NCBI RefSeq assembly: GCF_001427525.1 | Contig: NZ_LMGU01000001.1 | Location: forward strand, 2,265,185 to 2,329,184 | DNA from: Microbacterium sp. Root61 | GTDB lineage: Bacteria; Actinomycetota; Actinomycetes; Actinomycetales; Microbacteriaceae | Direction: 5' to 3' | Length of the DNA stretch: 64,000 nt | Shown here: positions 1 through 64,000 of the stretch, piece after piece | Position numbering within the stretch: the first letter of the stretch is position 1 | How the letters are laid out: each line of letters opens with the position of its first letter | Notes under the pieces: model-generated | What the model saw: only the letters and a program-made list of their open reading frames with translations | What the model was told of the DNA's origin: nothing | Databases searched by the model: none | Position numbers and translations under genes: made by a program

Positions 1-947
1 ACGACCGCTTTGAAGGCGGGCGTGGCGGCGGCCGACACACCGAGGAAGAGCACCGTCTTGTTGAGCGTTGCGATCAGCAGCGCTCCGATAGTGGAACCGA
101 GGATCGAGAACTTTCCTCCGGCGAGGGAGGTCCCGCCGATGACGACCGCGAGGATCGCGTCGAGCTCCATCTGGTAGCCGGTACCGGACACATCGACGGT
201 CATCACCTCCGACACTGTGAACAGACCGCCCACCGCGGCCAGAACGGCGGACAGCACGTAGACGGTGATCAGGATCGGGCGAGGACGGATGCCGGCGAGT
301 CGGCTTGCCGCTGGATTGATGCCGATCGACTCGATCATCAGTCCCAGCGCCGTCCGCCGCATGATCAGGGAGACGACGACGACGATGGCGATCGCCGCGA
401 CGAAGCTGATCGGCAGGCCGAACACCTGCCCGTTGGAGATCTGCTGGAACGGCTGATTGGACGCATTGGTGTTCTGACCGCCGGTGATGACGCGGGCGAT
501 ACCGCGGGCGGCGAGCATCATCACGAGCGTGCTGATGAACGGCTGGAGTCCCACGACGGCGACGAGCAGACCGTTGACCAGACCGAGCAGCGCTCCGAGG
601 AGCAGAGCGATCCCGATCGCGGTGAACATCGCGCCGACCGAGTTCGGGTCATTGATCGCACGCAGCGTCTCCATCGCCGCCGCGCCGCCCACCGCCATGA
701 CCGAGCCGACGGAGAGATCGATTCCTTTCGTGGCGATCACGAATGTCATGCCGAGCGCGATCATGATGATCGGCGCCGACACCCGCAGGATGTCGAGCAC
801 GTTGCCGGAGAGCAGACCCGTGGTCGGGTTGACGCCGATCGCCAGGTAGCTCGAGTCCTTCATCACGTTCAGGGTGAGCAAGAGTGCGATGCCCACCAGG
901 CCCCAGAACCACGAGGTGCGGACGAGCGTTTTCAGGAAGGACGTCAT
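1..947 (-). CDS. sugar ABC transporter permease, RbsC/YtfT-like (partial)
   Basis: Membrane permease of a sugar ABC importer. The frame opens with ATG at 947 and runs off the left edge, so only the first 315 codons are present. It reads as a chain of hydrophobic segments with family landmarks: MTFVIATKGIDLSVGSVMA about residue 70-90, a QPFISTLVMM segment, and AVVIGGTSLAGGKFS near the end. These are typical of the RbsC/AraH/YtfT group. Its ATG overlaps the TGA of the upstream ATPase gene by 4 bp (ATGA), so the two are translationally coupled. The partner proteins most resemble the YtfQ/YtfR furanose system. Together with the neighbouring arabinofuranosidase this suggests arabinose or a similar furanose as substrate; that part is inference. 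Confidence 0.9.
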   Translation of the reverse strand, partial: MTSFLKTLVRTSWFWGLVGIALLLTLNVMKDSSYLAIGVNPTTGLLSGNVLDILRVSAPIIMIALGMTFVIATKGIDLSVGSVMAVGGAAAMETLRAINDPNSVGAMFTAIGIALLLGALLGLVNGLLVAVVGLQPFISTLVMMLAARGIARVITGGQNTNASNQPFQQISNGQVFGLPISFVAAIAIVVVVSLIMRRTALGLMIESIGINPAASRLAGIRPRPILITVYVLSAVLAAVGGLFTVSEVMTVDVSGTGYQMELDAILAVVIGGTSLAGGKFSILGSTIGALLIATLNKTVLFLGVSAAATPAFKAV

Positions 948-2515
948 GAGTTTTCTCCTCCGGCGAGCGCCTCGGCCTGAATCACTGCCTGCTCCTCCGA
1001 CTCGGCGGCGATGATCGACACAATCCGCTCAGCTGTCACGTCAGGTCCGTTCACGATCTCGCCGACCTTCTCGTGATCCTTGAGGATCACGATCCGCTCG
1101 GAGAGCCGCACGACCTCCTCGAGCTCTGACGAGATGAACACGACGCTCATGCCCGCTTCGGCGAGTTCGGCGACGGCCTCCTGAATGTCTGCTTTGGCCC
1201 CCACATCGATGCCGCGGGTGGGTTCGTCGAGCAGCAGCAGGTCGGGCTCGGTCGCGAGCCAGCGGCCCAGCAGAACCTTCTGCTGGTTGCCTCCGGAGAG
1301 CAGGCGGATCGGGCGGTCAGGGTCGTTGGGGCGCACGCTGAAGCGCTCCATGTAGGTCTTCACGAGCTGGTCGACCTCACGCGCCGGCACCCGCCGTAGC
1401 CATCCGCGTTTGGCCTGCACTGCCAGCATGATGTTCTCGCGTACGCTCAGGTCGCCGATGATGCCGTCCTCTCGGCGGTTCTCGGTCGAGTAGGCGACGT
1501 GCTTTCCGAGGCCGGCGACGGGCGTGGTGATGTTCACCTTCTTGCCCTGGATGCGGACGGTGCCGGAGTCGGCGCGGTCCGCGCCGAAGATGAGGCGAGC
1601 GAGTTCGGTGCGGCCCGCGCCGAGCAGTCCGGCGAATCCGACGACCTCGCCCTTGTGGATCTCGATGTCCGTGGGTGCCAATGCGCCCTTGCGGCCGATG
1701 CCCTCGGCTGCGTAGACGGGGGTCGCGGTGCGATCGCGCACATCGACCTGACGGTTGGAGCCGAGCGCGCGCAGCGCATCCAGGTCCTTGCCGATCATCT
1801 TCGAGATGAGCTGGGTGCGATCGAGCTCGCGCTTGAGGTACTCGCCGACGAAGCGGCCGTTGCGCAACACCGTGATGCGGTCGCTGATCGCGTAGACCTG
1901 GTCAAGGAAGTGCGAGACGAAGAGGATCGCGACACCCTGATCGCGCAGGCGCCGGATGACGGTGAACAGCACCTCGACCTCTGCGGCGTCCAGGCTCGAG
2001 GTCGGCTCATCGAGGATGAGCACTTTGGAGTCCGTGACCATCGCGCGGCTGATCGCCACGAGCTGCTGCAGCGCAAGTGAGATCGAAGACAGTGGGGCAC
2101 GGGTGTCGAGGTGACCCAGGCCCATGCCCGCGAGGGCGTCCTTGGCCCGGGCATGGGTCTTGCGCCAGTTGATGCCGAGCGCTCCGCGCACCTCGTGACC
2201 GAGCATCACGTTCTCGCCGATCGTGAGGTTCGCGCAGAGATTGACCTCCTGGTACACAGTCGAGATGCCGGCGGCCTGCGCGGATGCCGTGCCCGTCAGG
2301 CGACGCTTCTCGCCGAAGACCAGGATCGACCCGGAGTCGATCTGGTAGACCCCGGTCAGGGCCTTGATGAGCGTCGACTTGCCTGCGCCGTTCTCACCCA
2401 TGAGGGTGTGGACTTCGCCGGGCAGGAGTCGGAAGTCGACTTCATCGAGTGCTTTGACACCGGGGAATGTGATCGATACGCCGAGAACCTCGACGATCGG
2501 GGGGGATTCGGTCAT
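944..2515 (-). CDS. sugar ABC transporter ATP-binding protein (two NBDs), YtfR/MglA-like
   Basis: Energises the sugar importer. The 523-residue protein has two fused nucleotide-binding domains. Domain 1 has Walker A GENGAGKST (about residues 40-48) and Walker B ILDEPTSSLD; its signature is weak (SLALQQ). Domain 2 has the degenerate P-loop usual for this family (LGAGRTELARL), a good signature LSGGNQQKV and Walker B LLLLDEPTRGID. The YQEVNLCANLTIGENVMLG stretch is characteristic of the YtfR/MglA/RbsA group. The gene lies between the binding-protein gene (after a hairpin at 2566-2601) and the permease, which it overlaps by 4 bp. Confidence 0.95.
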   Translation of the reverse strand: MTESPPIVEVLGVSITFPGVKALDEVDFRLLPGEVHTLMGENGAGKSTLIKALTGVYQIDSGSILVFGEKRRLTGTASAQAAGISTVYQEVNLCANLTIGENVMLGHEVRGALGINWRKTHARAKDALAGMGLGHLDTRAPLSSISLALQQLVAISRAMVTDSKVLILDEPTSSLDAAEVEVLFTVIRRLRDQGVAILFVSHFLDQVYAISDRITVLRNGRFVGEYLKRELDRTQLISKMIGKDLDALRALGSNRQVDVRDRTATPVYAAEGIGRKGALAPTDIEIHKGEVVGFAGLLGAGRTELARLIFGADRADSGTVRIQGKKVNITTPVAGLGKHVAYSTENRREDGIIGDLSVRENIMLAVQAKRGWLRRVPAREVDQLVKTYMERFSVRPNDPDRPIRLLSGGNQQKVLLGRWLATEPDLLLLDEPTRGIDVGAKADIQEAVAELAEAGMSVVFISSELEEVVRLSERIVILKDHEKVGEIVNGPDVTAERIVSIIAAESEEQAVIQAEALAGGENS

Positions 2516-2565
2516 CGCTGACGAACTTCCTCGAATGGGGCGGATAGCGGTGGGTGGTCGGGGAA

Positions 2566-2601
2566 GGAACGGGGACCGCCGATCTCGGCGATCCCCGTTC
2601 C
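2566..2601 (-). terminator. intercistronic hairpin after the binding-protein gene
   Basis: A 36-nt near-perfect inverted repeat: GGAACGGGGA at 2566-2575 pairs with 2592-2601, and inside it CGCCGA pairs with TCGGCG. There is one mismatched pair and a 2-nt centre. No run of T follows on the minus strand, so it is more likely an mRNA-stabilising or partly attenuating hairpin than a full terminator. It lies 33 nt past the binding-protein stop and 50 nt before the ATPase start. That is the usual place for a structure that keeps binding-protein expression above that of the membrane parts. Confidence 0.7.
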
Positions 2602-2634
2602 TGTCAGAGGGTGAGTTTGCTCAGCCTCGGTGGC

Positions 2635-3648
2635 TCAGAATCCCTGGCCGTCGGCGAGTGCCTTCTCGCCGGCCTCGGCGGAATCGAACGTGGCGCTGTC
2701 CACGATGATCACGGACTCGACCTTCTCGCCCGCGAGCGTCTTGTTGACCGCGTCGACGGCGATGTCGCCGAAGAAGGGGTTGTACTGGGCGACGAAGCTC
2801 AGCTGCCCCGCGGCCAGTGCTTCGAGCGCACCCGTGGTGCCGTCGATGGTGGCGATCTTGACGTCGGTGCCGGGTACCAGACCTGCCGCGGTGACGGCCT
2901 GGGCCGCGCCGATACCCATCTCATCGTTCTGGGCGAAGATGAACTGGATGTCGTTGTTGTTGGCCTTGAGGACCGTCTCGATGACGGACTTGCCCTCGTC
3001 CGTCTTCCAATTGGCCGTCTGTGCGCCGACCTTGTTCAGGCTGGCAACGCTGCCGACCTCGGAATCGAAGCCCTCGTTGCGCTCGTTCACCACCGAGAGC
3101 CCGGGAACGCCCTCGAGCACGAAGTAGTTCGCGCCCTCGGGGAAGGTCTCGACGGTCCAGGCTCCCACCGACGCGGCGACCTGGAAGTTGTCGGGCGCGA
3201 TGCGGGTCACGTAGAGGTCTTCACTCGCGTCGACGCCGCGGTCCAGAAGGATGACCGGGATCTCAGCCTCCTGCGCAAGCTTCAGCGAGTCCTCCCAACC
3301 CGACGCCTCGGTCGCGGTCAGCAGGATCACATCGACCTCGTCGTTGACGAAGGTCGCGAACGCGTCTAGCTGCGACTTCTGATCGCTCGGGCTGGCGGCC
3401 GGAGCGTACTTGAGCTCGAAACCCGCCTCTTCCGTGAATGCGTCCTTGATGGCCTGCTCGTTGGCATTGCGCCAGCCGCCCTCGGGGCCGACCGCCACGA
3501 AGCCGACCGTGGTGAGGTCACCATCGGTGCCCGCGCCGCCGTCCGAGCCTGTGTCATCGCCGCCGCCGGCGCAGCCGGTGAGACCCAGCGCCAGAACCCC
3601 GGCGCCGACGAAGCCGATCAGGCCCAGCATTCGCTTCTTGTTTGCCAT
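2635..3648 (-). CDS. sugar ABC transporter substrate-binding lipoprotein, YtfQ-like
   Basis: Extracellular sugar-binding protein of 337 residues (type-1 periplasmic binding fold). The start chosen is ATG at 3648, eight nt after a strong AAGGAGG; the longer upstream frame has no support. It begins MANKKRM, then a hydrophobic stretch and lipobox LTGC with Cys26, so it is a lipoprotein. The mature part carries VGFVAVGPEGGWRNANE, a VILLDRGVDASEDLY segment and FIFAQNDEMGIGAAQAV, close to what I know of YtfQ. It is the first gene of the importer operon, downstream of a promoter with a LacI-type operator. Confidence 0.93.
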   Translation of the reverse strand: MANKKRMLGLIGFVGAGVLALGLTGCAGGGDDTGSDGGAGTDGDLTTVGFVAVGPEGGWRNANEQAIKDAFTEEAGFELKYAPAASPSDQKSQLDAFATFVNDEVDVILLTATEASGWEDSLKLAQEAEIPVILLDRGVDASEDLYVTRIAPDNFQVAASVGAWTVETFPEGANYFVLEGVPGLSVVNERNEGFDSEVGSVASLNKVGAQTANWKTDEGKSVIETVLKANNNDIQFIFAQNDEMGIGAAQAVTAAGLVPGTDVKIATIDGTTGALEALAAGQLSFVAQYNPFFGDIAVDAVNKTLAGEKVESVIIVDSATFDSAEAGEKALADGQGF

Positions 3649-3739
3649 CTCTTCTCCTCCTTGAGACACCCCGGTTTCTACGGTCCGGGGTGGAGTGCGT
3701 GTGTCACCGAGTGGGACACTTAAGTGTGCGTGCGGACCA

Positions 3740-3768
3740 ATTGTGCGCGCTAACATTCACGAACGCAA
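3740..3768 (-). promoter_or_regulatory. candidate promoter with LacI-type operator for the sugar importer
   Basis: On the minus strand TTGCGT (3768-3763) and CACAAT (3745-3740) are separated by 17 nt and sit about 92 nt before the binding-protein start. The 14-mer TGTTAGCGCGCACA (3755-3742) overlaps the spacer and -10 box. It matches 12 of 14 positions of the symmetric LacI-family pattern TGTTAGCGCTAACA. Binding there would block the promoter. The natural regulator is the LacI protein encoded just upstream at 3852-4871. Sequence match only. Confidence 0.5.
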
Positions 3769-3851
3769 GCTCATGTCGCATATTCGTTACGCCCTCGTTA
3801 CCGCGAACATCACTGGGAATGAAGACTCCCGGATTCCCGTGTCGAGATCCG

Positions 3852-4871
3852 TCAGGATCGCGGCCGCGCGGTCGATCCGCGCACTACGAGGCGCGGTTCG
3901 ATGATGTCGTGCTCGGCGGCCTCATCACCCTCGATTGCGGCGATGATGATCTCCAGCGCGAGGGCGCCGAGCGCCGAGAAGTCCTGTCTCACGGTCGTCA
4001 ACGGGGGCAGGAAGTGCCGCGCATCGGGGAGGTCGTCAAAGCCGACCACGCTGATGTCATCAGGCACGCTGAGGCCGCGCTCCGACAACCCGTGGACGAG
4101 CCCTAGCGCCATCTGGTCGTTGGCGGCGAACACCGCCGTGACCGTGTCGAAGTCGTACGCCGCCCCGAAGGCGTACCCGCAGTCCGAGGTCCAGTCGCCG
4201 ACTACGGGCGTACCGATCGGAAGCCCCGCGTCGATGAGGGCATCCCGCCAGCCCTGTTCGCGGGCACGCGCGTCGAACCAGTCGAGCGGCCCGGACAGGT
4301 GCGCGATCGAGCGGTGCCCCAGTTCGATCAGGTGCATGACCGCCGCCATCGCGCCGGCGCGTTGATCGACCGCCGCGGTGTGCATCTCGGCATCCGACTC
4401 AGCCTTGATGACCAGAATCGGAAGGCCCGTGCTTTGCCGGCGCAACAGGTCCAGCGACGAGGCACGCGGCGCGATGACGCACAGTGCATCGACGCCCTGT
4501 GTGACCAGCTCCACCACCCCCACATCGATCTGCGACTCCTTATCGTCAGAGATCGAGAATGCGCTGATCGCGTACCCGGCCCCTCGGGCCGCCTCCTCGA
4601 TGGCCCGAAGAGTGCTGTTCGGCCCCCATTGCACGGGGCTGTCGACGAGCACTCCGATACGCATCGCACGACGCGTGGCAAGGGCCCGGGCGATCGAGCT
4701 GCGCGTGTAGTTCATCTCGTCGATCACCTGGAGCACGCGCGCCCGAGTCGACTCGCGGATGTTGGGGTGGCCGTTGAGTACACGCGACACCGTCATGTGC
4801 GAAACGCCCGCCTGTTTCGCCACGTCGTAGATGCTCGGCCGCTGCCAGCCGCGCGTCGCCTGTTCAGACAT
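3852..4871 (-). CDS. LacI-family transcriptional regulator
   Basis: DNA-binding repressor of 339 residues. The N-terminal helix-turn-helix is IYDVAKQAGVSHMTVSRVLN (about residues 14-33), followed by the LacI hinge region with TRSSIARALATRR. The rest is a periplasmic-binding-protein-like effector domain (MRIGVLVDSPVQWGPN, VFAANDQMALG, ISVVGFDDLPDA). A good ribosome site, GAGGTGATC, precedes the ATG. It sits in the same orientation between the GH43 enzyme gene and the sugar importer and probably controls both; candidate operators lie at 3742-3755 and 8624-8637. The inducer is unknown. Confidence 0.95.
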   Translation of the reverse strand: MSEQATRGWQRPSIYDVAKQAGVSHMTVSRVLNGHPNIRESTRARVLQVIDEMNYTRSSIARALATRRAMRIGVLVDSPVQWGPNSTLRAIEEAARGAGYAISAFSISDDKESQIDVGVVELVTQGVDALCVIAPRASSLDLLRRQSTGLPILVIKAESDAEMHTAAVDQRAGAMAAVMHLIELGHRSIAHLSGPLDWFDARAREQGWRDALIDAGLPIGTPVVGDWTSDCGYAFGAAYDFDTVTAVFAANDQMALGLVHGLSERGLSVPDDISVVGFDDLPDARHFLPPLTTVRQDFSALGALALEIIIAAIEGDEAAEHDIIEPRLVVRGSTARPRS

Positions 4872-5056
4872 TGCCGATCACCTCGTCAGTTTGCCGCGGC
4901 CACCGACACCCGCTCCGTGAGGGAGCTCTTCGAGGACGAAGAATCCGTCACCCGTGCGAGGACCGCTGACCACATAGTAAGGGGCGCGGCCGAGTCGGCA
5001 TGCACCACGACGGCGCGAAACCTGCACCACCACACGCGGCTCGGCCCGTCCACCCG

Positions 5057-5072
5057 TCTTGCCGCGGCAAGA
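5057..5072. promoter_or_regulatory. 16-bp perfect palindrome between GH43 and lacI
   Basis: TCTTGCCGCGGCAAGA is fully self-complementary. It lies 55 nt after the GH43 stop and about 185 nt before the LacI gene start (minus strand). It could fold as a short stem with a CGCG loop, or be a protein-binding site with the central CG common in LacI operators. No T-run follows. The 4872-5126 spacer otherwise shows a second short palindrome (GGGCCGGCCC) and no gene. Confidence 0.3.
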
Positions 5073-5126
5073 GGCTGAACGGGCCGGCCCACGCTCAGTC
5101 GCTGCCCGAAGGCCGCTTCCTCACGC

Positions 5127-8100
5127 TCAGTCGATCTCCACCTCCTGAGAGAGCGCGCGTCGCTTCCTGCGCAGTACCCAGAAGCCGGAACCTAGCGCGA
5201 GCAGCAGCGCCCCCAGCCATACGGCGTTGAGGCTCGACGCCCCATTGCCACCAGTGCTCGCAAGCGATCCGTCTCCGTTCGCGTCGCCTGAGCCTGAACC
5301 TGGGGCGCTTCCGGATCCACCGCCTGTGGAGCCACCTGAGCCGCCGTCGACGGGTGCCGCAGCGACCACGATCGGCAGCCTTGCCAGCTCTGTGTCGCCG
5401 TCGCGCAGCACGATATGATGCGCTCCCGGCTCGATGTCCGCCGGGATCGCCACGGTCTTGTCGATGCGGCCACCCGCGACGGTCGCCGTGGCGAGAGCAC
5501 GGTACTCGCTGGCGATGCCGATCTCGACCTCAGCCGACGTGACGCCGGTCGCAGTGACCGTGACCGACCCCCCGGCGACCACGTCGGTACGCGACAGCTG
5601 CACGGAGAACTCCGCACCTTCGCCGCCGTCGACTGCGGTGAACGCCCAGTTGTCGACATCGACGAGATCTGCCTCCGCGTCCGCCCCTTCGGGACCGGCG
5701 AACACGAAGAACACATCGTGCTCACCGGTCGCACCGGTCACGTCCGCTTCAACGGTCGTCCATTCGCCGATGGTGCCGTCGACGGGGATCTCCGCGACAA
5801 CCTGGCCGTCCACGTTGTCCAGTCGGACCTGGATGCTGCTGCCGGCGACCAACGGCTTGACCGTGGCCGAGACCGCCTTTGCGCCGGAGCCGAAGTCGAC
5901 GCCGGCGATCCCGGAGAAGTCGCCGTCGTCGATGCCCGACAACACCATGTTGCCGCCGCCGTTGTGTTCCGGGAACTCCGCTGACGCGATATCCGTCTTC
6001 GCGGTGCTGACTCCCAGCTGCCAGGCGAGGGTCTCGGCCTCGAAGGCGCGGTACGGATCGAAGCTCTCGACCTGCTCGACACCCGCGCGTGTTCCCGTGA
6101 CCGGCTTGATGGTGCCGTCGGCATTGAAGTCGAGCTTGTCGATGTGCACCGAACGGTAGCCCTGCGTGGCGCCGGGCGTGCCGAGTGCCGCAGCCCACGC
6201 CGCCCCGCGCGTCTGCGCGTGATAGGTGAAGTAGGTTCCGCCCTTGTAGTTGAACATGTCCGAATGGTTGTTGCCGCCGTTGCCGGCGCCGAAGAACGTC
6301 CCCTGGTTCTGGAACGCGACTCCCGCGTACTCCGAAGCAGACAGGTCCATCGGGTCCTCGGTCATCATGTAGGCGATGGCGCCGCGTGACGGATGCTGGC
6401 CCGGGACCTCGTTCACCTGGAAGTTCGACGAGTACGAGTAGTAGTACTTGTCGCCTCGCTTGAACATGCTCGAAGCCTCGAACATTCCGGGGGCGTCGAT
6501 CTCGACGGGGTCTCCGTCGAGCGTCACCATGTCGTCCTTCAACTTGGCTACGCGCGTCGACTTGGGATTCTGCGGGCCCTGCTGGTTCGCACCGGTGCCG
6601 ATCACCGAGTTGCCGCCGAAGTACAGGTAGCCCTGCCCGTCGTCGTCGATGAACACCTCCGGGTCGAACAGCCACATCCCTGCGGGGAACCCGCCAGCGG
6701 CGATGTAGTCGCGCGACACCGTGTCGGGAATGATCTTCTTGCCCAGCGGATCGTTCCACGGCCCGAGCGGCGAGCCGCCCACGACAACGGCGGTTCCGGT
6801 CCCGCTGTCGCAGAAGTACAGGTAGACCTTGCCGTCCTTCTCGATTGCCGCCGGCGCCCAGGAGTTCCGCGCCCACGGGGCGGCGCCGCCCTCTCGGGCG
6901 ACCGGCACGGTTCCATGATCGACCCAGTTGACCATGTCACTCGTCGACATCACGTTGAGTCGTGTGATCCCCCCGTAGCCGTTCGACTGCGTGGGAAGAC
7001 CGTTCGCATCCTTGCTGTTCAGCTCGTACTGCTGCGTGTCGTCCGTCGAATAGATGTAGAGACGACCGTTGTAGACGAGGTGGTGCGGATCAGCGCCGAA
7101 TTTGTGCCCGACCAGAGGGTTGTGGTCGCCGACCGGCTTGGTCTGCACCTTTTCGAGGCTCGTGAACTCCGGTCCGGCCGGGGCATCCGCGATCTTCACG
7201 AGAGAGAGGTCGTCGACACGGAAGTCCTGCAGCGCATTGGCACCCCAAGGCGTTTCCACAAAGAACCAGGACGCTCCGACGTGGCGCGCCTCAGCGGTGA
7301 ACTCCTGCGAGAACGTCCCCCACTCACCGCGGGTGAAAGTGTGACCGGAGTCGATGCAACCATTGAAGTTCGACGGGCAGAACGTGAAGTTGAACTGTTG
7401 GGTGCTGTTGCCCTCGTCGTACTTGAGCTTGCCCGTCATACGGTAGGACGCGCCGAGCTCCATCTTGTCTGCGACGTTGGCGAACGGGCCCGACTGGGTG
7501 TTCTCGCGTCCGGTGACTTGCAGGGAGTGCGCTCCGCTCGCGGCATCGTCGGAGAGAGCAAGGTCGCCGCCACGGGTGTTGGTCCACCCAGAGAAGCCCG
7601 AAACGAATCGGCCGTCGGGGAACAGGTTTCCCGGAACGGCCGGCGGCTCGACTACGGCGGGCGCGCCATCATCCGTGGTGAGGGAGACGTCGTCGATGAC
7701 GAACGTCTGCACGTCGGTGTTCCACGGAGTCTCGACGAACATCATGTCGTAGTTCGCGGCGAGCGGTGTGAATGACTTCTGGATGGTGGACCACTGCCCT
7801 GCGGTGGCCGTTGTGGAGGCTACAACATCACATTGGCTGCGCGTCGATGTGCAGAGCACGACGTTGAAGAGCTGAGACGCACGGCCGGTATCGAATTTGA
7901 GGGAGAGGCTGAGGTCGTAGGACTGATCGGTGTTCAGCAGGCCGGTGACGGTTGCGGTCGGACCGGACTGGAAGGTCGTGCGGCCGCTGATGGCGAGAGC
8001 CTGCTGACCCGACTTGGCATCTGCGCTCTCCGACAATGTCCCGCCCAACGGGGCGGTCCATCCGGCGATGCCCGTCTCGAACGTTGTGTTCGTGATGATG

Positions 8101-8210
8101 CTCACGGGGGCGGCATAGGCCGCCCCCGCCGCACCGATCGCAGTCATCGTTGAGGCGACGAGTGCGACGGTGCCTAGTAACGCGGCAGCGCGTCTGTTGT
8201 GGGGTTTCAC
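5127..8210 (-). CDS. secreted, wall-anchored GH43 family glycosidase with CBM-like domains
   Basis: Extracellular enzyme of 1027 residues, probably an alpha-L-arabinofuranosidase or arabinoxylan-active GH43. Start is GTG at 8210 after AAGGAG. Domains in order: signal peptide to about residue 34; two related beta-sandwich modules (about 35-180 and 195-340, CBM4/9-like, each with a conserved FVETPWG/N motif); GH43 propeller about 360-700; a CBM6-like module 720-860; an Ig-like linker; then LASTGG near 983, a hydrophobic segment and RRKRR tail. Candidate catalytic acids are Asp374 (ADPHH), Asp516 (FDPEV) and Glu578 (FEASSM). LASTG fits the LAxTG sorting signal of actinobacterial sortase E. The adjacent YtfQ-like importer suggests released arabinose is taken up. 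Confidence 0.9.
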   Translation of the reverse strand: MKPHNRRAAALLGTVALVASTMTAIGAAGAAYAAPVSIITNTTFETGIAGWTAPLGGTLSESADAKSGQQALAISGRTTFQSGPTATVTGLLNTDQSYDLSLSLKFDTGRASQLFNVVLCTSTRSQCDVVASTTATAGQWSTIQKSFTPLAANYDMMFVETPWNTDVQTFVIDDVSLTTDDGAPAVVEPPAVPGNLFPDGRFVSGFSGWTNTRGGDLALSDDAASGAHSLQVTGRENTQSGPFANVADKMELGASYRMTGKLKYDEGNSTQQFNFTFCPSNFNGCIDSGHTFTRGEWGTFSQEFTAEARHVGASWFFVETPWGANALQDFRVDDLSLVKIADAPAGPEFTSLEKVQTKPVGDHNPLVGHKFGADPHHLVYNGRLYIYSTDDTQQYELNSKDANGLPTQSNGYGGITRLNVMSTSDMVNWVDHGTVPVAREGGAAPWARNSWAPAAIEKDGKVYLYFCDSGTGTAVVVGGSPLGPWNDPLGKKIIPDTVSRDYIAAGGFPAGMWLFDPEVFIDDDGQGYLYFGGNSVIGTGANQQGPQNPKSTRVAKLKDDMVTLDGDPVEIDAPGMFEASSMFKRGDKYYYSYSSNFQVNEVPGQHPSRGAIAYMMTEDPMDLSASEYAGVAFQNQGTFFGAGNGGNNHSDMFNYKGGTYFTYHAQTRGAAWAAALGTPGATQGYRSVHIDKLDFNADGTIKPVTGTRAGVEQVESFDPYRAFEAETLAWQLGVSTAKTDIASAEFPEHNGGGNMVLSGIDDGDFSGIAGVDFGSGAKAVSATVKPLVAGSSIQVRLDNVDGQVVAEIPVDGTIGEWTTVEADVTGATGEHDVFFVFAGPEGADAEADLVDVDNWAFTAVDGGEGAEFSVQLSRTDVVAGGSVTVTATGVTSAEVEIGIASEYRALATATVAGGRIDKTVAIPADIEPGAHHIVLRDGDTELARLPIVVAAAPVDGGSGGSTGGGSGSAPGSGSGDANGDGSLASTGGNGASSLNAVWLGALLLALGSGFWVLRRKRRALSQEVEID

Positions 8211-8855
8211 TTCATTTCTCCTTGCTGATTCAACTCACACGAGGGCGCGCGGAGACAGCGGCATCCTTGCCAGCAGGGGGATGCCGCGGAGTCCTCGACC
8301 TCGGGCGAGTGTGTGGACATACGACCGGATGTGCCGGACGCGGTGGATTACCGCGGCGCGAGCATCCGGTCGTCTTGGGGGGTCAAGCGGCGGAGCGGTA
8401 AATGCGCCGGGGCAGCACACCGCACGTCAGGTGTGCGCTGTCATCCCCGCGTCCGGCACGTCGAGGTGGGTGGCGTTGCGGAGTCCTCGACGGTGGTCGC
8501 GACGACCGCATCGACCTGCCCGCAGTAACCAAACGATCCATTCACTCTCCTCTTTGAGATGCCGCAGACCACGGAGGCCGGCGACCCGGGAATCGCTGCC
8601 CCTGATGATCGCCAGTTCCTGGATGTTACCGGTAACTTTCCATGACCGCAAGCTCTCGACTCTCCAGCTCACAGGCGACCTGTGTCGCGGGGATCGTCAG
8701 GCCTGCGGCTGTCGATGACCCGATCCGGGATCCCACCGATTGCGGGCCAACAGTCACTCGGAAAGGGCCGAATGCGGACAAACGGTACGACAGTACGATG
8801 CGAATGGGACCGTAGGAGGATGCCGCCTGTCGCCTCTGTGCGCGAAGCTGGCGCC
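8211..8855. other. 645-bp intergenic region between GH43 and the lipoprotein hydrolase
   Basis: No convincing gene on either strand. It holds the AAGGAG ribosome site of the GH43 gene (8214-8219 region) and the symmetric GTTACCGGTAAC operator candidate at 8625-8636. A GGAGG also sits directly against an ATG at 8820, which is an alternative start for the next gene. The rest shows no repeat or structure that I could support. Confidence 0.5.
8624..8637. promoter_or_regulatory. LacI-type palindromic operator candidate
   Basis: TGTTACCGGTAACT contains the perfect 12-bp palindrome GTTACCGGTAAC with the central CG typical of LacI-family operators. It lies in the divergent region between the GH43 gene (minus) and the lipoprotein hydrolase gene (plus). 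It shares the TGTTANCG half-site with the candidate at 3742-3755, so one LacI protein could bind both. It is about 415 nt from the GH43 start, so either the transcript has a long leader or the site serves the plus-strand gene. Confidence 0.5.
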
Positions 8856-10025
8856 ATGCCCTCGACACATCGGTCCTCTTCCACATGTAGCTCCTCTTCC
8901 GCGCGCGGTCTCGCGGCCGTGTCGGCTGCTATCGCTGCGGCTTTGGCTCTCTCAGGATGTGGGGCATCGACCCCGGACCTCGTCCCGTTCGCGCTGCCCA
9001 TACCGAACGGGTCGTCGTCGGTCGGAGTCGTCACTCTCGAGGTCCCCGGCCGGGCGGGCGGCGGCCACGACCGCACCATGGCAGCGCTCTGGTACCCCGC
9101 CGCGGACGAGGATGGGACCGCCTCGCCCGGCGAGCCGTGGGCTGACTCGGAGACCGCTGACGCGCTCGAAGTGCAGCTGGTGACGGCACTCGGAGCGCCA
9201 GAGGCCTCAGCACCGGATCTGAAGAAGGTCCGGGCGCATGCGCACGGGAGCGCTGCAGCGGCGTCGATCAGCGATATCCCGCTCGTTGTGTTCTCGCCGG
9301 CCCTGGGCGCCTCGCGCAGCATGGTGACGGGGCTCGCGGAGAGCCTTGCGTCGGACGGAGTGGCCGTGCTCGCTGTGGACCATCCCGCGGATGCCGCGGC
9401 CATCCTATTTCCCGATGGTGAGGTCGTGCACGGCGATCTTCCCGCTCTGATCGACGCCGCAGCCGGCGCTGGCGACCAGCAGCGTGCCGCGCTGCTGTCG
9501 GAGGACGCCGTCGTCGCGCGCACGGACGACGTCTTTGCGGCGCTCGACGAACTGACCGCGTTGAGCACCGAGCCCGACGTGAGCGCTTCTGCTCTTCCCC
9601 CGGGGCTGGCCGGCCGGATCGACACGGAGCATGTCGTCGTCATGGGGCACTCCCTCGGCGGTGCAACGGCGCTGGCTGCCGCATCCGACCCCCGCATCGC
9701 CGGGGTCATCGACCTCGACGGCACTCCGTGGGGCCCAGTCGTCGAGGCAGGAGTGACCAAGCCCGCTCTCATCGTGCTGAGCGATGACACCGAACCGGCA
9801 AATGATCCGCAGCTCGAAGCGTTTCTCGCGGCATCCCCCAGTGCCGAGCTGGAGCGCATCGACGGAGCGCGCCACTTGTCGTTCACCGATCTGCTCTGGC
9901 TGCACTCTCAACTCGGCGAAGCCGGCGACGAGTTCCTCGGATCGATCGACCCGACGGCGTTTCACACCCGGTTGGTCGAGTTGGTACGCGACTTCGTCAT
10001 CCGACACACCTCAGACGCGCACTGA
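8856..10025 (+). CDS. alpha/beta-hydrolase lipoprotein (PAF-acetylhydrolase-like)
   Basis: Probably a secreted esterase or lipase attached to the membrane as a lipoprotein. The chosen start (ATG 8856, 389 residues) gives a signal peptide ending in lipobox LSGC about residue 37. Starts at 8820 (GGAGG but with no spacing) and 8682 are possible. The hydrolase domain has a nucleophile elbow GHSLGG with Ser266, an early VFSPALGASRSM oxyanion-type loop, AVDHPADA, and a late DGARHLSFTDL that may supply the catalytic His. The pattern resembles platelet-activating-factor acetylhydrolase-like or chlorophyllase-like enzymes. It is alone on its strand and convergent with the next operon; the substrate is unknown. 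Confidence 0.75.
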   Translation: MPSTHRSSSTCSSSSARGLAAVSAAIAAALALSGCGASTPDLVPFALPIPNGSSSVGVVTLEVPGRAGGGHDRTMAALWYPAADEDGTASPGEPWADSETADALEVQLVTALGAPEASAPDLKKVRAHAHGSAAAASISDIPLVVFSPALGASRSMVTGLAESLASDGVAVLAVDHPADAAAILFPDGEVVHGDLPALIDAAAGAGDQQRAALLSEDAVVARTDDVFAALDELTALSTEPDVSASALPPGLAGRIDTEHVVVMGHSLGGATALAAASDPRIAGVIDLDGTPWGPVVEAGVTKPALIVLSDDTEPANDPQLEAFLAASPSAELERIDGARHLSFTDLLWLHSQLGEAGDEFLGSIDPTAFHTRLVELVRDFVIRHTSDAH

Positions 10026-10117
10026 CGGCCCTTCGTTCCTCACATGCGCATCCTGGCTCACGTCGTGCATGACGCGGTGCAATGGCGAGTCGCCGACCCC
10101 CGAATCGGTGCTGGCAC

Positions 10118-11125
10118 TCAGACTGTCCCACGGTGTGTGCGGTGGCGCTGGCGCGTTCGGATTCGCGCCGGCGGGAGCTCAGGTGCAGCCTGTGTCGCGC
10201 CGACGCGATTGACGAGGTCGCCGATGCCTTCGATCGACATGGCGACAACGTCACCCTCCTTCAGCGGAGGCGGGGTGAGGCCCTGGTTGCGCCCCCACAG
10301 TTCACCGAGGCATCCGCCGTTGCCCACAGTTCCCGATCCCAGAACATCGCCGGGGACCACTCGCGAGTTTCTCGACGCGTAGGCGACGAGCTCAGGAAAC
10401 GGCCATCCCATGTTCGCGATGAGGTCCTCGCCGAGCAGCACGCCGTTGACCCGGACTTCGGCACGGAGCTGAAGGAATCCTTCGTCGTCGAGGTACTGCT
10501 CGAATTCGTCGGCGGTCACGATCCATGGCCCCAGCACGGTGCCGAAGTCTTTGCCCTTGGCCGGGCCGAGCCTGACCTGCATCTCGCGGGCTTGAAGATC
10601 GCGGGCCGACCAGTCGTTCATGATCGTGTACCCGAAGATGACGGATGCGGCATCCGCGACGGTGAGGTTCGACTCGCCCACTGCGGGTGCTGCACCAATG
10701 ATCGCCGCCAGTTCGAGTTCGAAATCCAGCCGCTCGGTGACGGGTGGTCGCAGCTCTTGACCCGGTGCGTGGACTGTGTGCGGGTTGGTGAAGTAGAACG
10801 TCGGAGCCTCGTACCACTCCGGGGCGACGTGACTTTTGCCCTCCACGCCGGCGGAGACTCCCTCGACGTGCTCCTCGAACGTGACGAAGTCCCGGATGGA
10901 GGCGGGCACGAGCGGGGCGAGAAGCGCGACGTCCGCGAGCGGCAAGGCCGCGGCATCCGATTCTCGCAGCTGGTGAAGGACAAGCTCGTGAGCGTCTCGC
11001 GCTCCTTCGAGGCCACGCGCGAGAATCTCCGTGACAGAGGTCCCGTCATCGAATGCGATCACGCGGTCGTCGATGACGAATCCCTCACCGACGTGTCCAT
11101 CGTGCATCCAGCGCGCGATTCTCAT
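10118..11125 (-). CDS. fumarylacetoacetate hydrolase (FAH) family protein
   Basis: Cytoplasmic metal-dependent C-C hydrolase or isomerase/decarboxylase of the FAH fold, 335 residues. Family marks are VTFEEH about 82-87, the metal-binding pair in FELELA (Glu136, Glu138), NDWSARDLQ with Asp171, GPAKGKDFGTVLGPW and the C-terminal PGDVLGSGTVG. The substrate is typically an acylpyruvate or diacid from aromatic catabolism. It is the last gene of an operon with an MBL hydrolase and an MFS permease; the gap to the MBL gene is 60 nt. The C-terminal 25 residues are Arg-rich and unlike the family, perhaps a degraded tail. Confidence 0.88.
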   Translation of the reverse strand: MRIARWMHDGHVGEGFVIDDRVIAFDDGTSVTEILARGLEGARDAHELVLHQLRESDAAALPLADVALLAPLVPASIRDFVTFEEHVEGVSAGVEGKSHVAPEWYEAPTFYFTNPHTVHAPGQELRPPVTERLDFELELAAIIGAAPAVGESNLTVADAASVIFGYTIMNDWSARDLQAREMQVRLGPAKGKDFGTVLGPWIVTADEFEQYLDDEGFLQLRAEVRVNGVLLGEDLIANMGWPFPELVAYASRNSRVVPGDVLGSGTVGNGGCLGELWGRNQGLTPPPLKEGDVVAMSIEGIGDLVNRVGATQAAPELPPARIRTRQRHRTHRGTV

Positions 11126-11185
11126 GCCGGCGTCTCCATTCGGTCCGTGGATGGGTGCTGTGCCGCGCGAGCCGCGGCGAAATGT

Positions 11186-12082
11186 TCAGGCATGGCAGTC
11201 AAGGGGCCGCATTCCGTTGTACTCGTACATGTCCTGCCAGGCTCTCGCGAAGTCCGGTTCGACGCCGTCGAGCTCTGCGAGAGCGCGATGCAGGTTTCCG
11301 ACGATGCGCTCCTGTTCCAGGAGATCACCGAACCGGGCAAGGTCGAGGGCGCGAGCTGCCTCCAAGGGCGTCAGACCACGGTCGCGGGCTTCCGTCGCCG
11401 CGTCGATGAGGAAGTGCAGGTAGTCGGCGACCGGCCCGAAGAGTTCCGGACCGCCCACCGACCCATGCCCGGGAACGACGATCTCGGGTTCGAGGTCCGC
11501 CATCTGCTCCAGCGCGCGCAGCCATCCCGCGGGCGAGCCGGACAGCGCGAACGGCGTTCCTCCGTGAAAGACCAGGTCCCCCGCGAAGAGCACACGCTCG
11601 TCGGGGAGCCATACGTACGCGTCACCGGGAGTGTGTGCGGGCCATCCCGGGTGGCGCACCTCGATACGGCGCCCGCTCGGGTCGATGGTCACAGCGTCGT
11701 CGAAGACGACGGTCGGGATGCGCGGTTCGATCGCCCCCTGCTCGAAGGTCTGGAAGATATGCGGGGCAAGTGTATGCGGTCGCTGCAGGTCGTCGGCGAC
11801 AGTTCTGTGGGCGATGATCTCGGCATCGGGCATCAAGGAGATGCCGTTGCAGTGATCCGGGTGCGAGTGGGTGAGCACCACCCGCTTCACCGGCACCTCG
11901 GACACCCGTTCGACGGCGCGCAGATAGTCGCGCGTGCGCCGTTCCGTCGATGTCACATCGACGCTCGTCGCGCCACTCGGCCCGACGATCAACCCCATGT
12001 TGTTGATCATCCAGCCGCCGTCGGGCTGGACGTACGCCCACACTCCCGGAGCGAGTTCCTGCATGCTCGGGGTCGCGGTCAC
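11186..12082 (-). CDS. MBL-fold metallo-hydrolase
   Basis: Zinc hydrolase of 298 residues starting with GTG at 12082, two nt after the stop of the MFS gene. The metal motif THSHPDHCNG (His72, His74, Asp76, His77) is complete. LVPGHGSVGG-type motif (VVPGHGSVGGPE) and FAGDLVFHGG give the downstream His and Asp ligands. It resembles quinoprotein-relay/SoxH-like or lactonase-type MBL enzymes. The operon position between a permease and an FAH hydrolase suggests that it opens a lactone or ester in the same catabolic route; the substrate is not known. Confidence 0.85.
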   Translation of the reverse strand: MTATPSMQELAPGVWAYVQPDGGWMINNMGLIVGPSGATSVDVTSTERRTRDYLRAVERVSEVPVKRVVLTHSHPDHCNGISLMPDAEIIAHRTVADDLQRPHTLAPHIFQTFEQGAIEPRIPTVVFDDAVTIDPSGRRIEVRHPGWPAHTPGDAYVWLPDERVLFAGDLVFHGGTPFALSGSPAGWLRALEQMADLEPEIVVPGHGSVGGPELFGPVADYLHFLIDAATEARDRGLTPLEAARALDLARFGDLLEQERIVGNLHRALAELDGVEPDFARAWQDMYEYNGMRPLDCHA

Positions 12083-12084
12083 GA

Positions 12085-13314
12085 TCAGGAGTCCTTGCTG
12101 AAGCGAGGCAGGGTCAAGAGCACGACTGCGGCGACCGCCATCATCGACGCGGCGACGATGAGTGGGATGCTGTAGCTGCCGGTGGCGTCGAACGCGAAGC
12201 CTGCCATCACGGGCCCGAAAGCGCTGCCGATCATGAAGACGCTGTAGACGATGCTGTACAGCGCACCGAATGCGCGCGGGCCGAAGTATCGCGAGCTGAG
12301 GTAGGACATCAGGTCGATCTCAGCGCCGAACCCGATGCCGATGAGCAGGGCGGTCAACGGCGCTGCACCGGGGCCGGCCCACAGGAGCAGCAGGCATCCC
12401 AGCGCGGCAGCGGCGAACAGCGGAACAGCAACGTGAATCGCGTTGAAGCGATCGAAGAGCCAGCCGATCACCGGGCGAGCGATCACGGTGCCGACACCGA
12501 CGAGCGATGACAGGAATGCCGCCCGGACAGGGTCGACGCCGGAGTCGATGAGAAGGGGCACGAAGTGCGGAATCATCGTCAGGAGCGCCCAGCCCAGCAG
12601 GAAGAAGACGACGCACAGGCTCCAGAATTCGCGCCGGCGAACCGCGGTGCGCAACGTCAGTCCGGGAAGAGTTGTGCGGTCGATCGCGACGACGGCGGAT
12701 GGCGAGCTCAGCCGGGCGAAGAACACGAGCACGAATGGCAATGCAGCCAGCACCGCCATCGTCAGGTATGCGGCACGCCAGCCGCCATTGGCGATCACGA
12801 TACCCATGAGCGGCGGCAGGATCAGCCCTGCTGTCCCGAGCCCGCCCGCGACGATTCCCAGCGCGATGCCGCGGTTCTTGTTGAACTTCTCGACGACCGC
12901 CTTCGAGTACGTTACGGCCGACGTGCCGGCGCCCAGAAATCCCGCCATGGCATAGAACGCCAGGAACGTCATCAGGCTCGAGGTCAGAACGCTCAGCAGG
13001 GTCAGTACGACGACGAAGAGCGGTATCGAGATCAGAGCGACCCGCTTTACCCCATAGCGGTCAAGGAGCTTGCCCACGAACGGAAGAGCAGCTGCGAGAC
13101 CGAGCGAACTGACGAGGGAAGCGAGGTTGATCTCGCCACGTCCCCATCCGAACTCCTCCTGAAGCGGGACGACAAGGGTGCCGAGAATGTACCCCAGCGC
13201 GCTCAGACCGACGCCGGCGCCGATCGTGCTGAAAACGAGGGTCGGCCATCCGCGTCGGAACTCGCCCTGCGGCGAGACCACGACCTTCTCTTCCAGGGTC
13301 TGTGACTGCGTCAT
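12085..13314 (-). CDS. MFS transporter (monocarboxylate/OFA-type)
   Basis: Twelve-helix major facilitator permease of 409 residues. It has the MFS loop motif GKLLDRYGVKR after helix 2 and a second copy, GWLFDRFNA, after helix 8. AALPFVGK and the general pattern recall oxalate/formate antiporter-like and MCT-like acid transporters. It is the first gene of the operon with the MBL and FAH genes and is divergent from a LysR gene. It probably imports the organic acid degraded by those enzymes. Confidence 0.88.
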   Translation of the reverse strand: MTQSQTLEEKVVVSPQGEFRRGWPTLVFSTIGAGVGLSALGYILGTLVVPLQEEFGWGRGEINLASLVSSLGLAAALPFVGKLLDRYGVKRVALISIPLFVVVLTLLSVLTSSLMTFLAFYAMAGFLGAGTSAVTYSKAVVEKFNKNRGIALGIVAGGLGTAGLILPPLMGIVIANGGWRAAYLTMAVLAALPFVLVFFARLSSPSAVVAIDRTTLPGLTLRTAVRRREFWSLCVVFFLLGWALLTMIPHFVPLLIDSGVDPVRAAFLSSLVGVGTVIARPVIGWLFDRFNAIHVAVPLFAAAALGCLLLLWAGPGAAPLTALLIGIGFGAEIDLMSYLSSRYFGPRAFGALYSIVYSVFMIGSAFGPVMAGFAFDATGSYSIPLIVAASMMAVAAVVLLTLPRFSKDS

Positions 13315-13423
13315 GTGCGTTCCTCTTTCGACGTTGAAGGGTCGCGCTCCGACGCTCGGGTCGCGCGAAGATCCATCGTCACAGCCGGGTACTATTCATG
13401 CAATCCCGTCCTTTTCATGGTTT

Positions 13424-13442
13424 GTATCCATCTCGTGGATAC
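13424..13442. promoter_or_regulatory. LysR-type box (T-N11-A inverted repeat)
   Basis: GTATCCA (13424-13430) and TGGATAC (13436-13442) form a perfect inverted repeat around TCTCG. It contains T13427-N11-A13439, the core LysR-family pattern. It lies in the divergent region between the MFS operon and the LysR gene and ends only 3 nt before the GGAGG of the LysR gene, so binding could repress lysR while activating the operon. Confidence 0.6.
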
Positions 13443-13456
13443 TACGGAGGAGACCC

Positions 13457-14404
13457 GTGGCAGCTTTCGACTTGAATCTCTTGAGACCGCTGTTGGTGCT
13501 GTTGGAGGAGCGCAACGTCACGCGGGCAGCGGCGCGCCTGCATCTGAGCCAGCCCGCGACCTCGGCGGCGCTCGCCCGGCTGCGTCGCCACTACGACGAT
13601 GACCTCCTGGTACGCACCGGCCGGATCATGCAGCTCACCCCATTCGCCCGGGACCTGCTGCCAGCGGTGACCCACGCGGTCGCAGAGCTGACGCCGGTCA
13701 TAGACCGCAAACTGAGCTTCGATCCGGCTCACACAGAGCGCCGATTCGTCATCGGGGCGACCGACTACATGACGGCGATCCTCGCGGGTCCGCTGTTGCG
13801 AACGCTCTCCCAGGACGCGCCCCGGGCATCGGTCGACTTCGCGCCCCAGCCTGTGCGGGACGGGACACTCGCCCCGTACAGCCATCTCGACCTCATCGTC
13901 GGGCCGGTCGGGTTCAACCTCCCCGGCCGCAGCAGAGAGCTCTTCACCGACGACTTCGTACTCATCGCCGATCCGGACAACGCCGTACTGTCCCAGTCCG
14001 ATCCGACCGTTTCAGACCTCTCCTCCGTGCCACACGCCCTCGCGTACCTCAACGACCCCGACCACGACAGCGTGCAGGACGTGCTGCGCCGAGCCGGAGT
14101 CGACTACATCATCGGCGCCCGGCTGTTCGGCCTTGCCGCGCTACCGCTGCTCGTTTCGGGTACGGACATGGTCGCGATGGTTCCGCGGATGCTGGCGGCC
14201 AAGGCATCTCGCACTCTTCACCTCTCAGTGTTCGAGCTACCCGAGGACATGAAGCTGCCGATGACCGAATGTGTGTACTGGCATCCGCGCGACGAGGACG
14301 ATCCTGCGATCGCGTGGCTCCGGGACGCTCTCACCCGAACCGTCGGTTCGCTCTCACGAGAGCCGAGTGGACCGTCGCCGCGAACCCTCTCCCATGCTCG
14401 GTAA
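13457..14404 (+). CDS. LysR-family transcriptional regulator
   Basis: Regulator of 315 residues. The start chosen is GTG at 13457 with GGAGG seven nt upstream; earlier starts lack a ribosome site and add non-homologous residues. The N-terminal winged helix has NLLRPLLVLLEERNVTRAA and RLHLSQPATSAALARLR (about residues 5-45), ending LLVRTG. The effector domain follows (FVIGATDYMTAILAG). The NodD/LeuO-like form DLNLLRPLLVLLEE is clear. It is divergent from the MFS-MBL-FAH operon, which it presumably controls in response to the substrate. Confidence 0.92.
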   Translation: MAAFDLNLLRPLLVLLEERNVTRAAARLHLSQPATSAALARLRRHYDDDLLVRTGRIMQLTPFARDLLPAVTHAVAELTPVIDRKLSFDPAHTERRFVIGATDYMTAILAGPLLRTLSQDAPRASVDFAPQPVRDGTLAPYSHLDLIVGPVGFNLPGRSRELFTDDFVLIADPDNAVLSQSDPTVSDLSSVPHALAYLNDPDHDSVQDVLRRAGVDYIIGARLFGLAALPLLVSGTDMVAMVPRMLAAKASRTLHLSVFELPEDMKLPMTECVYWHPRDEDDPAIAWLRDALTRTVGSLSREPSGPSPRTLSHAR

Positions 14405-14657
14405 GGTGACTCATCGCACCCTGGCGAACGGGACACGTAGCGGCGTGAACTCGGATGGCAATCCAGATTTGGCCATCACGATGAACACCGGACCGAACGG
14501 CTGAATGTCACCGATGCGCGAGGCCGAGACGGCCCTACCGATGCAGCAAGGCAGCCGCGCGCGGCTCGTTGAGTGGGCCAACTATCCACGGTGGATCGTG
14601 GCCGATCTCGAACCGAGTCACGCCTGCTTTCGGCCAGTCGGTCGCCGCGTGTTCGGG

Positions 14658-15326
14658 TCAGTGGCTGCTGGCGGCTGGTTCGAGTTCGGGGTGGCTGACC
14701 CTGGTGCGATCGGGGCGAAATCCGTGTTCGATGCCCCACAGCACGGCGTTGGTGCGGCTGGTCACGTTGATCCGGCGGTAACAGGTGCGGATGTAGGTTT
14801 TGATCGAGTTGACCGAGAGGTGGGCACGGTCGGCGATCTCGTTGTTTGATAGCCCCTGTGTGATCAGCGCCAGAACTTCGGCTTCGCGCTGGGTGAGGCC
14901 TTCTTCTCGACCGGGCCAGTCGCCGATGGCGATGGAGGCGGTGGTGTCGTCTCCGGTGTAGACGAGTTGCCCGCCTTGGTGGATCTGGGTGAGGGCTGTC
15001 ACCAGCTGCTGGGCCGGGATCCCTTTCGAAATGTACGCCCCTGCCCCGTTCGCCAACGCCGCCTGGATCAGCGCAGGGTCCAGAACCCACGAGTAGACAG
15101 CGACTTTCCCTACCAGCGGGTTGGAAGCCAGTATCCGCACCTCTTGCCGATCAGCCTGTGTCGCGGCGAACGTGTCATACAACGCGATATCCACCGATTC
15201 GCCGACGCTATGGTTCAGATCCAGCTCGACGACTTCGATCACGCTCTGGTAGCCCCGCAACATCGCGGCCACGCCGCGGACGACGACTTCGTAGTCGTTG
15301 ACGAGGGCGATCCTGAGCAGTGGCAT
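14658..15326 (-). CDS. LuxR/NarL-type response regulator
   Basis: Two-domain regulator of about 222 residues, ATG at 15326 after GGGAG. The receiver starts LLRIALVNDYEVVVRGV with the acidic pocket reduced to one Asp, a phospho-acceptor-like Asp in DIALYDTF (about residue 51) and a conserved Lys in YISKG. The C-terminal LuxR helix-turn-helix is LTQREAEVLALITQGLSNNE, then SVNSIKTYIRTCYRR. No histidine kinase gene is nearby, so it is an orphan; the receiver's reduced acidic pocket raises the chance of phosphorylation-independent control. It is divergent from a small-gene cluster. Confidence 0.9.
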   Translation of the reverse strand: MPLLRIALVNDYEVVVRGVAAMLRGYQSVIEVVELDLNHSVGESVDIALYDTFAATQADRQEVRILASNPLVGKVAVYSWVLDPALIQAALANGAGAYISKGIPAQQLVTALTQIHQGGQLVYTGDDTTASIAIGDWPGREEGLTQREAEVLALITQGLSNNEIADRAHLSVNSIKTYIRTCYRRINVTSRTNAVLWGIEHGFRPDRTRVSHPELEPAASSH

Positions 15327-15402
15327 GACTCCCACTATAGGTTCTAAACCTTCACCCTTTGGGGTGAAGATTTCCCGCCCCTCGACTCATACGGTAGTCG
15401 GT

Positions 15403-15816
15403 ATGACATTGTTTCCATTCCCGTCGCCGGCCGCCGGCGACGGGCTGTTGCCGTCGGGCGCACCCGCGAGCGAAGTTCCGAGTCGCAACTGGACACGAAA
15501 AGCGCTGAATCAGCTGACCATCCGCGAGCTCGTGATCGAACTGAGCAAACTTGAACACCCTTCGGCCGCCCGGCAACACCACGACGCACTCGCAACCCAT
15601 CGCGCCACACAGCGCGAGCGAGCGATCATCGCTGAGCTCCGCACACGCGGCGATGGCGACGTCGCGAGACTTCGCCCGTCGGGTGTCACCGGCGGGGCCG
15701 TCGAAACCGGCAACCGCGCAACGCCCAACATGATGGACCGCCCCCGCCCTCGCTTGTCTCGGGGCGTTCACCCGTTCACCCGGACGGATCTCCGCCCCGG
15801 TCACTCCACACTGTAA
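15403..15816 (+). CDS. hypothetical protein with helical central segment
   Basis: Protein of about 137 residues, taken from ATG 15403 (an earlier in-frame ATG at 15298 overlaps the regulator gene). No recognised domain. The centre, TIRELVIELSKLEHPSAARQ followed by ATQRERAIIAELRTRG, looks like amphipathic helices. The ends are Pro/Arg-rich and low in complexity. It is transcribed away from the response regulator and 12 nt before the DUF7882 gene, so the two probably share a transcript. Confidence 0.5.
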   Translation: MTLFPFPSPAAGDGLLPSGAPASEVPSRNWTRKALNQLTIRELVIELSKLEHPSAARQHHDALATHRATQRERAIIAELRTRGDGDVARLRPSGVTGGAVETGNRATPNMMDRPRPRLSRGVHPFTRTDLRPGHSTL

Positions 15817-15827
15817 GGCGCGTTCCC

Positions 15828-16157
15828 ATGGGTTATCTCTATTACGGCAACGACAGCTATGCGGTCGAGATCGATGATCGTCCCCTCGCTCACCTGAAGA
15901 TCGCCATCCTCAGCCTGCTGCGCGCCGGTAAAAGCGTCGCCTTCACCTTCGACCGCTCTGCCGCTGCCGGCAGCGGGCGGGAGACGCTGTGGATCAGCCC
16001 GTCGACCGACATCCGTTTCCGGTTCAATGGAAGCAGGGTGCCCCGAATCAACGAGCCGTGGCTGCGGTCCATCATCGCCACCGCAGGAACCCCTACCGGG
16101 CTACGTCTGATTGCCGAAGCGGACGCGGTTCCCGACGACAGCTTGGTCGCGGCGTGA
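15828..16157 (+). CDS. DUF7882-like small protein
   Basis: Protein of 109 residues beginning MGYLYYGNDSYAVEIDDRPL, then AHLKIAILSLLRAGKSVAFTF. I recognise this opening from a small family frequent in Microbacteriaceae (DUF7882, sometimes mislabelled as DNA ligase-associated). Function unknown. It has mixed alpha/beta character and no membrane segment or signal peptide. Its TGA overlaps the GTG of the next gene (GTGA at 16154-16157). Confidence 0.7.
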   Translation: MGYLYYGNDSYAVEIDDRPLAHLKIAILSLLRAGKSVAFTFDRSAAAGSGRETLWISPSTDIRFRFNGSRVPRINEPWLRSIIATAGTPTGLRLIAEADAVPDDSLVAA

Positions 16158-16456
16158 GCAGGCGGGGGGTCCTGGTCAGTATCGAGTTCATCACCGACGC
16201 GGACCGGTTCACACGCTCTCAACTCACCGACAACGCCCCCGGTGTTCCCTGCGTCACCGACCCCGGGATCCGCGACGCCGTCACCCGTCTGCTGATCCGG
16301 GGGGACTGGGTCGAACATCGGCTAGGCCCACTGCGGAGCATCCTCACTACCCGACCCCTAACCCCTGAAGAGCACTACCACGACGTGCACGCTCCGGCTG
16401 ATCCCGGGTCACCCTCCACGAAGCGTTCGTCTCCGACACCCTCACTCATTCGCTGA
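16154..16456 (+). CDS. small hypothetical protein, coupled to the DUF7882-like gene
   Basis: About 100 residues from GTG 16154, which overlaps the preceding stop as GTGA. The body (VSIEFITDADRFTRSQL, GIRDAVTRLLIRGDWVEHRLG) reads like a compact folded domain, while the last 25 residues are Pro/Ser-rich. No family recognised. The overlap and position support a real, translationally coupled gene rather than a chance frame. Confidence 0.5.
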   Translation: MSRRGVLVSIEFITDADRFTRSQLTDNAPGVPCVTDPGIRDAVTRLLIRGDWVEHRLGPLRSILTTRPLTPEEHYHDVHAPADPGSPSTKRSSPTPSLIR

Positions 16457-16575
16457 GACAGCGCGATCGGATCTTGTTCTCCACCGTCACGGCCAACGAC
16501 ATCCGCAGACAACACGTACTACAAGGCAGCGTCACCCCGCGGCAGAACACCTCGCCCCCCCCAGAAGGAGACCCC

Positions 16576-16770
16576 ATGCCCTACCTCCGCATCCTGCTGA
16601 TCGCGGCAATCGCCTTCGGCGCATACATCCTCGGTGCACATGCCGGACGCGGCCGCTACCGCTCTATCAAGAGGAACGCCAAGAAGGGCTGGAACGCACC
16701 GTCCACTCGCTGGGCACGCAAGACCGCGAAACACGGACGCCGCAAGCTCACCCGAGCGCTGAACATCTAG
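16576..16770 (+). CDS. small membrane protein, 64 residues
   Basis: ATG 16576 follows AGAAGGAG at an ideal distance. The N-terminus is one hydrophobic helix (LRILLIAAIAFGAYILGAHAG), and the rest is strongly basic (about residues 25-60, many Lys and Arg). The topology would be a single membrane anchor with a basic cytoplasmic tail. It is followed 17 nt later by another small membrane protein gene, as in actinobacterial general-stress clusters. Function unknown. Confidence 0.65.
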   Translation: MPYLRILLIAAIAFGAYILGAHAGRGRYRSIKRNAKKGWNAPSTRWARKTAKHGRRKLTRALNI

Positions 16771-16787
16771 ACCCACAGGAGAAGCTC

Positions 16788-17057
16788 ATGACCACCCCCA
16801 CCGACAAGACGATCGCCCAGGCGGCAGACACCGCCCACGCCACCGCGGAGAATCTCACCGCGTCGACCAGGAAGGTGGCCGCGCAGGTCGGCGACACGTT
16901 CACCGACGTGGCCGAGAAGACCGGCAACTTCACCACCGACACGATCGCCCGCGTCCGGGCTGCGTACACAAAGAACCCGGTCCGCACAATATCGATCACT
17001 GCCGCCTGCACCATCAGCCTGATCGGCATCGTTATGGCCATCGCCCGCCGCAACTGA
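16788..17057 (+). CDS. small membrane-anchored helical protein, 89 residues
   Basis: ATG 16788 is preceded by AGGAGAAG. Residues 1-60 are a Thr/Ala-rich amphipathic helix (ADTAHATAENLTASTRKVAA, then VGDTFTDVAEKTGNF), like apolipoprotein- or CsbD-like stress proteins. The end is one hydrophobic helix (TISITAACTISLIGIVMAIA) capped by RRN. The ending resembles ElaB/YgaM-type C-tail anchors (DUF883). It forms a pair with the 64-residue membrane protein upstream. Confidence 0.65.
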   Translation: MTTPTDKTIAQAADTAHATAENLTASTRKVAAQVGDTFTDVAEKTGNFTTDTIARVRAAYTKNPVRTISITAACTISLIGIVMAIARRN

Positions 17058-17175
17058 CCGCCATCCTGCCCGCTTGAAGTCGAGGCCGCGGCTGGGAGGG
17101 TCGGCGGTGGTATCCCGTTCCTTCCCTCCACAACACGCGGGGCTGTCTGAACGGCACCTCGTTAGGTGAAGCAAC

Positions 17176-17560
17176 ATGTCAACTCAGATCGCCATCATCT
17201 GGAATCCCTCAAAACCGATAAGCATGCGCTGGAATCTGGGCTCGCCTCCGCGGTAAGCGAAAGCCCTGCACCCAGTGTGCGGTGGTGGAACACCAGCGAA
17301 GACGACCCCGGCCAGGGGGCCGCAGGGAAGGCGATCGCCGCGGGAGCGAACCTGCTCATCGTGGCCGCGGCGACGGAACCGTGCGGGCGGTCGCCGAGTA
17401 TCTGGCGGACGGATCAGTCGCCGCCGAAATGGCGATCGTTCCGTTGGGTACTCGCGCGATCGATGTCGGGTGGGTGGAAGTCGAATCGGACGCCGGCACG
17501 CAGCGGCACGCTTTCATCGCGTCGACGACCTGCCTTACCCGGTCCCGAGGCCGTTGTGGC
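17176..17560 (+). pseudogene. diacylglycerol kinase family pseudogene
   Basis: Remains of a lipid kinase of the DAGK/YegS family. ATG 17176 gives MSTQIAIIWNPSK, the usual start. The frame shifts by one in the A-run at 17211-17214, giving KTDKHALESGLASAV. It shifts again near 17365, where the ATP-site motif GGDGTVRAVAEYL continues as (G)RGDGTVRAVAEYLADG. After MAIVPLGT, the GNLLARNL-type segment expected next is missing and the sequence jumps to IDVGWVEVESDAGTQRHAFI, normally further downstream. Two frameshifts and an internal deletion make it non-functional. It lies tail to tail with the secreted protein gene at 17591. Confidence 0.8.
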
Positions 17561-17590
17561 CCCGGGACCTCTCCCGATACGGCTCTTCCC

Positions 17591-19402
17591 CTAGTTCCAG
17601 ATGTCGTCCCGCCCAACGGTGGCAAGGACCAGCCATGCCGTGCTTGCGACGGACTTGGCCGTGCTGATGCCGTACAGCGCATCGGCTTGCGTGGCGTACA
17701 CGAAGGAGCCGTCCGCTTCCTGTCCGGCAGTCAAACCGTCCAGAAGGTCGCGATATCCGGCCATGTCGCCTGTTCGGTAGAGGGCGAGGAGAACCCCGAA
17801 GGATCCTTCATACCAGAGGGTGGGGGTGGCTCCGGGGTATCCGGGGCTGTCGTAGAACGGCATGTAGCCGGCGATCCCGCCGTCGACGATCTCGAACGGC
17901 GCCAGCGCCGCCATCGCCGATGCGACCTTCGCGGTGTGTCCGGCGCCGAGGAGCTGTATCGCTCCCCAGCTGTTCACGTCGAGCGGATCGGCCGTGTCGG
18001 GCACTCCGCCGTTCACTCCCTGGTTGAAGCGGGCAAGGGTGCTGTTCCACAGCTTCGACTGGATCGCCGTGTCGAGGTCATCCGCAATGACGGCGTAGTC
18101 GATGGGGCTGGTCCCGAGTACCGCCGCGGCGTGAGTCAGCGCCTGCCACGCGTCGATGTTGTGCTCGGTGGACGCCCACGGGATGGTGAAGCTCGGATCG
18201 AACACCGGGGGCGTCCCGACCTCGCCGCCGTAGCCGCCGAGGAACAGGCCGGCGGTCGCGCCCGAGGCGGACTGAGTGCCCAGAAGGAAGTCGAGGCCAT
18301 CGACTGCGGCGGTCCTGTACGTCGCGATCGACGGGTCCGTCGGATACGCGTCGATATAGCTGAGAAGAGCATCGACGGCGATGGCGTGCGCGCCGGTGCG
18401 ATAGAACGGGTCGGCGAACGCCGGGCTGAGTTGAGGTGCGGCGAACACGAAGCCTCCAGCGCGGGTGCCCGTGGTGGTCTGCATGAGCAGGAGTCCATCG
18501 ACGAGTTCCTTCGCCTGAGCGGGTCGACCGCTCGAGACGGCTGCCATCAACGCAAGAGCCTGGTCGTACACGACGGTGCGGTCCTGCAGACCCGTACCCC
18601 ATTCAGGATCGGAGGGCGTGTACTCGTAGGAGCGAATGAGACCGTTGCGCAGGTCGCTCTCCGCCAGCACATCACCGGTGGCGGTCTCGACGAGGCGGAA
18701 GAGCTTGGATCCGGTGTTCGAGTTCGTGAAGCGGAACGTTCCGTCCGTTCGAGCCGGTGTCGAGGCCCAGTAGTAGATGGCGTCGGTCACGAGAAGCTGC
18801 TGAACCTCAAGGCCCGCATAGGTGTTCGGCGTGGGCCAGTGGGGACCATGGGGAGCGTAGGAGGCCGTGGCATCCAGCACGCCCAGCTCCCACTCCCCCG
18901 GGATGCTGGTGGACACTGACGACAGGTCGATCGAGAACGCGCCGGTCACCGGATCCGCCAATGCCTGGACGGGAATCTGGACGGTGGCGGTTGCCGTCCT
19001 CTTGTACGCCTGGATGATCCATCGCCACGGCGTCGGTGTCAGCGTCACTGTGCCGGCGATGACTCCGCGGTAGCTGTCGGCGACCGTCGCGGGGCTGGAT
19101 ACGGCGATGACCGCCTTGTTCTCGGTCCCGTAGCTGCGGCCGGTGAGCGCGAATGTTCCATCGACCGCGGCGAGGTGGTTCGAGGCGTAGCTCGTGCTCG
19201 GTGCGATGGTGCTCGCGGTCACGACCTCCGTGCTGGTGTCCATCTGCGAGTCGAGCCAGGCGTTTGCCGCTGTGACGTGCGCATGATCGGTCACTGTGAG
19301 ATCTTCCGGACTCAGCGCATAGGCCGGTGTGACGCCGGCGATGATGAGCGCGACCGAGAGGGCCACACTCCCCGGGACGAGTATTGCGCGGACCTTGTTC
19401 AT
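17591..19402 (-). CDS. secreted (alpha/alpha)6-barrel-like protein, possible glycoside hydrolase
   Basis: Exported protein of about 603 residues. Start chosen is ATG 19402 after GAAAGAGG; a longer version begins at 19429. A signal peptide (AILVPGSVALSVALIIAG ... AYA) is clear. The second half repeats six-hairpin features: TVVYDQALALMAAVSSG, RTGAHAIAVDALLSYIDAYP, STEHNIDAWQALTHAA, DVNSWGAIQLLGAGHTAKV, PTLWYEGSFGVLLALYR. Such repeats mark six-hairpin glycosidase or lyase folds; STEHNIDAW resembles sugar-processing relatives. No exact family assigned. It is divergent from a ROK regulator and NagA, so an amino-sugar-containing polymer is a reasonable but unproven substrate. Confidence 0.75.
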   Translation of the reverse strand: MNKVRAILVPGSVALSVALIIAGVTPAYALSPEDLTVTDHAHVTAANAWLDSQMDTSTEVVTASTIAPSTSYASNHLAAVDGTFALTGRSYGTENKAVIAVSSPATVADSYRGVIAGTVTLTPTPWRWIIQAYKRTATATVQIPVQALADPVTGAFSIDLSSVSTSIPGEWELGVLDATASYAPHGPHWPTPNTYAGLEVQQLLVTDAIYYWASTPARTDGTFRFTNSNTGSKLFRLVETATGDVLAESDLRNGLIRSYEYTPSDPEWGTGLQDRTVVYDQALALMAAVSSGRPAQAKELVDGLLLMQTTTGTRAGGFVFAAPQLSPAFADPFYRTGAHAIAVDALLSYIDAYPTDPSIATYRTAAVDGLDFLLGTQSASGATAGLFLGGYGGEVGTPPVFDPSFTIPWASTEHNIDAWQALTHAAAVLGTSPIDYAVIADDLDTAIQSKLWNSTLARFNQGVNGGVPDTADPLDVNSWGAIQLLGAGHTAKVASAMAALAPFEIVDGGIAGYMPFYDSPGYPGATPTLWYEGSFGVLLALYRTGDMAGYRDLLDGLTAGQEADGSFVYATQADALYGISTAKSVASTAWLVLATVGRDDIWN

Positions 19403-19494
19403 CGCGACCTCTTTCGATTCGAAGTACATCGTCGAGCCTGGGTTGGACGCTAAGATAGCACCACTTCACCGTTTGATTTCATGATGAGAAAAAA

Positions 19495-20721
19495 ATGTCA
19501 GCTGTAGCGCAAAGTTTCGAGCCCACGAGGAGCGAGGTGCTCGCGTGCCTTCTCTCCGGCGAAGAAACAGATGTGCACGAGCTCGCCGCGAAGACCGGTC
19601 TGAGCCAATCGACGGTCTTCCGTTCGGTCGATCAGCTCCTCCAAGTGCCCAATCTGCTGCACCGCCGCGTCGCTCGCGAGGGCGGTCGAGGACGACCCAC
19701 GACCAAGGTGATGCTGAACCGGCGCTACTCGGTCCTGGTGGGCGTCGTGTTGGACAGCGCCGTCAGCCGCTTCATCCTCACCGACGTGCTCGGGCGGGCG
19801 TGGGGCGAGCGGAAGCTGACGACGCCACCCGCACTCACGGCTGCTGAACTCGCGGACTGGGTGGTCACTGAGACCCGCGACCTCGTCGCAGAACTGGGTG
19901 AAGGGTCCCCTCTCGGAGCCCTCGCCGTCGGAGTGCCCGGGGCACTCACCCCGGATCAGGAGCAGGTTGTCGGATCGCACAACCTTCCGATCATCGGGGG
20001 CCCCGACTTCATCGATCGGATTCGTCGCACGATGCACGTTCCCGTGAGATTCGAGAACGACTCGCACGCAGCACTCCTCGGCGAACTCAGCTTCGGGGCA
20101 GTGAGCGCCTCCGGCGTGGTGGTGCTCGTCACCATGAGCACCGGCGTGAGCGCTGCCATCGCGGTCGAAGGCGAGATTCTCGTAGGGAGCACCGGATCGC
20201 TGGGAGAGTTCGGCCGGCTGACGCTCACGGCGGACGGGCTTCGCGTCGAAGACCTGTTGAGCGAAGCGGGGCTCAACAAGCATCTCCGAGCGCGCGGGCA
20301 TCCGATCGACGATTCGGTTGGTCTGGCTGCAGCTGTCGAGGAGGATCCACGCATCCGACGGCAGATGGATGACGCGTTCGACCACCTGATCGCGATCATC
20401 GCCCTCGCCTACGAGCCCCACACCATTCTGGTCACGGGTGGATTCTCCGCGCTGTTCCCGGAGAACCGCCTCGCTTCGGTCGCGCGCAGGGTCGAGGACC
20501 AGGTCCTTGTCCGCACAGACATTCGTCGCGCGGATCTGGGCGACGACTCAGCTCTTCTCGGCGCGATCTCACTCGCATCGGCTGCTCGGTTCGCGGAGTT
20601 CGGACTGACGGATCAGCAGTTGGCGGCGCTCCCGCCCGCGACGCTGGCCCCGGTTGCACCGTCCGGCGCCCCTGTCACGGCGACGAGTGCCCGCCCGCCG
20701 ATGCCTGTCGATGCGCCCTAA
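19495..20721 (+). CDS. ROK-family transcriptional regulator (kinase motifs lost)
   Basis: Regulator of 408 residues. A winged helix at about residues 10-75 (ELAAKTGLSQSTVFRSVDQL) precedes a ROK domain. The phosphate loop DLGGT of sugar kinases is replaced (VVLDSAVSRF), and the ROK zinc signature CxCGxxGC is absent. GSLGEFGRL stands where kinases have the GExGH-type motif. It therefore should bind a sugar ligand without phosphorylating it. It is divergent from the secreted protein and overlaps nagA by a few bases, so it probably regulates nagA and itself. A paralogue lies at 21883-23073. Confidence 0.88.
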   Translation: MSAVAQSFEPTRSEVLACLLSGEETDVHELAAKTGLSQSTVFRSVDQLLQVPNLLHRRVAREGGRGRPTTKVMLNRRYSVLVGVVLDSAVSRFILTDVLGRAWGERKLTTPPALTAAELADWVVTETRDLVAELGEGSPLGALAVGVPGALTPDQEQVVGSHNLPIIGGPDFIDRIRRTMHVPVRFENDSHAALLGELSFGAVSASGVVVLVTMSTGVSAAIAVEGEILVGSTGSLGEFGRLTLTADGLRVEDLLSEAGLNKHLRARGHPIDDSVGLAAAVEEDPRIRRQMDDAFDHLIAIIALAYEPHTILVTGGFSALFPENRLASVARRVEDQVLVRTDIRRADLGDDSALLGAISLASAARFAEFGLTDQQLAALPPATLAPVAPSGAPVTATSARPPMPVDAP

Positions 20722-21874
20722 GGCGGTTCGCGAGGCGAGGTCGGCTCAGCTGCTCCTCTTCAACGGCACGATCATCGCTCCGGACCGGGCCCTGGAGCAT
20801 TCGGTCACCGTCAGGAATGGAGCCATCGACGGCTACGGGGCCACGGCGAAGGATCACGACGGGCCGATGCTCGACCTCCGCGGCGGGGTCGTCCGGGCAG
20901 GGTATATCGATCTGCACTGCCACGGGGGCGGCGGTGCGGGCGTGTACTCGGGCGACGAGGATGACGTCGCCACGACTGCCGAGACGCACCTCCGCCGCGG
21001 TACCACCAGCATGCTGGCCTCTCTCACAGCGGCGCCCACGTCCGCTCTGCGGGCGGCAGCCGAAGCGGTGGCGCGATCGGTCGCGTCCCGACGTGCACCG
21101 AACATCGTCGGCGTTCACTTCGAAGGGCCCTACCTCTCGCGCAAGCGACCCGGTGCGCAACCCCCGGATGGACTCCGCGACGTAGAGGAAGGGGAGCTCG
21201 AGGAGCTGATCGCCGCGTGCGCAGGCCTGCCGGTCTCCATGACGATCGCCCCGGAGCTGCCGGGCGCGATCGCGGCCATCCGTCGCTTCGCGCATCGCGT
21301 GCGGTTCTTCATCGGGCACACCGACGCCACTGCGGCCGAGTTCGACGTCGCAGTCGATGCCGGGGCGCACGGCGTCACCCACCTCTTCAATGCGATGCCG
21401 CCGTTTCATCATCGCGAACCGGGCCCCGTGGCGCGGGCGTTGCTGGATCCACGGGTGCGCAGCGAGATCATCCTCGACGGACATCACATGGACGACGACG
21501 CCGTTCGCGTCGCCTTGGCCGTCGCCGGGCCGCGGCGGCTCATGCTGGTGACCGACGCGATGGCCGCGGCAGGCATGACCGACGGCGATTATTCACTGCC
21601 GGGTCTGCGCGCAACGGTGGAAGACGGGGCCGCATACGTCTCGGGCACGTCGACCCTGGCCGGATCCACGCTCACGATGGATCGGGCCGTGCAGCGACTG
21701 ATCGAGCTCGGCTCGACGCCGCACGAGGTGAGCGAGATGGCGTCCGGCAATGCGGCCGAGTTGATGGGGTGGACTGACCGTGGCTCCCTCCGGATCGGCG
21801 CGCGGGCGGACTTCGTGGTCACGGACGCCGTCGGCAAGGTTCGGTCGGTCTTCCTCGCCGGCGAACCGATCTGA
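20711..21874 (+). CDS. nagA: N-acetylglucosamine-6-phosphate deacetylase
   Basis: Cytoplasmic amidohydrolase converting GlcNAc-6-phosphate to GlcN-6-phosphate and acetate, 387 residues from ATG 20711 (an in-frame ATG at 20654 lies within the ROK gene). Family motifs are complete: metal site LHCHGGGG, HFEGPYL with the metal-binding Glu, FIGHTDAT, THLFNAMPP, LDGHHMD and the catalytic Asp in LVTDAMAAAGM. It overlaps the end of the ROK gene by 11 bp. With nagB at 28797 it supplies the standard GlcNAc-6-P to fructose-6-P route. Confidence 0.95.
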   Translation: MRPKAVREARSAQLLLFNGTIIAPDRALEHSVTVRNGAIDGYGATAKDHDGPMLDLRGGVVRAGYIDLHCHGGGGAGVYSGDEDDVATTAETHLRRGTTSMLASLTAAPTSALRAAAEAVARSVASRRAPNIVGVHFEGPYLSRKRPGAQPPDGLRDVEEGELEELIAACAGLPVSMTIAPELPGAIAAIRRFAHRVRFFIGHTDATAAEFDVAVDAGAHGVTHLFNAMPPFHHREPGPVARALLDPRVRSEIILDGHHMDDDAVRVALAVAGPRRLMLVTDAMAAAGMTDGDYSLPGLRATVEDGAAYVSGTSTLAGSTLTMDRAVQRLIELGSTPHEVSEMASGNAAELMGWTDRGSLRIGARADFVVTDAVGKVRSVFLAGEPI

Positions 21875-21882
21875 GCAGGTGA

Positions 21883-23073
21883 TCAGGTCGCGGGGACGGG
21901 AGCGGTCTTGAGCGCTGCGGCGATAGAAGTCGCCTCCGGGAGGCCGGCGAGCTGCTCCGCTGCGACGCCGTGGTCGCGATACAGCGCGAGCAGTCCGAGC
22001 GCCATCGCACCGAGCAGACCGGAGTCATCCCGAAGCGACGACGGACGGACCTCACAATCGACCTCCGTGCCCGCTCGCATGCGCTCGGCAATGGCGGTCA
22101 GGGTCTCCGGCGGGAACACGTCGGAGAACCCACCCGACAGAAGGATCGTGGCGGGTTCGTAGGCCAGCGCGATGATTCCCAGAACGTGCTGCAAGGCGCC
22201 GTGGATGTCGCTCAAGAGATCGCGGAACGCGTCGGGGTCGGAGAGGAGCTCTCGTGACGAGGCCATCGGATGCCCGCTTCTGGTCGCGTACTCGGGCAAT
22301 GCCGCCCCGCTCAAGAGGTCTCGGACCCGTGCGTCAGTGCCCGGCAACGGCAACCTGCCGAACTCGCCGAGCGATCCCTCCGCGCCGGAGAGTATCTCGC
22401 CGCGCACCGCTGCCGCCGCGCTGATACCAGTGCCCAGGATGAGCAGCACGGTCGTCTCGGAGGGGGGTGTGCTTCCGTAGGAAAGCTCTCCCAGGAGCGC
22501 CAGACTTGAGTCGTTGTCGAACCTGACAGGCACCTCGAGCGTGGTGGAGACACGTTCCATGAAGGCGGTGCCGACGATCGCCGGCAGGTTCAGGGAGCCG
22601 ACGACGCGGTCGCGCTCGGACGAGACCGCGCCAGGAACTCCGACCCCGACCGCGCCGAGGTGAGCGCCGTCGCCGAATTCCCCGACCAGGGCACTGACGT
22701 GAGCAGCGAGCCAGTCCCCGAGCTCCTCGGCTGTGCGATCGCGCGGCGTGGCGAGACGGACCTTCGCCAGAGGCTTGCCCAAAGCGTCCGCCAGAACGAT
22801 CCGACAGTTCGTGCCGCCCAGATCCACGCCCGCCACGAGCGAGAACCGACGGTTGACCGCCACGCGACGGCCCGGTCGGCCGGGCCCGCTCTGCGCCGAA
22901 GGGCGGCTCTCGATCAGACCGTGGGCGTTCATCAGGTCATCCACGGAACGCAGCACGGTCGAGGTGCTGAGACCCGTGTCGGAGACAAGGCGCTGGATAT
23001 CCACTTCGTCGCCGGCGAGCAGTCGTGCGAGCACATCAGTGCGGTTGGGTTCGAATCCCGCAAGCGGTTTCAT
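21883..23073 (-). CDS. ROK-family transcriptional regulator
   Basis: Regulator of 396 residues, paralogous to the ROK protein at 19495. A winged helix (RLVSDTGLSTSTVLRSVDDL, residues 28-47) is followed by a ROK domain. Here the phosphate loop is kept (GVDLGGTNCRIVL), and FDNDSSLALLGE and ILGTGISAA are present. The zinc Cys cluster and the GExGH His are missing (GSLGEFGRL). Some sugar phosphorylation cannot be ruled out, but repressor function is more likely. It follows malG in the same direction (102 nt), making it the last gene of the sugar-importer operon, and it converges on nagA. Confidence 0.88.
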   Translation of the reverse strand: MKPLAGFEPNRTDVLARLLAGDEVDIQRLVSDTGLSTSTVLRSVDDLMNAHGLIESRPSAQSGPGRPGRRVAVNRRFSLVAGVDLGGTNCRIVLADALGKPLAKVRLATPRDRTAEELGDWLAAHVSALVGEFGDGAHLGAVGVGVPGAVSSERDRVVGSLNLPAIVGTAFMERVSTTLEVPVRFDNDSSLALLGELSYGSTPPSETTVLLILGTGISAAAAVRGEILSGAEGSLGEFGRLPLPGTDARVRDLLSGAALPEYATRSGHPMASSRELLSDPDAFRDLLSDIHGALQHVLGIIALAYEPATILLSGGFSDVFPPETLTAIAERMRAGTEVDCEVRPSSLRDDSGLLGAMALGLLALYRDHGVAAEQLAGLPEATSIAAALKTAPVPAT

Positions 23074-23175
23074 GGGGTCACTCTCGGAGGAAATGAGTAC
23101 GGAGATCAGCCGGACGCGCGCAGCGCACCGGAGCGGATCGGTTGATGGTGTGCGGTCCGGCCATCCGGCGGGCGG

Positions 23176-24018
23176 TCACCCCTTCACGCTGCCCGCCGAC
23201 ATGCCGCTGACGAGCTTGCGCTGGACGATCATGAAGAAGACGACAACCGGGATCGCGAAGAGAACGGAGCCCGCGACGATGCCGCCGTAGTCGGTTCCAA
23301 CGTTGGTGCTGAAGGAGACGAGCCAGACGGGCAGCGTGTACTTCTCCTGCTCCTGCAACATGACGTACGCCACGATGTAGTCGTTCCACGCGGCGATGAA
23401 CGCGAACACGCTGCAGGAGATGACACCGGGAAGCACGAGCGGGAAGTAGATGCTACGCAGGAGTCGCGTCTCCCCGGCGCCGTCAAGGCGGGCGGCCTCT
23501 TCGAGCTCTGCGGGGATCGCTTGGAAGAACCCGCGGAGGACGACGATGCCGAAGGGGAGGACGGTGGCGGTGTACGCCAGGCACAGACCCAGGAAGCTGT
23601 TGAGGAGCCCGAGGTCGCGGAATGTCAGGAACAACGGAATGAGGATCGCTGCGCCGGGGATCATCTGCACCGCCAGCAGAACAACGACGATGGCCTTGCG
23701 TCCCGGGAATCGAAGCCTGGTGAGTGCTGCGGCGGCGAAGAAGCCGAGTAGAACAGTCACGATCGTGACGACGATCGTGACGAGCACGCTGTTGCCGAGC
23801 GATGTCAGGAAGCCAGGTTTCTGGATCGCGCCGATGTAGTTGTCCAGTGTGAAGGGCTGCGGGATGAACTGCGGTGTGGTCGAGACGATGTTGCCCGAAG
23901 TCTTGAACGAGGTGCTGAGCATCCAGTAGATGGGGAACGCCCAGATCACGCAGAACACGATGACGACGACGTTCGCGACGGTATGGCGAGGCTTCGGCCG
24001 GCGCACGACAGTGCTCAC
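23176..24018 (-). CDS. carbohydrate ABC transporter permease, MalG-type
   Basis: Second membrane component of a CUT1 sugar importer, 280 residues. The start is GTG at 24018 inside GTGA, overlapping the stop of the MalF-type gene. Six hydrophobic helices start with ANVVVIVFCVIWAFPIYWML. The cytoplasmic EAA loop for the ATPase is EEAARLDGAGETRLLRSIYF, and AFIAAWNDYI is the MalG hallmark. No ATPase gene is nearby, so a shared MsiK/UgpC-type ATPase encoded elsewhere is expected, as usual in actinobacteria. Confidence 0.93.
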   Translation of the reverse strand: MSTVVRRPKPRHTVANVVVIVFCVIWAFPIYWMLSTSFKTSGNIVSTTPQFIPQPFTLDNYIGAIQKPGFLTSLGNSVLVTIVVTIVTVLLGFFAAAALTRLRFPGRKAIVVVLLAVQMIPGAAILIPLFLTFRDLGLLNSFLGLCLAYTATVLPFGIVVLRGFFQAIPAELEEAARLDGAGETRLLRSIYFPLVLPGVISCSVFAFIAAWNDYIVAYVMLQEQEKYTLPVWLVSFSTNVGTDYGGIVAGSVLFAIPVVVFFMIVQRKLVSGMSAGSVKG

Positions 24019-25019
24019 AGTTCTCCCTGCTTGACGAGGCGGCGGGTGTAGAAGGCGGTCAGGACCAGCAGCATCACCGCGGTCACTACGGCGATGGCCG
24101 ACCCCTGCCCGAAATCGTTGGAGGCGAAGGCCGTCTTGAACGACCAGATACTGAGAGTCGTGGTTCCCCCATCGGGACCGCCTCGTGTGAGGACCCACAG
24201 CTGAGTGAAGGCGTTGAACTGCCAGATGAGTTCGAGGATCATCACGAGGTACAGCTGAGGGAGCAGGAACGGCAAGGTGACGTAGCGGTATAGCTGGATA
24301 CCGCCCGCCCCATCGAGTCGAGCGGCTTCGGAGAACTCGGCGGGAATCTGGGATTGACCGGCGTAGAGGGTCAAAGCGGCGAAAGGAACGGACTGCCAGA
24401 CGATGAGCAGCCAGACGATCGCGAACGCCTCGAACGGTGTGCCCGTCCAGTTGTGCGAGGTGAAGTCTCCGAATACCCCGAGCTGTGTGATCATCCAGTT
24501 GACCACTCCGTAGAGCGGCTGGAAGAGCCACTGCCACACCAGCACGGAGGTGACCACCGGAATCGCCCACGTGGTGATCAGGACGATGTTGAGGATCAGC
24601 CGGACCTTCGGAGAGATCCGGGTCATGAGCTCGGACAATGCGAGCCCGATGCCCATGATGGCCACTACGAGCGAGACGGTGAAGCCGAGTGTCCGCAGAA
24701 GAACCGGAATGAAGTCGGGGTCCGTGAGCATCGCGACATAGTTGTCGAAGCCCACCCACACGGTCTCGCCCGAGAACAGCGAGCTGATGCCGAAGTCTTG
24801 GAACGAGTTGACGACCATCTTCGCGAGCGGGAAGAAGAGCGTCACCCCGAGCGCGATCGCCGCGGGCAACAGAAGAAGGAAAGCCGGGCGCCACTGACGA
24901 GATGAGAACGCCGGCCTCTTCCCCGATCCGGGGGGCGTCGAGGAAGAGGTCGGCGTCGGGGCATCCGCGGACCGACGCGACAGTGAGCTCTCGGGCTCAC
25001 CTACGGCTAGACGCGTCAT
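24015..25019 (-). CDS. carbohydrate ABC transporter permease, MalF-type
   Basis: First membrane component of the CUT1 importer, 334 residues. A Ser/Pro-rich cytoplasmic leader (about residues 1-40) precedes six helices (PAFLLLLPAAIALGVTLFFP and others). The EAA loop is SEAARLDGAGGIQLYRYVTL. The GGPDGGTTTLSIWSFKTAF region is typical of MalF/UgpA. It lies 32 nt after the binding-protein gene and overlaps the MalG gene by 4 bp. Confidence 0.93.
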   Translation of the reverse strand: MTRLAVGEPESSLSRRSADAPTPTSSSTPPGSGKRPAFSSRQWRPAFLLLLPAAIALGVTLFFPLAKMVVNSFQDFGISSLFSGETVWVGFDNYVAMLTDPDFIPVLLRTLGFTVSLVVAIMGIGLALSELMTRISPKVRLILNIVLITTWAIPVVTSVLVWQWLFQPLYGVVNWMITQLGVFGDFTSHNWTGTPFEAFAIVWLLIVWQSVPFAALTLYAGQSQIPAEFSEAARLDGAGGIQLYRYVTLPFLLPQLYLVMILELIWQFNAFTQLWVLTRGGPDGGTTTLSIWSFKTAFASNDFGQGSAIAVVTAVMLLVLTAFYTRRLVKQGEL

Positions 25020-25051
25020 CTGCGGACGACCTTTCTCAAGAGGGGATCGGA

Positions 25052-26344
25052 CTACTTGGTGTTGAGCGTCTTGTTGAGGTGATCATCGAAGTCTCGTGCA
25101 GCCTCTTCGACCGACTTGGACCCCGTGGCGACCTGCGTGAAGAAGTCGGTCAGCGAACCATCCGCTTCGATGGCGACCCAACCAGCCGTGGGTGGGGTGG
25201 ACACCGTCACCTGCGACGCCTCGTAGAAGGCCTGCATCTCCTCGGGAAGCGTCTTGGAGACCTGCTCGACGAGCACGCTCGAGTTCGGCGCGTGCGCGTT
25301 CTCCTCGAACACGAAGCCCAACTGGACCTCCGTGCTCGCCAACAGCTCCAGGTACTTGACACCCAGTTCCTGCTTCTTGCTCTTGGCTCCGATGCCCATG
25401 GTCGAGCCGCCGAGGAACGACGGCTTGATGCCGTCGGCCTTGTTCTGCGTCGGCCACGTGAAGCTGCCGACCTGGCCGACCAGGTCGGGGTTCGCCTCCT
25501 GAACCCGCTTGACTGTGTTGCCATCGCCGACCATCGCGGCAGCCTGGCCCGAGGAGAACACGACGTTCGGGTCGGGCGTGCCCATCGCCGCCGCGCGCGA
25601 TGCTTCGATCGAGTAGGTGTTCTGGAACTCCTTGAACTGCTCCAGTCCCTTCTGCGACTCCGGCGTCGACAGCTGACCAGCCCACTCGCCGTCGTCCTGA
25701 GCGGCGATCGCGCCATCGGCGTCGTAGAGGAACGGCAGACCGCCGAACCAGTTGCTTCCGGCGAGGTAGAACGCCGAGAACTCCGGAGCGGTGTTCGCCG
25801 CCTTGATCGCGTCCAGCGCGGTGGTCAGCTCGTCCCACGTGGTCGGCTCGGTGGTGATACCGGCGTCTGCCCAGATCTTCTTGTTGTAGACGATGGCGCG
25901 AGCGCCCGAGTAGAGCGGCAGCGCGAACAGCTTGTCGTCCACGGTCGCCGGCCCTTCGAGGCCGTCGAGCCAGGCATCGGAGTTCTCGAAGTCATCGCGG
26001 TGAGATGTCAGGTCGTAGAGCGCGCCGCCCTCCGCGTAGAGGGGAACCTGCGTGTTGCCCATCTCGAAGACATCGGGTCCGCTGTCGCTCGACAGCGCCG
26101 TGACGAGCTTCGTCGTGATGCCGTCCCACTGCTGAATCTCGACCTTCACCTTCGCGCCGGTCTCCTCCTCGAACTGCTTGTTGAGGGCGTCGATGCTCTC
26201 GTCGGTGAACGAGTCCTGCATGTACCAGACCGTCAGCGTCTCATCGGTCGACGCCTCACTGGCGCTTCCTCCCGGCTGCTGTGCGCAAGAGGTCAACGCA
26301 AGGGCTGCGACGACCAGAGGAACGGCGATGATTCTCTTCTTCAT
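25052..26344 (-). CDS. extracellular sugar-binding lipoprotein (SBP family 1)
   Basis: Substrate-binding protein of the CUT1 importer, 430 residues. MKKRIIAVPLVVAALALTSC ends in the lipobox LTSC with Cys20. The mature part shows family-1 features: LTVWYMQDSFTDESIDALN, VKVEIQQWDGITTKLVTALS, GPDVFEMGNTQVPLYAEGG and LGGSTMGIGAKSK. It is the first gene of the operon SBP-malF-malG-ROK. The ligand is probably an amino sugar or its oligomer, judged only from nagA and nagB on both sides. Confidence 0.93.
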   Translation of the reverse strand: MKKRIIAVPLVVAALALTSCAQQPGGSASEASTDETLTVWYMQDSFTDESIDALNKQFEEETGAKVKVEIQQWDGITTKLVTALSSDSGPDVFEMGNTQVPLYAEGGALYDLTSHRDDFENSDAWLDGLEGPATVDDKLFALPLYSGARAIVYNKKIWADAGITTEPTTWDELTTALDAIKAANTAPEFSAFYLAGSNWFGGLPFLYDADGAIAAQDDGEWAGQLSTPESQKGLEQFKEFQNTYSIEASRAAAMGTPDPNVVFSSGQAAAMVGDGNTVKRVQEANPDLVGQVGSFTWPTQNKADGIKPSFLGGSTMGIGAKSKKQELGVKYLELLASTEVQLGFVFEENAHAPNSSVLVEQVSKTLPEEMQAFYEASQVTVSTPPTAGWVAIEADGSLTDFFTQVATGSKSVEEAARDFDDHLNKTLNTK

Positions 26345-26477
26345 TGCTGTGATGCCTCCATGGCTAATGAGCGCGACATGCGCTCGCGGTGACGATCCAC
26401 GTCCGGGGGTGGGATCGGTTGATGCCCGGCAAGTGGATCGGTGCCGGCCGCAGAAGCGTCATCCGCGACGGCGTGAA

Positions 26478-26550
26478 GTGAGTTTCACTCACGCTGACCA
26501 AAAATGCAAGATGTTCGCTTGCTTTTTTTTGCACGTTGGTTGAAACTCGC
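26478..26550. promoter_or_regulatory. divergent control region with inverted GYGAGTTTCA motifs
   Basis: In the 249-bp space between the binding-protein gene (minus) and the first Gfo/Idh gene (plus), GTGAGTTTCA occurs at 26478-26487 and its near-complement TGAAACTCGC at 26541-26550. The two motifs face each other 73 bp end to end. Between them is a separate inverted repeat GCAAG-7-CTTGC at 26506-26522 and a run of eight T. One of the two ROK regulators is the obvious candidate to bind here; no experimental support. Confidence 0.4.
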
Positions 26551-26593
26551 TCTTGGGCGCCTCGCCCACCACCGACTTTCCGGAGAAGCATCC

Positions 26594-27721
26594 ATGAACC
26601 CACCCACGAAGCCGTCGACCCGCGGCCCCCTGAAGCTCGGAATCCTGGGCGCGGGCGGCATCGCCACGATTCCCGACGGCGTGCTTGCGAACATGAAGAA
26701 CATCGACGAGGACGTCGAGATCGTCGCCATCGCCGACGTCGAGAGAGAACGGGCGCAGAGCGCGGCGGACCTTTACGGAATCCCGGAGGTCTACGACTCG
26801 TTGGCGGCGATGCTCGCCACCGCCGACATCGAGGCCGTGGCCAACCTCACCCCCATTCCCGCGCACGCAACCACCTCGCTGGCGATCCTCCGTGCCGGCA
26901 AGCACCTGGTGGTGGAGAAGCCCCTTGCCACGACGATGGCCGAGGCGGACGAGATCATCGAACTCGCCGCAGCGCGAGGCCTCGTCCTGGCCGTCGCGCC
27001 GCCCGACATGCTCTTCGGCCCGTACACCGAAGCCCGCCGGCTCATCCAGAGCGGAACGGTCGGGGACGTCGCCTTCGCCCGCGTCCGAAGCTCGCACGCC
27101 GGCCCCGGCGGCGGCACCGAACCCTGGCCCCTCGATCCGTCGTGGTTCTATCGCGACGGATCCGGACCGCTCTTCGACATGGGCGTTTACGGCATCCACG
27201 AGATCACCGGGCTCCTCGGTCCCGCCAAGAGGGTCACGGCGTTCGCAGGCGTCACCGATGAGGTGCGCACGGTGCGCTTCGGACCATTCGCGGGCACGGA
27301 CATGCCCGTCGAAACCCCCGACAACTACCTGTTCATGCTCGACTTCGGAAACTCCTGCTTCGCCGTTGTGGATGCCACATTCAATGTCCATGCCTCCCGT
27401 AGCCCGAAGCTCGAAGTCTTCGGCCGCAAGGGCGTGCTGAACATCTACACCCCGGATGGCCCGACGGTCGAGGTCTTCCGCACGGACATCGCGCCGGGTC
27501 TGGATGGCTGGATCACTCCCACTGACTGGCGCGTGACCGATCCAGAGCATCGCGACCGCCTCGGTCGGGCGGTGCTCGTCGAACACCTCGCGCGCTGCGT
27601 CCGGACCGGAGAGAAGCCGGTCCTTTCCGGCGAGCATGCCCGTCACGCCCTCGAGATCATGATCGCCGTCGGCGACTCCGCCCGCGAGGGTCGCGTCGTC
27701 GAGCTCACCACCACCTTCTAG
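26594..27721 (+). CDS. Gfo/Idh/MocA family oxidoreductase
   Basis: NAD(P)-dependent sugar dehydrogenase, 375 residues from ATG 26594 (an upstream in-frame ATG at 26504 adds sequence without homology). The Rossmann motif is LKLGILGAGGIATIPDG; the catalytic Lys is in LVVEKPLATT, and the second half has DMGVYGIHEITGLLG with the substrate-site His. It begins the divergent operon Gfo/Idh-Gfo/Idh-nagB-glycerate kinase, so it should act on a sugar derived from the imported substrate. The product is not predictable. Confidence 0.88.
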   Translation: MNPPTKPSTRGPLKLGILGAGGIATIPDGVLANMKNIDEDVEIVAIADVERERAQSAADLYGIPEVYDSLAAMLATADIEAVANLTPIPAHATTSLAILRAGKHLVVEKPLATTMAEADEIIELAAARGLVLAVAPPDMLFGPYTEARRLIQSGTVGDVAFARVRSSHAGPGGGTEPWPLDPSWFYRDGSGPLFDMGVYGIHEITGLLGPAKRVTAFAGVTDEVRTVRFGPFAGTDMPVETPDNYLFMLDFGNSCFAVVDATFNVHASRSPKLEVFGRKGVLNIYTPDGPTVEVFRTDIAPGLDGWITPTDWRVTDPEHRDRLGRAVLVEHLARCVRTGEKPVLSGEHARHALEIMIAVGDSAREGRVVELTTTF

Positions 27722-27748
27722 ACGTCAACGCCCACAATTGGAGCCCGC

Positions 27749-28777
27749 ATGACCACCCCCGTCCGTTTCGCGATCGTCGGATTCGATCACTGGTACTCCG
27801 CGATCCCCCTGGCTGAGGCGATCCTTGCCGACTCGAACTCGGTACTCGTGGGCATCGCCGATCGCAGCGCGGATCGTGTAGCCGAACTCACCGAGCGGTT
27901 CGGGGTAGACGGCACCACCGATCTGTCCTCCCTCATCGCCTCCCCCGACGTGGACGTGATCGCAAGCTTCGTCAGCGTCGATGAGAACCCCGGCATCTGC
28001 ATCGAGGCCGCCCGGGCAGGCAAGCACATCATCTCGATCAAGCCGCTGGCACTGACGCTCGAAGAGGCGGACGCCGTCCGCACAGCCGTGCGCGACGCTG
28101 GTGTCATCTTCCTGCCTGGCGAGTCCCGGTCGCGCACCTCTGATCAGAACCAGCTCATCGCGCAGATCGTGCGGTCCGGACGGCTGGGAGACATCCGATC
28201 GGGAAGCTTCACGCTGAGCGGCATCCTCCCGAGCCACTGGCCGGATCATGACGGGCCCGGGTGGTGGGGGGATCCGCAGCGGACCCTCGGCGGTGGTTGG
28301 GTGGACCACGCGATCTACCAGATCGATCGACTCCGTTGGCTACTGGATGAGGACGTGGTGTCGATCAGCGGACGCACCGCGAACCTCATGCATCGCGACC
28401 TGCCCGTCGAGGACTACGGCCATGCGATCGTGGAGATGTCCGGCGGTGGGGTCTTCTCCATCGAGGACACCTGGTCGGCCCCCGACGGCGGGTGGCGTAT
28501 CTCCACGACCATCGCGGGAACCGAAGGCATCCTGCACGTGGACACGTCGACGGGCCGATTCACGATCTTCGACCCGGCCGGCCGCGACCCGGGGTGGATC
28601 CAGTTCGCCTCGCCTTCCGACTACTCCGAGGGCGTCGAGGCCATGCACGCCGCGATCTCCGATCCGCAGGCGGCCATCGCCACCGTCGACGATGCCTTCG
28701 ACAATCTCGCGGTGTGCATCGCGTTCTACGAGGCGGCGCGTTCGGGCTCCGTCGTCGTACCCGCACGGCGCACCTAA
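27749..28777 (+). CDS. Gfo/Idh/MocA family oxidoreductase, atypical EKP motif
   Basis: Second dehydrogenase-type protein of the operon, 342 residues, 27 nt after the first. The Rossmann start is VRFAIVGFDHWYSAIPLAEA, which is less regular than GxGxxG. The family EKP motif is changed to SIKP (HIISIKPLALTLEEADA): the catalytic Lys stays but Glu is replaced by Ile. The C-terminal domain shows GGGWVDHAIYQIDRLRWLL. Redox activity may be altered, or it may be a hydrolase- or isomerase-like member as some relatives are. Confidence 0.85.
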   Translation: MTTPVRFAIVGFDHWYSAIPLAEAILADSNSVLVGIADRSADRVAELTERFGVDGTTDLSSLIASPDVDVIASFVSVDENPGICIEAARAGKHIISIKPLALTLEEADAVRTAVRDAGVIFLPGESRSRTSDQNQLIAQIVRSGRLGDIRSGSFTLSGILPSHWPDHDGPGWWGDPQRTLGGGWVDHAIYQIDRLRWLLDEDVVSISGRTANLMHRDLPVEDYGHAIVEMSGGGVFSIEDTWSAPDGGWRISTTIAGTEGILHVDTSTGRFTIFDPAGRDPGWIQFASPSDYSEGVEAMHAAISDPQAAIATVDDAFDNLAVCIAFYEAARSGSVVVPARRT

Positions 28778-28796
28778 CAAGTCAGGACCGGTTCAC

Positions 28797-29576
28797 ATGG
28801 CTGAGGTCATCATCGTCCGGGACGCGCGGGAGGGCGGCGAATTCGTCGCGGATGCCGTCATCGACCTGGTACGCGCCCGCCCGGGCGCGGTACTGGGCCT
28901 GGCAACCGGGTCCTCGCCCCTGCCCGTGTACGACGCCATCGGGCGGCGGGCGGGCGAGGTGGATCTTTCGCGGGTGCACGGCTTCGCGCTGGACGAGTAC
29001 GTCGGTCTGCCTGAGGGACACGAGCAGAGCTACCGGGCCACGATCACCCGCGAAGTCGTTGTGCCGCTCGGCCTCACACCGGCCAACGTGCACGTTCCGT
29101 GCGGTCGGGTCGAAGGAATCCGGACGGCCGGCGAAGAATATGACACTGCGATCGCCGCGGCCGGCGGCATCGATCTGCAACTGCTCGGCATCGGGACCGA
29201 TGGCCACATCGGCTTCAATGAACCCGGATCATCCTTCGCATCGCCGACACGAGTGAAGACGCTGACCAGGCAGACCAGGCGCGACAACTCGCGGTTCTTC
29301 GGCCACGCCGACGAGGTTCCGCGCAGGAGCATCACGCAAGGCATCGGGACCATCCTGCGAGCGCGACATCTCGTGCTGCTGGCCTTCGGCGAGAGCAAGG
29401 CACAAGCGGTGGCGTCCGCCATCGAAGGGCCGCTGACCTCATCGGTTCCTGCATCGGCCATTCAGCTGCATCCGCGAGCGACCGTCGTCATCGACGAAGC
29501 AGCATCGCGGCTGCTCGCGAACGCGGACTACTATCGCGACGCTTTCGCAGACAGCTCCGCATGGCAGACCCGCTAG
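28797..29576 (+). CDS. nagB: glucosamine-6-phosphate deaminase
   Basis: Converts glucosamine-6-phosphate to fructose-6-phosphate and ammonia, 259 residues from ATG 28797. Motifs: LGLATGSSPLPVY phosphate loop, FALDEYVGL with the catalytic Asp, LLGIGTDGHIGFNEPGS with the catalytic Asp-His pair, and TQGIGTIL. It follows two Gfo/Idh genes and overlaps the first possible start of the glycerate kinase gene. nagA lies 7 kb away on the same strand, completing the pathway. Confidence 0.95.
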   Translation: MAEVIIVRDAREGGEFVADAVIDLVRARPGAVLGLATGSSPLPVYDAIGRRAGEVDLSRVHGFALDEYVGLPEGHEQSYRATITREVVVPLGLTPANVHVPCGRVEGIRTAGEEYDTAIAAAGGIDLQLLGIGTDGHIGFNEPGSSFASPTRVKTLTRQTRRDNSRFFGHADEVPRRSITQGIGTILRARHLVLLAFGESKAQAVASAIEGPLTSSVPASAIQLHPRATVVIDEAASRLLANADYYRDAFADSSAWQTR

Positions 29577-29623
29577 CCGGCGACTCGTCCTACTCCGCAC
29601 GGGTCACCGCACAGACAGTGGGG

Positions 29624-30637
29624 ATGACGGTGGTGGTCGCGCCGGACTCGTTCAAGGGCTCCGCCAGTGCACACGACATCGGGGCAGCCATCGCGCGCGG
29701 TTGGCGATCGGTCCGCCCTGAAGACGACGTGATCGAGTGCCCTCAGGCGGACGGCGGCGAAGGAACGATGGATGCCGTCAGAGCAGCCGCGCCCGATGCA
29801 CGCCTCCGTTCCGCGGGGCTCGTCACCGGCCCCGATGGTCGCCAAGTCGAAGGCACGTGGCTGGAGCTGAGCGACGGCACCGCCGTGATCGAGATCGCTC
29901 AGATGTCGGGCTTACCGCTCATGTCGAAGCTGGACCCCCTCCACGCGACCTCGCGCGGACTCGGGCAGGTGATGGCTGCCGCGATCGATGCGGGCCATTC
30001 TCGCCTCGTCGTCGGGCTGGGCGGGTCGGCATCGACCGATGCCGGTCTTCCGGCGCTGGAGTCACTGGGCGACCGGCGACCGCCTCAAGACGGGGTGCTT
30101 GTCCTGACCGACGTGACGAACCCGCTCCTTGGACCGCGTGGCGCCGCAGCGGTGTTCGGTCCGCAGAAGGGGGCGTCCCTGCACGACATCGCAGTGCTCG
30201 AGAAGCGTCTCGAGCAGGCCGCGCTGGATCTTCAGGGAGATCCCGATGCACCCGGGGCCGGTGCAGCGGGGGGCGTCGGGTTCGGCCTGGCGGCCTGGGG
30301 CGCGACCATCACCCCCGGCTCGGCGTACATCTCACGCCTCACAGGGCTCGATGAACTCCTGCAGCGGGCCGACATCGTGGTGACAGGTGAGGGGCGATTC
30401 GACCGCCAGTCCGCCGACGGCAAGGCCGCAGGACGAACCGTGGAGGCCGCCCATCGAGCCGGGGCCACGGTCGGGATCATCGCCGGCGCTTTCGAACCCG
30501 GTCTGCCCATCTCGGTCGCAACTTGGGTCGCCTCCTTGACAGACCTCGCGGGCTCTGCGAGCCGGGCCATCGAGGATCCGCTGCCGTACGCATTTGAGGC
30601 AGCTCAACAGATCGCGCGCCAGCGATCGCTGGCCTGA
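29624..30637 (+). CDS. glycerate kinase (GckA/GlxK type), internally short
   Basis: Phosphorylates glycerate, 337 residues from ATG 29624 (a longer frame from 29561 overlaps nagB). It begins MTVVVAPDSFKGSASAHDI, then CPQADGGEGTMD, VVGLGGSASTDAG, GPRGAAAVFGPQKGAS, VTGEGRFDRQSADGKA, all family marks. Between ESLGDRRPPQDG and VLTDVTNPLLGP about 35-45 residues of the usual domain are missing, with the frame kept. The protein may still fold, but activity is uncertain. Glycerate could come from oxidation of the amino-sugar carbon chain by the two dehydrogenases. Confidence 0.85.
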   Translation: MTVVVAPDSFKGSASAHDIGAAIARGWRSVRPEDDVIECPQADGGEGTMDAVRAAAPDARLRSAGLVTGPDGRQVEGTWLELSDGTAVIEIAQMSGLPLMSKLDPLHATSRGLGQVMAAAIDAGHSRLVVGLGGSASTDAGLPALESLGDRRPPQDGVLVLTDVTNPLLGPRGAAAVFGPQKGASLHDIAVLEKRLEQAALDLQGDPDAPGAGAAGGVGFGLAAWGATITPGSAYISRLTGLDELLQRADIVVTGEGRFDRQSADGKAAGRTVEAAHRAGATVGIIAGAFEPGLPISVATWVASLTDLAGSASRAIEDPLPYAFEAAQQIARQRSLA

Positions 30638-30785
30638 CATTGCACCGCGATGCCGGGGTTTCCGTTCTTACAGGGTTGCCCGGCTTCAAGCTGGCGGCGG
30701 CGGTCGGGTCTGACCCAAGCCCCCGTGGCTTTCATCAGCGTGAGGGCCGCCGTTCGGGTTGGCTCACCGAGATAGATCCCCATCC

Positions 30786-31160
30786 GACCTACCGTGGGTC
30801 ATTTGCCCACGGTAGGCATTTGCGACCTTGACAACAAACACCTCGCCCGCCGGCGTCGTACCGCGCAATTCCGCGGATCTCGCCGAGCTGTGCGGCCGGG
30901 TTCGGCGCCGAAACGAAGTCCGAAATCCGCCAACGGCACGTCTCGCGGGAAACGATTTTTCCCAATCCCTTCCCACGAGCACGTTCGGGCAAGAACAAAT
31001 CCCAGATGAAAAGGGTTTTTCTGGGTGTGACGGTGGAATTTGAACCCTACAAGGCGACATTTCGTCGGTGTGAGCGACCTTGTTTGGGTTGGTTCTCCGC
31101 GGGCTTTGAGATTACGTGGATGTGCCCGCTGCGAGAGGAACAGTCTCGGTTCTTCTCGCA
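30786..31160 (+). repeat. long direct repeat, copy A
   Basis: About 375 bp aligned almost without gaps to 59886-60260 in the same orientation. Long identical stretches occur, for instance 30 nt at 30981-31010 equal to 60080-60109. It starts with a hairpin (30789-30798 pairs with 30806-30815, CTACCGTGGG arms, 7-nt loop) and contains a tRNA 3'-end-like segment at 31022-31049. With copy B it brackets 28.7 kb of catabolic genes. It may be an attachment-site duplication, a duplicated tRNA flank or a dispersed repeat. Confidence 0.8.
31022..31049 (-). other. tRNA 3'-end-like segment in repeat A (degenerate)
   Basis: On the minus strand the sequence reads GGGTTCAAATTCC, then ACCGTCACACCCA: a T-loop TTCAAAT, a damaged T stem, an acceptor-like strand and a terminal CCA. 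No D arm, anticodon arm or 5' acceptor strand was found upstream, so it is only a fragment. The copy at 60122-60149 has a better-paired T stem. Confidence 0.5.
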
Positions 31161-31228
31161 GCGTTCTCACGCCAACACCTTCTCGTGCACGCCGTCGTGA
31201 GCTATCAGGGCCTCGATGCTGCCGGGCG

Positions 31229-32110
31229 TCACCGTTCGATGGGCGGGATGCCGTGGTCGAGGATGCCGGAAGGAACTTGTCCGTCCCATTGGTTGATCCA
31301 ATAGAGGTCGTCTTCGTCCCAGAGGCGTGCCGGCCGGGCGGGGTCTTGGATCAGTTCCATGTCGGTGTAGAGCTCGATGACGGCACCAGTGGGTTCGATG
31401 TAGTAGACCGCGATATTGTCACCGGCACCGTGCCGGACCGGTCCCCACGCCAGGCGCGCCCCGCGACGAGCGAGGCGATCGCCGAGACGTCCCAGATCGG
31501 TGATGTTCTGGGTCTGCCAGGCGTGGTGGTGCAGCCCGGTGCGTTCGCTCTTGAACACGGCGATGCCGTGGTGGTCGTTGTTGCACCGCAGGAAGAACGC
31601 AGCATCCGTTCCGATCTGGTCCGACACCCGGAAATCCAGCACGTCGACGAGAAAGTCGCGCTGCGCGAGCGGATCGGTCACCTGCACGTTGACATGCCCG
31701 AACCGGTCCGGTCCGAACCCACCGGTCTTCTTGATGCTGTACTGCGCCGGCTCGGCGAAGATCTGCCAGGTGAAGCCCTCCGGGCCGACGAACGCGAACC
31801 CGGATTCAACGGTCTCCTCCAGCGGGCTCTCACTCACGATCCGATATCCGGCCCGGTCCACACGTTCACGGATCTGCATGACGGCGTCGGCGTCGGCCGC
31901 GATCAGGCCGACGTGATCGAGCGCGTCGCGCTCACTCTGCGTGTAAACGATCTCGCGCGCCACGTCTTGGGCGGCCAAATGCGAGGTCGTGCCGCGGTTG
32001 GCGACCTCGCGCAACCCGAGAGCTTCGGTCGCGTTCGCGACCGAAGCTCCAAGGTCGGTGGTCTGCAAGGACACGTAGCCCAAGGCACTGATGACAGGGG
32101 AAGACGACAT
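31229..32110 (-). CDS. type I extradiol ring-cleavage dioxygenase (catechol 2,3-dioxygenase-like)
   Basis: Fe(II) enzyme that would cleave a catechol next to the hydroxyl pair, 293 residues, start ATG 32110 after AGGAGTGTC (longer frame to 32245 rejected). It has two vicinal-oxygen-chelate domains. Metal ligands by family position are His139 (FGHVNV), His195 or His196 (TGLHHHAW) and Glu246 (VIELYTD). It is the last gene of the 13-gene operon, next to an FAH hydrolase and a flavin monooxygenase, which form the logical hydroxylate-cleave-hydrolyse trio. Confidence 0.92.
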   Translation of the reverse strand: MSSSPVISALGYVSLQTTDLGASVANATEALGLREVANRGTTSHLAAQDVAREIVYTQSERDALDHVGLIAADADAVMQIRERVDRAGYRIVSESPLEETVESGFAFVGPEGFTWQIFAEPAQYSIKKTGGFGPDRFGHVNVQVTDPLAQRDFLVDVLDFRVSDQIGTDAAFFLRCNNDHHGIAVFKSERTGLHHHAWQTQNITDLGRLGDRLARRGARLAWGPVRHGAGDNIAVYYIEPTGAVIELYTDMELIQDPARPARLWDEDDLYWINQWDGQVPSGILDHGIPPIER

Positions 32111-32156
32111 TGACACTCCTGAAATGTTCGGGATGAAAGTGGTGGGAACGAAACGA

Positions 32157-33008
32157 CTACTCGACGAACTTCTGACGCAACTCGCCCACGCCCTCGATCC
32201 ACGAGACCAGCTCGTCGCCGGGCTGCAAGAACCGTTGCGGGTCACGACCGATCCCGACTCCCGCAGGCGTGCCGGTGAAGATCAGGTCGCCCGGATAGAG
32301 CTCCACGACCTGGGTCAGCTCACTCACCAACCTCGCGACAGGGAAGATCAGATCCCGTGTGCGCCCGTCCTGCACCGTCTCACCATTGATCGCGCACCCC
32401 AGAGCCAGATCATCCCGATCGGCAAGCTCGTCAGGGGTGACCAGCCACGGACCCACGGGCGCGAACCCGGGGAAAGACTTTCCGAGCCCGAACTGCGGCG
32501 CCGGCCCCCGCAACTGCACAATCCGCTCCGACAGGTCCTGACCGACCGTGACCCCGGCCACGTAGTCCCACGCCTCGTCGCGACCGACCTGGTGAGCGGT
32601 CCGACCGATCACGACGACCAACTCGACCTCCCAATCCGTGTTGCCGCCCGCCGGCAACGTCACCACCGTGTCCGGACCCGACAACGACGACGCGAACTTC
32701 GTAAACGTCGGCGGCAGATCCACCGGCTCCGCAAAGCCCGACTCCGCCGCATGAGCCCCATAATTCAAGCCGATCGCGAACACCTGTCGAGGTGCTGGCG
32801 ACGGCGACCCCAACTCCGTGGCGGCAAAGGTCATCCGCGCCGTTTCGCTGAGGTCCGCGCTGTCTGCCCACGCACGAAAGCCATCCCATTCCGCGTACAC
32901 CGTGTGAGTATCGGGTCCGAACGCAAGATCGCTCGCCTCTGCGACATCCACTCCCTCACCATCACCCGTGACCAAGACGGCACGTCCGCCCACATTTGCA
33001 AGCTTCAC
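32157..33008 (-). CDS. FAH-family hydrolase/isomerase (acylpyruvate or meta-cleavage product)
   Basis: Metal-dependent enzyme of 283 residues acting on the ring-opened product or on fumarylpyruvate. The N-terminal FAH_N-like region is followed by AIGLNYGAHAAESGF, the metal pair in WEVELVVVIG, VTVGQDLSERIVQ, GLGKSFPGFAPVGPW and IFTGTPAGVGIGRDP, which is standard for the 5-oxopent-3-ene-1,2,5-tricarboxylate decarboxylase/acylpyruvase group. It lies 46 nt before the extradiol dioxygenase gene. Confidence 0.92.
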   Translation of the reverse strand: MKLANVGGRAVLVTGDGEGVDVAEASDLAFGPDTHTVYAEWDGFRAWADSADLSETARMTFAATELGSPSPAPRQVFAIGLNYGAHAAESGFAEPVDLPPTFTKFASSLSGPDTVVTLPAGGNTDWEVELVVVIGRTAHQVGRDEAWDYVAGVTVGQDLSERIVQLRGPAPQFGLGKSFPGFAPVGPWLVTPDELADRDDLALGCAINGETVQDGRTRDLIFPVARLVSELTQVVELYPGDLIFTGTPAGVGIGRDPQRFLQPGDELVSWIEGVGELRQKFVE

Positions 33009-33102
33009 GTTTTGTTTCCTTTCAGTCGTGAACAGATTGATTCCGGCGCACTAGCCGCACCGGCTCCGCACAGTGGCGGGACCTTCTCAGGCGTATCGCG
33101 CG

Positions 33103-34695
33103 CTATCGCACACCCGTCGTCGCGCGAACGCGGGCGACGAAGTCGACGACCACCTCGTGCAATTCGGCGGGCGAGTCGGCCGTGCCGAAGACGTAGAAGT
33201 CGGGACGCACCAGAACGGCCCGCGTGCCGAGCCCGTCAAACCACTCCGCATAGGTGCCGTAGACGTCGAAGAACGACTCGACTCCCGTGGTTGCGGCATC
33301 CGCTCCGAACGCCACCACAGCGATACCGAGTTCTCGCAAGGCCGCGATATCTGTATCGGCGATGCCCGCGGCGAGTTCGCCGCGCACAATCAATGCACCG
33401 GCGCCGAAGACATCATCGAAACGCTCGTCTTCGACACTGCGCTCGGTCGAGATTCGCCCCTGCCAGGACAAGGTGCCACCGTGCTCACCGCGGTGCACCC
33501 CATCACCGAGCCGCGGAGCCGGCGGCGGCTCGGCGGTGACGCCGCTGGCGCGAACCGCTTTCATGCTCTCGTCGCGCTGTCGCGCAGCCTCGGGATCGGT
33601 GATGCAGATGATCTGCCCCAGCGACATCGAGAACTGGATGAACTCTGCCAGATGGGGCTGACGCTCACTCTCGACGGTGTCGAGCAAGGCATCGTCGGCG
33701 ATACCGCGGAGCACGAGGTCGAGTTTCCACGCCAGGTTGATGCAGTCGCGAAAGCCTGCGGCCAGACCTTGACCAGCGAACGGGGGCATGAGGTGCGCCG
33801 CGTCGCCGACCACGAACACTCGTCCCTGCTTCCACTCCTTCGACCAACCCGAGTTGAAGGTGTAGACCACGCCCCGATCGAGGATGGCATTGTCTGCGGT
33901 GACTCCGAACGGCCCCAGCAGCTCCCAGATCCGCTCCGGCTTGGTGAGCTCCTCAACAGTCTCGCCCTCGAGGCGCATGAATTCCCACCGGCGGCGGCCG
34001 GGGCCACCGGGTACGACTGTCGTCGGGCGACGCGGATCGCATACCTGCTTGGCGAGGTGCGTTACTTTGAGTCCCTCCCGCGGTCGAATATCCACCACGA
34101 GCCAGTCGTAGAAGTAACCCAAGTCGTTCCACTCGATACCGAGCTGTTTGCGCGTTGCGCTGTTCGCGCCATCTGCGCCGATCACATACTTGGCACGGAC
34201 GAGAGCCTGGTCGTTGTCGCCGTCGATCGAGACCGTGACGCCGTCTTGATCTTGGTCCACCACTTTGGCCGACACACCACGCCGACGGTCCACGTTCTCG
34301 AAGGAGGCGAGCCGCTGCTCGAGATGGGCCTCGAGAGATGGCTGGTTGTAGAAGTAGGTGTTGTTCCACCCGGACGGATCGACGCCCCGCCAGTCGACCT
34401 CGTGGAGAACTTCGTCGTCGCCGTTGACCCAGACATACAGATCGTCGTACGGCTCTACAGCGTCGGGCATGGAGTCCGGGTTCATTCCCGCCGTTTGCAG
34501 CAGACGCGCGATTTCAGCGTCATGAGCGACAGCACGGGGCAGCCCGTAGGTCTCAAGCTTCCGTTCGGTCAGCAGCACGGAGTGGCCGGCACGCGCGAGC
34601 ATGAGGCCGATCATTTTGCCGACCGGGCCCATGCCGATGACGACTACGTCGAATTCACTAGCGAACGACGTGGGTCGGGGTGCATCTTGCGTCAT
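33103..34695 (-). CDS. FAD-dependent aromatic monooxygenase (MhpA/PheA-like)
   Basis: Flavin hydroxylase of 530 residues, start ATG 34695. N-terminal dinucleotide fold FDVVVIGMGPVGKMIGLML, then the NAD(P)H/FAD motif IGADGANSATRKQLGI and the FAD ribityl site FVVGDAAHLMPPFAGQGLAA. The C-terminal thioredoxin-like domain (about 400-530) is the type seen in 3-(3-hydroxyphenyl)propionate and resorcinol hydroxylases. It should add a hydroxyl group to a phenolic ring and feed the extradiol dioxygenase. It lies 94 nt before the FAH gene. Confidence 0.93.
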   Translation of the reverse strand: MTQDAPRPTSFASEFDVVVIGMGPVGKMIGLMLARAGHSVLLTERKLETYGLPRAVAHDAEIARLLQTAGMNPDSMPDAVEPYDDLYVWVNGDDEVLHEVDWRGVDPSGWNNTYFYNQPSLEAHLEQRLASFENVDRRRGVSAKVVDQDQDGVTVSIDGDNDQALVRAKYVIGADGANSATRKQLGIEWNDLGYFYDWLVVDIRPREGLKVTHLAKQVCDPRRPTTVVPGGPGRRRWEFMRLEGETVEELTKPERIWELLGPFGVTADNAILDRGVVYTFNSGWSKEWKQGRVFVVGDAAHLMPPFAGQGLAAGFRDCINLAWKLDLVLRGIADDALLDTVESERQPHLAEFIQFSMSLGQIICITDPEAARQRDESMKAVRASGVTAEPPPAPRLGDGVHRGEHGGTLSWQGRISTERSVEDERFDDVFGAGALIVRGELAAGIADTDIAALRELGIAVVAFGADAATTGVESFFDVYGTYAEWFDGLGTRAVLVRPDFYVFGTADSPAELHEVVVDFVARVRATTGVR

Positions 34696-34789
34696 TGCAA
34701 ATCTTCTCTGTTCGTGGTCTTCGCGGTCTTTGGCTCTCTGGTGGAGCGCGACGATCTGGACACGTTCGTGGGTTGACGCAACCTCGGCG

Positions 34790-35245
34790 TCAGAGCACGA
34801 CCGAGATGGCAAGCGCCACGAGCGACGCGACCGCTGGTACCGTGCGGATCAGGTGTAGCCGACGCCATCGAACACGGAGATCCTCGACGTTCGGTGGCGC
34901 CTCCCCCTCCTTGCGGCGACGGAACTGCGAGTTGATACGTTCCGGAAAGGCGATCGACAGGACGATCACAAGGAGGACCAGCCCGATGCCGATCCAAGCG
35001 AACGTCGACGCGAGGCCCACCGATGAGAGCGCGAAGACCACGGCGGCGACGGTCGCGACGATGCCGAGAATCGGCTGCAAGGGGTCGGCCCGATATACCG
35101 AGCGGCGGAAGTCGACCACGTACTGGTCGATCGGCATCCGTCCCCACAGGTTCACGCGCTCGACGGCATACGTGAAGATCACGCCGGCCCAGAGCCCGCC
35201 AGCGACGAGCATCACCACCGCGCTGATTTGTGTTGCAAGGGTCAC
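34790..35245 (-). CDS. DUF1772-like integral membrane protein
   Basis: Protein of 151 residues with four hydrophobic helices: QISAVVMLVAGGLWAGVIFT, a central LGIVATVAAVVFALSSVG, IGIGLVLLVIVLSIAF and a C-terminal LIRTVPAVASLVALAIS. Helix 1 with W-GV-F, NRVN-like ERVNLWGRMP and the final R-LH-RT-PA pattern fit DUF1772, the family of anthrone-oxygenase-like proteins. A role in oxidation or membrane transfer of an aromatic is plausible. It sits between the flavin monooxygenase and an MBL gene. Confidence 0.7.
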   Translation of the reverse strand: MTLATQISAVVMLVAGGLWAGVIFTYAVERVNLWGRMPIDQYVVDFRRSVYRADPLQPILGIVATVAAVVFALSSVGLASTFAWIGIGLVLLVIVLSIAFPERINSQFRRRKEGEAPPNVEDLRVRWRRLHLIRTVPAVASLVALAISVVL

Positions 35246-35316
35246 CGTTGACTGCCTTTCATAGAGCCGTTGGCCGAAGCTGGCCAGATGTCACGAGGTC
35301 CTAGCCGACCCGGAGT

Positions 35317-35952
35317 TCACACATCCTGAGCGACGCCTTCATCGAGCACGAGGAGCTCAGAGGACGGCACGAGATTCTTCAGGAGTCCGTAGTGCAGCTG
35401 GCGGTGCACGTCGGCGAGCCCAGCTTGATGAATGGGCACGATGACGCGTGGGGCGACCGCCTTCGCGAAATCGATCGCATCGGCGACCTTCATCCACGGT
35501 CCGCCGACCGGAAGGAGCAGCACATCCACGTGGCGTGGCACTGCGTCGAAGGCGTCGCCGGGGTGCCACACCGCGTCGTCCAAGATGAATCCGCTGTTGG
35601 CCACGGCCGGCAGTGTCGGGTAGATCGGTGCATGGAGGGCACCCGTGGGCTGCACCCGAATGCCCGCCGCTTCGAACGGCATCTCGTCGGCGACCTGCCT
35701 GTCCCCTGGTCGACCCGCGCCCGCCGCGGCCGTTGCTTCGGCATTGGCTACCAGGATTGCGCCTGGGTTCGCCTCCCGCAGGGCGACGAGGCGCGCGGCA
35801 TCGAGGTGATCCGCGTGCGCATGGGTGACGAGAATCACGTCCAGCTCTGTCATCGATTCGAATCCACTCGAGTATGTGCCCGGGTCAAAGAGCGCCCTCC
35901 CCCCGTCGGTCTCGACGAGGACGGCGGCGTGGCCGAAGTGTGTGAGTCTCAT
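35317..35952 (-). CDS. MBL-fold hydrolase, UlaG-like
   Basis: Zinc hydrolase of 211 residues, start ATG 35952 after GGGGAG (longer frame to 36132 rejected). It begins MRLTHFGHAAVLVE and carries VTHAHADHLD (His44, His46, Asp48, His49), WHPGDAFD and PIHQAGLAD, all typical of the short UlaG-type beta-lactamase group that acts on lactones or cyclic phosphates. In this operon it could open a lactone formed after ring cleavage. Confidence 0.85.
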   Translation of the reverse strand: MRLTHFGHAAVLVETDGGRALFDPGTYSSGFESMTELDVILVTHAHADHLDAARLVALREANPGAILVANAEATAAAGAGRPGDRQVADEMPFEAAGIRVQPTGALHAPIYPTLPAVANSGFILDDAVWHPGDAFDAVPRHVDVLLLPVGGPWMKVADAIDFAKAVAPRVIVPIHQAGLADVHRQLHYGLLKNLVPSSELLVLDEGVAQDV

Positions 35953-35983
35953 ATCGATCTCCCCAAATTGCTCTGCACAGGAA

Positions 35984-36664
35984 TCAGATCCACTCGCGAA
36001 GCGGTGGTCGCGCCAGATCAGGCGGAATGCCTTCGACACCGGCCACACGACCGGTGGCCCATGCGAGTAGTTCTTGGGCCGGCCCCGTGACGACGGTGAG
36101 ACCGTGGTCGCCAGCCGCGCGCACGTGGGCACGCGTGGGATCGATCACCAGCCGAATCTCCTCGAGCTCCGATCCGAGCACATCGGGGAGCAGGGCCACC
36201 GCGATCTCGGCATCGTCGTCCGGGAGGTCCGCCAGCGAGCGACCGAGGTCCGCGTGGTGGACGACGACTTGCAGCAGCCGGCGCCCGGGAATCCCCGCCA
36301 TTTCATCGGACAGTGCGTTCCAGTCGCCCACGCCCGAGATGGCTGCATTCAGGCGTTCCGTCGACACGTGCAGGTCATCGAGGATTACGGCGCCGGGCCG
36401 GAGGTTGCCGCCCTCGTCGTTCTCCCACTGGCGTCCCGGGTCAGATGGCGGAACGACGCGTCCGGTCGCTGCCAGCAGGCTGTCAGCCATCCGGTCGGCC
36501 TCGCGGGCCAAGTAGGTGATGATGTGCCCGCCCGTCAGCGTCCCGTTGAGAATTGAATAGTCCAGGAAGTCGTACTCCAGAAAGACGGTGAAGGCTCGAT
36601 CCATGAGCCGATCGCTCTCCCGTTGCAGCGACTGCACCACGGACTGCAGCTCAACGGTTGTCAT
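35984..36664 (-). CDS. mycothiol-dependent maleylpyruvate isomerase family protein
   Basis: DinB-like four-helix protein of 226 residues with an MDMPI-type C-terminal domain, start ATG 36664. A metal His is in GGHIITYLAREADRM (His47). The second site reads QVVVHHADLGRSL (His137/138). At the position where I expect a metal-binding Glu four residues before the His there is Gln133. Known members isomerise maleylpyruvate to fumarylpyruvate in gentisate catabolism with mycothiol. Here the substrate may be another cis-enoylpyruvate, and the Gln suggests changed metal binding. Confidence 0.8.
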   Translation of the reverse strand: MTTVELQSVVQSLQRESDRLMDRAFTVFLEYDFLDYSILNGTLTGGHIITYLAREADRMADSLLAATGRVVPPSDPGRQWENDEGGNLRPGAVILDDLHVSTERLNAAISGVGDWNALSDEMAGIPGRRLLQVVVHHADLGRSLADLPDDDAEIAVALLPDVLGSELEEIRLVIDPTRAHVRAAGDHGLTVVTGPAQELLAWATGRVAGVEGIPPDLARPPLREWI

Positions 36665-36675
36665 GACTCCCCCAC

Positions 36676-37386
36676 TCACGCGAATGCCCTCGTCCTGCCG
36701 GCCGAGCGCACCAGATAGTCGAACCCGGCATGGAGCTGCGTCGGATTCCACACCTGGTCGCGTTTGAACGCGGTCTCCGCGGCGTCGGTCCAGATCTTCG
36801 CGCCGCCGGCCGCGAGTGCGTCGAGTTGGGTTCGACACGCCCGTTCCAGCAGCACCGAGTACATCACCGCTGTGGCGATGTCGGGCCCGACGGTCACAGC
36901 TCCGTGGCTGGGCAGGAGGATCGCGTTGGCGGATCCGAGCGCCGTGGCGACATCCTCGCCCAGCTCCGCCGTTGCGATCAGCGACCCGGTCACCGATGTC
37001 AGCCTCGGCAGCTGAGGGTGGGTGAAGGGAACGCCGTCGTGTGAGAGCGGTTGGAGGGGGACATCGAGGGATGCGAAGGCGGCGAGCGCGGGGGCATGAG
37101 TGTGCACGACCGCGTGCACATCGGGCCGGGCGAGGTAGGGCTGTGCGTGTATCGGGTACTCGATGTGGCGGCGCCCGGTGCCGACCAGGACCTCGCCTCC
37201 CCAAGAGACGAGCACGACGTGGTTGGCGTCGATCTCCTCGAACCCGTACCCCGCCGCTTTCATCCAGACGCCGCGACCCGCGTTGTCGCGAACGGATGGG
37301 TGGCCCCACACCATGTCGCTGAGGCCGGCCGCCGCCAGGGCTGCGCACCCCGCGATCACATCGTCGATATGCGTTGCGTCGCTCAT
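36676..37386 (-). CDS. class II aldolase/adducin family protein
   Basis: Zinc-dependent aldolase or decarboxylase of 236 residues. The metal site is complete: Glu76 in HIEYPIHAQPY, His95 and His97 in VVHTHAPALAAFA and His161 in PSHGAVTVG. The fold is shared by fuculose-phosphate aldolase and by aromatic decarboxylases of the 4-hydroxy-oxo-acid type. It starts 4 nt inside the end of the ferredoxin gene and probably splits or decarboxylates an intermediate of the ring-cleavage route. Confidence 0.88.
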   Translation of the reverse strand: MSDATHIDDVIAGCAALAAAGLSDMVWGHPSVRDNAGRGVWMKAAGYGFEEIDANHVVLVSWGGEVLVGTGRRHIEYPIHAQPYLARPDVHAVVHTHAPALAAFASLDVPLQPLSHDGVPFTHPQLPRLTSVTGSLIATAELGEDVATALGSANAILLPSHGAVTVGPDIATAVMYSVLLERACRTQLDALAAGGAKIWTDAAETAFKRDQVWNPTQLHAGFDYLVRSAGRTRAFA

Positions 37387-37715
37387 TTGCCGCCTCGTTC
37401 CGTAACTAGTTGTGTGTCTACGCCTAACGGGCCGAAGCTCGACGCACCGCCCGGGTCGCCAATCGGCTCAGACCTCGTCGGCAATGGCAATTCGAAGAAC
37501 GCGCGGTTATCCGCCATCCATACAGGGTCCGGCCCGTCACTCGGGGACTTGATCGCGGCGACAGGGCACGCGGTGACGCATGCTCCGCAGTCGATGCATT
37601 CGTTCGGGTTGATGTAGCGCTTCTCGAGACCCTCGTAGATGCAGTCCACCGGACACACATCGACACACGAGCCGTCGAGCTCACCGATGCATGCGTCGTC
37701 GATGACGTAGGCCAT
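37383..37715 (-). CDS. fdxA: seven-iron ferredoxin
   Basis: Small electron carrier of 110 residues. Cys pattern: C9, C17, C21, C25, then C40, C43, C46, C50, in CIGELDGSCVDVCPVDCIYE and CIDCGACVTACPV. This suits one [3Fe-4S] and one [4Fe-4S] cluster as in mycobacterial FdxA. The C-terminal tail of about 50 residues is usual. It lies 1 nt after the reductase gene and overlaps the aldolase start, so it is dedicated to this operon. Confidence 0.95.
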   Translation of the reverse strand: MAYVIDDACIGELDGSCVDVCPVDCIYEGLEKRYINPNECIDCGACVTACPVAAIKSPSDGPDPVWMADNRAFFELPLPTRSEPIGDPGGASSFGPLGVDTQLVTERGGK

Positions 37716-37716
37716 T

Positions 37717-38718
37717 TCAGGCTCCTATCCGGGCAGGTTCAGGACGGCTGAGTTCGGAGGAGTGTCCGGGGAAGACCTCTTCACCCGGACGGAGGATGAC
37801 GGCGATGTTGTTGACGGCCGTGGCTGCTTCTCCGAATCCGACGGCCATGAGTCGAACCTTGCCCGGGTAGTCGGTGATGTCTCCCGCGGCGAACACCTTG
37901 GAACGACCGGTGGACATGTTCGTTGCGACGTCGATCTGACGGCCTCTGATAGACAGGCCCCATCCGGACAGCGGACCGAGTGAGGCGATGTGTCCGAGGG
38001 CGGGAATGACGACGGATGCCGGGACGGTCTCCACATCACCGGTCTTCGCGTTCCGGATGACGATGTGGCGAACGGTCTCGTCACCCAGGACTTCCGAGAT
38101 CTCGGACTCCAGAACGACGCGCGCGGCGGACTCGCGAAGCCGCGCGACAGAGCTCTCGTGCGCCGTGAAGCCGGCACGACGATGGATGAGGGTGACGGAA
38201 CGTGCCGTTTCGGCGAGCATGTTCGCCCAGTCGACTGCGCTGTCGCCCCCGCCCACGATGACGACGTCATGTTCCGTGTATTCCACGGCCGGACCGACGA
38301 GCCGATGGATGCCAGCACCTCGGTAGACGTCGACGGCTGGCAGCGGTCGGGGTGTGAACCGACCTATTCCTCCCGTGATGAGGACCGCACCGCACTCGAT
38401 CTGCGTTCCCGCGGTCGTCGTCACGCGGATGGAGCCGTCCACCTGGTCTTCGACGGTGGAGCACTCCTCACCGAGGATGATGTGAGGGTCGGCGCTGGAC
38501 GCCTGCTCGACCAACCCGGCGATGAGATCGCGCCCGTGAACGGCGGGGAACCCGGCGACGTCGTAAACGAACTTCTCGGGGTACAGGGCGGACACCTGAC
38601 CGCCGAGATGGGTGAGGCTGTCGACGAGCACGACGCTCAGTCCACGCATTCCGGCGTAATACGTGGCGAAGAGACCGGCGGGGCCGGCACCGATGATGAG
38701 GAGGTCAGCAGTCGGCAT
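37717..38718 (-). CDS. ferredoxin-NADP reductase, thioredoxin-reductase-like type
   Basis: FAD/NAD(P)H flavoprotein of 333 residues. FAD site LLIIGAGPAGLFATYYAG at the N-terminus, NAD(P) site VVIVGGGDSAVDWANML, and VFAAGDITDYPGKVRLMAVG at the end. The LGGQVSALYPEKFVYDVAGFP stretch and the lack of a CxxC redox pair identify the type II FNR (YumC) group rather than thioredoxin reductase. With the adjacent ferredoxin it makes a complete NAD(P)H-to-ferredoxin chain for an oxygenase in this operon or nearby. Confidence 0.93.
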   Translation of the reverse strand: MPTADLLIIGAGPAGLFATYYAGMRGLSVVLVDSLTHLGGQVSALYPEKFVYDVAGFPAVHGRDLIAGLVEQASSADPHIILGEECSTVEDQVDGSIRVTTTAGTQIECGAVLITGGIGRFTPRPLPAVDVYRGAGIHRLVGPAVEYTEHDVVIVGGGDSAVDWANMLAETARSVTLIHRRAGFTAHESSVARLRESAARVVLESEISEVLGDETVRHIVIRNAKTGDVETVPASVVIPALGHIASLGPLSGWGLSIRGRQIDVATNMSTGRSKVFAAGDITDYPGKVRLMAVGFGEAATAVNNIAVILRPGEEVFPGHSSELSRPEPARIGA

Positions 38719-38721
38719 GGG

Positions 38722-39735
38722 TCACGTCCACAGGAGTCCGTCGGTGAGGGGCTCCTCACCGACGAGGTCGTCGTACGCCTGCCGAGCACTGTCGTGCAAG
38801 GGCACGGGTGTGTTGCGCATCTCGGCGGGGTCGAGCGGGTAGCCAAGCGGCGTGCGATCCTGCGGCATGTGCGCGTATTGCCCTTCGATCGCCCTGCGCG
38901 TTTTGACCATGCACCAGGTGGCGAGATACGCGACTTCGGGGTCGAGGTCCTCTCGGCAGAGCAGGACGAAGTCGGCGAAGTCCAGGGTGAGCAGATCGCG
39001 GTCGAGGGAGGGGAGGTACCCCTTCTCCACGACAGCGCTGGGCCAGCCGAGCGCAGCGAAGCCGTTCAGCACCGTGTCACCCCACTCGAGGTACCGGATC
39101 GGTCGGCGGTCCGCGATGCGTTGCCAGGCAGGCATCATGATTGCTTCCTGAATCAGGACGTTCACCGCACCGGTGGCGAAGGCATGCACCAGAGGGAATG
39201 GCCGCTCGTCGTAAAGGAACTTTGTTCCACGTCGACGAAGCTCGTGCGGGTCCGCTCCTGCCAGCGTCAACCCCAAATGGGCGGCGAGACCGATGGCATT
39301 GACCCCGTCATCCTGGGATGTCCCGATGATCAGGTCCGAGGCCACGTGCGTGAAGTCGGCGACACTCGTCACCGGGAGGTCCGCATCGACGGCGACGACG
39401 AGACGGTCCCGATGGGCGATCTTGCCGAGTGCGCGCAGCCATGGCGCGGCCGGCCTCCCCGCGGGTCCCGAGCCGTCGTGCAGCAGGCGTGCGGCGGCGG
39501 CCGGCGTGGCGAGCGCGATGTCGACCAGGCCGGCCTCCAACGCGTCGACAGCGTCGGCGCCACCCCTGCCCGCGTGAATCGAGAACTCCGACCCCGCAGG
39601 GGACCGGTCGCCGATCTCCTGCGACAGCCACCCGGAGATGCGTGTCAGGTTGGCCTGCCCCCAATCAGCCTTGAACCGAAGGCGGACGGGTTTCGAGAGC
39701 CTCGGCTCCGTCGTAGCTGCCGCAGTCAACGTCAT
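38722..39735 (-). CDS. TAXI/periplasmic-binding-fold protein lacking a signal peptide
   Basis: Protein of 337 residues with a type-2 solute-binding pattern similar to TAXI (TRAP-associated) proteins: GGADAVDALEAGLVDIALAT, IGTSQDDGVNAIGLAA, NVLIQEAIMMPAWQRIADRR, VAYLATWCMVKTRRAI. The N-terminus (MTLTAAATTEPRLSKPVRLR) has no hydrophobic segment and no lipobox, so it should stay in the cytoplasm, and no TRAP membrane genes are near. Binding folds can become enzymes, as in 4,5-dihydroxyphthalate decarboxylase. A decarboxylase or accessory role here is inference. It overlaps the preceding small gene by 4 bp. Confidence 0.75.
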   Translation of the reverse strand: MTLTAAATTEPRLSKPVRLRFKADWGQANLTRISGWLSQEIGDRSPAGSEFSIHAGRGGADAVDALEAGLVDIALATPAAAARLLHDGSGPAGRPAAPWLRALGKIAHRDRLVVAVDADLPVTSVADFTHVASDLIIGTSQDDGVNAIGLAAHLGLTLAGADPHELRRRGTKFLYDERPFPLVHAFATGAVNVLIQEAIMMPAWQRIADRRPIRYLEWGDTVLNGFAALGWPSAVVEKGYLPSLDRDLLTLDFADFVLLCREDLDPEVAYLATWCMVKTRRAIEGQYAHMPQDRTPLGYPLDPAEMRNTPVPLHDSARQAYDDLVGEEPLTDGLLWT

Positions 39736-39998
39736 GCCGGAATGGCGTCGAGGCCGGCCTTGTCAACGGTGTAGTGAACCTCGTTGACGACATCGACGGG
39801 CCAGCCGATGCGATCGAATTCCTTGCGCACTGCGGCTTCGTCGGCGGCTTCGTACAGGGTCACGATGGAACCCTTTTCCAAGTTGATCCACACCTGCTGG
39901 AACTCGGCGTAGGTGTTGAGCTTGATTTCCGGCACGTACGCGGCGACCTCTGCCGGGTCGAGTGCGGGAGCCTGGTGAACGCTGATGAAGAGTGTCAT
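39732..39998 (-). CDS. small ferredoxin-fold protein, DUF4242-like
   Basis: Protein of 88 residues. The pattern EVAAYVPEIKLNTYAEFQQV, then GSIVTLYEAADEAAVRKEFD and WPVDVVNEVHYTVD matches the DUF4242/SCO4226-type dimeric alpha-beta barrel family, some of which bind nickel. No catalytic residue can be assigned. It ends in an ATGA overlap with the binding-fold gene. Together with the two cupin genes upstream it may form part of one enzyme assembly; function unknown. Confidence 0.65.
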   Translation of the reverse strand: MTLFISVHQAPALDPAEVAAYVPEIKLNTYAEFQQVWINLEKGSIVTLYEAADEAAVRKEFDRIGWPVDVVNEVHYTVDKAGLDAIPA

Positions 39999-40069
39999 GA
40001 CTTTCTCCTTGTTTCGTGGTTTTTAACGGTGGGCAACGTCGCCCACCGCGACTAGCGGAGGTGAGGTCT

Positions 40070-40612
40070 TCAGATCGCGGAGGGCTCTGCGGTCCACCCG
40101 AGCTGCTCGAGCGAGATCTCGTCTGCGACGGTCCCGCAGGTCGGGCACGTCCTCTTCGGAAGGTCTTCGTTGAAGCGGCGGACGATCTCGGCATAGATGG
40201 CGACGGCCTCGACATCGAGATCCTGCTCCCACTCGAGCCGGTCCAGCTCTGCGTCGCAGCGTTCGCAGGCGAAGATGGCGGCGCGGTACGCGGGGTCATT
40301 GCCGATGAACCGGATGAGCACACTCTCACCGTCGGGCTCGAGCCGGTGCGGGGTACCCGCAGGCACGTAGACGTGGTCCCCGGGGATCACAGGCCAGTAC
40401 TTCACGTTGGTATCGCGGAGCCGCACGTTGGCGCTTCCCGACATCAGCGCGAGGACAGTGTCCTCTTCGAACGCGATGTAGAAGGGCTGCGTCACCCAGT
40501 TGCGAGAAATCGTGATCTGCGGATCAACATCGGCAGGCATCACGGGAACGTCGGCATAGTTGCCCACCTCCTTTGCCGCCTCGAAGGTCTGCAGCATCCG
40601 TCGACGGGCCAT
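40070..40612 (-). CDS. cupin protein with C-terminal CxxC pairs (3-hydroxyanthranilate dioxygenase-like), subunit B
   Basis: Cupin of 180 residues related to bacterial 3-hydroxyanthranilate 3,4-dioxygenase. Motif 2 is present (PGDHVYVPAGTPHRL, His80 and His89). In motif 1 the usual His/Glu ligands are absent (YIAFEEDTVLALMSG). The C-terminus keeps the rubredoxin-like metal site, C116/C119 and C156/C159 (FACERCDAE, RTCPTCG). It starts inside the stop of the partner cupin gene (ATGA at 40609-40612). The loss of ligands suggests a non-catalytic or complementing subunit. Confidence 0.8.
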   Translation of the reverse strand: MARRRMLQTFEAAKEVGNYADVPVMPADVDPQITISRNWVTQPFYIAFEEDTVLALMSGSANVRLRDTNVKYWPVIPGDHVYVPAGTPHRLEPDGESVLIRFIGNDPAYRAAIFACERCDAELDRLEWEQDLDVEAVAIYAEIVRRFNEDLPKRTCPTCGTVADEISLEQLGWTAEPSAI

Positions 40613-41358
40613 CAGCCGAGCACCTCCTTGGCGCTGGTAGCGAGCGCGTGGTAAGCCGCGTTCGACACCTTGGTCTGGTTGTAGAGCCGGTCCCAGCCCC
40701 ACACGTTCTGGTCGAACCAGTAGTTCTCGTGACCGCAGTTCTTGCAAGTGCGCACCTCATCTGAGTTCCGCGCCTTTACGAACTCTTGGCTACCCCACTG
40801 CGTCGAGAATTGAGGGAAGACGTCGGTTTCATCGCCGAAGGCGTTCGGGTCGTAGTCGGGGGTGCCTTCGGGCGCGGACGCGTACTCGAACTTGACGAGA
40901 TCCTGCCGACATTTCTCGCACTTGGCCGTCAGCGCCTCGCGCTGGCCTGCCTCCGCCGACTGGCGCTGAGTGATGGTGACGAGCGCGAACGCGCCGTCCT
41001 TCTTCTCATCGCGAAGGAAGGAGTTCACCCCGTGGAACGGCTGGGTGGCCATGAGCGAACCGGTGGGGATCATGGCTTCGTTCGAGCCCCACGCGACGAG
41101 CAGTTCGGACACAGTGTTCCAGTGGAAGAAGTGACCGTGGAATCGGTCCTCGCCGCCGTAGAGCATGGCGCCGCAGGGAACCATCACCCCGGCACCGTCG
41201 TACGGGAAGATCGGCATCAGCTGAGCGTTCGACTTCGACATCCGCTCATACACGCTCACCTTCAACGGTTCCCGCGGCCCACGCGGCGCGGGGACGTGCC
41301 GCGTCCTGGCAATGTCCGGCAATACGGCAACTGCCGCGCCGTCCTCAACGATCGACAT
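40612..41358 (-). CDS. cupin protein with C-terminal CxxC pairs (3-hydroxyanthranilate dioxygenase-like), subunit A
   Basis: Cupin of 248 residues, first gene of the 13-gene operon. Motif 1 is rich in ligands: His74, His76, His79 and Glu85 in FHGHFFHWNTVSE; a later His109 (TQPFHGVNS) stands at the motif-2 position. Two CxxC pairs, C147/C150 (AKCEKCRQD) and C205/C208 (RTCKNCGHE), mirror those of the following cupin. The pair looks like a heteromeric dioxygenase in which A supplies the iron site. Substrate unknown; a hydroxylated aromatic acid is likely from the neighbours. Confidence 0.8.
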   Translation of the reverse strand: MSIVEDGAAVAVLPDIARTRHVPAPRGPREPLKVSVYERMSKSNAQLMPIFPYDGAGVMVPCGAMLYGGEDRFHGHFFHWNTVSELLVAWGSNEAMIPTGSLMATQPFHGVNSFLRDEKKDGAFALVTITQRQSAEAGQREALTAKCEKCRQDLVKFEYASAPEGTPDYDPNAFGDETDVFPQFSTQWGSQEFVKARNSDEVRTCKNCGHENYWFDQNVWGWDRLYNQTKVSNAAYHALATSAKEVLG

Positions 41359-41725
41359 ACGAATCTCCCTCGATTCACAAGTAGGTCAGCATGTGTCACC
41401 ATACGGAACACTTTTTGACCAGATGTTGCAACCATAGCCATGGCGGTCCCGCGTAGCAAGCCCCTTTCCGCAGGATCCTCGGGCCGAAAGCGCCCTCGAT
41501 CGTAGAGTCGGCACGTGCGGAAGCTCCGATCGGCGAAGATCGGACCCGGCGTCCAGCCGACCTTGAGGAGAACGAAGCATGACAACGCATTGTCAACTTG
41601 ACGAATGATTCGACCGTTGGGTGGCATGCGTGTTGCTACACGCGTGGGGCCGTCGGTGCTCCCAACGAGGGGGCGGCGTCAGGAGAGGAATGCAGTCAGG
41701 ATGCCTCGCATGGCCCGACCCGTCC
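41359..41725. other. 367-bp leader region of the 13-gene operon
   Basis: No gene seen. It contains the perfect palindrome TGACAACGCATTGTCA (41580-41595), whose minus strand also holds TTGACA. It also holds a weaker inverted repeat TGTCACCATACGGAACA at 41394-41410, which is loosely like IclR-family sites and close to the first gene. Adjacent MarR and IclR genes make both plausible control points. No clear -10 box could be assigned. Confidence 0.5.
41580..41595. promoter_or_regulatory. MarR-type operator candidate
   Basis: TGACAA-CGCA-TTGTCA is a perfect 16-bp inverted repeat of the size and TTG/CAA-ended type bound by MarR dimers. It lies 131 nt beyond the MarR gene's stop and 222 nt before the first gene of the operon, on the path of its transcription. 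Confidence 0.55.
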
Positions 41726-42232
41726 TCAGCGTGATCGAGACTGCAACAGCCCGCGGAGGCGCCGCAACAGACGCATGACTTCAGCGATGTCCGTATCCGA
41801 CAGAATCTCCTCCATCGGGCCAGTCCATTCCGCACGCCAGCGCTCTAGCGCGGTCTCATACGAGACCCGACCAGCATCCGTCAGGACGACCAAACGGGCT
41901 CTGCGATGCTTCGGGTTCTCTCGGAGTTCGACGAGCCCGGCAGCGGACATCTCGTTTGCGAGGCGTTGCACGGCCTGACGCGACAGGCCCATGTTGCGAG
42001 CGATCTGCGATACCGGCAAAGGCGACTCGGACAAAGCGACGGCGCCCAGGACCAGCCATCGGGCGCTCGTAAGCCCAAAGTCCTTCACCGTGGCATCGCC
42101 GACGACGATGAGTCGGTCATTCACCCGGAAGATCTCGAAAATGAGCTCATCGATAGGGCGAGTCTCTCTGCGGAACACCACCCAATCGTGGCACGCCGAG
42201 CGCCGCTCTTCTGCCTCACCCCCGAGCGGCAC
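41726..42232 (-). CDS. MarR-family transcriptional regulator
   Basis: Winged-helix regulator of about 168 residues. The start is uncertain: GTG at 42232 is the longest, and GTGs 18-19 codons later (before VFRRETRPIDE) are possible. The recognition region is LPVSQIARNMGLSRQAVQRLANEMSAAGLV, followed by the wing ENPKHRRARLVVLTDAG. It lies in line with the IclR gene upstream and the 13-gene operon downstream. It probably senses an aromatic acid and controls the operon through the palindrome at 41580. Confidence 0.9.
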   Translation of the reverse strand: MPLGGEAEERRSACHDWVVFRRETRPIDELIFEIFRVNDRLIVVGDATVKDFGLTSARWLVLGAVALSESPLPVSQIARNMGLSRQAVQRLANEMSAAGLVELRENPKHRRARLVVLTDAGRVSYETALERWRAEWTGPMEEILSDTDIAEVMRLLRRLRGLLQSRSR

Positions 42233-42246
42233 CCCTCATGCTGCGT

Positions 42247-43050
42247 CTACGCGATGATCCCGCGAAACTCGTCGGCGATCGCCAGTGCCTGTGTGCGCGT
42301 TGCACGTATCCATGCTTCGTCGCTCCTCGAGCGCGGGGCTGTGACCGAAAGCGCGGCGCGGGCACGTCCTTCTCGATCCCGAAGAACGACAGCCACCGCG
42401 CTCACGTCCGGTTCAGTCTCACCGAAGTTGGTTGCATAGCCGCGAGCTCGCACGAGCTCCAGGTCTGCGAGGAGATCGACACGTCGCTTCGCCGTGACGC
42501 GGCTCTCGCCGAGTATGACCTCGTGGGGGAAGATGGCCTCCACCTCAGCGTCACTGAGTTCAGCGAGCAACACCTTGCCGCCCGCGGTCGAGTGCGCCGG
42601 CAGGTTCCATCCGATCCGGCTTGCAGTGCGCACCGGCTGACCGCTCTCGATGCTGTCCAGGCACAACACGTGGTCGCCTCGCAGGACCATCAGGTGGGCA
42701 GTTTCATTCGTCGTCCGCGCAAGCTTGGACAGTACGCCGCGCGCCATTGTGCGAAGGTCGCTGTCCTGGACAGCCGCAAGGCCGATCCCTGTCAGTGCCG
42801 GTCCCGGACGATACGAGCGCGTCACGGGTTCCTGTTCGACGTACCCATAGATTGCCAGCGTCGACAGGAGCCGGTGAACCGTGGAGCGCGATAGCCCGAG
42901 TTCCCGACTTGCGCGATTGACCTGAATGGTTTGACCGCCGGCAAACAGCTGAAGCAGTTCGAGAGCGTTCGCCACAGATCCGATCACCCCTGCTGGCCGA
43001 CCGCCGCGCGAATCAAGATCTGAGCTACCCACAGCGATGAAGTATTCCAC
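42247..43050 (-). CDS. IclR-family transcriptional regulator
   Basis: Regulator of 267 residues. N-terminal helix-turn-helix: VNRASRELGLSRSTVHRLLSTL (about residues 44-65), then the effector domain with NETAHLMVLRGDHVLCLDSI, GWNLPAHSTAGGKVLLAEL and GYATNFGETEPDVSAVAV. IclR proteins commonly regulate protocatechuate, phenylpropionate and related ring-cleavage operons. It ends 15 nt before the MarR start, so the two regulators are probably cotranscribed. Confidence 0.93.
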   Translation of the reverse strand: MEYFIAVGSSDLDSRGGRPAGVIGSVANALELLQLFAGGQTIQVNRASRELGLSRSTVHRLLSTLAIYGYVEQEPVTRSYRPGPALTGIGLAAVQDSDLRTMARGVLSKLARTTNETAHLMVLRGDHVLCLDSIESGQPVRTASRIGWNLPAHSTAGGKVLLAELSDAEVEAIFPHEVILGESRVTAKRRVDLLADLELVRARGYATNFGETEPDVSAVAVVLRDREGRARAALSVTAPRSRSDEAWIRATRTQALAIADEFRGIIA

Positions 43051-43219
43051 GTCTCCATCGCGGCGGTGCGGCCGCTCTGCACGTCGGTCTCAAAGCAGAC
43101 CACGACTCAATCCATCCCGACGCGGGGTTTGGGGTTCCGCGGCGCGGTGGCTGGCGCGATGGACCGGGGCGCGGCCGGCGCCACCGCACAAACTTTGCGG
43201 CGCGCCCCGATCGATCTTG

Positions 43220-44647
43220 CTAGCCGCGGCGGGTCGCTTTGGCCACTGCAATCGTGCCTGTGTTCAGGTCCGTGCGAATCTGCGCGGCCTGGGCGTCGGT
43301 GATGCGGTACGCGAGCGCGGTCAGGATGGCGATCAATCCGATGATCGCTGGGAAGAGGTTCACGACGAAGTTGATTCCTTGCAGCGCCTCGGACGTCTGC
43401 TGGACGTTGGGCTGATAGCCGAAGATGCCGATCAGGAGGACCGACGCACCTCCGACGGCGAACGCGAGCTTCTGAGCAATCGAAACCAACGCAAAGGAGA
43501 TGCCATCAGCCCTCACTCCGCTCTTGTACTCGCCGTAGTCGGCGGCGTCCGCGACCATCGAGTAGGTGAGCGGGATCGTGAAGCCGGACAAACCGTGGAC
43601 GACCGTCAGCACGATGACCACTCCGAGGTTCGCCGGATCCACGAAGAACAACGCGGTCAGCGCGACCACTTGCACAGCCATGCCGATGATGAAGAGGTTG
43701 CGCTTGCCGATTCGGCGAGCGAATCGCGAGAACACAAGTGAGCCGACCAGCGCAGCGACGGGGCTCAAGGGGATCAGCAGGGGGACCAGTGGAGCGGCGT
43801 TCGCGCTGTAGATGTAGTAGTAGACGATCACCCCGAGGCGGCTGTAGAACGCGACACCGCCAAGGATCGTAAGAACGGCGACGAGGAAAAGTGGACCGTT
43901 GGTGAAGATCGCACTCAAGGTCTCCTTGAACGGCACTCGGTCCGTCCGCACCGGCTTCACCGTTTCGCGCGAAGTGCGGTACGTGACGAAGAACAGGATC
44001 ACGGCGATTACAGCGAACATCGCCGCGGTGAAGGTGAAGCCCTGAATGGAGATCGGCGTCCCCGATGATCCGCCGAATGCACCCACAAGCGGAAGCGTGA
44101 CCACACTGGTCGCCACAAGGCCGATCGAACCGAGCGCGAAGCGCATCGAGTTCATCGATACACGGTCGGCCGGCGTTTCTGCCATGACCCCCGAAAGTGC
44201 CGCGTAGGGAACATTGACAATCGAGTAGACCAGCCCACACACGCCGTAGGTGACGACCGCCCAGATGACCGCAGCAGCCGTGTCTCCCGGGAAGGGTGCG
44301 GTGAAAGTGAGGGCCGCGAAGACCCCGAGCGGCAGCGCTCCGAACATGATCCATGGCCGGAATCGGCCCCACCGGCTACGGGTTCGTTCGGAGACCGCGC
44401 CGACAGCTGCGTCGAAGATGCCGTCGAGCAAACGCGCGCCGAGGATGATCAAACCCGCGACGCTTGCCGAAATGCCGACCGCGTCCGTGTAGAACAGCGC
44501 CAGATAGCTCGACATGCCCGTGAAGACAAGGACGCAGGCTAGATCTCCCAAGCCGTAGCCGACGCGAGAAGACAACGGAAGTCGCGGCTTGCTTCCCATC
44601 GTGACCTTGTCCTGGTCGGCAATCCCTATTTCTGCGGATGATGACAT
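43220..44647 (-). CDS. GPH/MelB-type glycoside:cation symporter
   Basis: Sugar or glycoside permease of 475 residues with twelve helices. Family marks: RVGYGLGDLACVLVFTGMSSYLALFYTDA at the start, the ARLLDGIFDAAVGAVSERTRSRWGRFRPWI loop region, VPYAALSGVMAETPADR and DAADYGEYKSGVRADGISF. The GPH group imports melibiose-like or aromatic glycosides with Na+ or H+. It is the last gene of the operon epimerase-GMC-Gfo/Idh-symporter, so the substrate is likely a glycoside. Confidence 0.93.
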   Translation of the reverse strand: MSSSAEIGIADQDKVTMGSKPRLPLSSRVGYGLGDLACVLVFTGMSSYLALFYTDAVGISASVAGLIILGARLLDGIFDAAVGAVSERTRSRWGRFRPWIMFGALPLGVFAALTFTAPFPGDTAAAVIWAVVTYGVCGLVYSIVNVPYAALSGVMAETPADRVSMNSMRFALGSIGLVATSVVTLPLVGAFGGSSGTPISIQGFTFTAAMFAVIAVILFFVTYRTSRETVKPVRTDRVPFKETLSAIFTNGPLFLVAVLTILGGVAFYSRLGVIVYYYIYSANAAPLVPLLIPLSPVAALVGSLVFSRFARRIGKRNLFIIGMAVQVVALTALFFVDPANLGVVIVLTVVHGLSGFTIPLTYSMVADAADYGEYKSGVRADGISFALVSIAQKLAFAVGGASVLLIGIFGYQPNVQQTSEALQGINFVVNLFPAIIGLIAILTALAYRITDAQAAQIRTDLNTGTIAVAKATRRG

Positions 44648-44731
44648 TGTTTACTGCTCCTTTGCGGTAGACGTGAAACGACTTCGTTTCGATTTCGGTG
44701 AGTGTTTGCGATCGACTTTCGAACGGCGACT

Positions 44732-45919
44732 TCAGGCGGATGTCTCGACGGCCGCGGCTACATGGACCCAGGCGGATTCGTTCTGGTTCGAACGCTCGAC
44801 GGCCGCGAGTACGCGCTGCACCGACAGGCCCTCGGCGAAAGAAGGCTGAGGATCGGCACCTTTGACGATGGCGGTGACCAAGTCGACGACCTGGTGGCTG
44901 AACCCGTGCTCGTACCCGAGCAGATGCCCGGCCGGCCACCAAGCCTTGATGTACGGGTGGGTGCCATCGGTGACAAGGATCTTGGTGAAGCCTCGACGAT
45001 CCTCCGGGGCTGCGCGATCGTAGAAGTTGAGACTGTTCAGGTCCTCCATATCGAAGGCCAGCGCACCCTTGTCGCCCGAGACCTCGATGGTGAGAGCGTT
45101 CTTTCGGCCCGTCGCAAAGCGGCTCGCCTCGAACGACACCAGTGCTCTGTTCGACAGGCGACCGGTGAAGATCGCAATGTCGTCCACAGTCACTGCGCCG
45201 AAATTCGAGCCCGCTGTACCCGTGGGCTCGGAGCCCGATACGTTCAGTGGCCGCTCCCTCACGATCGTGTCGAGCGCGCCCGAGACAGATTCCACTCGAG
45301 ACCCCGTGACGAACTGAGTCATGTCGACAATGTGTGCGCCGATGTCGCCAAGCGCCCCCGACCCGGCGTGCTCCTTCTGCAGACGCCAGGCGAGAGGCAC
45401 CGAGCGATCCACGAGCCAGTCCTGCCGATACGCGGCGCGCACCTGCTGAACGTCTCCGACAACGCCTTCGGCGATCAGCTCCCGCAGGAACATCACGGCG
45501 GGGACCCGTCGATAGGTGAACCCCACCATCGAGCGCACTCCGCGCTTTGCGGCACGGACGGCGGCGTCGGCCATCGCTTCGGCCTCGTCAACCGTGTTCG
45601 CGAGTGGCTTTTCGCACAAAACGTGCTTGCCAGCGTCGAGCGCGGCGATAGCGATCGCGGCGTGTGAGTCGCCAGGGGTGACGATGTCGACGATGTCGAT
45701 GTCATCCCGCGCGACTACTGCGCGCCAGTCCGTCGCGGCCTCGGCCCATCCCCACTTGTGGGCGGCCTCACGCACAGAACTCGCATTGCGTCCAACGATG
45801 ACCGCCATCTCAGGCTCACCCGGCAGGTCGAACACGCGCGGCGCCTGCCGCCAGCCCACGGAGTGGGCGGCCCCCATGAAGCCATGGCCGATCATGGCAA
45901 CCCGCAGCGTTCGTGTCAT
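44732..45919 (-). CDS. Gfo/Idh/MocA family oxidoreductase
   Basis: NAD(P)-dependent dehydrogenase of 395 residues. Rossmann start RVAMIGHGFMGAAHSVGW, intact HVLCEKPLANTVDEAEAM, and GSGALGDIGAHIVDMTQFV with substrate-site Asp/His. It closely follows the pattern of the YrbE/AfuS-like proteins that handle 3-keto sugars. Its ATG overlaps the stop of the GMC oxidoreductase gene by 4 bp. It could reduce a 3-keto-glycoside or the released 3-keto-sugar. Confidence 0.9.
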   Translation of the reverse strand: MTRTLRVAMIGHGFMGAAHSVGWRQAPRVFDLPGEPEMAVIVGRNASSVREAAHKWGWAEAATDWRAVVARDDIDIVDIVTPGDSHAAIAIAALDAGKHVLCEKPLANTVDEAEAMADAAVRAAKRGVRSMVGFTYRRVPAVMFLRELIAEGVVGDVQQVRAAYRQDWLVDRSVPLAWRLQKEHAGSGALGDIGAHIVDMTQFVTGSRVESVSGALDTIVRERPLNVSGSEPTGTAGSNFGAVTVDDIAIFTGRLSNRALVSFEASRFATGRKNALTIEVSGDKGALAFDMEDLNSLNFYDRAAPEDRRGFTKILVTDGTHPYIKAWWPAGHLLGYEHGFSHQVVDLVTAIVKGADPQPSFAEGLSVQRVLAAVERSNQNESAWVHVAAAVETSA

Positions 45920-47334
45920 CGAAGTGTCCCGTCGTCGATCATTCGATCCGCGGTGTGAAGGGCAAGAGCGATGCTCGTGAGCGTCGGGTTCACAGAATTC
46001 CTGGTGGGAATCACACCGTTTCCGACAGCCCAGATATTTGCGGTTCCGCGAACTTTGCCGCCCTCGTCGAGCACTGACGTCCGTTCGTCGGATCCCATGC
46101 GATGCGTACCCATGAGATGGAGCGCGGATCCGTAGGGACGCAGGAAAGACGTCGAGCCGTCCTTCGTGTCCCCGATCGCCCGTGCGATTTGGTACTGATC
46201 CACGAGGGCCTGTGACACGCGAGCGTGATCGTCGTTCGTGAGCTCGATGTGGGCACGCGGTCGAGGCAATCCGAATGCGTCCACGTTGACTTCGTCGAAC
46301 TCGACAGTGTTTTCGTACACCGGCTCCGTTCCGATGAAAGTCCCGATGTTGGTGGTGCTGAGAGCGTCATCACCCATCGATACGCCCGTGTGGGCGACGC
46401 TCGGTAGATCGATCACCGCAGTGTGAAAGGGTCTGTCATCAGCGACTGGCAAGTAGAGGGCCAGAGCAGGCTCGCTCTCATTCGCGATTGGAGCTTCACC
46501 GCTGAGCGGAACCATCGACACGATGTTCAGGTGGTCGGTGACGAAGCGACCGAGCGCAGGATGCCTCAGACCGGAGGCGACGAGAAGCTGGGGTGTGCCG
46601 ATGGCGCCCGCACCGATGACCACGATGGCACCGCTCGCGGTGAACTCGCCAGCGCCGGCGTGCACCGCGACTACGGAGCTTGCCACGCCGGCCCTTTGAA
46701 CCACTCGCCGGACGATCGCGCCGGTCAGGATGGTCAGATCGCCGACAGCACCCTCGGGGTCAAAGAGTGCTGCCGCCCCGGCGTACTCGACAGCGCCGGC
46801 TCCGGTTCGGCGGGCGGCCAAGGGCACACGTCGCGGTGAGGTACCGATCTTCGCCGCGATTCGATCTCGAACCCACTGTTGCCGTGGGCCCACATCGTCG
46901 AATAGCGAATCGGTCGACCAGAGGAGGGTCTCTGCCTCGTCGAGATACTTCGAGAGCGTGTCCCCCGAAAGCGTTCCGTTCCACTCCTCCGTGAGATGCG
47001 GACGTGGAACCGCGTGCGACCACGCGATCATCATGCCGCCGAGGGCGTGGATGCCTCGCGTGCCTGAGAGTCCGGGAATCGGAACCTCCCCACCCGCGTG
47101 CGGGACGAGCAACGTCATTGCCGCCCGGTTGAAGTCAGGGTCAGGCATGACATTCCGCAAATGCACGCCGGGCTGGGCGGACTGTGCAGAGCCCGCCTCA
47201 ATCATCAGGACCGATAGTCCTCGCCGACGTGCGGCACCCGCCGCGGCGGCGCTACCCGCGCCACTCCCGACGATGACGACGTCGGCGGTATAGCGGAGCT
47301 CTTCGGGGCTCTCGATGAGGTGTATGGCGCTCAT
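45916..47334 (-). CDS. GMC-type FAD oxidoreductase (glycoside/pyranose 3-oxidase-like)
   Basis: FAD enzyme of 472 residues, start ATG 47334 (ATGA overlap with the epimerase gene; longer frame to 47421 rejected). ADVVIVGSGAGSAAAAGAA is the FAD motif. RGIHALGGMMIAWSHAVPRP follows, and the end is LHLMGTHRMGS then GNGVIPTRNSVNPTLTSIAL, with the Asn of NPTLT usual for pyranose oxidases. The size, the end motif and the neighbours resemble actinobacterial C-glycoside 3-oxidases (CarA type) and related glycoside 3-dehydrogenases. Specificity cannot be read from sequence. Confidence 0.82.
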   Translation of the reverse strand: MSAIHLIESPEELRYTADVVIVGSGAGSAAAAGAARRRGLSVLMIEAGSAQSAQPGVHLRNVMPDPDFNRAAMTLLVPHAGGEVPIPGLSGTRGIHALGGMMIAWSHAVPRPHLTEEWNGTLSGDTLSKYLDEAETLLWSTDSLFDDVGPRQQWVRDRIAAKIGTSPRRVPLAARRTGAGAVEYAGAAALFDPEGAVGDLTILTGAIVRRVVQRAGVASSVVAVHAGAGEFTASGAIVVIGAGAIGTPQLLVASGLRHPALGRFVTDHLNIVSMVPLSGEAPIANESEPALALYLPVADDRPFHTAVIDLPSVAHTGVSMGDDALSTTNIGTFIGTEPVYENTVEFDEVNVDAFGLPRPRAHIELTNDDHARVSQALVDQYQIARAIGDTKDGSTSFLRPYGSALHLMGTHRMGSDERTSVLDEGGKVRGTANIWAVGNGVIPTRNSVNPTLTSIALALHTADRMIDDGTLR

Positions 47335-48257
47335 CGAGACATCGGGTGAGTCGCGTTGATGAGCTCGTGGGTGCGCTGGATGGTTGCATAGGACTGCTCG
47401 GGCACGTCGAACTGGGCACACTCGATAGTGATCGGCCCGCCGTATCCGGCGTCGGCTATCGACTGCAGGACGGTCCGAATGTCGTACAAGACTGGCGTGC
47501 CGTCTTCCTGGAACCCGTATGTCTTGACGTGGACGATCGAGGCCCGCTCGGCTAGCGCAGTGATGAACGAGAGGACGGGCGTGATGTCTTCGACGAAGCC
47601 GAACGGCGCACCCTCGAATGTGGCCAATACCGCTGTCTGGAGCGGCTCTATATTGCCTGTGTCGAGGATGAATCCCACCTCCGGCCCGACGGCATCGAGG
47701 AAGTGCATCACATCCTCCGGCGTCGAGGTCAGCTCGCAGTGGTTTTCGATCAGGAGTCGGATTCCGTGCGACTGGGCGAAAGCCGATAGGCGGCGGACCG
47801 AGGCGACGACAACGTCGAATCCGGCAATTGATCCGGCCTGAACGATCGGCGGCGGTGCGAGATTGACGCGCGCCGAAACGACGCCGAGCGCGGACATCAT
47901 CTCGAGCTCCCGCTCGATCTCACGGAGGTCTTCTTCGCGGTGGACTGGATCGCCTGCTCCGGCATAGGGTCCGTCGATCGTCACGGTGGTGATGCGAGAG
48001 CCGATCGCGTCAAGATTCCTTCGCAACTCACCGAGGCTGTCAGCATCCGCGTTGTTGAGATACCAGTCGGGAACCTCCCACTCATTTACGCGGAAGACGT
48101 CGGCGATGTGCTGGGGGATTTCCTCGATTGCGACATCGGGCTTTCCCTCGGTCACCTGTATCCACTCGATCTCACCACCGTCATTGCGAACCGGCAGCGA
48201 TATCGGGCCGAGGGCATGTCGAATACCCCAAGCCGAGATGCGCAGATCGTTGTTCAT
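47331..48257 (-). CDS. sugar phosphate isomerase/epimerase-like TIM barrel protein
   Basis: Xylose-isomerase-like TIM barrel of 308 residues, first gene of the operon. Visible marks: VNLAPPPIVQAG, IRLLIENHCELTSTPEDVM with a Glu metal ligand, VGFILDTGNIEP (Asp), IVHVKTYGF (His) and ITIECAQFD (Glu). Such proteins act as 3-keto-sugar epimerases or lyases, or as the catalytic subunit of C-glycoside deglycosidases. It is followed by the GMC oxidoreductase with a 4-bp overlap, which supports action on a 3-keto-glycoside. Confidence 0.85.
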   Translation of the reverse strand: MNNDLRISAWGIRHALGPISLPVRNDGGEIEWIQVTEGKPDVAIEEIPQHIADVFRVNEWEVPDWYLNNADADSLGELRRNLDAIGSRITTVTIDGPYAGAGDPVHREEDLREIERELEMMSALGVVSARVNLAPPPIVQAGSIAGFDVVVASVRRLSAFAQSHGIRLLIENHCELTSTPEDVMHFLDAVGPEVGFILDTGNIEPLQTAVLATFEGAPFGFVEDITPVLSFITALAERASIVHVKTYGFQEDGTPVLYDIRTVLQSIADAGYGGPITIECAQFDVPEQSYATIQRTHELINATHPMSR

Positions 48258-48293
48258 CCTCGTACTCCTTCGTTTCGCCGTGCCCTAGCGAGA

Positions 48294-48309
48294 CTTAGCA
48301 CTCGCTAGG
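48294..48309. promoter_or_regulatory. TetR operator candidate, site 1
   Basis: CTTAGCACTCGCTAGG, an imperfect inverted repeat 37 nt upstream of the epimerase start. It shares ACTTAGNNNNCGCTARG with site 2 at 48333-48348. The pair fills most of the space between the epimerase operon and the divergent TetR gene, as expected for a repressor of both. Confidence 0.6.
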
Positions 48310-48332
48310 TTTCTGTGACGGTAGCATCAATA

Positions 48333-48348
48333 CTTAGTGGACGCTAAG
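48333..48348. promoter_or_regulatory. TetR operator candidate, site 2
   Basis: CTTAGTGGACGCTAAG is symmetrical except for one pair (CTTAGTG/CGCTAAG arms around GA). It is 39 bp centre to centre from site 1 and about 41 nt upstream of the TetR start. Confidence 0.6.
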
Positions 48349-48388
48349 CTTTGAGTCAAGCGGTTTCACCGCACAGAGATGGGGAAGA

Positions 48389-49018
48389 ATGAGTGCGATG
48401 ACCACCGCCAAGAAGCCGCGGGGCCCCTATGCGGCGGCCGACGCCATGCGGCGCGCGATCCTGGTTGCCGCGACCGATGTGTTCGCCGAGTCCGGCTACC
48501 GTGCGGGTTCCATCAAGACCATCGCCGAGCGTGTCGGGATCACGGACGCCGGCGTTCTGCACCATTTCGGCAACAAGAGCGCGCTCCTCGCCGCCGTGCT
48601 CGAGTGGCGCGATGAGCGCATCTCACCTCTTCTTCCCGAGCCTGGCGACAGCGGGATTGCAACGTTTGCGGGGCTCCTCCGCGTCGCCGAGTACATACCG
48701 ACCGAGCCTGGGATTGCCCGACTTCATTGCACGCTTCTCGCCGAGTCGACCGATCCGAGCCACCCTGCGCACGATTTCTTCGTCGAACGCTATGACCGCA
48801 CTCGAGGGGAGCTTCTCCACGCGTTTCACCAAGCAGCTGGCGAGGGACACCTGAAAGCGGGCGTTGCTCCGGAACTCGCTGCTGCCGCGACCCTCGCACT
48901 CATGGACGGCCTTCAGCTCCAGTGGCTGCTGCACCCCGATGCCGTGAACATCAGAGAGACGCTCGCCGGCCATTTCCTCGCACTCGTGGACATGCCGGAC
49001 ATGCCACAAATGGCGTAA
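48389..49018 (+). CDS. TetR-family transcriptional regulator
   Basis: Repressor of 209 residues. DNA-binding part AILVAATDVFAESGYRAGSI, then KTIAERVGITDAGVLHHFGNKSALLAAVL, which is standard TetR; the C-terminal ligand domain is all helical. The ATG at 48389 has GGGGAAG upstream. It is divergent from the glycoside-oxidation operon and faces two matching operator-like repeats. Confidence 0.92.
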   Translation: MSAMTTAKKPRGPYAAADAMRRAILVAATDVFAESGYRAGSIKTIAERVGITDAGVLHHFGNKSALLAAVLEWRDERISPLLPEPGDSGIATFAGLLRVAEYIPTEPGIARLHCTLLAESTDPSHPAHDFFVERYDRTRGELLHAFHQAAGEGHLKAGVAPELAAAATLALMDGLQLQWLLHPDAVNIRETLAGHFLALVDMPDMPQMA

Positions 49019-49273
49019 GGGGTCGCCCCTCCGCATCGAGCCAACCCTCGGACAATTGGTGCGAGCCATGCGATCGAATCGGCCGACGAAGCGCCACACG
49101 CACGAGCGTCCATAGCGGGACGAGCGCCCAAGATCGCCCGCACGAAGAACGGATCAACTTCTTGGGAATCGCTCGCTATCAACGGGGTTCGATGACAGTG
49201 CCGGCACTGACGCGGCATCTCGCAGGAATCGTTCAACTCGTAGGCGCCTCCACGCAAAGCCGGGGGCGTGAGC

Positions 49274-49846
49274 TCAGAGCGCCGCGAGAAGCGCTTCTGC
49301 GGCAGCGCGGGAGCGGTGCATCCGTGTCGGATCGGCGTCGAAGTCACCGAGGAAGACGGAGCCGAGGGCGCAGGTGAGGATCCCGTACGCAACCGTCACG
49401 CAGGTGTCCGGCGAAGCATCGGTATGGTCTGCGGCGACGAGGTCGGCAAGTTGGAGGCGGGTCGCCGTGTACGCCGTAGTGAGTACTTCTGCGATCTCCG
49501 GGGTCGTGCGCGAGAGTTCGACGAACCCCAGCACGACGGCATTCTCCCGATCGGGAGAGTTGAATTCCGGACCGAACAGATAGTCGAGCGCGCCCTCGAC
49601 ATCGGCGACGTCGGACGGAAGGATCGAGCCGACCTTGCCGGTGTGGTCCGCGAAGAGGGCGATCGCCGTGTCGAGCAGTAACCGATCACGGTTGCCCACG
49701 AAGTGCCGCACGTGCCCGCGCGACATTCCGACGGCGTCGGCGATCCGATCCAACGAGGTGCCGCTGATGCCGTGCTCGGCGATCGTCGTCATCGTCGCAT
49801 CGATGATCTGCTCCCGGCGCTCCACGGCGACGGAGGGACGTGCCAT
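49274..49846 (-). CDS. TetR-family transcriptional regulator
   Basis: Repressor of 190 residues, start ATG 49846 following AGGAGAGCGG (the ATG five codons earlier lacks a site). Helix-turn-helix: IAEHGISGTSLDRIADAVGM, then SRGHVRHFVGNRDRLLLDT. It is divergent from the CocE-peptide transporter operon. The space between them holds the inverted repeats at 49920-49940. The 49019-49273 region between this gene's end and the previous TetR gene shows no gene. Confidence 0.9.
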   Translation of the reverse strand: MARPSVAVERREQIIDATMTTIAEHGISGTSLDRIADAVGMSRGHVRHFVGNRDRLLLDTAIALFADHTGKVGSILPSDVADVEGALDYLFGPEFNSPDRENAVVLGFVELSRTTPEIAEVLTTAYTATRLQLADLVAADHTDASPDTCVTVAYGILTCALGSVFLGDFDADPTRMHRSRAAAEALLAAL

Positions 49847-49919
49847 CCGCTCTCCTTTCATCGGAAATGCTCGGGTGCGCTACGGGCCACTGAGCCGAGT
49901 GTAACGGGCAGGTAAATTT

Positions 49920-49940
49920 TAGTCTAGTCAGACTTGACTA
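49920..49940. promoter_or_regulatory. TetR operator candidate before the CocE operon
   Basis: TAGTC (49920-49924) pairs with GACTA (49936-49940), and inside it AGTCTAGTCAGACT (49921-49934) is a second inverted repeat with a 4-nt centre. The AT-rich stretch lies between the TetR gene (start 49846) and the CocE gene (start 50014), where it could control both. Confidence 0.5.
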
Positions 49941-50013
49941 CTTACGATCGGCTGACGTAGCGTGACCGACACCGCGACGCCGACTGGTGCCGTGACCGTC
50001 TCGAAGGAGTGAC

Positions 50014-51681
50014 ATGCACCACGTTCTGCGCATACCGCCGGCGCCCGAGAGCCCCCTCTCGTTCCCGGTACGGGTCCGCACACGCGACGGCGTGCTCCTC
50101 GCCGCCGACGTCTACCTGCCCGGCGCTCCTGCAGACGCCGACACCTCGCCAGGCGACACCATCCTCATCCGCCTTCCCTACGACAAATCAGGCGTGTACT
50201 GCTTCATTCCCCTGATCGCCGAGTACTTCACCCGGCACGGCTACCGCGTCGTGGCGCAAGACGTACGAGGCAAGTTCCGCTCTGAAGGCGATGCTCTCCT
50301 CTTCGTGAACGAGGTGAACGACGGCTACGACACGATCGAGTGGATCACGCGGCAGCCGTGGTCCAACGGCCGCGTGGCAATGTGGGGCGACAGTTACTAC
50401 GGCTACACGCAGTGGGCCGCCGCCGCGAGCGGCCACCCGGCGCTGAAGGCCATCGCGCCCCGGGTGACGGGAACCGCACTGGGCGAGCCGGTGCGCCGCG
50501 ACGACTCACAGCGCACGCGGCGTGTCGAGTGGGGGGTCACGTACATGTACCCCCTGACGCAGTTCTTCGACAACGACATGGTCGCTTGGGAGCCTGATTG
50601 GACTCGCCGCGATTTCGCCGAACAAGCCGAGGACTTCATGGCACAAGTCGGTCAACGGGGGCTGTCGTACGACCAGTGGTACCCGAATCCGGTACTGCTG
50701 CCGCGATTCCCGAACGGCGACCCGTTCGCCGGGCGCTCGGTGCCCGCGCTCCACACGATCGGCTGGTGGGACAACTGCGCCCCACTGTCCTGGGCCGACG
50801 TCGAGCAGATCAAGCGTCATCCGAACTGGGATGTGCACCACTATCTGCGTATCGAACCGATCGACCATGAGAGCTATCAGCTGCTCGAGGCTGAAGGGGC
50901 ACGGGTGATGGAGCGCAGCGAGCAGCAGATCCAGGACCTGCTCCCCCGCACGCTCGATCCGGCGCTCGCCTTCTTCGACGTGTTCGTGCGCGGCAACGGG
51001 TCCGCGGCGGATGTGCCCCGGGTTTCCTGGAATCTTGCCGGAACGACCGGGATGCGCGAAAGCGCGACCTGGCCGCCCGCCGGCGTGCGCAGCATCACCC
51101 GCTACGCGACCGCCGACGGCGCGCTGGTAGCTGAGCGTCCTCGGAGCGATTCGACACTCGACTGGACTCACGACCCTGCTGACCTGGTTCCGTCCAGCGT
51201 GCCGGATGCCTTCTCCTACCTCCTTCATTTGCCGGATGAGGCGCCTATCGGCGAACGAGGAGACGTGTTGCGATTCGACTCCGCGCCACTGGCGGCCGAT
51301 GTCGATCTTGCCGGTCCCGCCACCGCGCGGGCGCGCATCGGATCCGACGGTCCGATCATGGATTTCTTCGTGCGTCTGCTCGACGTCGCTCCCGATGGCA
51401 CCGCGCTGCGCATCGCGCGTGGCCAGCAGCAGGTCACCGACGCGACCGAGACATCGACGGTCGACCTCGACCTCGGGCAGATCGGGTACCGGCTGCAGGC
51501 AGGGCATCGCCTCCGTGTGCATGTGTCCAGCAGCGACTACCCCGAGTTCCTGCCGCAGACCGGCACCGGCGCCGACCCTTGGACGTGGGGAGCAACCCGC
51601 CCGAACATCCAATCCCTCATCGTCGGCGGATCCGACGCGTTCGCACTGACCCTGACAATCCTCGAAGGAGACCTGCCCTGA
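50014..51681 (+). CDS. CocE/NonD-type alpha/beta hydrolase
   Basis: Serine esterase or acylamidase of 555 residues (X-Pro dipeptidyl-peptidase S15 group), with AAGGAGTG before the ATG. The catalytic domain has VRTRDGVLLAADVYLP, AQDVRGKFRSEG and the nucleophile WGDSYYGYTQWAAA with Ser127. Candidate acid and base lie in IGWWDNCAP (Asp) and a later His. The C-terminal jelly-roll domain (about 330-550) is complete. No signal peptide, so it acts inside the cell on imported esters or amides. Its TGA overlaps the ATG of the DUF3237 gene. Confidence 0.92.
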   Translation: MHHVLRIPPAPESPLSFPVRVRTRDGVLLAADVYLPGAPADADTSPGDTILIRLPYDKSGVYCFIPLIAEYFTRHGYRVVAQDVRGKFRSEGDALLFVNEVNDGYDTIEWITRQPWSNGRVAMWGDSYYGYTQWAAAASGHPALKAIAPRVTGTALGEPVRRDDSQRTRRVEWGVTYMYPLTQFFDNDMVAWEPDWTRRDFAEQAEDFMAQVGQRGLSYDQWYPNPVLLPRFPNGDPFAGRSVPALHTIGWWDNCAPLSWADVEQIKRHPNWDVHHYLRIEPIDHESYQLLEAEGARVMERSEQQIQDLLPRTLDPALAFFDVFVRGNGSAADVPRVSWNLAGTTGMRESATWPPAGVRSITRYATADGALVAERPRSDSTLDWTHDPADLVPSSVPDAFSYLLHLPDEAPIGERGDVLRFDSAPLAADVDLAGPATARARIGSDGPIMDFFVRLLDVAPDGTALRIARGQQQVTDATETSTVDLDLGQIGYRLQAGHRLRVHVSSSDYPEFLPQTGTGADPWTWGATRPNIQSLIVGGSDAFALTLTILEGDLP

Positions 51682-52139
51682 TGGAACCCGTGCTGGACTA
51701 CGTCTTCGAGATTCGCGCCCGTATCGATCCCGACGTGCATATCGGGCGCGGGCCCGACGAGAAGCTCTCGTTCACGCCCGTATCTGGGGGCACAGTCTCC
51801 GGCCCCCGCCTGAGCGGCGTGGTCCTGGCTGGAGGTGGAGACTGGGCGGTCGAGCGCTTCGGGACCGCCCAACTTGAGGCTCGGTACATGATCCGCACCG
51901 AGGATGGCGCGGTGATCGACATCATCAATCGTGGCTACTTCCGCGCGACGCCGGAACTGATCGAGCGCATGGAGCGCGGGGAGGACCTTCCCGAGGATGA
52001 GCCCGGTCTCTACTTCCGCACCGCCCCCGTGTTCCAGACCGATGCCCCGCAGCACCGTTGGCTGGCGGAGAACCAGTTCATCGGCCTCGCACGCGACGAA
52101 GACGGACACGTCTGCATCCGGGTGTATCTGCTCACCTGA
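51681..52139 (+). CDS. DUF3237 family protein, copy 1
   Basis: Protein of 152 residues starting at ATG 51681, overlapping the CocE stop by one base. Barrel-like family pattern: LDYVFEIRARIDPDVHIG, FTPVSGGTVSGPRLSGVVL, GGDWAVERFGTAQLEARYMI, INRGYFRATPE, PVFQTDAPQHRWLAENQFIG. DUF3237 function is not established. A second member, related in its whole length, lies at 57490 in the same operon. Confidence 0.85.
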   Translation: MEPVLDYVFEIRARIDPDVHIGRGPDEKLSFTPVSGGTVSGPRLSGVVLAGGGDWAVERFGTAQLEARYMIRTEDGAVIDIINRGYFRATPELIERMERGEDLPEDEPGLYFRTAPVFQTDAPQHRWLAENQFIGLARDEDGHVCIRVYLLT

Positions 52140-52210
52140 CCAAGAACGTCCGCGCGAGATCCTCCCCTCACTCGATACGCAACGATCCGATCATCCGAAA
52201 GGGAAACACC

Positions 52211-53857
52211 ATGAAAAGAACAGGAATGACTGTAGGCGCCGTCGCCTGCGTGGCCATGCTCGCGCTCACCGCGTGTACGCCCCGAGACGGCGGTGACGGG
52301 GCCGACGGAAAGGACTTCTCGATCGTCGACTCGCAGCCCGCCGCAACGACGCCCGTGGACGAGGTGACGTGGGCGATCGTCGAGGGCGAGCCGGCCACCC
52401 TCAACCCGGGCGCGTCCGCAAACCTGATCATCCCCAATCTGTGCGACAACCTGCTTTCACTGCAGCCCGACTTCTCGATCGAGCCCGGGATCGCCGAGAG
52501 CGCCGAGTTCGTCGACCCGGTGACCTTCGTCATCACCCTGCGCGATGATGTGAGGTTCTGGGACGGCACCCCGGTGACGGCGGACGACGTGGTCTACAGC
52601 CTGCAGCAGAACATGAACCCCGCATCGCAATGGTTCGGCGCTTTCGCACTGGTCGTGCCCGACGCAACGGCAGGTATTGTCGCCACTGGCTCGCACGAGG
52701 TCACTGTTCATTTCGTCGCCCCCGACTCGACCTTCCGCGATGCGCTCGCCGGTCAAGGGTCGGCCGTCATGCAGAAGGCCTTCAGCGAGGCGGCCGGCGC
52801 AGCGGTCGGCACGCCCGCCGTCGGGCTGATGTGCACGGGTCCATACAAGCTGAACCCGGGCGGCTGGACGCCCGGCAGCCAGATCGTCACCACCGCCAAT
52901 GACGACTACTGGGGCGGGGCGCCGCTGGTGAAGACCCTCACGTACACCTTCGTGTCTGATGGGTCGACGCTCGCGACCGCGCTCACGCAAGGGGAGATCG
53001 ACGGTGCCATAAACGTGCCGCCGGCGTCGCGAGCGGCGTTCCAGGGCGACGGCGCCGGTACGCTGACCGTCGGCCACTCGACCGCCTCCTACAGCTTCGG
53101 CCCGGCATCATCTACCAGCCCCGCGGCCAACCCGAAGATCCGTCAGGCGCTGAGCCTCGCGATCGACCGCGAGCAGTTCCTTGAGACCGTGGTCAATGGT
53201 CTCGGCTACGTGCAGAAGACCATCGTTCCCGAGTTCTCTTTCCAGAAGAAGGAGAATGCCGATATCTACCAGGCCGGCTACGACGCGCTCGCGACGCCGA
53301 AGGTCGACATCGAAGCCGCCAAGAAGCTCGTGGAGGAGAGCGGCGAGGACCTGAGCAAGCCGCTCGTCGTCGCCGTCCCCGCAGGCGCGAAAGAGTTCCA
53401 GCAGACGGCGACGATCATGCAGAGCGCCGGCAAGGCGATCGGCTTGAACATCGAGATCAACGCCATGCAGGCGTCTGATTTCGGCGCAATATTCTATGAT
53501 CCGTCGAAACGCGCCGGCATCGACTTCGTAGCAACGCAGGGCTATCTGGAAGTCCCGGGGGTCCTCGGTTATCCCTCCCTCTTCCTGCTGCCCGCAGAAA
53601 TGGGAGGCGTCTTCAACTGGAGCCAGTACGACAATCCCGAGGTGACCGCCCACATGGCGGCAGCCCGCAACGCGATCGATCCCGCGACCGCGGCGCAGGA
53701 GTTCGTCGCGGCGCAGGAGATCTTCGCTCCGGATCTGCTCCAGGTCACCCTCGCGGGCACCTACCAGCTCACCTATGTGAACAAGGATCTGACAGGGGTG
53801 ACCACCTCGGTCGCCGCGTACAGCAGTCCTTGGGCACTTCACCTCGGCGGCAAGTAG
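52211..53857 (+). CDS. peptide-type ABC transporter substrate-binding lipoprotein (SBP family 5)
   Basis: Binding protein of 548 residues, ATG 52211. Signal peptide with lipobox LTAC (Cys22). The body has VTWAIVEGEPATLNPG, RFWDGTPVTADDVVYSLQQN, GPYKLNPGGWTPGS, ANPKIRQALSLAIDREQF, standard for family 5 (Dpp/Opp/nickel). It serves the two permeases and fused ATPase that follow. The substrate may be a peptide or an amide- or ester-linked compound that CocE and the amidohydrolase split. Confidence 0.93.
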   Translation: MKRTGMTVGAVACVAMLALTACTPRDGGDGADGKDFSIVDSQPAATTPVDEVTWAIVEGEPATLNPGASANLIIPNLCDNLLSLQPDFSIEPGIAESAEFVDPVTFVITLRDDVRFWDGTPVTADDVVYSLQQNMNPASQWFGAFALVVPDATAGIVATGSHEVTVHFVAPDSTFRDALAGQGSAVMQKAFSEAAGAAVGTPAVGLMCTGPYKLNPGGWTPGSQIVTTANDDYWGGAPLVKTLTYTFVSDGSTLATALTQGEIDGAINVPPASRAAFQGDGAGTLTVGHSTASYSFGPASSTSPAANPKIRQALSLAIDREQFLETVVNGLGYVQKTIVPEFSFQKKENADIYQAGYDALATPKVDIEAAKKLVEESGEDLSKPLVVAVPAGAKEFQQTATIMQSAGKAIGLNIEINAMQASDFGAIFYDPSKRAGIDFVATQGYLEVPGVLGYPSLFLLPAEMGGVFNWSQYDNPEVTAHMAAARNAIDPATAAQEFVAAQEIFAPDLLQVTLAGTYQLTYVNKDLTGVTTSVAAYSSPWALHLGGK

Positions 53858-53890
53858 TCGTCTGACCCGCATCGTCCACTGCCGAGCGCA

Positions 53891-53936
53891 TGTCGAGACG
53901 GGGTCGCAGAATCCGCGTTCTGCGACCCCGTCGACA
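53891..53936 (+). terminator. strong intercistronic hairpin after the binding-protein gene
   Basis: CGGGGTCGCAGAA (53899-53911) pairs with 53918-53930, and TGTCGA (53891-53896) pairs with TCGACA (53931-53936), with a 2-nt bulge and a 6-nt loop. No T-run follows. As at 2566-2601, it sits between a binding-protein gene and the membrane components, so attenuation or mRNA protection is likely. Confidence 0.7.
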
Positions 53937-53987
53937 CTCGCAGAGACCTGCACCTGATCCCCTGACCCGGAGCGAGGATTCGCCACT

Positions 53988-54941
53988 GTGAACGCACTGA
54001 CCAGAACGCTGGCGGGAAGGCTGGGCGGCTTGATGCTGACCCTCTTCCTGGCGAGCATCGTCATCTTTTCGGCAGTGCTCCTGACCGGCGATCCGATCGC
54101 GGCGCTCGCGGGCGGTGCGAAACCGACGCCCGAGCTGATCGCCCAGATCCGCGCCGACTACCATCTCGACGAGCCGGTATGGTCGCGCTATTGGATGTGG
54201 CTTACCGGAGTGTTCCAGGGCGACTTCGGCAGGTCGTTCGTCTACAAGACCGATGTGTTGACGTTGGTCGCCCCCCGCTTCGGCATCACCGTGCAGCTGG
54301 TGCTGTTGACGGTGTTGTTCATCCTCATCTTCGGCGTCGGCTCCGGCATCCTCGCCGCCACGCGCGGTCGGGCCGTCGATCGCACAGTCGCAGTCCTCAC
54401 CTCGCTCGGCATGGCGCTGCCCACCTTCGTCGTCGCCATCCTGCTGATCTGGATCTTCGCCAAATCCCTCGGCTGGTTCCCGGTATACGGCGAAGGCACC
54501 GGGTTCTGGGACCGGCTCTGGCATCTCACGCTTCCGGCGGCGTCGCTCGCTGTCCTGTTCATCGCCTACATCAGTCGCGTGACGCGCGGCGCTCTGGTCG
54601 CGCAGGTGCACTCCGAGCACGTCGACACCGCACGGGTGCGCGGCATTCCGCGACAGCGCATCTTCGGCGCGCACGTGTTCCGCAACGCCTCACCGCAGAT
54701 CCTTGCGATCGCCGGCACGACGATCGCCGGGCTGTTCGCCGCATCGGCCATCGCCGAAGTGGCGTTCGGGCTGGGCGGGATCGGTTCCCTGCTGGTCCAG
54801 GCTGCGGCCCGAGCGGATCTACCCGTGGTGCAGATCGTCTCACTGCTGCTGGTGACGATCTTCGTGGTTTTGAACGCCGTCGCCGACCTGGTCAGCGCTC
54901 TGATCGACCCGTCCAGCGTCGCCGGAGGGACCAGCGCATGA
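53988..54941 (+). CDS. peptide-type ABC transporter permease, DppB-like
   Basis: Membrane component of 317 residues starting with GTG at 53988. LGGLMLTLFLASIVIFSAVL is helix 1, RADYHLDEPVWSRYWMWLTG is the usual DppB periplasmic loop, and VDTARVRGIPRQRIFGAHVF is the EAA-like ATPase-contact loop. The gene ends in an ATGA overlap with the DppC-like gene. Confidence 0.93.
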   Translation: MNALTRTLAGRLGGLMLTLFLASIVIFSAVLLTGDPIAALAGGAKPTPELIAQIRADYHLDEPVWSRYWMWLTGVFQGDFGRSFVYKTDVLTLVAPRFGITVQLVLLTVLFILIFGVGSGILAATRGRAVDRTVAVLTSLGMALPTFVVAILLIWIFAKSLGWFPVYGEGTGFWDRLWHLTLPAASLAVLFIAYISRVTRGALVAQVHSEHVDTARVRGIPRQRIFGAHVFRNASPQILAIAGTTIAGLFAASAIAEVAFGLGGIGSLLVQAAARADLPVVQIVSLLLVTIFVVLNAVADLVSALIDPSSVAGGTSA

Positions 54942-55801
54942 GCGTCGCACAGATCGCACAGGGCGCAGTGCCCGGCGTCGCCCGACGGGCCGCGAAGAAG
55001 GACTGGATGTTCCTGGTCGCACTGATCGTGTTCGGGATCATCGTGGTGGCGACGATCCTCGGGCCGTGGCTGGCGCCCTACGACCCGAACGAGTTGTACG
55101 TCGGACCTGTGAACGGCGCATCGAGTCTTGCGCACCCTTTCGGCACCGACGACTTGGGACGCGACATCCTCTCGCGGGTCCTCGTCGGAGCCCAGGCCAG
55201 CGTCTTCGCACCGATCGTCGTCGTGGTCCTTTCCACACTGATGGGCATCACGCTCGCGCTGCTCGCCGCCTGGTTCGGCGGCTGGGTGAGGGGTGGCATC
55301 GCACGCCTCATCGACGTGATCTTCGCCATCCCCGGGCTCGTGATCGCCGTCCTCGCGGTGGCGATGTTCGGCAAAGGACTGATCGCTCCCATCGTCGCTC
55401 TGTCGATCGCGTACATCCCGGTCGTCGCGAGGCTCACACAGACCGCCGCCTCCCGCGAACTCGGCAAGCCGTACATCGCCGCCCTACGTGTGCAGGGTGT
55501 GGCGAGCCTCGCCATCTGCTTCCGCCACCTCGTGCCGGCGCTGACGCCACTGGTGGCCGCGCAGATGGCCATCGGCTTCGGCTACGCGATGCTCGACCTC
55601 GCTGCGATATCGTTCCTGGGACTCGGGCAGCAACCTCCCGCGCCCGACTGGGGCTCGATGATCTCCAGCGGCCAATCCGGCATCCTCGCGGGCGCCCCCG
55701 AACAGTCCGTCTTCCCAGCGATTCTGGTCGTGATCACCGTCCTCACCGTCGGCATCATCGGTACCAGGGTCACCATCTGGGCAGAGGAGAAGGAACGATG
55801 A
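54938..55801 (+). CDS. peptide-type ABC transporter permease, DppC-like
   Basis: Second membrane component, 287 residues, ATG 54938. HPFGTDDLGRDILSRVLVGA is the DppC hallmark, followed by IDVIFAIPGLVIAVLAVAMF, a contact loop ELGKPYIAALRVQGV, and ISFLGLGQQPPAPDWGSMI near the end. It overlaps the genes on both sides by 4 bp. Confidence 0.95.
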   Translation: MSVAQIAQGAVPGVARRAAKKDWMFLVALIVFGIIVVATILGPWLAPYDPNELYVGPVNGASSLAHPFGTDDLGRDILSRVLVGAQASVFAPIVVVVLSTLMGITLALLAAWFGGWVRGGIARLIDVIFAIPGLVIAVLAVAMFGKGLIAPIVALSIAYIPVVARLTQTAASRELGKPYIAALRVQGVASLAICFRHLVPALTPLVAAQMAIGFGYAMLDLAAISFLGLGQQPPAPDWGSMISSGQSGILAGAPEQSVFPAILVVITVLTVGIIGTRVTIWAEEKER

Positions 55802-57474
55802 ACGATTCCGTCCTCGAGATCACCGGGCTCGACATCTTCGCACCCGGACCGGATGGTCCTCGTCAACTCGTGTTCGACAGCACGCTGTCTGTCGGCAGAG
55901 GAGAAGCGGTCGGCCTGGTCGGCGAGTCCGGCTCCGGTAAGACGCTGACCGTGCGCGCCGTCGCTGGGCTACTGCCCGACGAATTCACCACCGTCGGCAC
56001 CATTCGGATCGAAGGCCAGGATCTCGGCGAGATGACCGGACGGGCGTTGCGTGACCTGCGCGCGCGCCGTCTCGGCATGGTCTTCCAATCCCCCCGAGCG
56101 CACCTGAATCCGCTGCGCACGATCGGCGATTTCATGACGGAAGCCCTCGTCCACGTCGCGGGAGTCAGCCGTGACACCGCCGACAGGCGTGCACGCGCAC
56201 TGCTCGACGAAGTCGGAATCACCGATCCCGGGCGTCGCATGCGGCAGTACCCGGCCGAACTCTCCGGCGGCCTGCTGCAGCGGGTGATGATCGCCGCAAC
56301 ACTGGCGATGGATCCGAAGCTCTTGCTCGCCGACGAGATCACAACGGCACTGGACGTCACCACGCAGGAGGAGGTGATGGCCGTCATCGCGGACCTGCGT
56401 ATGCACCGCGAGCTCTCCCTGCTGTTCATCACGCACGACCTGGCACTGGCAGGCGCCGTTTGCGACCGGGTGAACGTGATGCAGCACGGTCGCATCGTCG
56501 AGACCCTGAACGCCGCCACTATGCGGCAAGATGCGCAGGAGCAGTACACCAGGATCCTCATGTCGGCGGCGCTCGATGAAACTCCGCCTGTCCAGCCGGA
56601 GAGTGCCGCCGAAACGATCTTGAAGATCGAAGACCTGCGCAAGAGCTACCGAGTGCGCAGTGCGGACGGCGGAAAAGAGGTCCTGGTCGCCGTCGACGGA
56701 GTATCGATGGAGCTTGCCGGCGGCGGCTCCCTCGGAATCGTGGGCGAGTCAGGCTCCGGCAAGTCGACCACCGCGCGACTGCTGCTCGGGCTCGAAACGG
56801 CCGACCACGGAAAGGTCACCGTCGGCACACAGGATTGGAGCCTCCCGGCTCGCGGCGGACAGGAGCGACGCCAACGAGCCAAGATCGTCCAGATGGTCTT
56901 CCAGGATCCCTATCAGTCCCTCGACCGGCGACAGACAGTGCGGCAATGTCTCATCGAAGCGATCCGCGTACACCGGCCGAAGGACTCAGCAGAAGCGATC
57001 AGCACCCGCGTCGCCGAGCTGATGTCCCAGGTGCGCCTCGAACCGGTCTTTCTCGATTCGCGTCCGCGCGCGCTGTCAGGCGGCCAGCGGCAGCGTGTCG
57101 CCATCGCGCGCGCACTGGCCGCCGATCCAGTGCTGTTGGTGCTGGACGAGGCCGTCTCCGCGCTCGATGTCACGACACGAGTGGAGATTCTGACTCTGCT
57201 CGACACGATTCGGCGCGAGACTGGCGTCGCCCTGCTGATGATCACGCACGACCTCACCGTCATTCGGCGCCTGTGCGACCACGTCGTGGTGATGCGGCAT
57301 GGGCAGATCGAAGAGCGTGGCACCGCTGCGGAGATTCTGGACGAGCCGAAGGCGGAATACACCCGCCTCCTGCTCGACTCGATCCCGCGCGAGGGCTGGA
57401 CGCCCCAACGGCGCCGGCTGGGCCGCACCCGATCCCTGCCGACCGTCACCCGCAGCACGATGATCCCCGAGTGA
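55798..57474 (+). CDS. peptide-type ABC transporter ATPase, fused DppD-DppF type
   Basis: Two ATPase domains in one protein of 558 residues, start ATG 55798. Domain 1: GESGSGKTLT, LSGGLLQRVMIAATL (signature), LLLADEITTALD (Walker B). Domain 2: GESGSGKSTTARLLLG, LSGGQRQRVAIARAL, LLVLDEAVSALD. Fused forms are common in actinobacteria. In Walker B the usual DEPT is DEIT and DEAV, without loss of the catalytic Glu. It is followed by a second DUF3237 gene 15 nt later. Confidence 0.95.
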   Translation: MNDSVLEITGLDIFAPGPDGPRQLVFDSTLSVGRGEAVGLVGESGSGKTLTVRAVAGLLPDEFTTVGTIRIEGQDLGEMTGRALRDLRARRLGMVFQSPRAHLNPLRTIGDFMTEALVHVAGVSRDTADRRARALLDEVGITDPGRRMRQYPAELSGGLLQRVMIAATLAMDPKLLLADEITTALDVTTQEEVMAVIADLRMHRELSLLFITHDLALAGAVCDRVNVMQHGRIVETLNAATMRQDAQEQYTRILMSAALDETPPVQPESAAETILKIEDLRKSYRVRSADGGKEVLVAVDGVSMELAGGGSLGIVGESGSGKSTTARLLLGLETADHGKVTVGTQDWSLPARGGQERRQRAKIVQMVFQDPYQSLDRRQTVRQCLIEAIRVHRPKDSAEAISTRVAELMSQVRLEPVFLDSRPRALSGGQRQRVAIARALAADPVLLVLDEAVSALDVTTRVEILTLLDTIRRETGVALLMITHDLTVIRRLCDHVVVMRHGQIEERGTAAEILDEPKAEYTRLLLDSIPREGWTPQRRRLGRTRSLPTVTRSTMIPE

Positions 57475-57489
57475 ATCGAGAACCCCCTG

Positions 57490-57969
57490 ATGTCTACACC
57501 TCTGATGGAACCCGGCTTCGAGTACTGCTTCGAACTGCACTGCCAGGTCGAGGAGGCGGTCCCCTTGGGCGGGCGCGCGCCAAGCGAAGGCCTACATTTC
57601 GCTCGGGTATCGGGTGGCACCTTCGACGGGCCGAAACTCACAGGCACCGTGCTCGACAGCGGCGGCGACTGGTGGACCGCCCGCGGCCTGACCGTCACCC
57701 TCGACGCCCGGTACGTCATCGAGGCCGCAGTGTCCGATGGAACGGCCGGCGTCGAGGTGGTCAATCGAGGTATCTGGCGCACCGACGAGAAGACGTTCGA
57801 ACGGATGCTGGCGGGCGCGTCCGTCTCCGAGCAAGACCTCTACTACCGCACCGCCTTCGTCTTCCGCACCGAGCATCCCGAACTGCACTGGCTCACCGCG
57901 TCACAGTTCGTCGGCTACGCCCGTGCCGAGCCCGGCTTCGTGATCATCCGCGTGTTCCGCCTGACATGA
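57490..57969 (+). CDS. DUF3237 family protein, copy 2
   Basis: Protein of 159 residues, related over its length to the one at 51681 (shared FARVSGGTFDGPKLTGTVL, SGGDWWTARGLTVTLDARYV, VVNRGIWRTDEK, LHWLTASQFVGYA). Start ATG 57490. Its TGA overlaps a possible ATG (57966) of the amidohydrolase gene. Two members at both ends of one transporter suggest a working pair or separate partners for CocE and the amidohydrolase. Function unknown. Confidence 0.85.
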   Translation: MSTPLMEPGFEYCFELHCQVEEAVPLGGRAPSEGLHFARVSGGTFDGPKLTGTVLDSGGDWWTARGLTVTLDARYVIEAAVSDGTAGVEVVNRGIWRTDEKTFERMLAGASVSEQDLYYRTAFVFRTEHPELHWLTASQFVGYARAEPGFVIIRVFRLT

Positions 57970-58016
57970 TCGCACCCACCGGCCTGATCCCCCTCCAGAC
58001 AGAGAGTGACCTCCAC

Positions 58017-59669
58017 ATGATGGAATCCGCAGACCTCGTGATCGTGAACGGCCGCGTTTTCGACGGCACGATCCGCACTGAGAGCACCGCCGTCGCCACC
58101 GCCGACGGTCGCATCGTCCGAGTCGGCACCGACGCCCGCGTGCAAGAGCTCGCCGGTTTGGAGACTCGCATCATCGATGCCGATGGTGGTCTCATCCATC
58201 CCGGCTTCGTCGACGCGCACGTCCACGCCGCCTTCGCCGGCGTCGAACGACTGAGCATCGACCTCACGCAGGCGCTCAGCGTCTCGGAGACGCTCGAGCT
58301 GGTCCGCGTCGGAGCCGAAGCCAGCGAAACCGGGTGGGTGACGGGCGGCGGCTGGAGCCACGAGCTCTTCCCGATGCCCACTCGGCACGACCTCGACGCG
58401 ATCGTTCCGGATCGACCCGTTGCCCTCAGCGACGCCGGGCACCACACCCTGTGGGTGAACTCCAAAGCACTCGAACTCGCCGGTGTCGACCGCACCACCC
58501 CGCAGCCTCACAACGGCCACATACATCTGGACGAGCAGGGCGACCCGATCGGCTATCTGAATGAGACCGCCGCTGAGCTGGTCGGACGCATGATCCCCCG
58601 CAGCACCGACGACGAGATCTACGCCGGATTGCTCAACGCGCAGGAGTATCTGTGGTCACTCGGCGTCACCGGCTGGCACGAGGCGATCCTCGGCGAGTAC
58701 AACGGCAAGGCCGATTGCACCGCCGGCTACCTGCGCGCGATCGCCGAGGGGACGCTGAAGAGCGACACCTCCGGCGCGCTCTGGATCGCACCGGGTCTAC
58801 AGCGGGAAGAGGTGCCCGCACTCGTCGCTCGCTTCGTCGAACTGCGCGAGCGCAACGCGGTAGCTGGGTTCTCAACCTCCACCGCTAAGGCCATGATCGA
58901 CGGAGTCCCGCACGGCGAGACCGCTGCACTGCTCGAGCCGTATTGCAATCACAGCGGCGACGGCTTCTCCGGCGAGATGCACTTCGACGAGGAGACGATC
59001 CGCGACTTCGTCGCACAACTCGATGCCGCGGGCTTCGCCCTGCATCTGCACATCATGGGCGATCGCGGCATCCGCGTCGCACTCGATGCGATCGAGGCGG
59101 CCCGCGCGGCCAACGGAGCGGGACCGCGGCACCACATCGCACACCTCTCCATGGTGCAGACCGAGGATGCACAGCGATTCGGTCCTCTCGGCATTACCGC
59201 GAACATCCAAGGCTTGTGGGCCGCCCCGGACCCGTTCGTCGTCAGCCTCATCGGCGAAGAACGGATGCAGCAGGGATACCCCTTCCGCACGATGGTCGAC
59301 GGGGGCGCCGACCTGGCCATGGGATCGGACTGGCCGGTGTCGCCGGCCGACCCGTGGCTCGCGATCCACGTGACCGTGAACCGCTGGGCACCGCCACCTC
59401 CGGGTGCCAAGGTCCCGTCTCTGTCCGCCGGTGCACAACCGCCGACCCTCGACGCAGAGCACCAGGCCCTCACGCTTGTGCAGGCGCTGACCGCCTACAC
59501 GAACGGATCGACCGAGCTGGTGCTCGGCCGACCGGGACGCGTGCGCCTCGGGGAACGTGCCGATATCGCGATCGCCACAGGTGACCCCTTCGAGATGCCC
59601 GGGGAGGCCATCGCGTCGCTGCAGACGGCCGTGACGATCGTCGGCGGGGAAGTCGTCTTCGAGAGATGA
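58017..59669 (+). CDS. amidohydrolase family 3 protein (YtcJ/AepA-like)
   Basis: Metal-dependent hydrolase of about 550 residues. Start taken at ATG 58017; ATG 57966 (overlapping the previous stop) adds 17 residues in frame. N-terminal beta-sandwich ADLVIVNGRVFDG, metal site GFVDAHVHAAF, then SDAGHHTLWVNSKALE, LHLHIMGDRGIRVALD, HHIAHLSMVQ and MGSDWPVSP with the catalytic Asp. The group hydrolyses amide or imide bonds of varied small molecules. It closes the CocE-DUF3237-transporter operon and probably acts on the imported compound. Confidence 0.9.
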   Translation: MMESADLVIVNGRVFDGTIRTESTAVATADGRIVRVGTDARVQELAGLETRIIDADGGLIHPGFVDAHVHAAFAGVERLSIDLTQALSVSETLELVRVGAEASETGWVTGGGWSHELFPMPTRHDLDAIVPDRPVALSDAGHHTLWVNSKALELAGVDRTTPQPHNGHIHLDEQGDPIGYLNETAAELVGRMIPRSTDDEIYAGLLNAQEYLWSLGVTGWHEAILGEYNGKADCTAGYLRAIAEGTLKSDTSGALWIAPGLQREEVPALVARFVELRERNAVAGFSTSTAKAMIDGVPHGETAALLEPYCNHSGDGFSGEMHFDEETIRDFVAQLDAAGFALHLHIMGDRGIRVALDAIEAARAANGAGPRHHIAHLSMVQTEDAQRFGPLGITANIQGLWAAPDPFVVSLIGEERMQQGYPFRTMVDGGADLAMGSDWPVSPADPWLAIHVTVNRWAPPPPGAKVPSLSAGAQPPTLDAEHQALTLVQALTAYTNGSTELVLGRPGRVRLGERADIAIATGDPFEMPGEAIASLQTAVTIVGGEVVFER

Positions 59670-59885
59670 GCGACACACTGACAGCTACTGCGCGCGGATG
59701 GGGAACCAATCGCCCTCGCGGCGGGGTTCGTCCACGTCTCGTGGTTGGCCGACGTCCCTGACGGTTCTGAACTCTCTTGCTTCCCTCGCATCGCGAGGTG
59801 CGGTCCCCCGCATAGTCAGCGGGCTCGTTCGTGCCCTAGGGGACACATCGATTCGTGGCGGGAGGACCGCCGAAATCAACGGCCT

Positions 59886-60260
59886 GACCTACCGTGGGCC
59901 AGTTACCCACGGTAGGTATGTGCGCACTTCAACAAACGCCTCGCCCGCCGGTGTCGAACCGCGCAATTCCACGGATCTCGCCCAACTCCATTTCGAGTCT
60001 TCCGCGGCGCAACGGTGTCCGAAATCCGCCAACAGCGCGTCTCGCGGGAAACGATCTTTCCCAATCCTTTCCCACGAGTACGTTCGGGCAAGAACAAATC
60101 CCAGATGAACAGGGGTTCTTCTGGCGGTGACGGTGGGATTTGAACCCATATCCGGTGGTATTTCGTCGATGTGCCGGGGCGGGTTTGCGTTGGTTTTCCG
60201 CGGGATTCGAAGTTTCGCCGATGTGCCCGATGGGATGGGATTCGTCTCGGTTTTTCTCAC
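59886..60260 (+). repeat. long direct repeat, copy B
   Basis: Aligns with 30786-31160 in the same orientation nearly without gaps. Hairpin at its start: 59889-59898 pairs with 59906-59915. It contains the better-preserved tRNA 3'-end-like segment at 60122-60149. See copy A for shared features. Confidence 0.8.
60122..60149 (-). other. tRNA 3'-end-like segment in repeat B
   Basis: On the minus strand TGGGTTCAAATCCCA forms a T arm with a 7-nt TTCAAAT loop, followed by CCGTCACCG and CCA: T arm, acceptor strand, discriminator and CCA in the right order. The D arm, anticodon arm and GGTGACG 5' strand expected upstream were not found, so this is a 3' fragment, as left at island or phage attachment sites. 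The parent tRNA is not identified. Confidence 0.55.
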
Positions 60261-60301
60261 GTGATTTCACACCTCAGCTCCCCCGGGGGCCATCGCAGGC
60301 A

Positions 60302-60515
60302 CTACATCGGGTTATCCTCGTCGCGAATCTGCGACCACGGGCCGGTCGCGTGCGGGATCGTCCGCCCGTACAGGTCGCTGAGTTGCAGTGGGGAGGATGA
60401 CGGCGCGCAGGTCGATCTCGAGCGACATGGGCATCAGGATTTCGACGTTGTCGCCGACAACCTGCGACGAGTGATACAGGTCGGTGACGAGGATGGTCGG
60501 CGTGCGACTCACCAT
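60302..60515 (-). pseudogene. remnant of a sugar-operon gene (nucleoside hydrolase-like start)
   Basis: Starts at GTG 60512 (GTGA overlap with the kinase stop) or ATG 60515: VSRTPTILVTDLYHSSQ, then DNVEILMPMSLEIDLRAVIL, which looks like the N-terminus of a nucleoside hydrolase-related protein. After about 42 residues the frame fails. A second frame, from about 60391 to the TAG at 60304-60302, gives PLQLSDLYGRTIPHATGPWS then QIRDEDNPM, which looks like a genuine C-terminus. The middle is deleted. It ends about 40 bp from repeat B. Confidence 0.55.
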
Positions 60516-61372
60516 ACTCGCGCCCCCGCCCGCTCGACCGAGTCGGTCGCGGCGGCTAAGCCCGCATGGACTGCATCCGGCCATGTGTGGCCGAATGACG
60601 CGCGGGCCACGAGGTAGCCGACGAACGTGTCGCCGGATCCGGTGGTGTCCACCGGATCCGCTCGGCGTGTGGGAATGTGCACCGTCTCCTGTCCGACCCC
60701 CGAGCAGAGGAGGGCTCCCCGGGACCCGAGCGTTACGCAGACCGCTGTGGCGCCGGTATGCACGAGGATCTCGCGCGCGACACGCTCACCGGTGATATCG
60801 TCCGCGCCGATCCGAGCGAGGATGTCTGCGGCCTCGTGCTCGTTGACCACGAGCAGGTCGCACTCCCACGCCCGGGGTTCGATGTCGAGCACAGGCGCGG
60901 CATTCACGACGAGTCGCGCGCCGGATCGGCGGGCGCTTGCCATGGCGAGCTCACTTGCCCGCCGCCCGATCTCCGTCTGCACCAGCACGATCGCGTCGCT
61001 GGGAAAACTCGTCGGTACGAGGTCGGCCACCCGGTCGTTGGCGCCGGGAATCACCGTGATGCAGTTCTCCCCGTCCGGTGTCACGGTGATGACGGCCATT
61101 CCCGTCGGCAGATCGTCGACGATCCGCATGCGCGACACAACGCCCGCCCGAGCGAGCTCGTCGAGCTGATCGGTTCCGGCGGCATCTGAGCCGACGGCGC
61201 CGATGAACTCCACAGCGGCTCCGGCACGAGCGGCGGCCCATGCCTGATTCGCACCCTTTCCGCCGTTCGACTCCTGTGACGCGGTGGCCAGAACCGTTTC
61301 ACCCGGACCGGGGCGTCGGTCCACGCGTATCGAGAGGTCGCGGTTGGCTCCTCCGACAACGATCACGCTCAT
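60509..61372 (-). CDS. PfkB-family carbohydrate kinase (ribokinase-like)
   Basis: Sugar kinase of 287 residues. Ribokinase marks: VVGGANRDLSIRVDRRPGPGE, NGGKGANQAWAAARAGAAVE (substrate GG), and DPVDTTGSGDTFVGYLVARA with the catalytic Asp and anion hole GSGD. It phosphorylates a pentose or ribose-like sugar, for which the nearby nucleoside hydrolase could be a source. Its ATG overlaps the stop of the Gfo/Idh gene by 4 bp. Confidence 0.93.
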   Translation of the reverse strand: MSVIVVGGANRDLSIRVDRRPGPGETVLATASQESNGGKGANQAWAAARAGAAVEFIGAVGSDAAGTDQLDELARAGVVSRMRIVDDLPTGMAVITVTPDGENCITVIPGANDRVADLVPTSFPSDAIVLVQTEIGRRASELAMASARRSGARLVVNAAPVLDIEPRAWECDLLVVNEHEAADILARIGADDITGERVAREILVHTGATAVCVTLGSRGALLCSGVGQETVHIPTRRADPVDTTGSGDTFVGYLVARASFGHTWPDAVHAGLAAATDSVERAGARVW

Positions 61373-62526
61373 CGAGCACCCACCTGTCCTGATTCGAAGT
61401 AAGTCCGCGTCTCAGCATCCAGGGCGGGCACGTCGAGAGGAGTAGACCCAGAGCGGATCGACTCCGTCGCGCGAATGCCGGCGGCGACAGCATCGCGAGC
61501 GGCGGAGGGTGAAACCGCAATGGGTCCGCCATCGCTGACGAAACGCAGGAACTCCGCGACAATTGAGCGGTCAGCGCCACCGTGCGTGCCATCGCCGACG
61601 GGGATGTCGTAGTCGATGTCCCCTTCGGGTCGATATTCCCCACGCCGGTTCCACAGGCGGACGACTCCGCCGTCGGTGTCGCCGAAATTCTCGATACGGC
61701 CCTCTGTTCCGATCACCACATAGTTGCGCCAGTAGTCGGGCGTGAAGTGGCATTGGTTGTACGTGGCCAGCACGCCGTTGGCCATCCGCATCTGAACGTG
61801 CGAGAGATCCTCGACGTCGATGATCGGATTGAGCTCCGTCTGGCTCAATGGGGGCCAGTTGTCGTAGGAGGCGAGCGTGCCCATGAGACGGTCGCTGTTG
61901 TCCCTGCGATCGGTGACGCGGTCATAGACCGCGAGTGCGCCCATCCCGCTCACGAGGTCGGCGGGCGCCCCGGCGAGCATCTGAATGACATCGAGGTCGT
62001 GCGACGCCTTCTGCAGCAGGAGACCGACGCCGCGAGAGCGTTCCGCGTGCCAGTCCTTGAAGTAGAAGTCGCCGCCGTTGCCGACGAAGTGCCGGCACCA
62101 GATGGCCGCCACCTGCCCGATGGCACCGTCGCCGACCAGGCGCGACATCAACTGCACGAACGGCATATGACGCATGTTGTGTCCGATGTACAGCTTCGTG
62201 CGCGACCGCATGGCGGCATCCAGGATCCGGTCACAGTCCTCGATGCTGATGGCCATCGGCTTCTCCAGATACACCGGGATCCCGCGTCCGAGAAGATCGG
62301 AGGCGATCTCCGCGTGCGTTCCGTCCGGTGTAAGCACAAATGCCGCGTCCACCTCGCCGATGCTGTGATGGGATCCGACGAATCGGAAATCGTGCGGCAG
62401 AATCGATCGCGCACGCCCCTCGGCAGCCGCGTCGGTGTCCGCGACAACGACAACCTCGGCGCCGCCGTCCCGGATGTACGAGGCCAGCCCGAACCGCGCA
62501 CCCGCTCCGATGACGGCGACCCTCAC
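61369..62526 (-). CDS. Gfo/Idh/MocA family oxidoreductase
   Basis: Dehydrogenase of 385 residues. RVAVIGAGARFGLASYIRDG is the dinucleotide start; PVYLEKPMAISIEDCDRIL is the intact catalytic motif. VGLLLQKASHDLDVIQMLAG corresponds to the substrate-binding helix. Members of this form also include alpha-N-acetylgalactosaminidase-like NAD-dependent hydrolases (GH109 group), so glycosidase activity is possible. It overlaps genes on both sides by 4 bp. Confidence 0.88.
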   Translation of the reverse strand: MRVAVIGAGARFGLASYIRDGGAEVVVVADTDAAAEGRARSILPHDFRFVGSHHSIGEVDAAFVLTPDGTHAEIASDLLGRGIPVYLEKPMAISIEDCDRILDAAMRSRTKLYIGHNMRHMPFVQLMSRLVGDGAIGQVAAIWCRHFVGNGGDFYFKDWHAERSRGVGLLLQKASHDLDVIQMLAGAPADLVSGMGALAVYDRVTDRRDNSDRLMGTLASYDNWPPLSQTELNPIIDVEDLSHVQMRMANGVLATYNQCHFTPDYWRNYVVIGTEGRIENFGDTDGGVVRLWNRRGEYRPEGDIDYDIPVGDGTHGGADRSIVAEFLRFVSDGGPIAVSPSAARDAVAAGIRATESIRSGSTPLDVPALDAETRTYFESGQVGAR

Positions 62527-63422
62527 TGCGGACCCCCCGTTGCGGATGCGTAGAGCAACCGGTTGAGTTCTCGCGCCAGTGCAGCGCCGTCATCATCGAG
62601 CGAAGCGACCCTGTGTGTTCCGGAGGCGACCGGGGCGAAGTGGGATTCGCCGAGCGCACCGATACTCACTGTGCCTCGCTCCGACCAGCTGAGGCCCGGT
62701 GCCGATCGCTCCGAAGCGACGAGGATCGTGATCGGGTCCCAGCTGGGCCGGCCGCTGCGGTGACCCGAGTGGAGCAGGTAGGCGATGGTCACCGGGCTGG
62801 CGTAGCCGTGATGGTCGATGAGGTTTTCACCGGTGATCACGCCATCGCCGACTTCCCACGGAACCACGTCGATGCGGCCGGGCCACGAAGTGAAGAGTCG
62901 TGCGGTGAGTTCTGGGGAGCGTGCGAAGTTGTACTCCGCTCGTGGCCCACGCTCATCGAAGCACCCGCCCATGACGACGAGCCGGACATCGCGTTCACGG
63001 ATCAGATCGATCCCTGCCAGCGAGCTGTGCTCGTCGGGCCGCGAATCCATCAGCGCGACGAGGTTCGGGTGGAACCCGATCGCAGCGATCGTCACGGGTT
63101 CTGAAGACTCGGCGATCACCCGGCGGAGCAAGGGGACGGGTGGCGCGAAGTCATCGACACGGTCGGTGCCGAACGTCCGCGAGATGCCCCGGGCGAACTC
63201 CTCCGGTCCGAACACGTCGGGTCCGCGCTCGAGGGCCACTGGCGCCAAGTTCGCGTAGTGGCGCAGCACCGCGGTCGCAGCGCGCGCGCCCCACACGCTA
63301 GGCGTGGAGACGGCGACCCCAACAAGGGTGACTCCTTCTTTCTCCAACGCGCAGGCGACGGCCAAGGCGCCGACATCATCGACGTCGTCCTGGATATCGG
63401 TATCGACGATGAGCACTGTCAT
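62523..63422 (-). CDS. nucleoside hydrolase-like protein
   Basis: Inosine/uridine-preferring nucleoside hydrolase fold, 299 residues, start ATG 63422 in an ATGA overlap. The N-terminal calcium motif is altered: VDTDIQDDVDDVGALAVA instead of the usual DTDPGIDDALAL, but it is still Asp-rich. AIGFHPNLVALMDSRPD and VVMGGCFDERGPRAEYNFARSPELT follow the family, with the Asn-rich ligand loop (EYNFARSPE). It cleaves an N-glycosidic bond to give free sugar for the PfkB kinase. Substrate unknown. Confidence 0.85.
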   Translation of the reverse strand: MTVLIVDTDIQDDVDDVGALAVACALEKEGVTLVGVAVSTPSVWGARAATAVLRHYANLAPVALERGPDVFGPEEFARGISRTFGTDRVDDFAPPVPLLRRVIAESSEPVTIAAIGFHPNLVALMDSRPDEHSSLAGIDLIRERDVRLVVMGGCFDERGPRAEYNFARSPELTARLFTSWPGRIDVVPWEVGDGVITGENLIDHHGYASPVTIAYLLHSGHRSGRPSWDPITILVASERSAPGLSWSERGTVSIGALGESHFAPVASGTHRVASLDDDGAALARELNRLLYASATGGPQ

Positions 63423-64000
63423 TCGTGAGCCCCCGCACTCGCGTCCTCGAGGACGAAGATGCGGGTCTCGCCCGCGTCCATCTGCACCGAGAAGCTCGTC
63501 GTCGACGTGCTCACCAAGGCATCCTCGAAAATGTCGTAGACCGGGGACGCTGCCGGCAGTGTGATCGTCTTGAGACCCGAAGTCGCCGCATGGATGCTGA
63601 TCCACTTCTCGCTCACCTCGAACGGATCGCCCCCGGACGTGTAGAGGTGGACTCCGGCGTTCTGTGCGATCCAGCGCAAGAGCTTCGCGGGCGCGGGCGG
63701 CGCCGCAAGGAAGACCGAGGTCCACGTGCCGTGATCTTTCGCCCCGGCCACCGTCAGGCTGGGACCGTTGCCGCCGATGGTGCCCGTGGCGAGGACGTGA
63801 TCCGAGTCCATGGGCACGAACACCGGATCGAGACTGATCTCCCCGCCATACTCCTCGGGCGATGCGGGGAAGGTCGCCGGGCTCAACGTGTAGCTCACCG
63901 GCGCCATCCCCGCGTCATTGATCTTCGTGATCGTGATGCCGTCAATGGAGACCGAACCACCGCCCCGGACCCCCCAGTTCACCCGGTAGTCGTCCTCCCA
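63419..64000 (-). CDS. C-terminal part of a larger protein of the sugar operon (partial)
   Basis: An open frame enters from the right edge and ends at the TGA at 63421-63419. The visible 193 residues are beta-rich: SLDPVFVPMDSDHVLATGTI, TWTSVFLAAPPAPAKLLRWI, AQNAGVHLYTSGGDPFEVSE and a C-terminal FSVQMDAGETRIFVLEDASA. The AKLLR-IAQ-AGVH-Y segment and the final all-beta part recall the closing domains of glycoside hydrolases such as GH42-like beta-galactosidases. The catalytic part is outside the window, so no enzyme is assigned. It overlaps the nucleoside hydrolase start. Confidence 0.7.
   Translation of the reverse strand, partial: WEDDYRVNWGVRGGGSVSIDGITITKINDAGMAPVSYTLSPATFPASPEEYGGEISLDPVFVPMDSDHVLATGTIGGNGPSLTVAGAKDHGTWTSVFLAAPPAPAKLLRWIAQNAGVHLYTSGGDPFEVSEKWISIHAATSGLKTITLPAASPVYDIFEDALVSTSTTSFSVQMDAGETRIFVLEDASAGAHE

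Follow-up and report, generated by a model that had tools for sequence, protein, structure and literature searches.

The run of 13 genes on the minus strand at positions 31229-41358 of the analysed Microbacterium sp. Root61 DNA (the window, 64,000 nucleotides in length) most likely serves the breakdown of a ring-shaped plant or microbial compound. It is made up of a conserved nine-gene module, headed by two cupin genes (designated cupA and cupB) and preceded by IclR and MarR regulator genes, and a four-gene add-on which recurs close to the module in some relatives. We give about an even chance to the fuller reading, in which a regulated cluster degrades a natural product, hydroxylated and either polycyclic or two-ringed, by the steps proposed below. 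An earlier note on this DNA had proposed an aromatic catabolic function, which is supported by the gene content and its conservation.

Organisation and conservation of the cluster

All 13 open reading frames were recovered with the families named in the earlier note. Spacing inside the run is -4 to 94 bp, from which we infer that the genes share one transcript. A simple codon-usage gene caller picked 12 of the 13 frames, omitting the ferredoxin (37383-37715) and the MarR gene and shortening the IclR gene; the ferredoxin frame was accepted because of its family match and conservation. Genes 1-9 of the module are cupA, cupB, DUF4242, a putatively cytosolic TAXI-like protein, ferredoxin-NADP reductase (FNR), ferredoxin (Fdx), class II aldolase, an MDMPI-like protein and an MBL hydrolase, and genes 10-13 of the add-on are DUF1772, flavin monooxygenase (FMO), FAH hydrolase and extradiol dioxygenase.

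Twenty-nine other loci (21 actinobacterial and 8 non-actinobacterial, L026-L033), from records titled as four phyla, were scanned, and cupB directly followed cupA in every one. The module gene order, beginning cupin-cupin-DUF4242-TAXI-FNR-Fdx, was found in five of the 29 (L005, L006, L008 and L014, where order is kept from cupA through MBL, and L007, where it is kept to the contig end), and the arrangement is therefore beyond chance. Among the 21 actinobacterial loci, TAXI was matched in 18, FAH and aldolase in 16 each, FMO in 11 and the two-domain extradiol enzyme in 8. The earlier view of the 13 genes as one indivisible set thus gives way to that of a module with an add-on.

A more radical division, into two unrelated adjacent pathways with the cupA-cupB module acting on one compound and the FMO-FAH-extradiol set on an alkylresorcinol, is considered unlikely. 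It would account for L008 (20.7 kb), where the module is present without FMO, FAH or extradiol matches, for a Streptomyces plasmid with FAH-VOC-FMO and no cupA by tblastn, and for FMO relatives on two plasmids which adjoin maleylacetate reductase and intradiol dioxygenase genes. However, cupA-cupB and FMO-FAH-extradiol are directly joined in L009, L010 and L011, follow after one opposite-strand gene in L015 and are reordered in L020, while a Phaeobacter plasmid carries FMO, FAH and extradiol genes together with TAXI, cupA, cupB and an IclR gene; such joined sets are hard to ascribe to chance. In the mycobacterial relatives L009 and L010, MCE/MlaE-type importer genes flank the cluster.

The cupA-cupB pair

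The cupA gene (40612-41358, minus strand) encodes a cupin with the predicted fold of 3-hydroxyanthranilate 3,4-dioxygenase (HAO), bearing His79, Glu85 and His109 and a CxxC...CxxC motif, and cupB (40070-40612, minus strand) encodes a cupin related to HAO that lacks the His-x5-Glu metal motif. The more likely cupB start is at 40612, where it overlaps the stop codon of cupA by one base (TGATG), as is also the case in L005-L008; cupB analyses preceding this choice were run with other starts.

No family match for cupA was found in Pfam or NCBIfam, and its relatives, where sources name them, are called hypothetical or uncharacterised; cupB gave weak Cupin_2 and weak HAO matches. The best structural match to the predicted cupA model, above all else, was HAO, although no match between the two was found by sequence, even with a cupA profile. 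A cupB profile (A3) matched HAO chains (E 9e-8), and the curated HAO model gave 24.6 bits for cupB (cut-off 220) and no match for cupA. The triad of His-x5-Glu and a later His, read with the HAO metal-ligand numbering, was present in all 23 cupA sequences of alignment A1, a subset of the 95 proteins recovered. In cupB a loose version occurred in 1 of 31 sequences, the first two ligands being absent, and the CxxC...CxxC motif was present in 26/26. The two proteins can barely be aligned (22% over 63 residues); with profile comparison giving a probability of 96% over the C-terminal half, they appear to be distant relatives.

The suggestion that the cupin pair may form an oxygenase is supported, with cupA the probable catalytic subunit and cupB its probable partner. 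The pair resembles HAO in the cupin fold of cupA, the sequence relation of cupB, the His-Glu-His ligands of cupA and the cysteine motif of both; unlike HAO, it is encoded by two adjacent genes with the first two ligands missing from one, has redox partner genes alongside in many loci and is accompanied by no kynurenine genes among the 13. It is possible, though less likely than not, that cupA-cupB represents a new kind of enzyme, an HAO-fold oxygenase of two subunits fed with electrons by a dedicated ferredoxin chain through cysteine-bound metal sites, working beside a cytosolic TAXI-fold protein turned enzyme in an undescribed polycyclic hydroxyaromatic route common to Actinomycetota and Pseudomonadota. 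Were the pair a reductant-linked ring-cleaving cupin, it would be a new kind of oxygenase for aromatic catabolism and would account for genes whose present annotation is unknown function or transporter component; such clusters are also easily located by means of the pair.

Redox partners and other module genes

The reductase (37717-38718, minus strand; PF07992, alignment of 14) is a TrxR-like FNR lacking CxxC and was found in 13/21 actinobacterial loci, and the FdxA-like ferredoxin (37383-37715, minus strand; NF045480, 107 bits, cut-off 125) in 18/21. Homologues of neither were found in the 8 non-actinobacterial loci (two of them contigs of about 3.4 kb; other redox types were checked in part), so this redox partner is not universal. 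Three kinds of partner adjoin cupA-cupB: Fdx/FNR, an HcaD/AndAa-like ferredoxin reductase with flavodoxin-like pieces in Phaeobacter, and a 2Fe-2S reductase in Sphingobium AntQ-1. The binding-fold protein beside the AntQ-1 pair had looked Pht5-like, a link dropped when it gave no NCBIfam match and Phosphonate-bd alone in Pfam.

The TAXI/NMT1-like binding-fold protein (38722-39735, minus strand; PF16868, NMT1_3, 26 bits, cut-off 27) shares its fold family with TAXI TRAP-transporter binding proteins, and the Phaeobacter copy scored 64 bits with TIGR02122 (cut-off 84). Unlike those systems it lacks a signal peptide, and the 13 genes include no TRAP permease. The hydrophobicity of its N-terminus was 0.12 against 2.33 and 2.03 for exported-looking controls, and 19 of the 20 homologues listed likewise lacked a hydrophobic N-terminus, the remaining one being truncated where the locus ends; the protein is predicted to be cytosolic and not a transporter subunit. 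An alignment of 16 sequences has 53 invariant columns.

The class II aldolase-fold enzyme (36676-37386, minus strand; PF00596, 7e-38) is probably an aromatic decarboxylase or aldolase. Its solved relatives include the NovR decarboxylase and 2z7b, an aldolase-fold decarboxylase of an aromatic dicarboxylate, and a weak match to NF053537 was obtained (70 bits, cut-off 200). The remaining module genes encode a small DUF4242/SCO4226-like protein (39732-39998, minus strand; PF14026, 1.3e-7), present in 26/29 loci, and an MBL-fold hydrolase (35317-35952, minus strand; PF13483, 4e-23) with HxHxDH intact.

Link to gentisate

The gentisate link seen in the earlier note holds in part. MDMPI-like and FAH genes recall the mycothiol-dependent maleylpyruvate isomerase gentisate pathway, and genes resembling gentisate 1,2-dioxygenase (GDO) and 3-hydroxybenzoate 6-hydroxylase occur in the same locus in 12/21 and 11/21 actinobacterial relatives respectively, interleaved with the cluster, which makes gentisate the probable destination of the product in relatives. 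In contrast, no GDO was found in the Root61 genome with a relative's protein (which matched in 3 of 4 other genomes searched alongside) or with TIGR02272 (which gave matches in 4/14 control genomes, none above cut-off); none was found with the relative's protein in the genome of L008 either. The MDMPI-like protein (35984-36664, minus strand) falls below the TIGR03083 cut-off (40 bits, cut-off 50), and in an alignment of 9 a position which is presumably a metal ligand holds Gln in 5, the window copy included, and Glu in 4. Lacking a detected GDO and with Gln in the isomerase-like protein, Root61 does not support the suggestion of a complete route.

Add-on genes and candidate substrates

The add-on encodes an Anthrone_oxy (DUF1772-type) membrane protein (34790-35245, minus strand; PF08592, 38 bits, cut-off 27), the only such match in the genome, a group A MhpA-like FMO (33103-34695, minus strand; NF004829, 549 bits, cut-off 390), an FAH-family hydrolase (32157-33008, minus strand; PF01557, 1e-64) and a two-domain VOC extradiol dioxygenase (31229-32110, minus strand; PF00903, 2e-16; TIGR03211, 118 bits, cut-off 320).

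In the proposed pathway, the FMO would hydroxylate a phenolic (resorcinol-like) ring beside an OH, the extradiol enzyme would open the hydroxylated ring and the FAH enzyme would cleave the resulting diketo acid, so that the other ring is left as an aromatic acid. The two cupins, cupA and cupB, would form a heteromeric iron-dependent HAO-fold oxygenase with its metal in cupA and cupB as a structural or electron-relay partner, while ferredoxin and reductase may maintain the iron in its reduced state or act as electron donors. The aldolase-fold enzyme, perhaps with the TAXI-fold protein, could decarboxylate a dicarboxylic intermediate, the MBL enzyme could open a lactone or ester, and in relatives the product would pass through 3-hydroxybenzoate to gentisate. 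Points for this pathway are the co-occurrence of core and add-on in relatives, the HAO likeness, the redox genes, the aldolase relatives, the interleaved gentisate-type genes of relatives, the mycobacterial importer genes and a conserved palindrome; points against it are the L008 module, the patchy Fdx/FNR, the missing sequence match of cupA to HAO, the failure to find GDO in Root61 or in the genome of L008, and the fact that HAO itself requires no reductant.

Two substrate-based alternatives are partly compatible with this pathway. Peri-hydroxylated quinones (juglone type, 1,8-dihydroxyanthraquinones, anthrones) are an unlikely substrate class; DUF1772 would convert anthrone to quinone, ring opening would give a hydroxyphthalate and the aldolase-fold enzyme would decarboxylate it to 3-hydroxybenzoate, as aldolase-fold decarboxylases of aromatic dicarboxylates do exist (the NF053537 and 2z7b relationships). 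An Anthrone_oxy gene lies here and in 5/21 actinobacterial relatives where, by our arithmetic from 0-4 such genes per genome in 11 relatives, about 0.1 neighbours would be expected by chance over 21 loci; five is nevertheless a minority, and no bacterial DUF1772 protein is known to act on anthrones. An anthraquinone degrader, Sphingobium AntQ-1, also carries the cupA-cupB pair on a plasmid, but in the main text available for that strain the breakdown is assigned to other genes, with no occurrence of the word 'cupin'.

Flavonoid or isoflavone catabolism of the fde (Herbaspirillum) or ifc (Variovorax) type, with the FMO acting at A-ring C8, extradiol opening and cupins acting on the pyranone, is also unlikely. 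The ifc cluster, as described in the available part of PMC11069340, shares a functional trio of group A FMO, glyoxalase-family dioxygenase and cupins, the FMO also being seen in the available part of the account of the fde naringenin operon (PMC11303751), and genes adjoining the present cluster resemble a glycoside oxidation set. Yet IfcD1 and IfcD2 are given in PMC11069340 as 65% identical, unlike the barely alignable cupA and cupB, the gentisate exit of relatives does not match a 4-hydroxyphenyl B ring, and the four glycoside genes were matched in 0/29 loci. Compared by description only, and within those partial texts, Fdx/FNR, TAXI-like and class II aldolase genes are additional here and the HAO-like pair is not among the described ifc/fde genes; 'fde' was absent from a Herbaspirillum transcriptome paper (PMC4440368).

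A link to C-glycosides (carminic acid, puerarin) was rejected on the same glycoside-gene count and because a search of the genome for a CGDB gene was negative; a GMC gene beside the cluster resembles pyranose/C-glycoside oxidases, and the deglycosidase beta subunit PF19906 was found in 19 of 79 genus-sample genomes (Root61 among the 79) and not in Root61. The riboflavin/lumichrome pathway of Microbacterium and Nocardioides (PMC12746152) and the Sagittula PAH cluster (PMC11705938) were set aside on gene sets which, in the parts available, differ. Searches of open-licence PMC papers turned up no description of a cluster with these genes, in agreement with the earlier statement that it matched no known set.

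Regulators and a conserved palindrome

The IclR-family gene (42247-43050, minus strand; PF01614, 2e-37) is the first of the conserved module, and copies 65-70% identical lie upstream of MarR-cupA in L005-L008; the MarR-family gene (41726-42232, minus strand; PF12802, 9e-16) is present in 6/29 loci. A sigma-70 promoter scan found none. A palindrome, TGACAA-N4-TTGTCA (41580-41595, no strand), precedes cupA and, judged from its sequence conservation, is a probable operator. It is exact in the window, where it has a single exact match, and in L006 and L007, differs by one base in L005 and L014 and by two in L008, and lies 164-288 bp before cupA, either between MarR and cupA or, in L005 and L006, across the end of MarR. 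When any spacer of 3-8 bases was allowed, palindromes were counted in L011, L016 and L034 as well, and such half-sites alone therefore carry little weight.

Gene layout and conservation of the cluster

The 13 genes were found to lie on one strand, as the earlier note had claimed: they occupy the minus strand between 31229 and 41358, with intergenic distances of -4 to 94 bp. The order, starting at 41358, is cupA (a cupin of the 3-hydroxyanthranilate 3,4-dioxygenase, HAO, fold), cupB (an HAO-related cupin beside it), DUF4242, TAXI-like binding-fold protein, ferredoxin-NADP reductase (FNR), ferredoxin, class II aldolase, MDMPI-like isomerase and MBL (genes 1-9, which make up the conserved module), then DUF1772 (Pfam Anthrone_oxy), FMO, FAH and extradiol dioxygenase (genes 10-13, an add-on to it). 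The cupB start probably shares one base with the cupA stop, as seen in four related loci (L005-L008). IclR and MarR genes stand upstream of cupA on the same strand and are counted as part of the unit because both precede cupA in L005-L008 (65-70% and 71-74% identity, respectively).

One genome per species was scanned with two peptide patterns derived from 23 of 95 cupA relatives, giving 32 stretches, 29 of which code for cupA; cupB was present in 29/29 and DUF4242 in 26/29. Among the 21 actinobacterial loci (L005-L025) the counts, which are lower bounds as contig ends truncate several loci, were IclR 19, TAXI 18, ferredoxin 18, aldolase 16, FAH 16, FNR 13, gentisate dioxygenase 12, FMO 11, 3-hydroxybenzoate hydroxylase 11, MBL 10, MDMPI 9, two-domain extradiol 8, MarR 6 and DUF1772 5. 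A gene-neighbourhood search confirmed the cupA-to-MBL order in L005, L006, L008 and L014, and in L007 as far as the contig end, while several Mycobacterium, Nocardia and Streptomyces loci hold the parts in two divergent groups. In L009, L010 and L011 FMO-FAH-extradiol comes straight after cupA-cupB; in L015 a single gene on the opposite strand lies between the two sets, as it does in L020, where the genes are reordered. The three do not follow cupA-cupB in L012, and L008 (20.7 kb) had no match to any of them. The claim that the cluster matches no known set held in searches of open-licence PMC papers, outside which most subscription journals lie.

The eight non-actinobacterial loci (L026-L033; record titles Chloroflexota, Myxococcota-type and Rhodospirillaceae) carry a DUF4242-cupA-cupB trio, with no ferredoxin, FNR, TAXI, FMO, FAH or MBL matches. 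The gene next to the trio in L031 encodes an ABC ATPase and the one after it looks permease-like by eye; a 488-aa protein adjoins the trio in L031-L033 (L031:3713-5179, no Pfam match at 1e-4).

The closest named cupA relatives are from Microbacteriaceae. Among 198 genomes searched in the genus, the one that holds the window was the sole carrier of the gene; among 394 in the class there were 2 carriers, this genome being one of them. Such rarity suggests acquisition by transfer.

Candidate regulatory sites

A palindrome, TGACAA-N4-TTGTCA, is located at 41580-41595. It or a near copy occurs 164-288 bp before cupA in all five same-order relatives (exact in L006 and L007, differing by one base in L005 and L014 and by two in L008), overlapping the MarR end in L005 and L006. 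Its significance lies in the exact match and conserved place; matches with up to two mismatches in the window (two versus 0.9 expected) are near chance. A second element, AGTGTTCCGTAT.GTGACACAT, just before cupA at 41391-41412, is common to L007 and L008 and absent from L005, L006 and L014; it is a possible regulator site.

Possible redox partners and the TAXI-like protein

In the actinobacterial loci the candidate redox partners are the ferredoxin (18/21) and FNR (13/21). On a Phaeobacter plasmid an HcaD/AndAa-like ferredoxin reductase gene adjoins SCP2-cupA-cupB on the opposite strand, and an IclR gene and then flavodoxin-like pieces come after the latter; on the plasmid of the anthraquinone degrader Sphingobium AntQ-1, a 2Fe-2S reductase comes after cupA-cupB. 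Three different electron carriers beside one cupin pair suggest that electrons matter for cupA-cupB, against which stands the lack of any homologue of the window's ferredoxin or FNR in all eight of L026-L033.

A hydrophobic N-terminus was absent from the window's TAXI-like protein and 19 of 20 listed homologues (the 20th is cut), while two exported-looking controls scored clearly in the same test. An alignment of 16 sequences contained 53 invariant columns. A cytosolic role, as enzyme or ligand carrier, is likelier than transport.

Predicted chemistry and substrate

Solved relatives of the class II aldolase-fold enzyme include the NovR decarboxylase, 2z7b (which acts on a pyridine dicarboxylate) and sugar-phosphate aldolases. 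The gentisate-type chemistry proposed earlier was upheld in part: in relatives, the genes interspersed among those of the module include ones whose products resemble 3-hydroxybenzoate 6-monooxygenase (352 bits against a cut-off of 459) and gentisate 1,2-dioxygenase (257 bits against 442). In the Root61 genome no gentisate dioxygenase was detected with a relative's protein or with TIGR02272, nor a close 3-hydroxybenzoate hydroxylase (best match 29% identity). The MDMPI-like protein has Gln in the window copy versus Glu in L009, L012, L020 and L022.

FMO relatives on two plasmids lie beside maleylacetate reductase and intradiol dioxygenase genes, and a Streptomyces plasmid carries FAH-VOC-FMO without cupA; attack on a resorcinol-like ring is therefore the likeliest role for genes 11-13 (FMO, FAH, extradiol).

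DUF1772 is the sole Anthrone_oxy match in the Root61 genome and occurs in 5/21 relatives' loci, where by our arithmetic about 0.1 chance neighbours are expected; copies number 0-4 per genome across 12 genomes, a biased sample (the window's own and eleven chosen from the 21 loci, including 4/5 DUF1772 carriers). MCE/MlaE-type importer genes flank the L010 cluster and one occurs in L009, which fits a lipophilic substrate. Possible candidates are a peri-hydroxylated quinone, a flavonoid or some two-ring compound.

Other genes in the window

An adjoining sugar-side set at 43220-48257 (minus strand), comprising a GPH symporter, a levoglucosan-dehydrogenase-like Gfo/Idh protein, a pyranose/C-glycoside-oxidase-like GMC enzyme and a xylose-isomerase-like TIM barrel, may supply aglycones to the cluster; it is not conserved with the cluster across the 29 loci. 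One run at 50014-59669 (plus strand) includes an X-Pro peptidase-like hydrolase (S15), two DUF3237 proteins, a family 5 binding protein and an Amidohydro_3 enzyme, with further unannotated genes in between. At 10118-12082 (minus strand) a second FAH-family gene adjoins an MBL gene; the two may belong to a further small catabolic operon.
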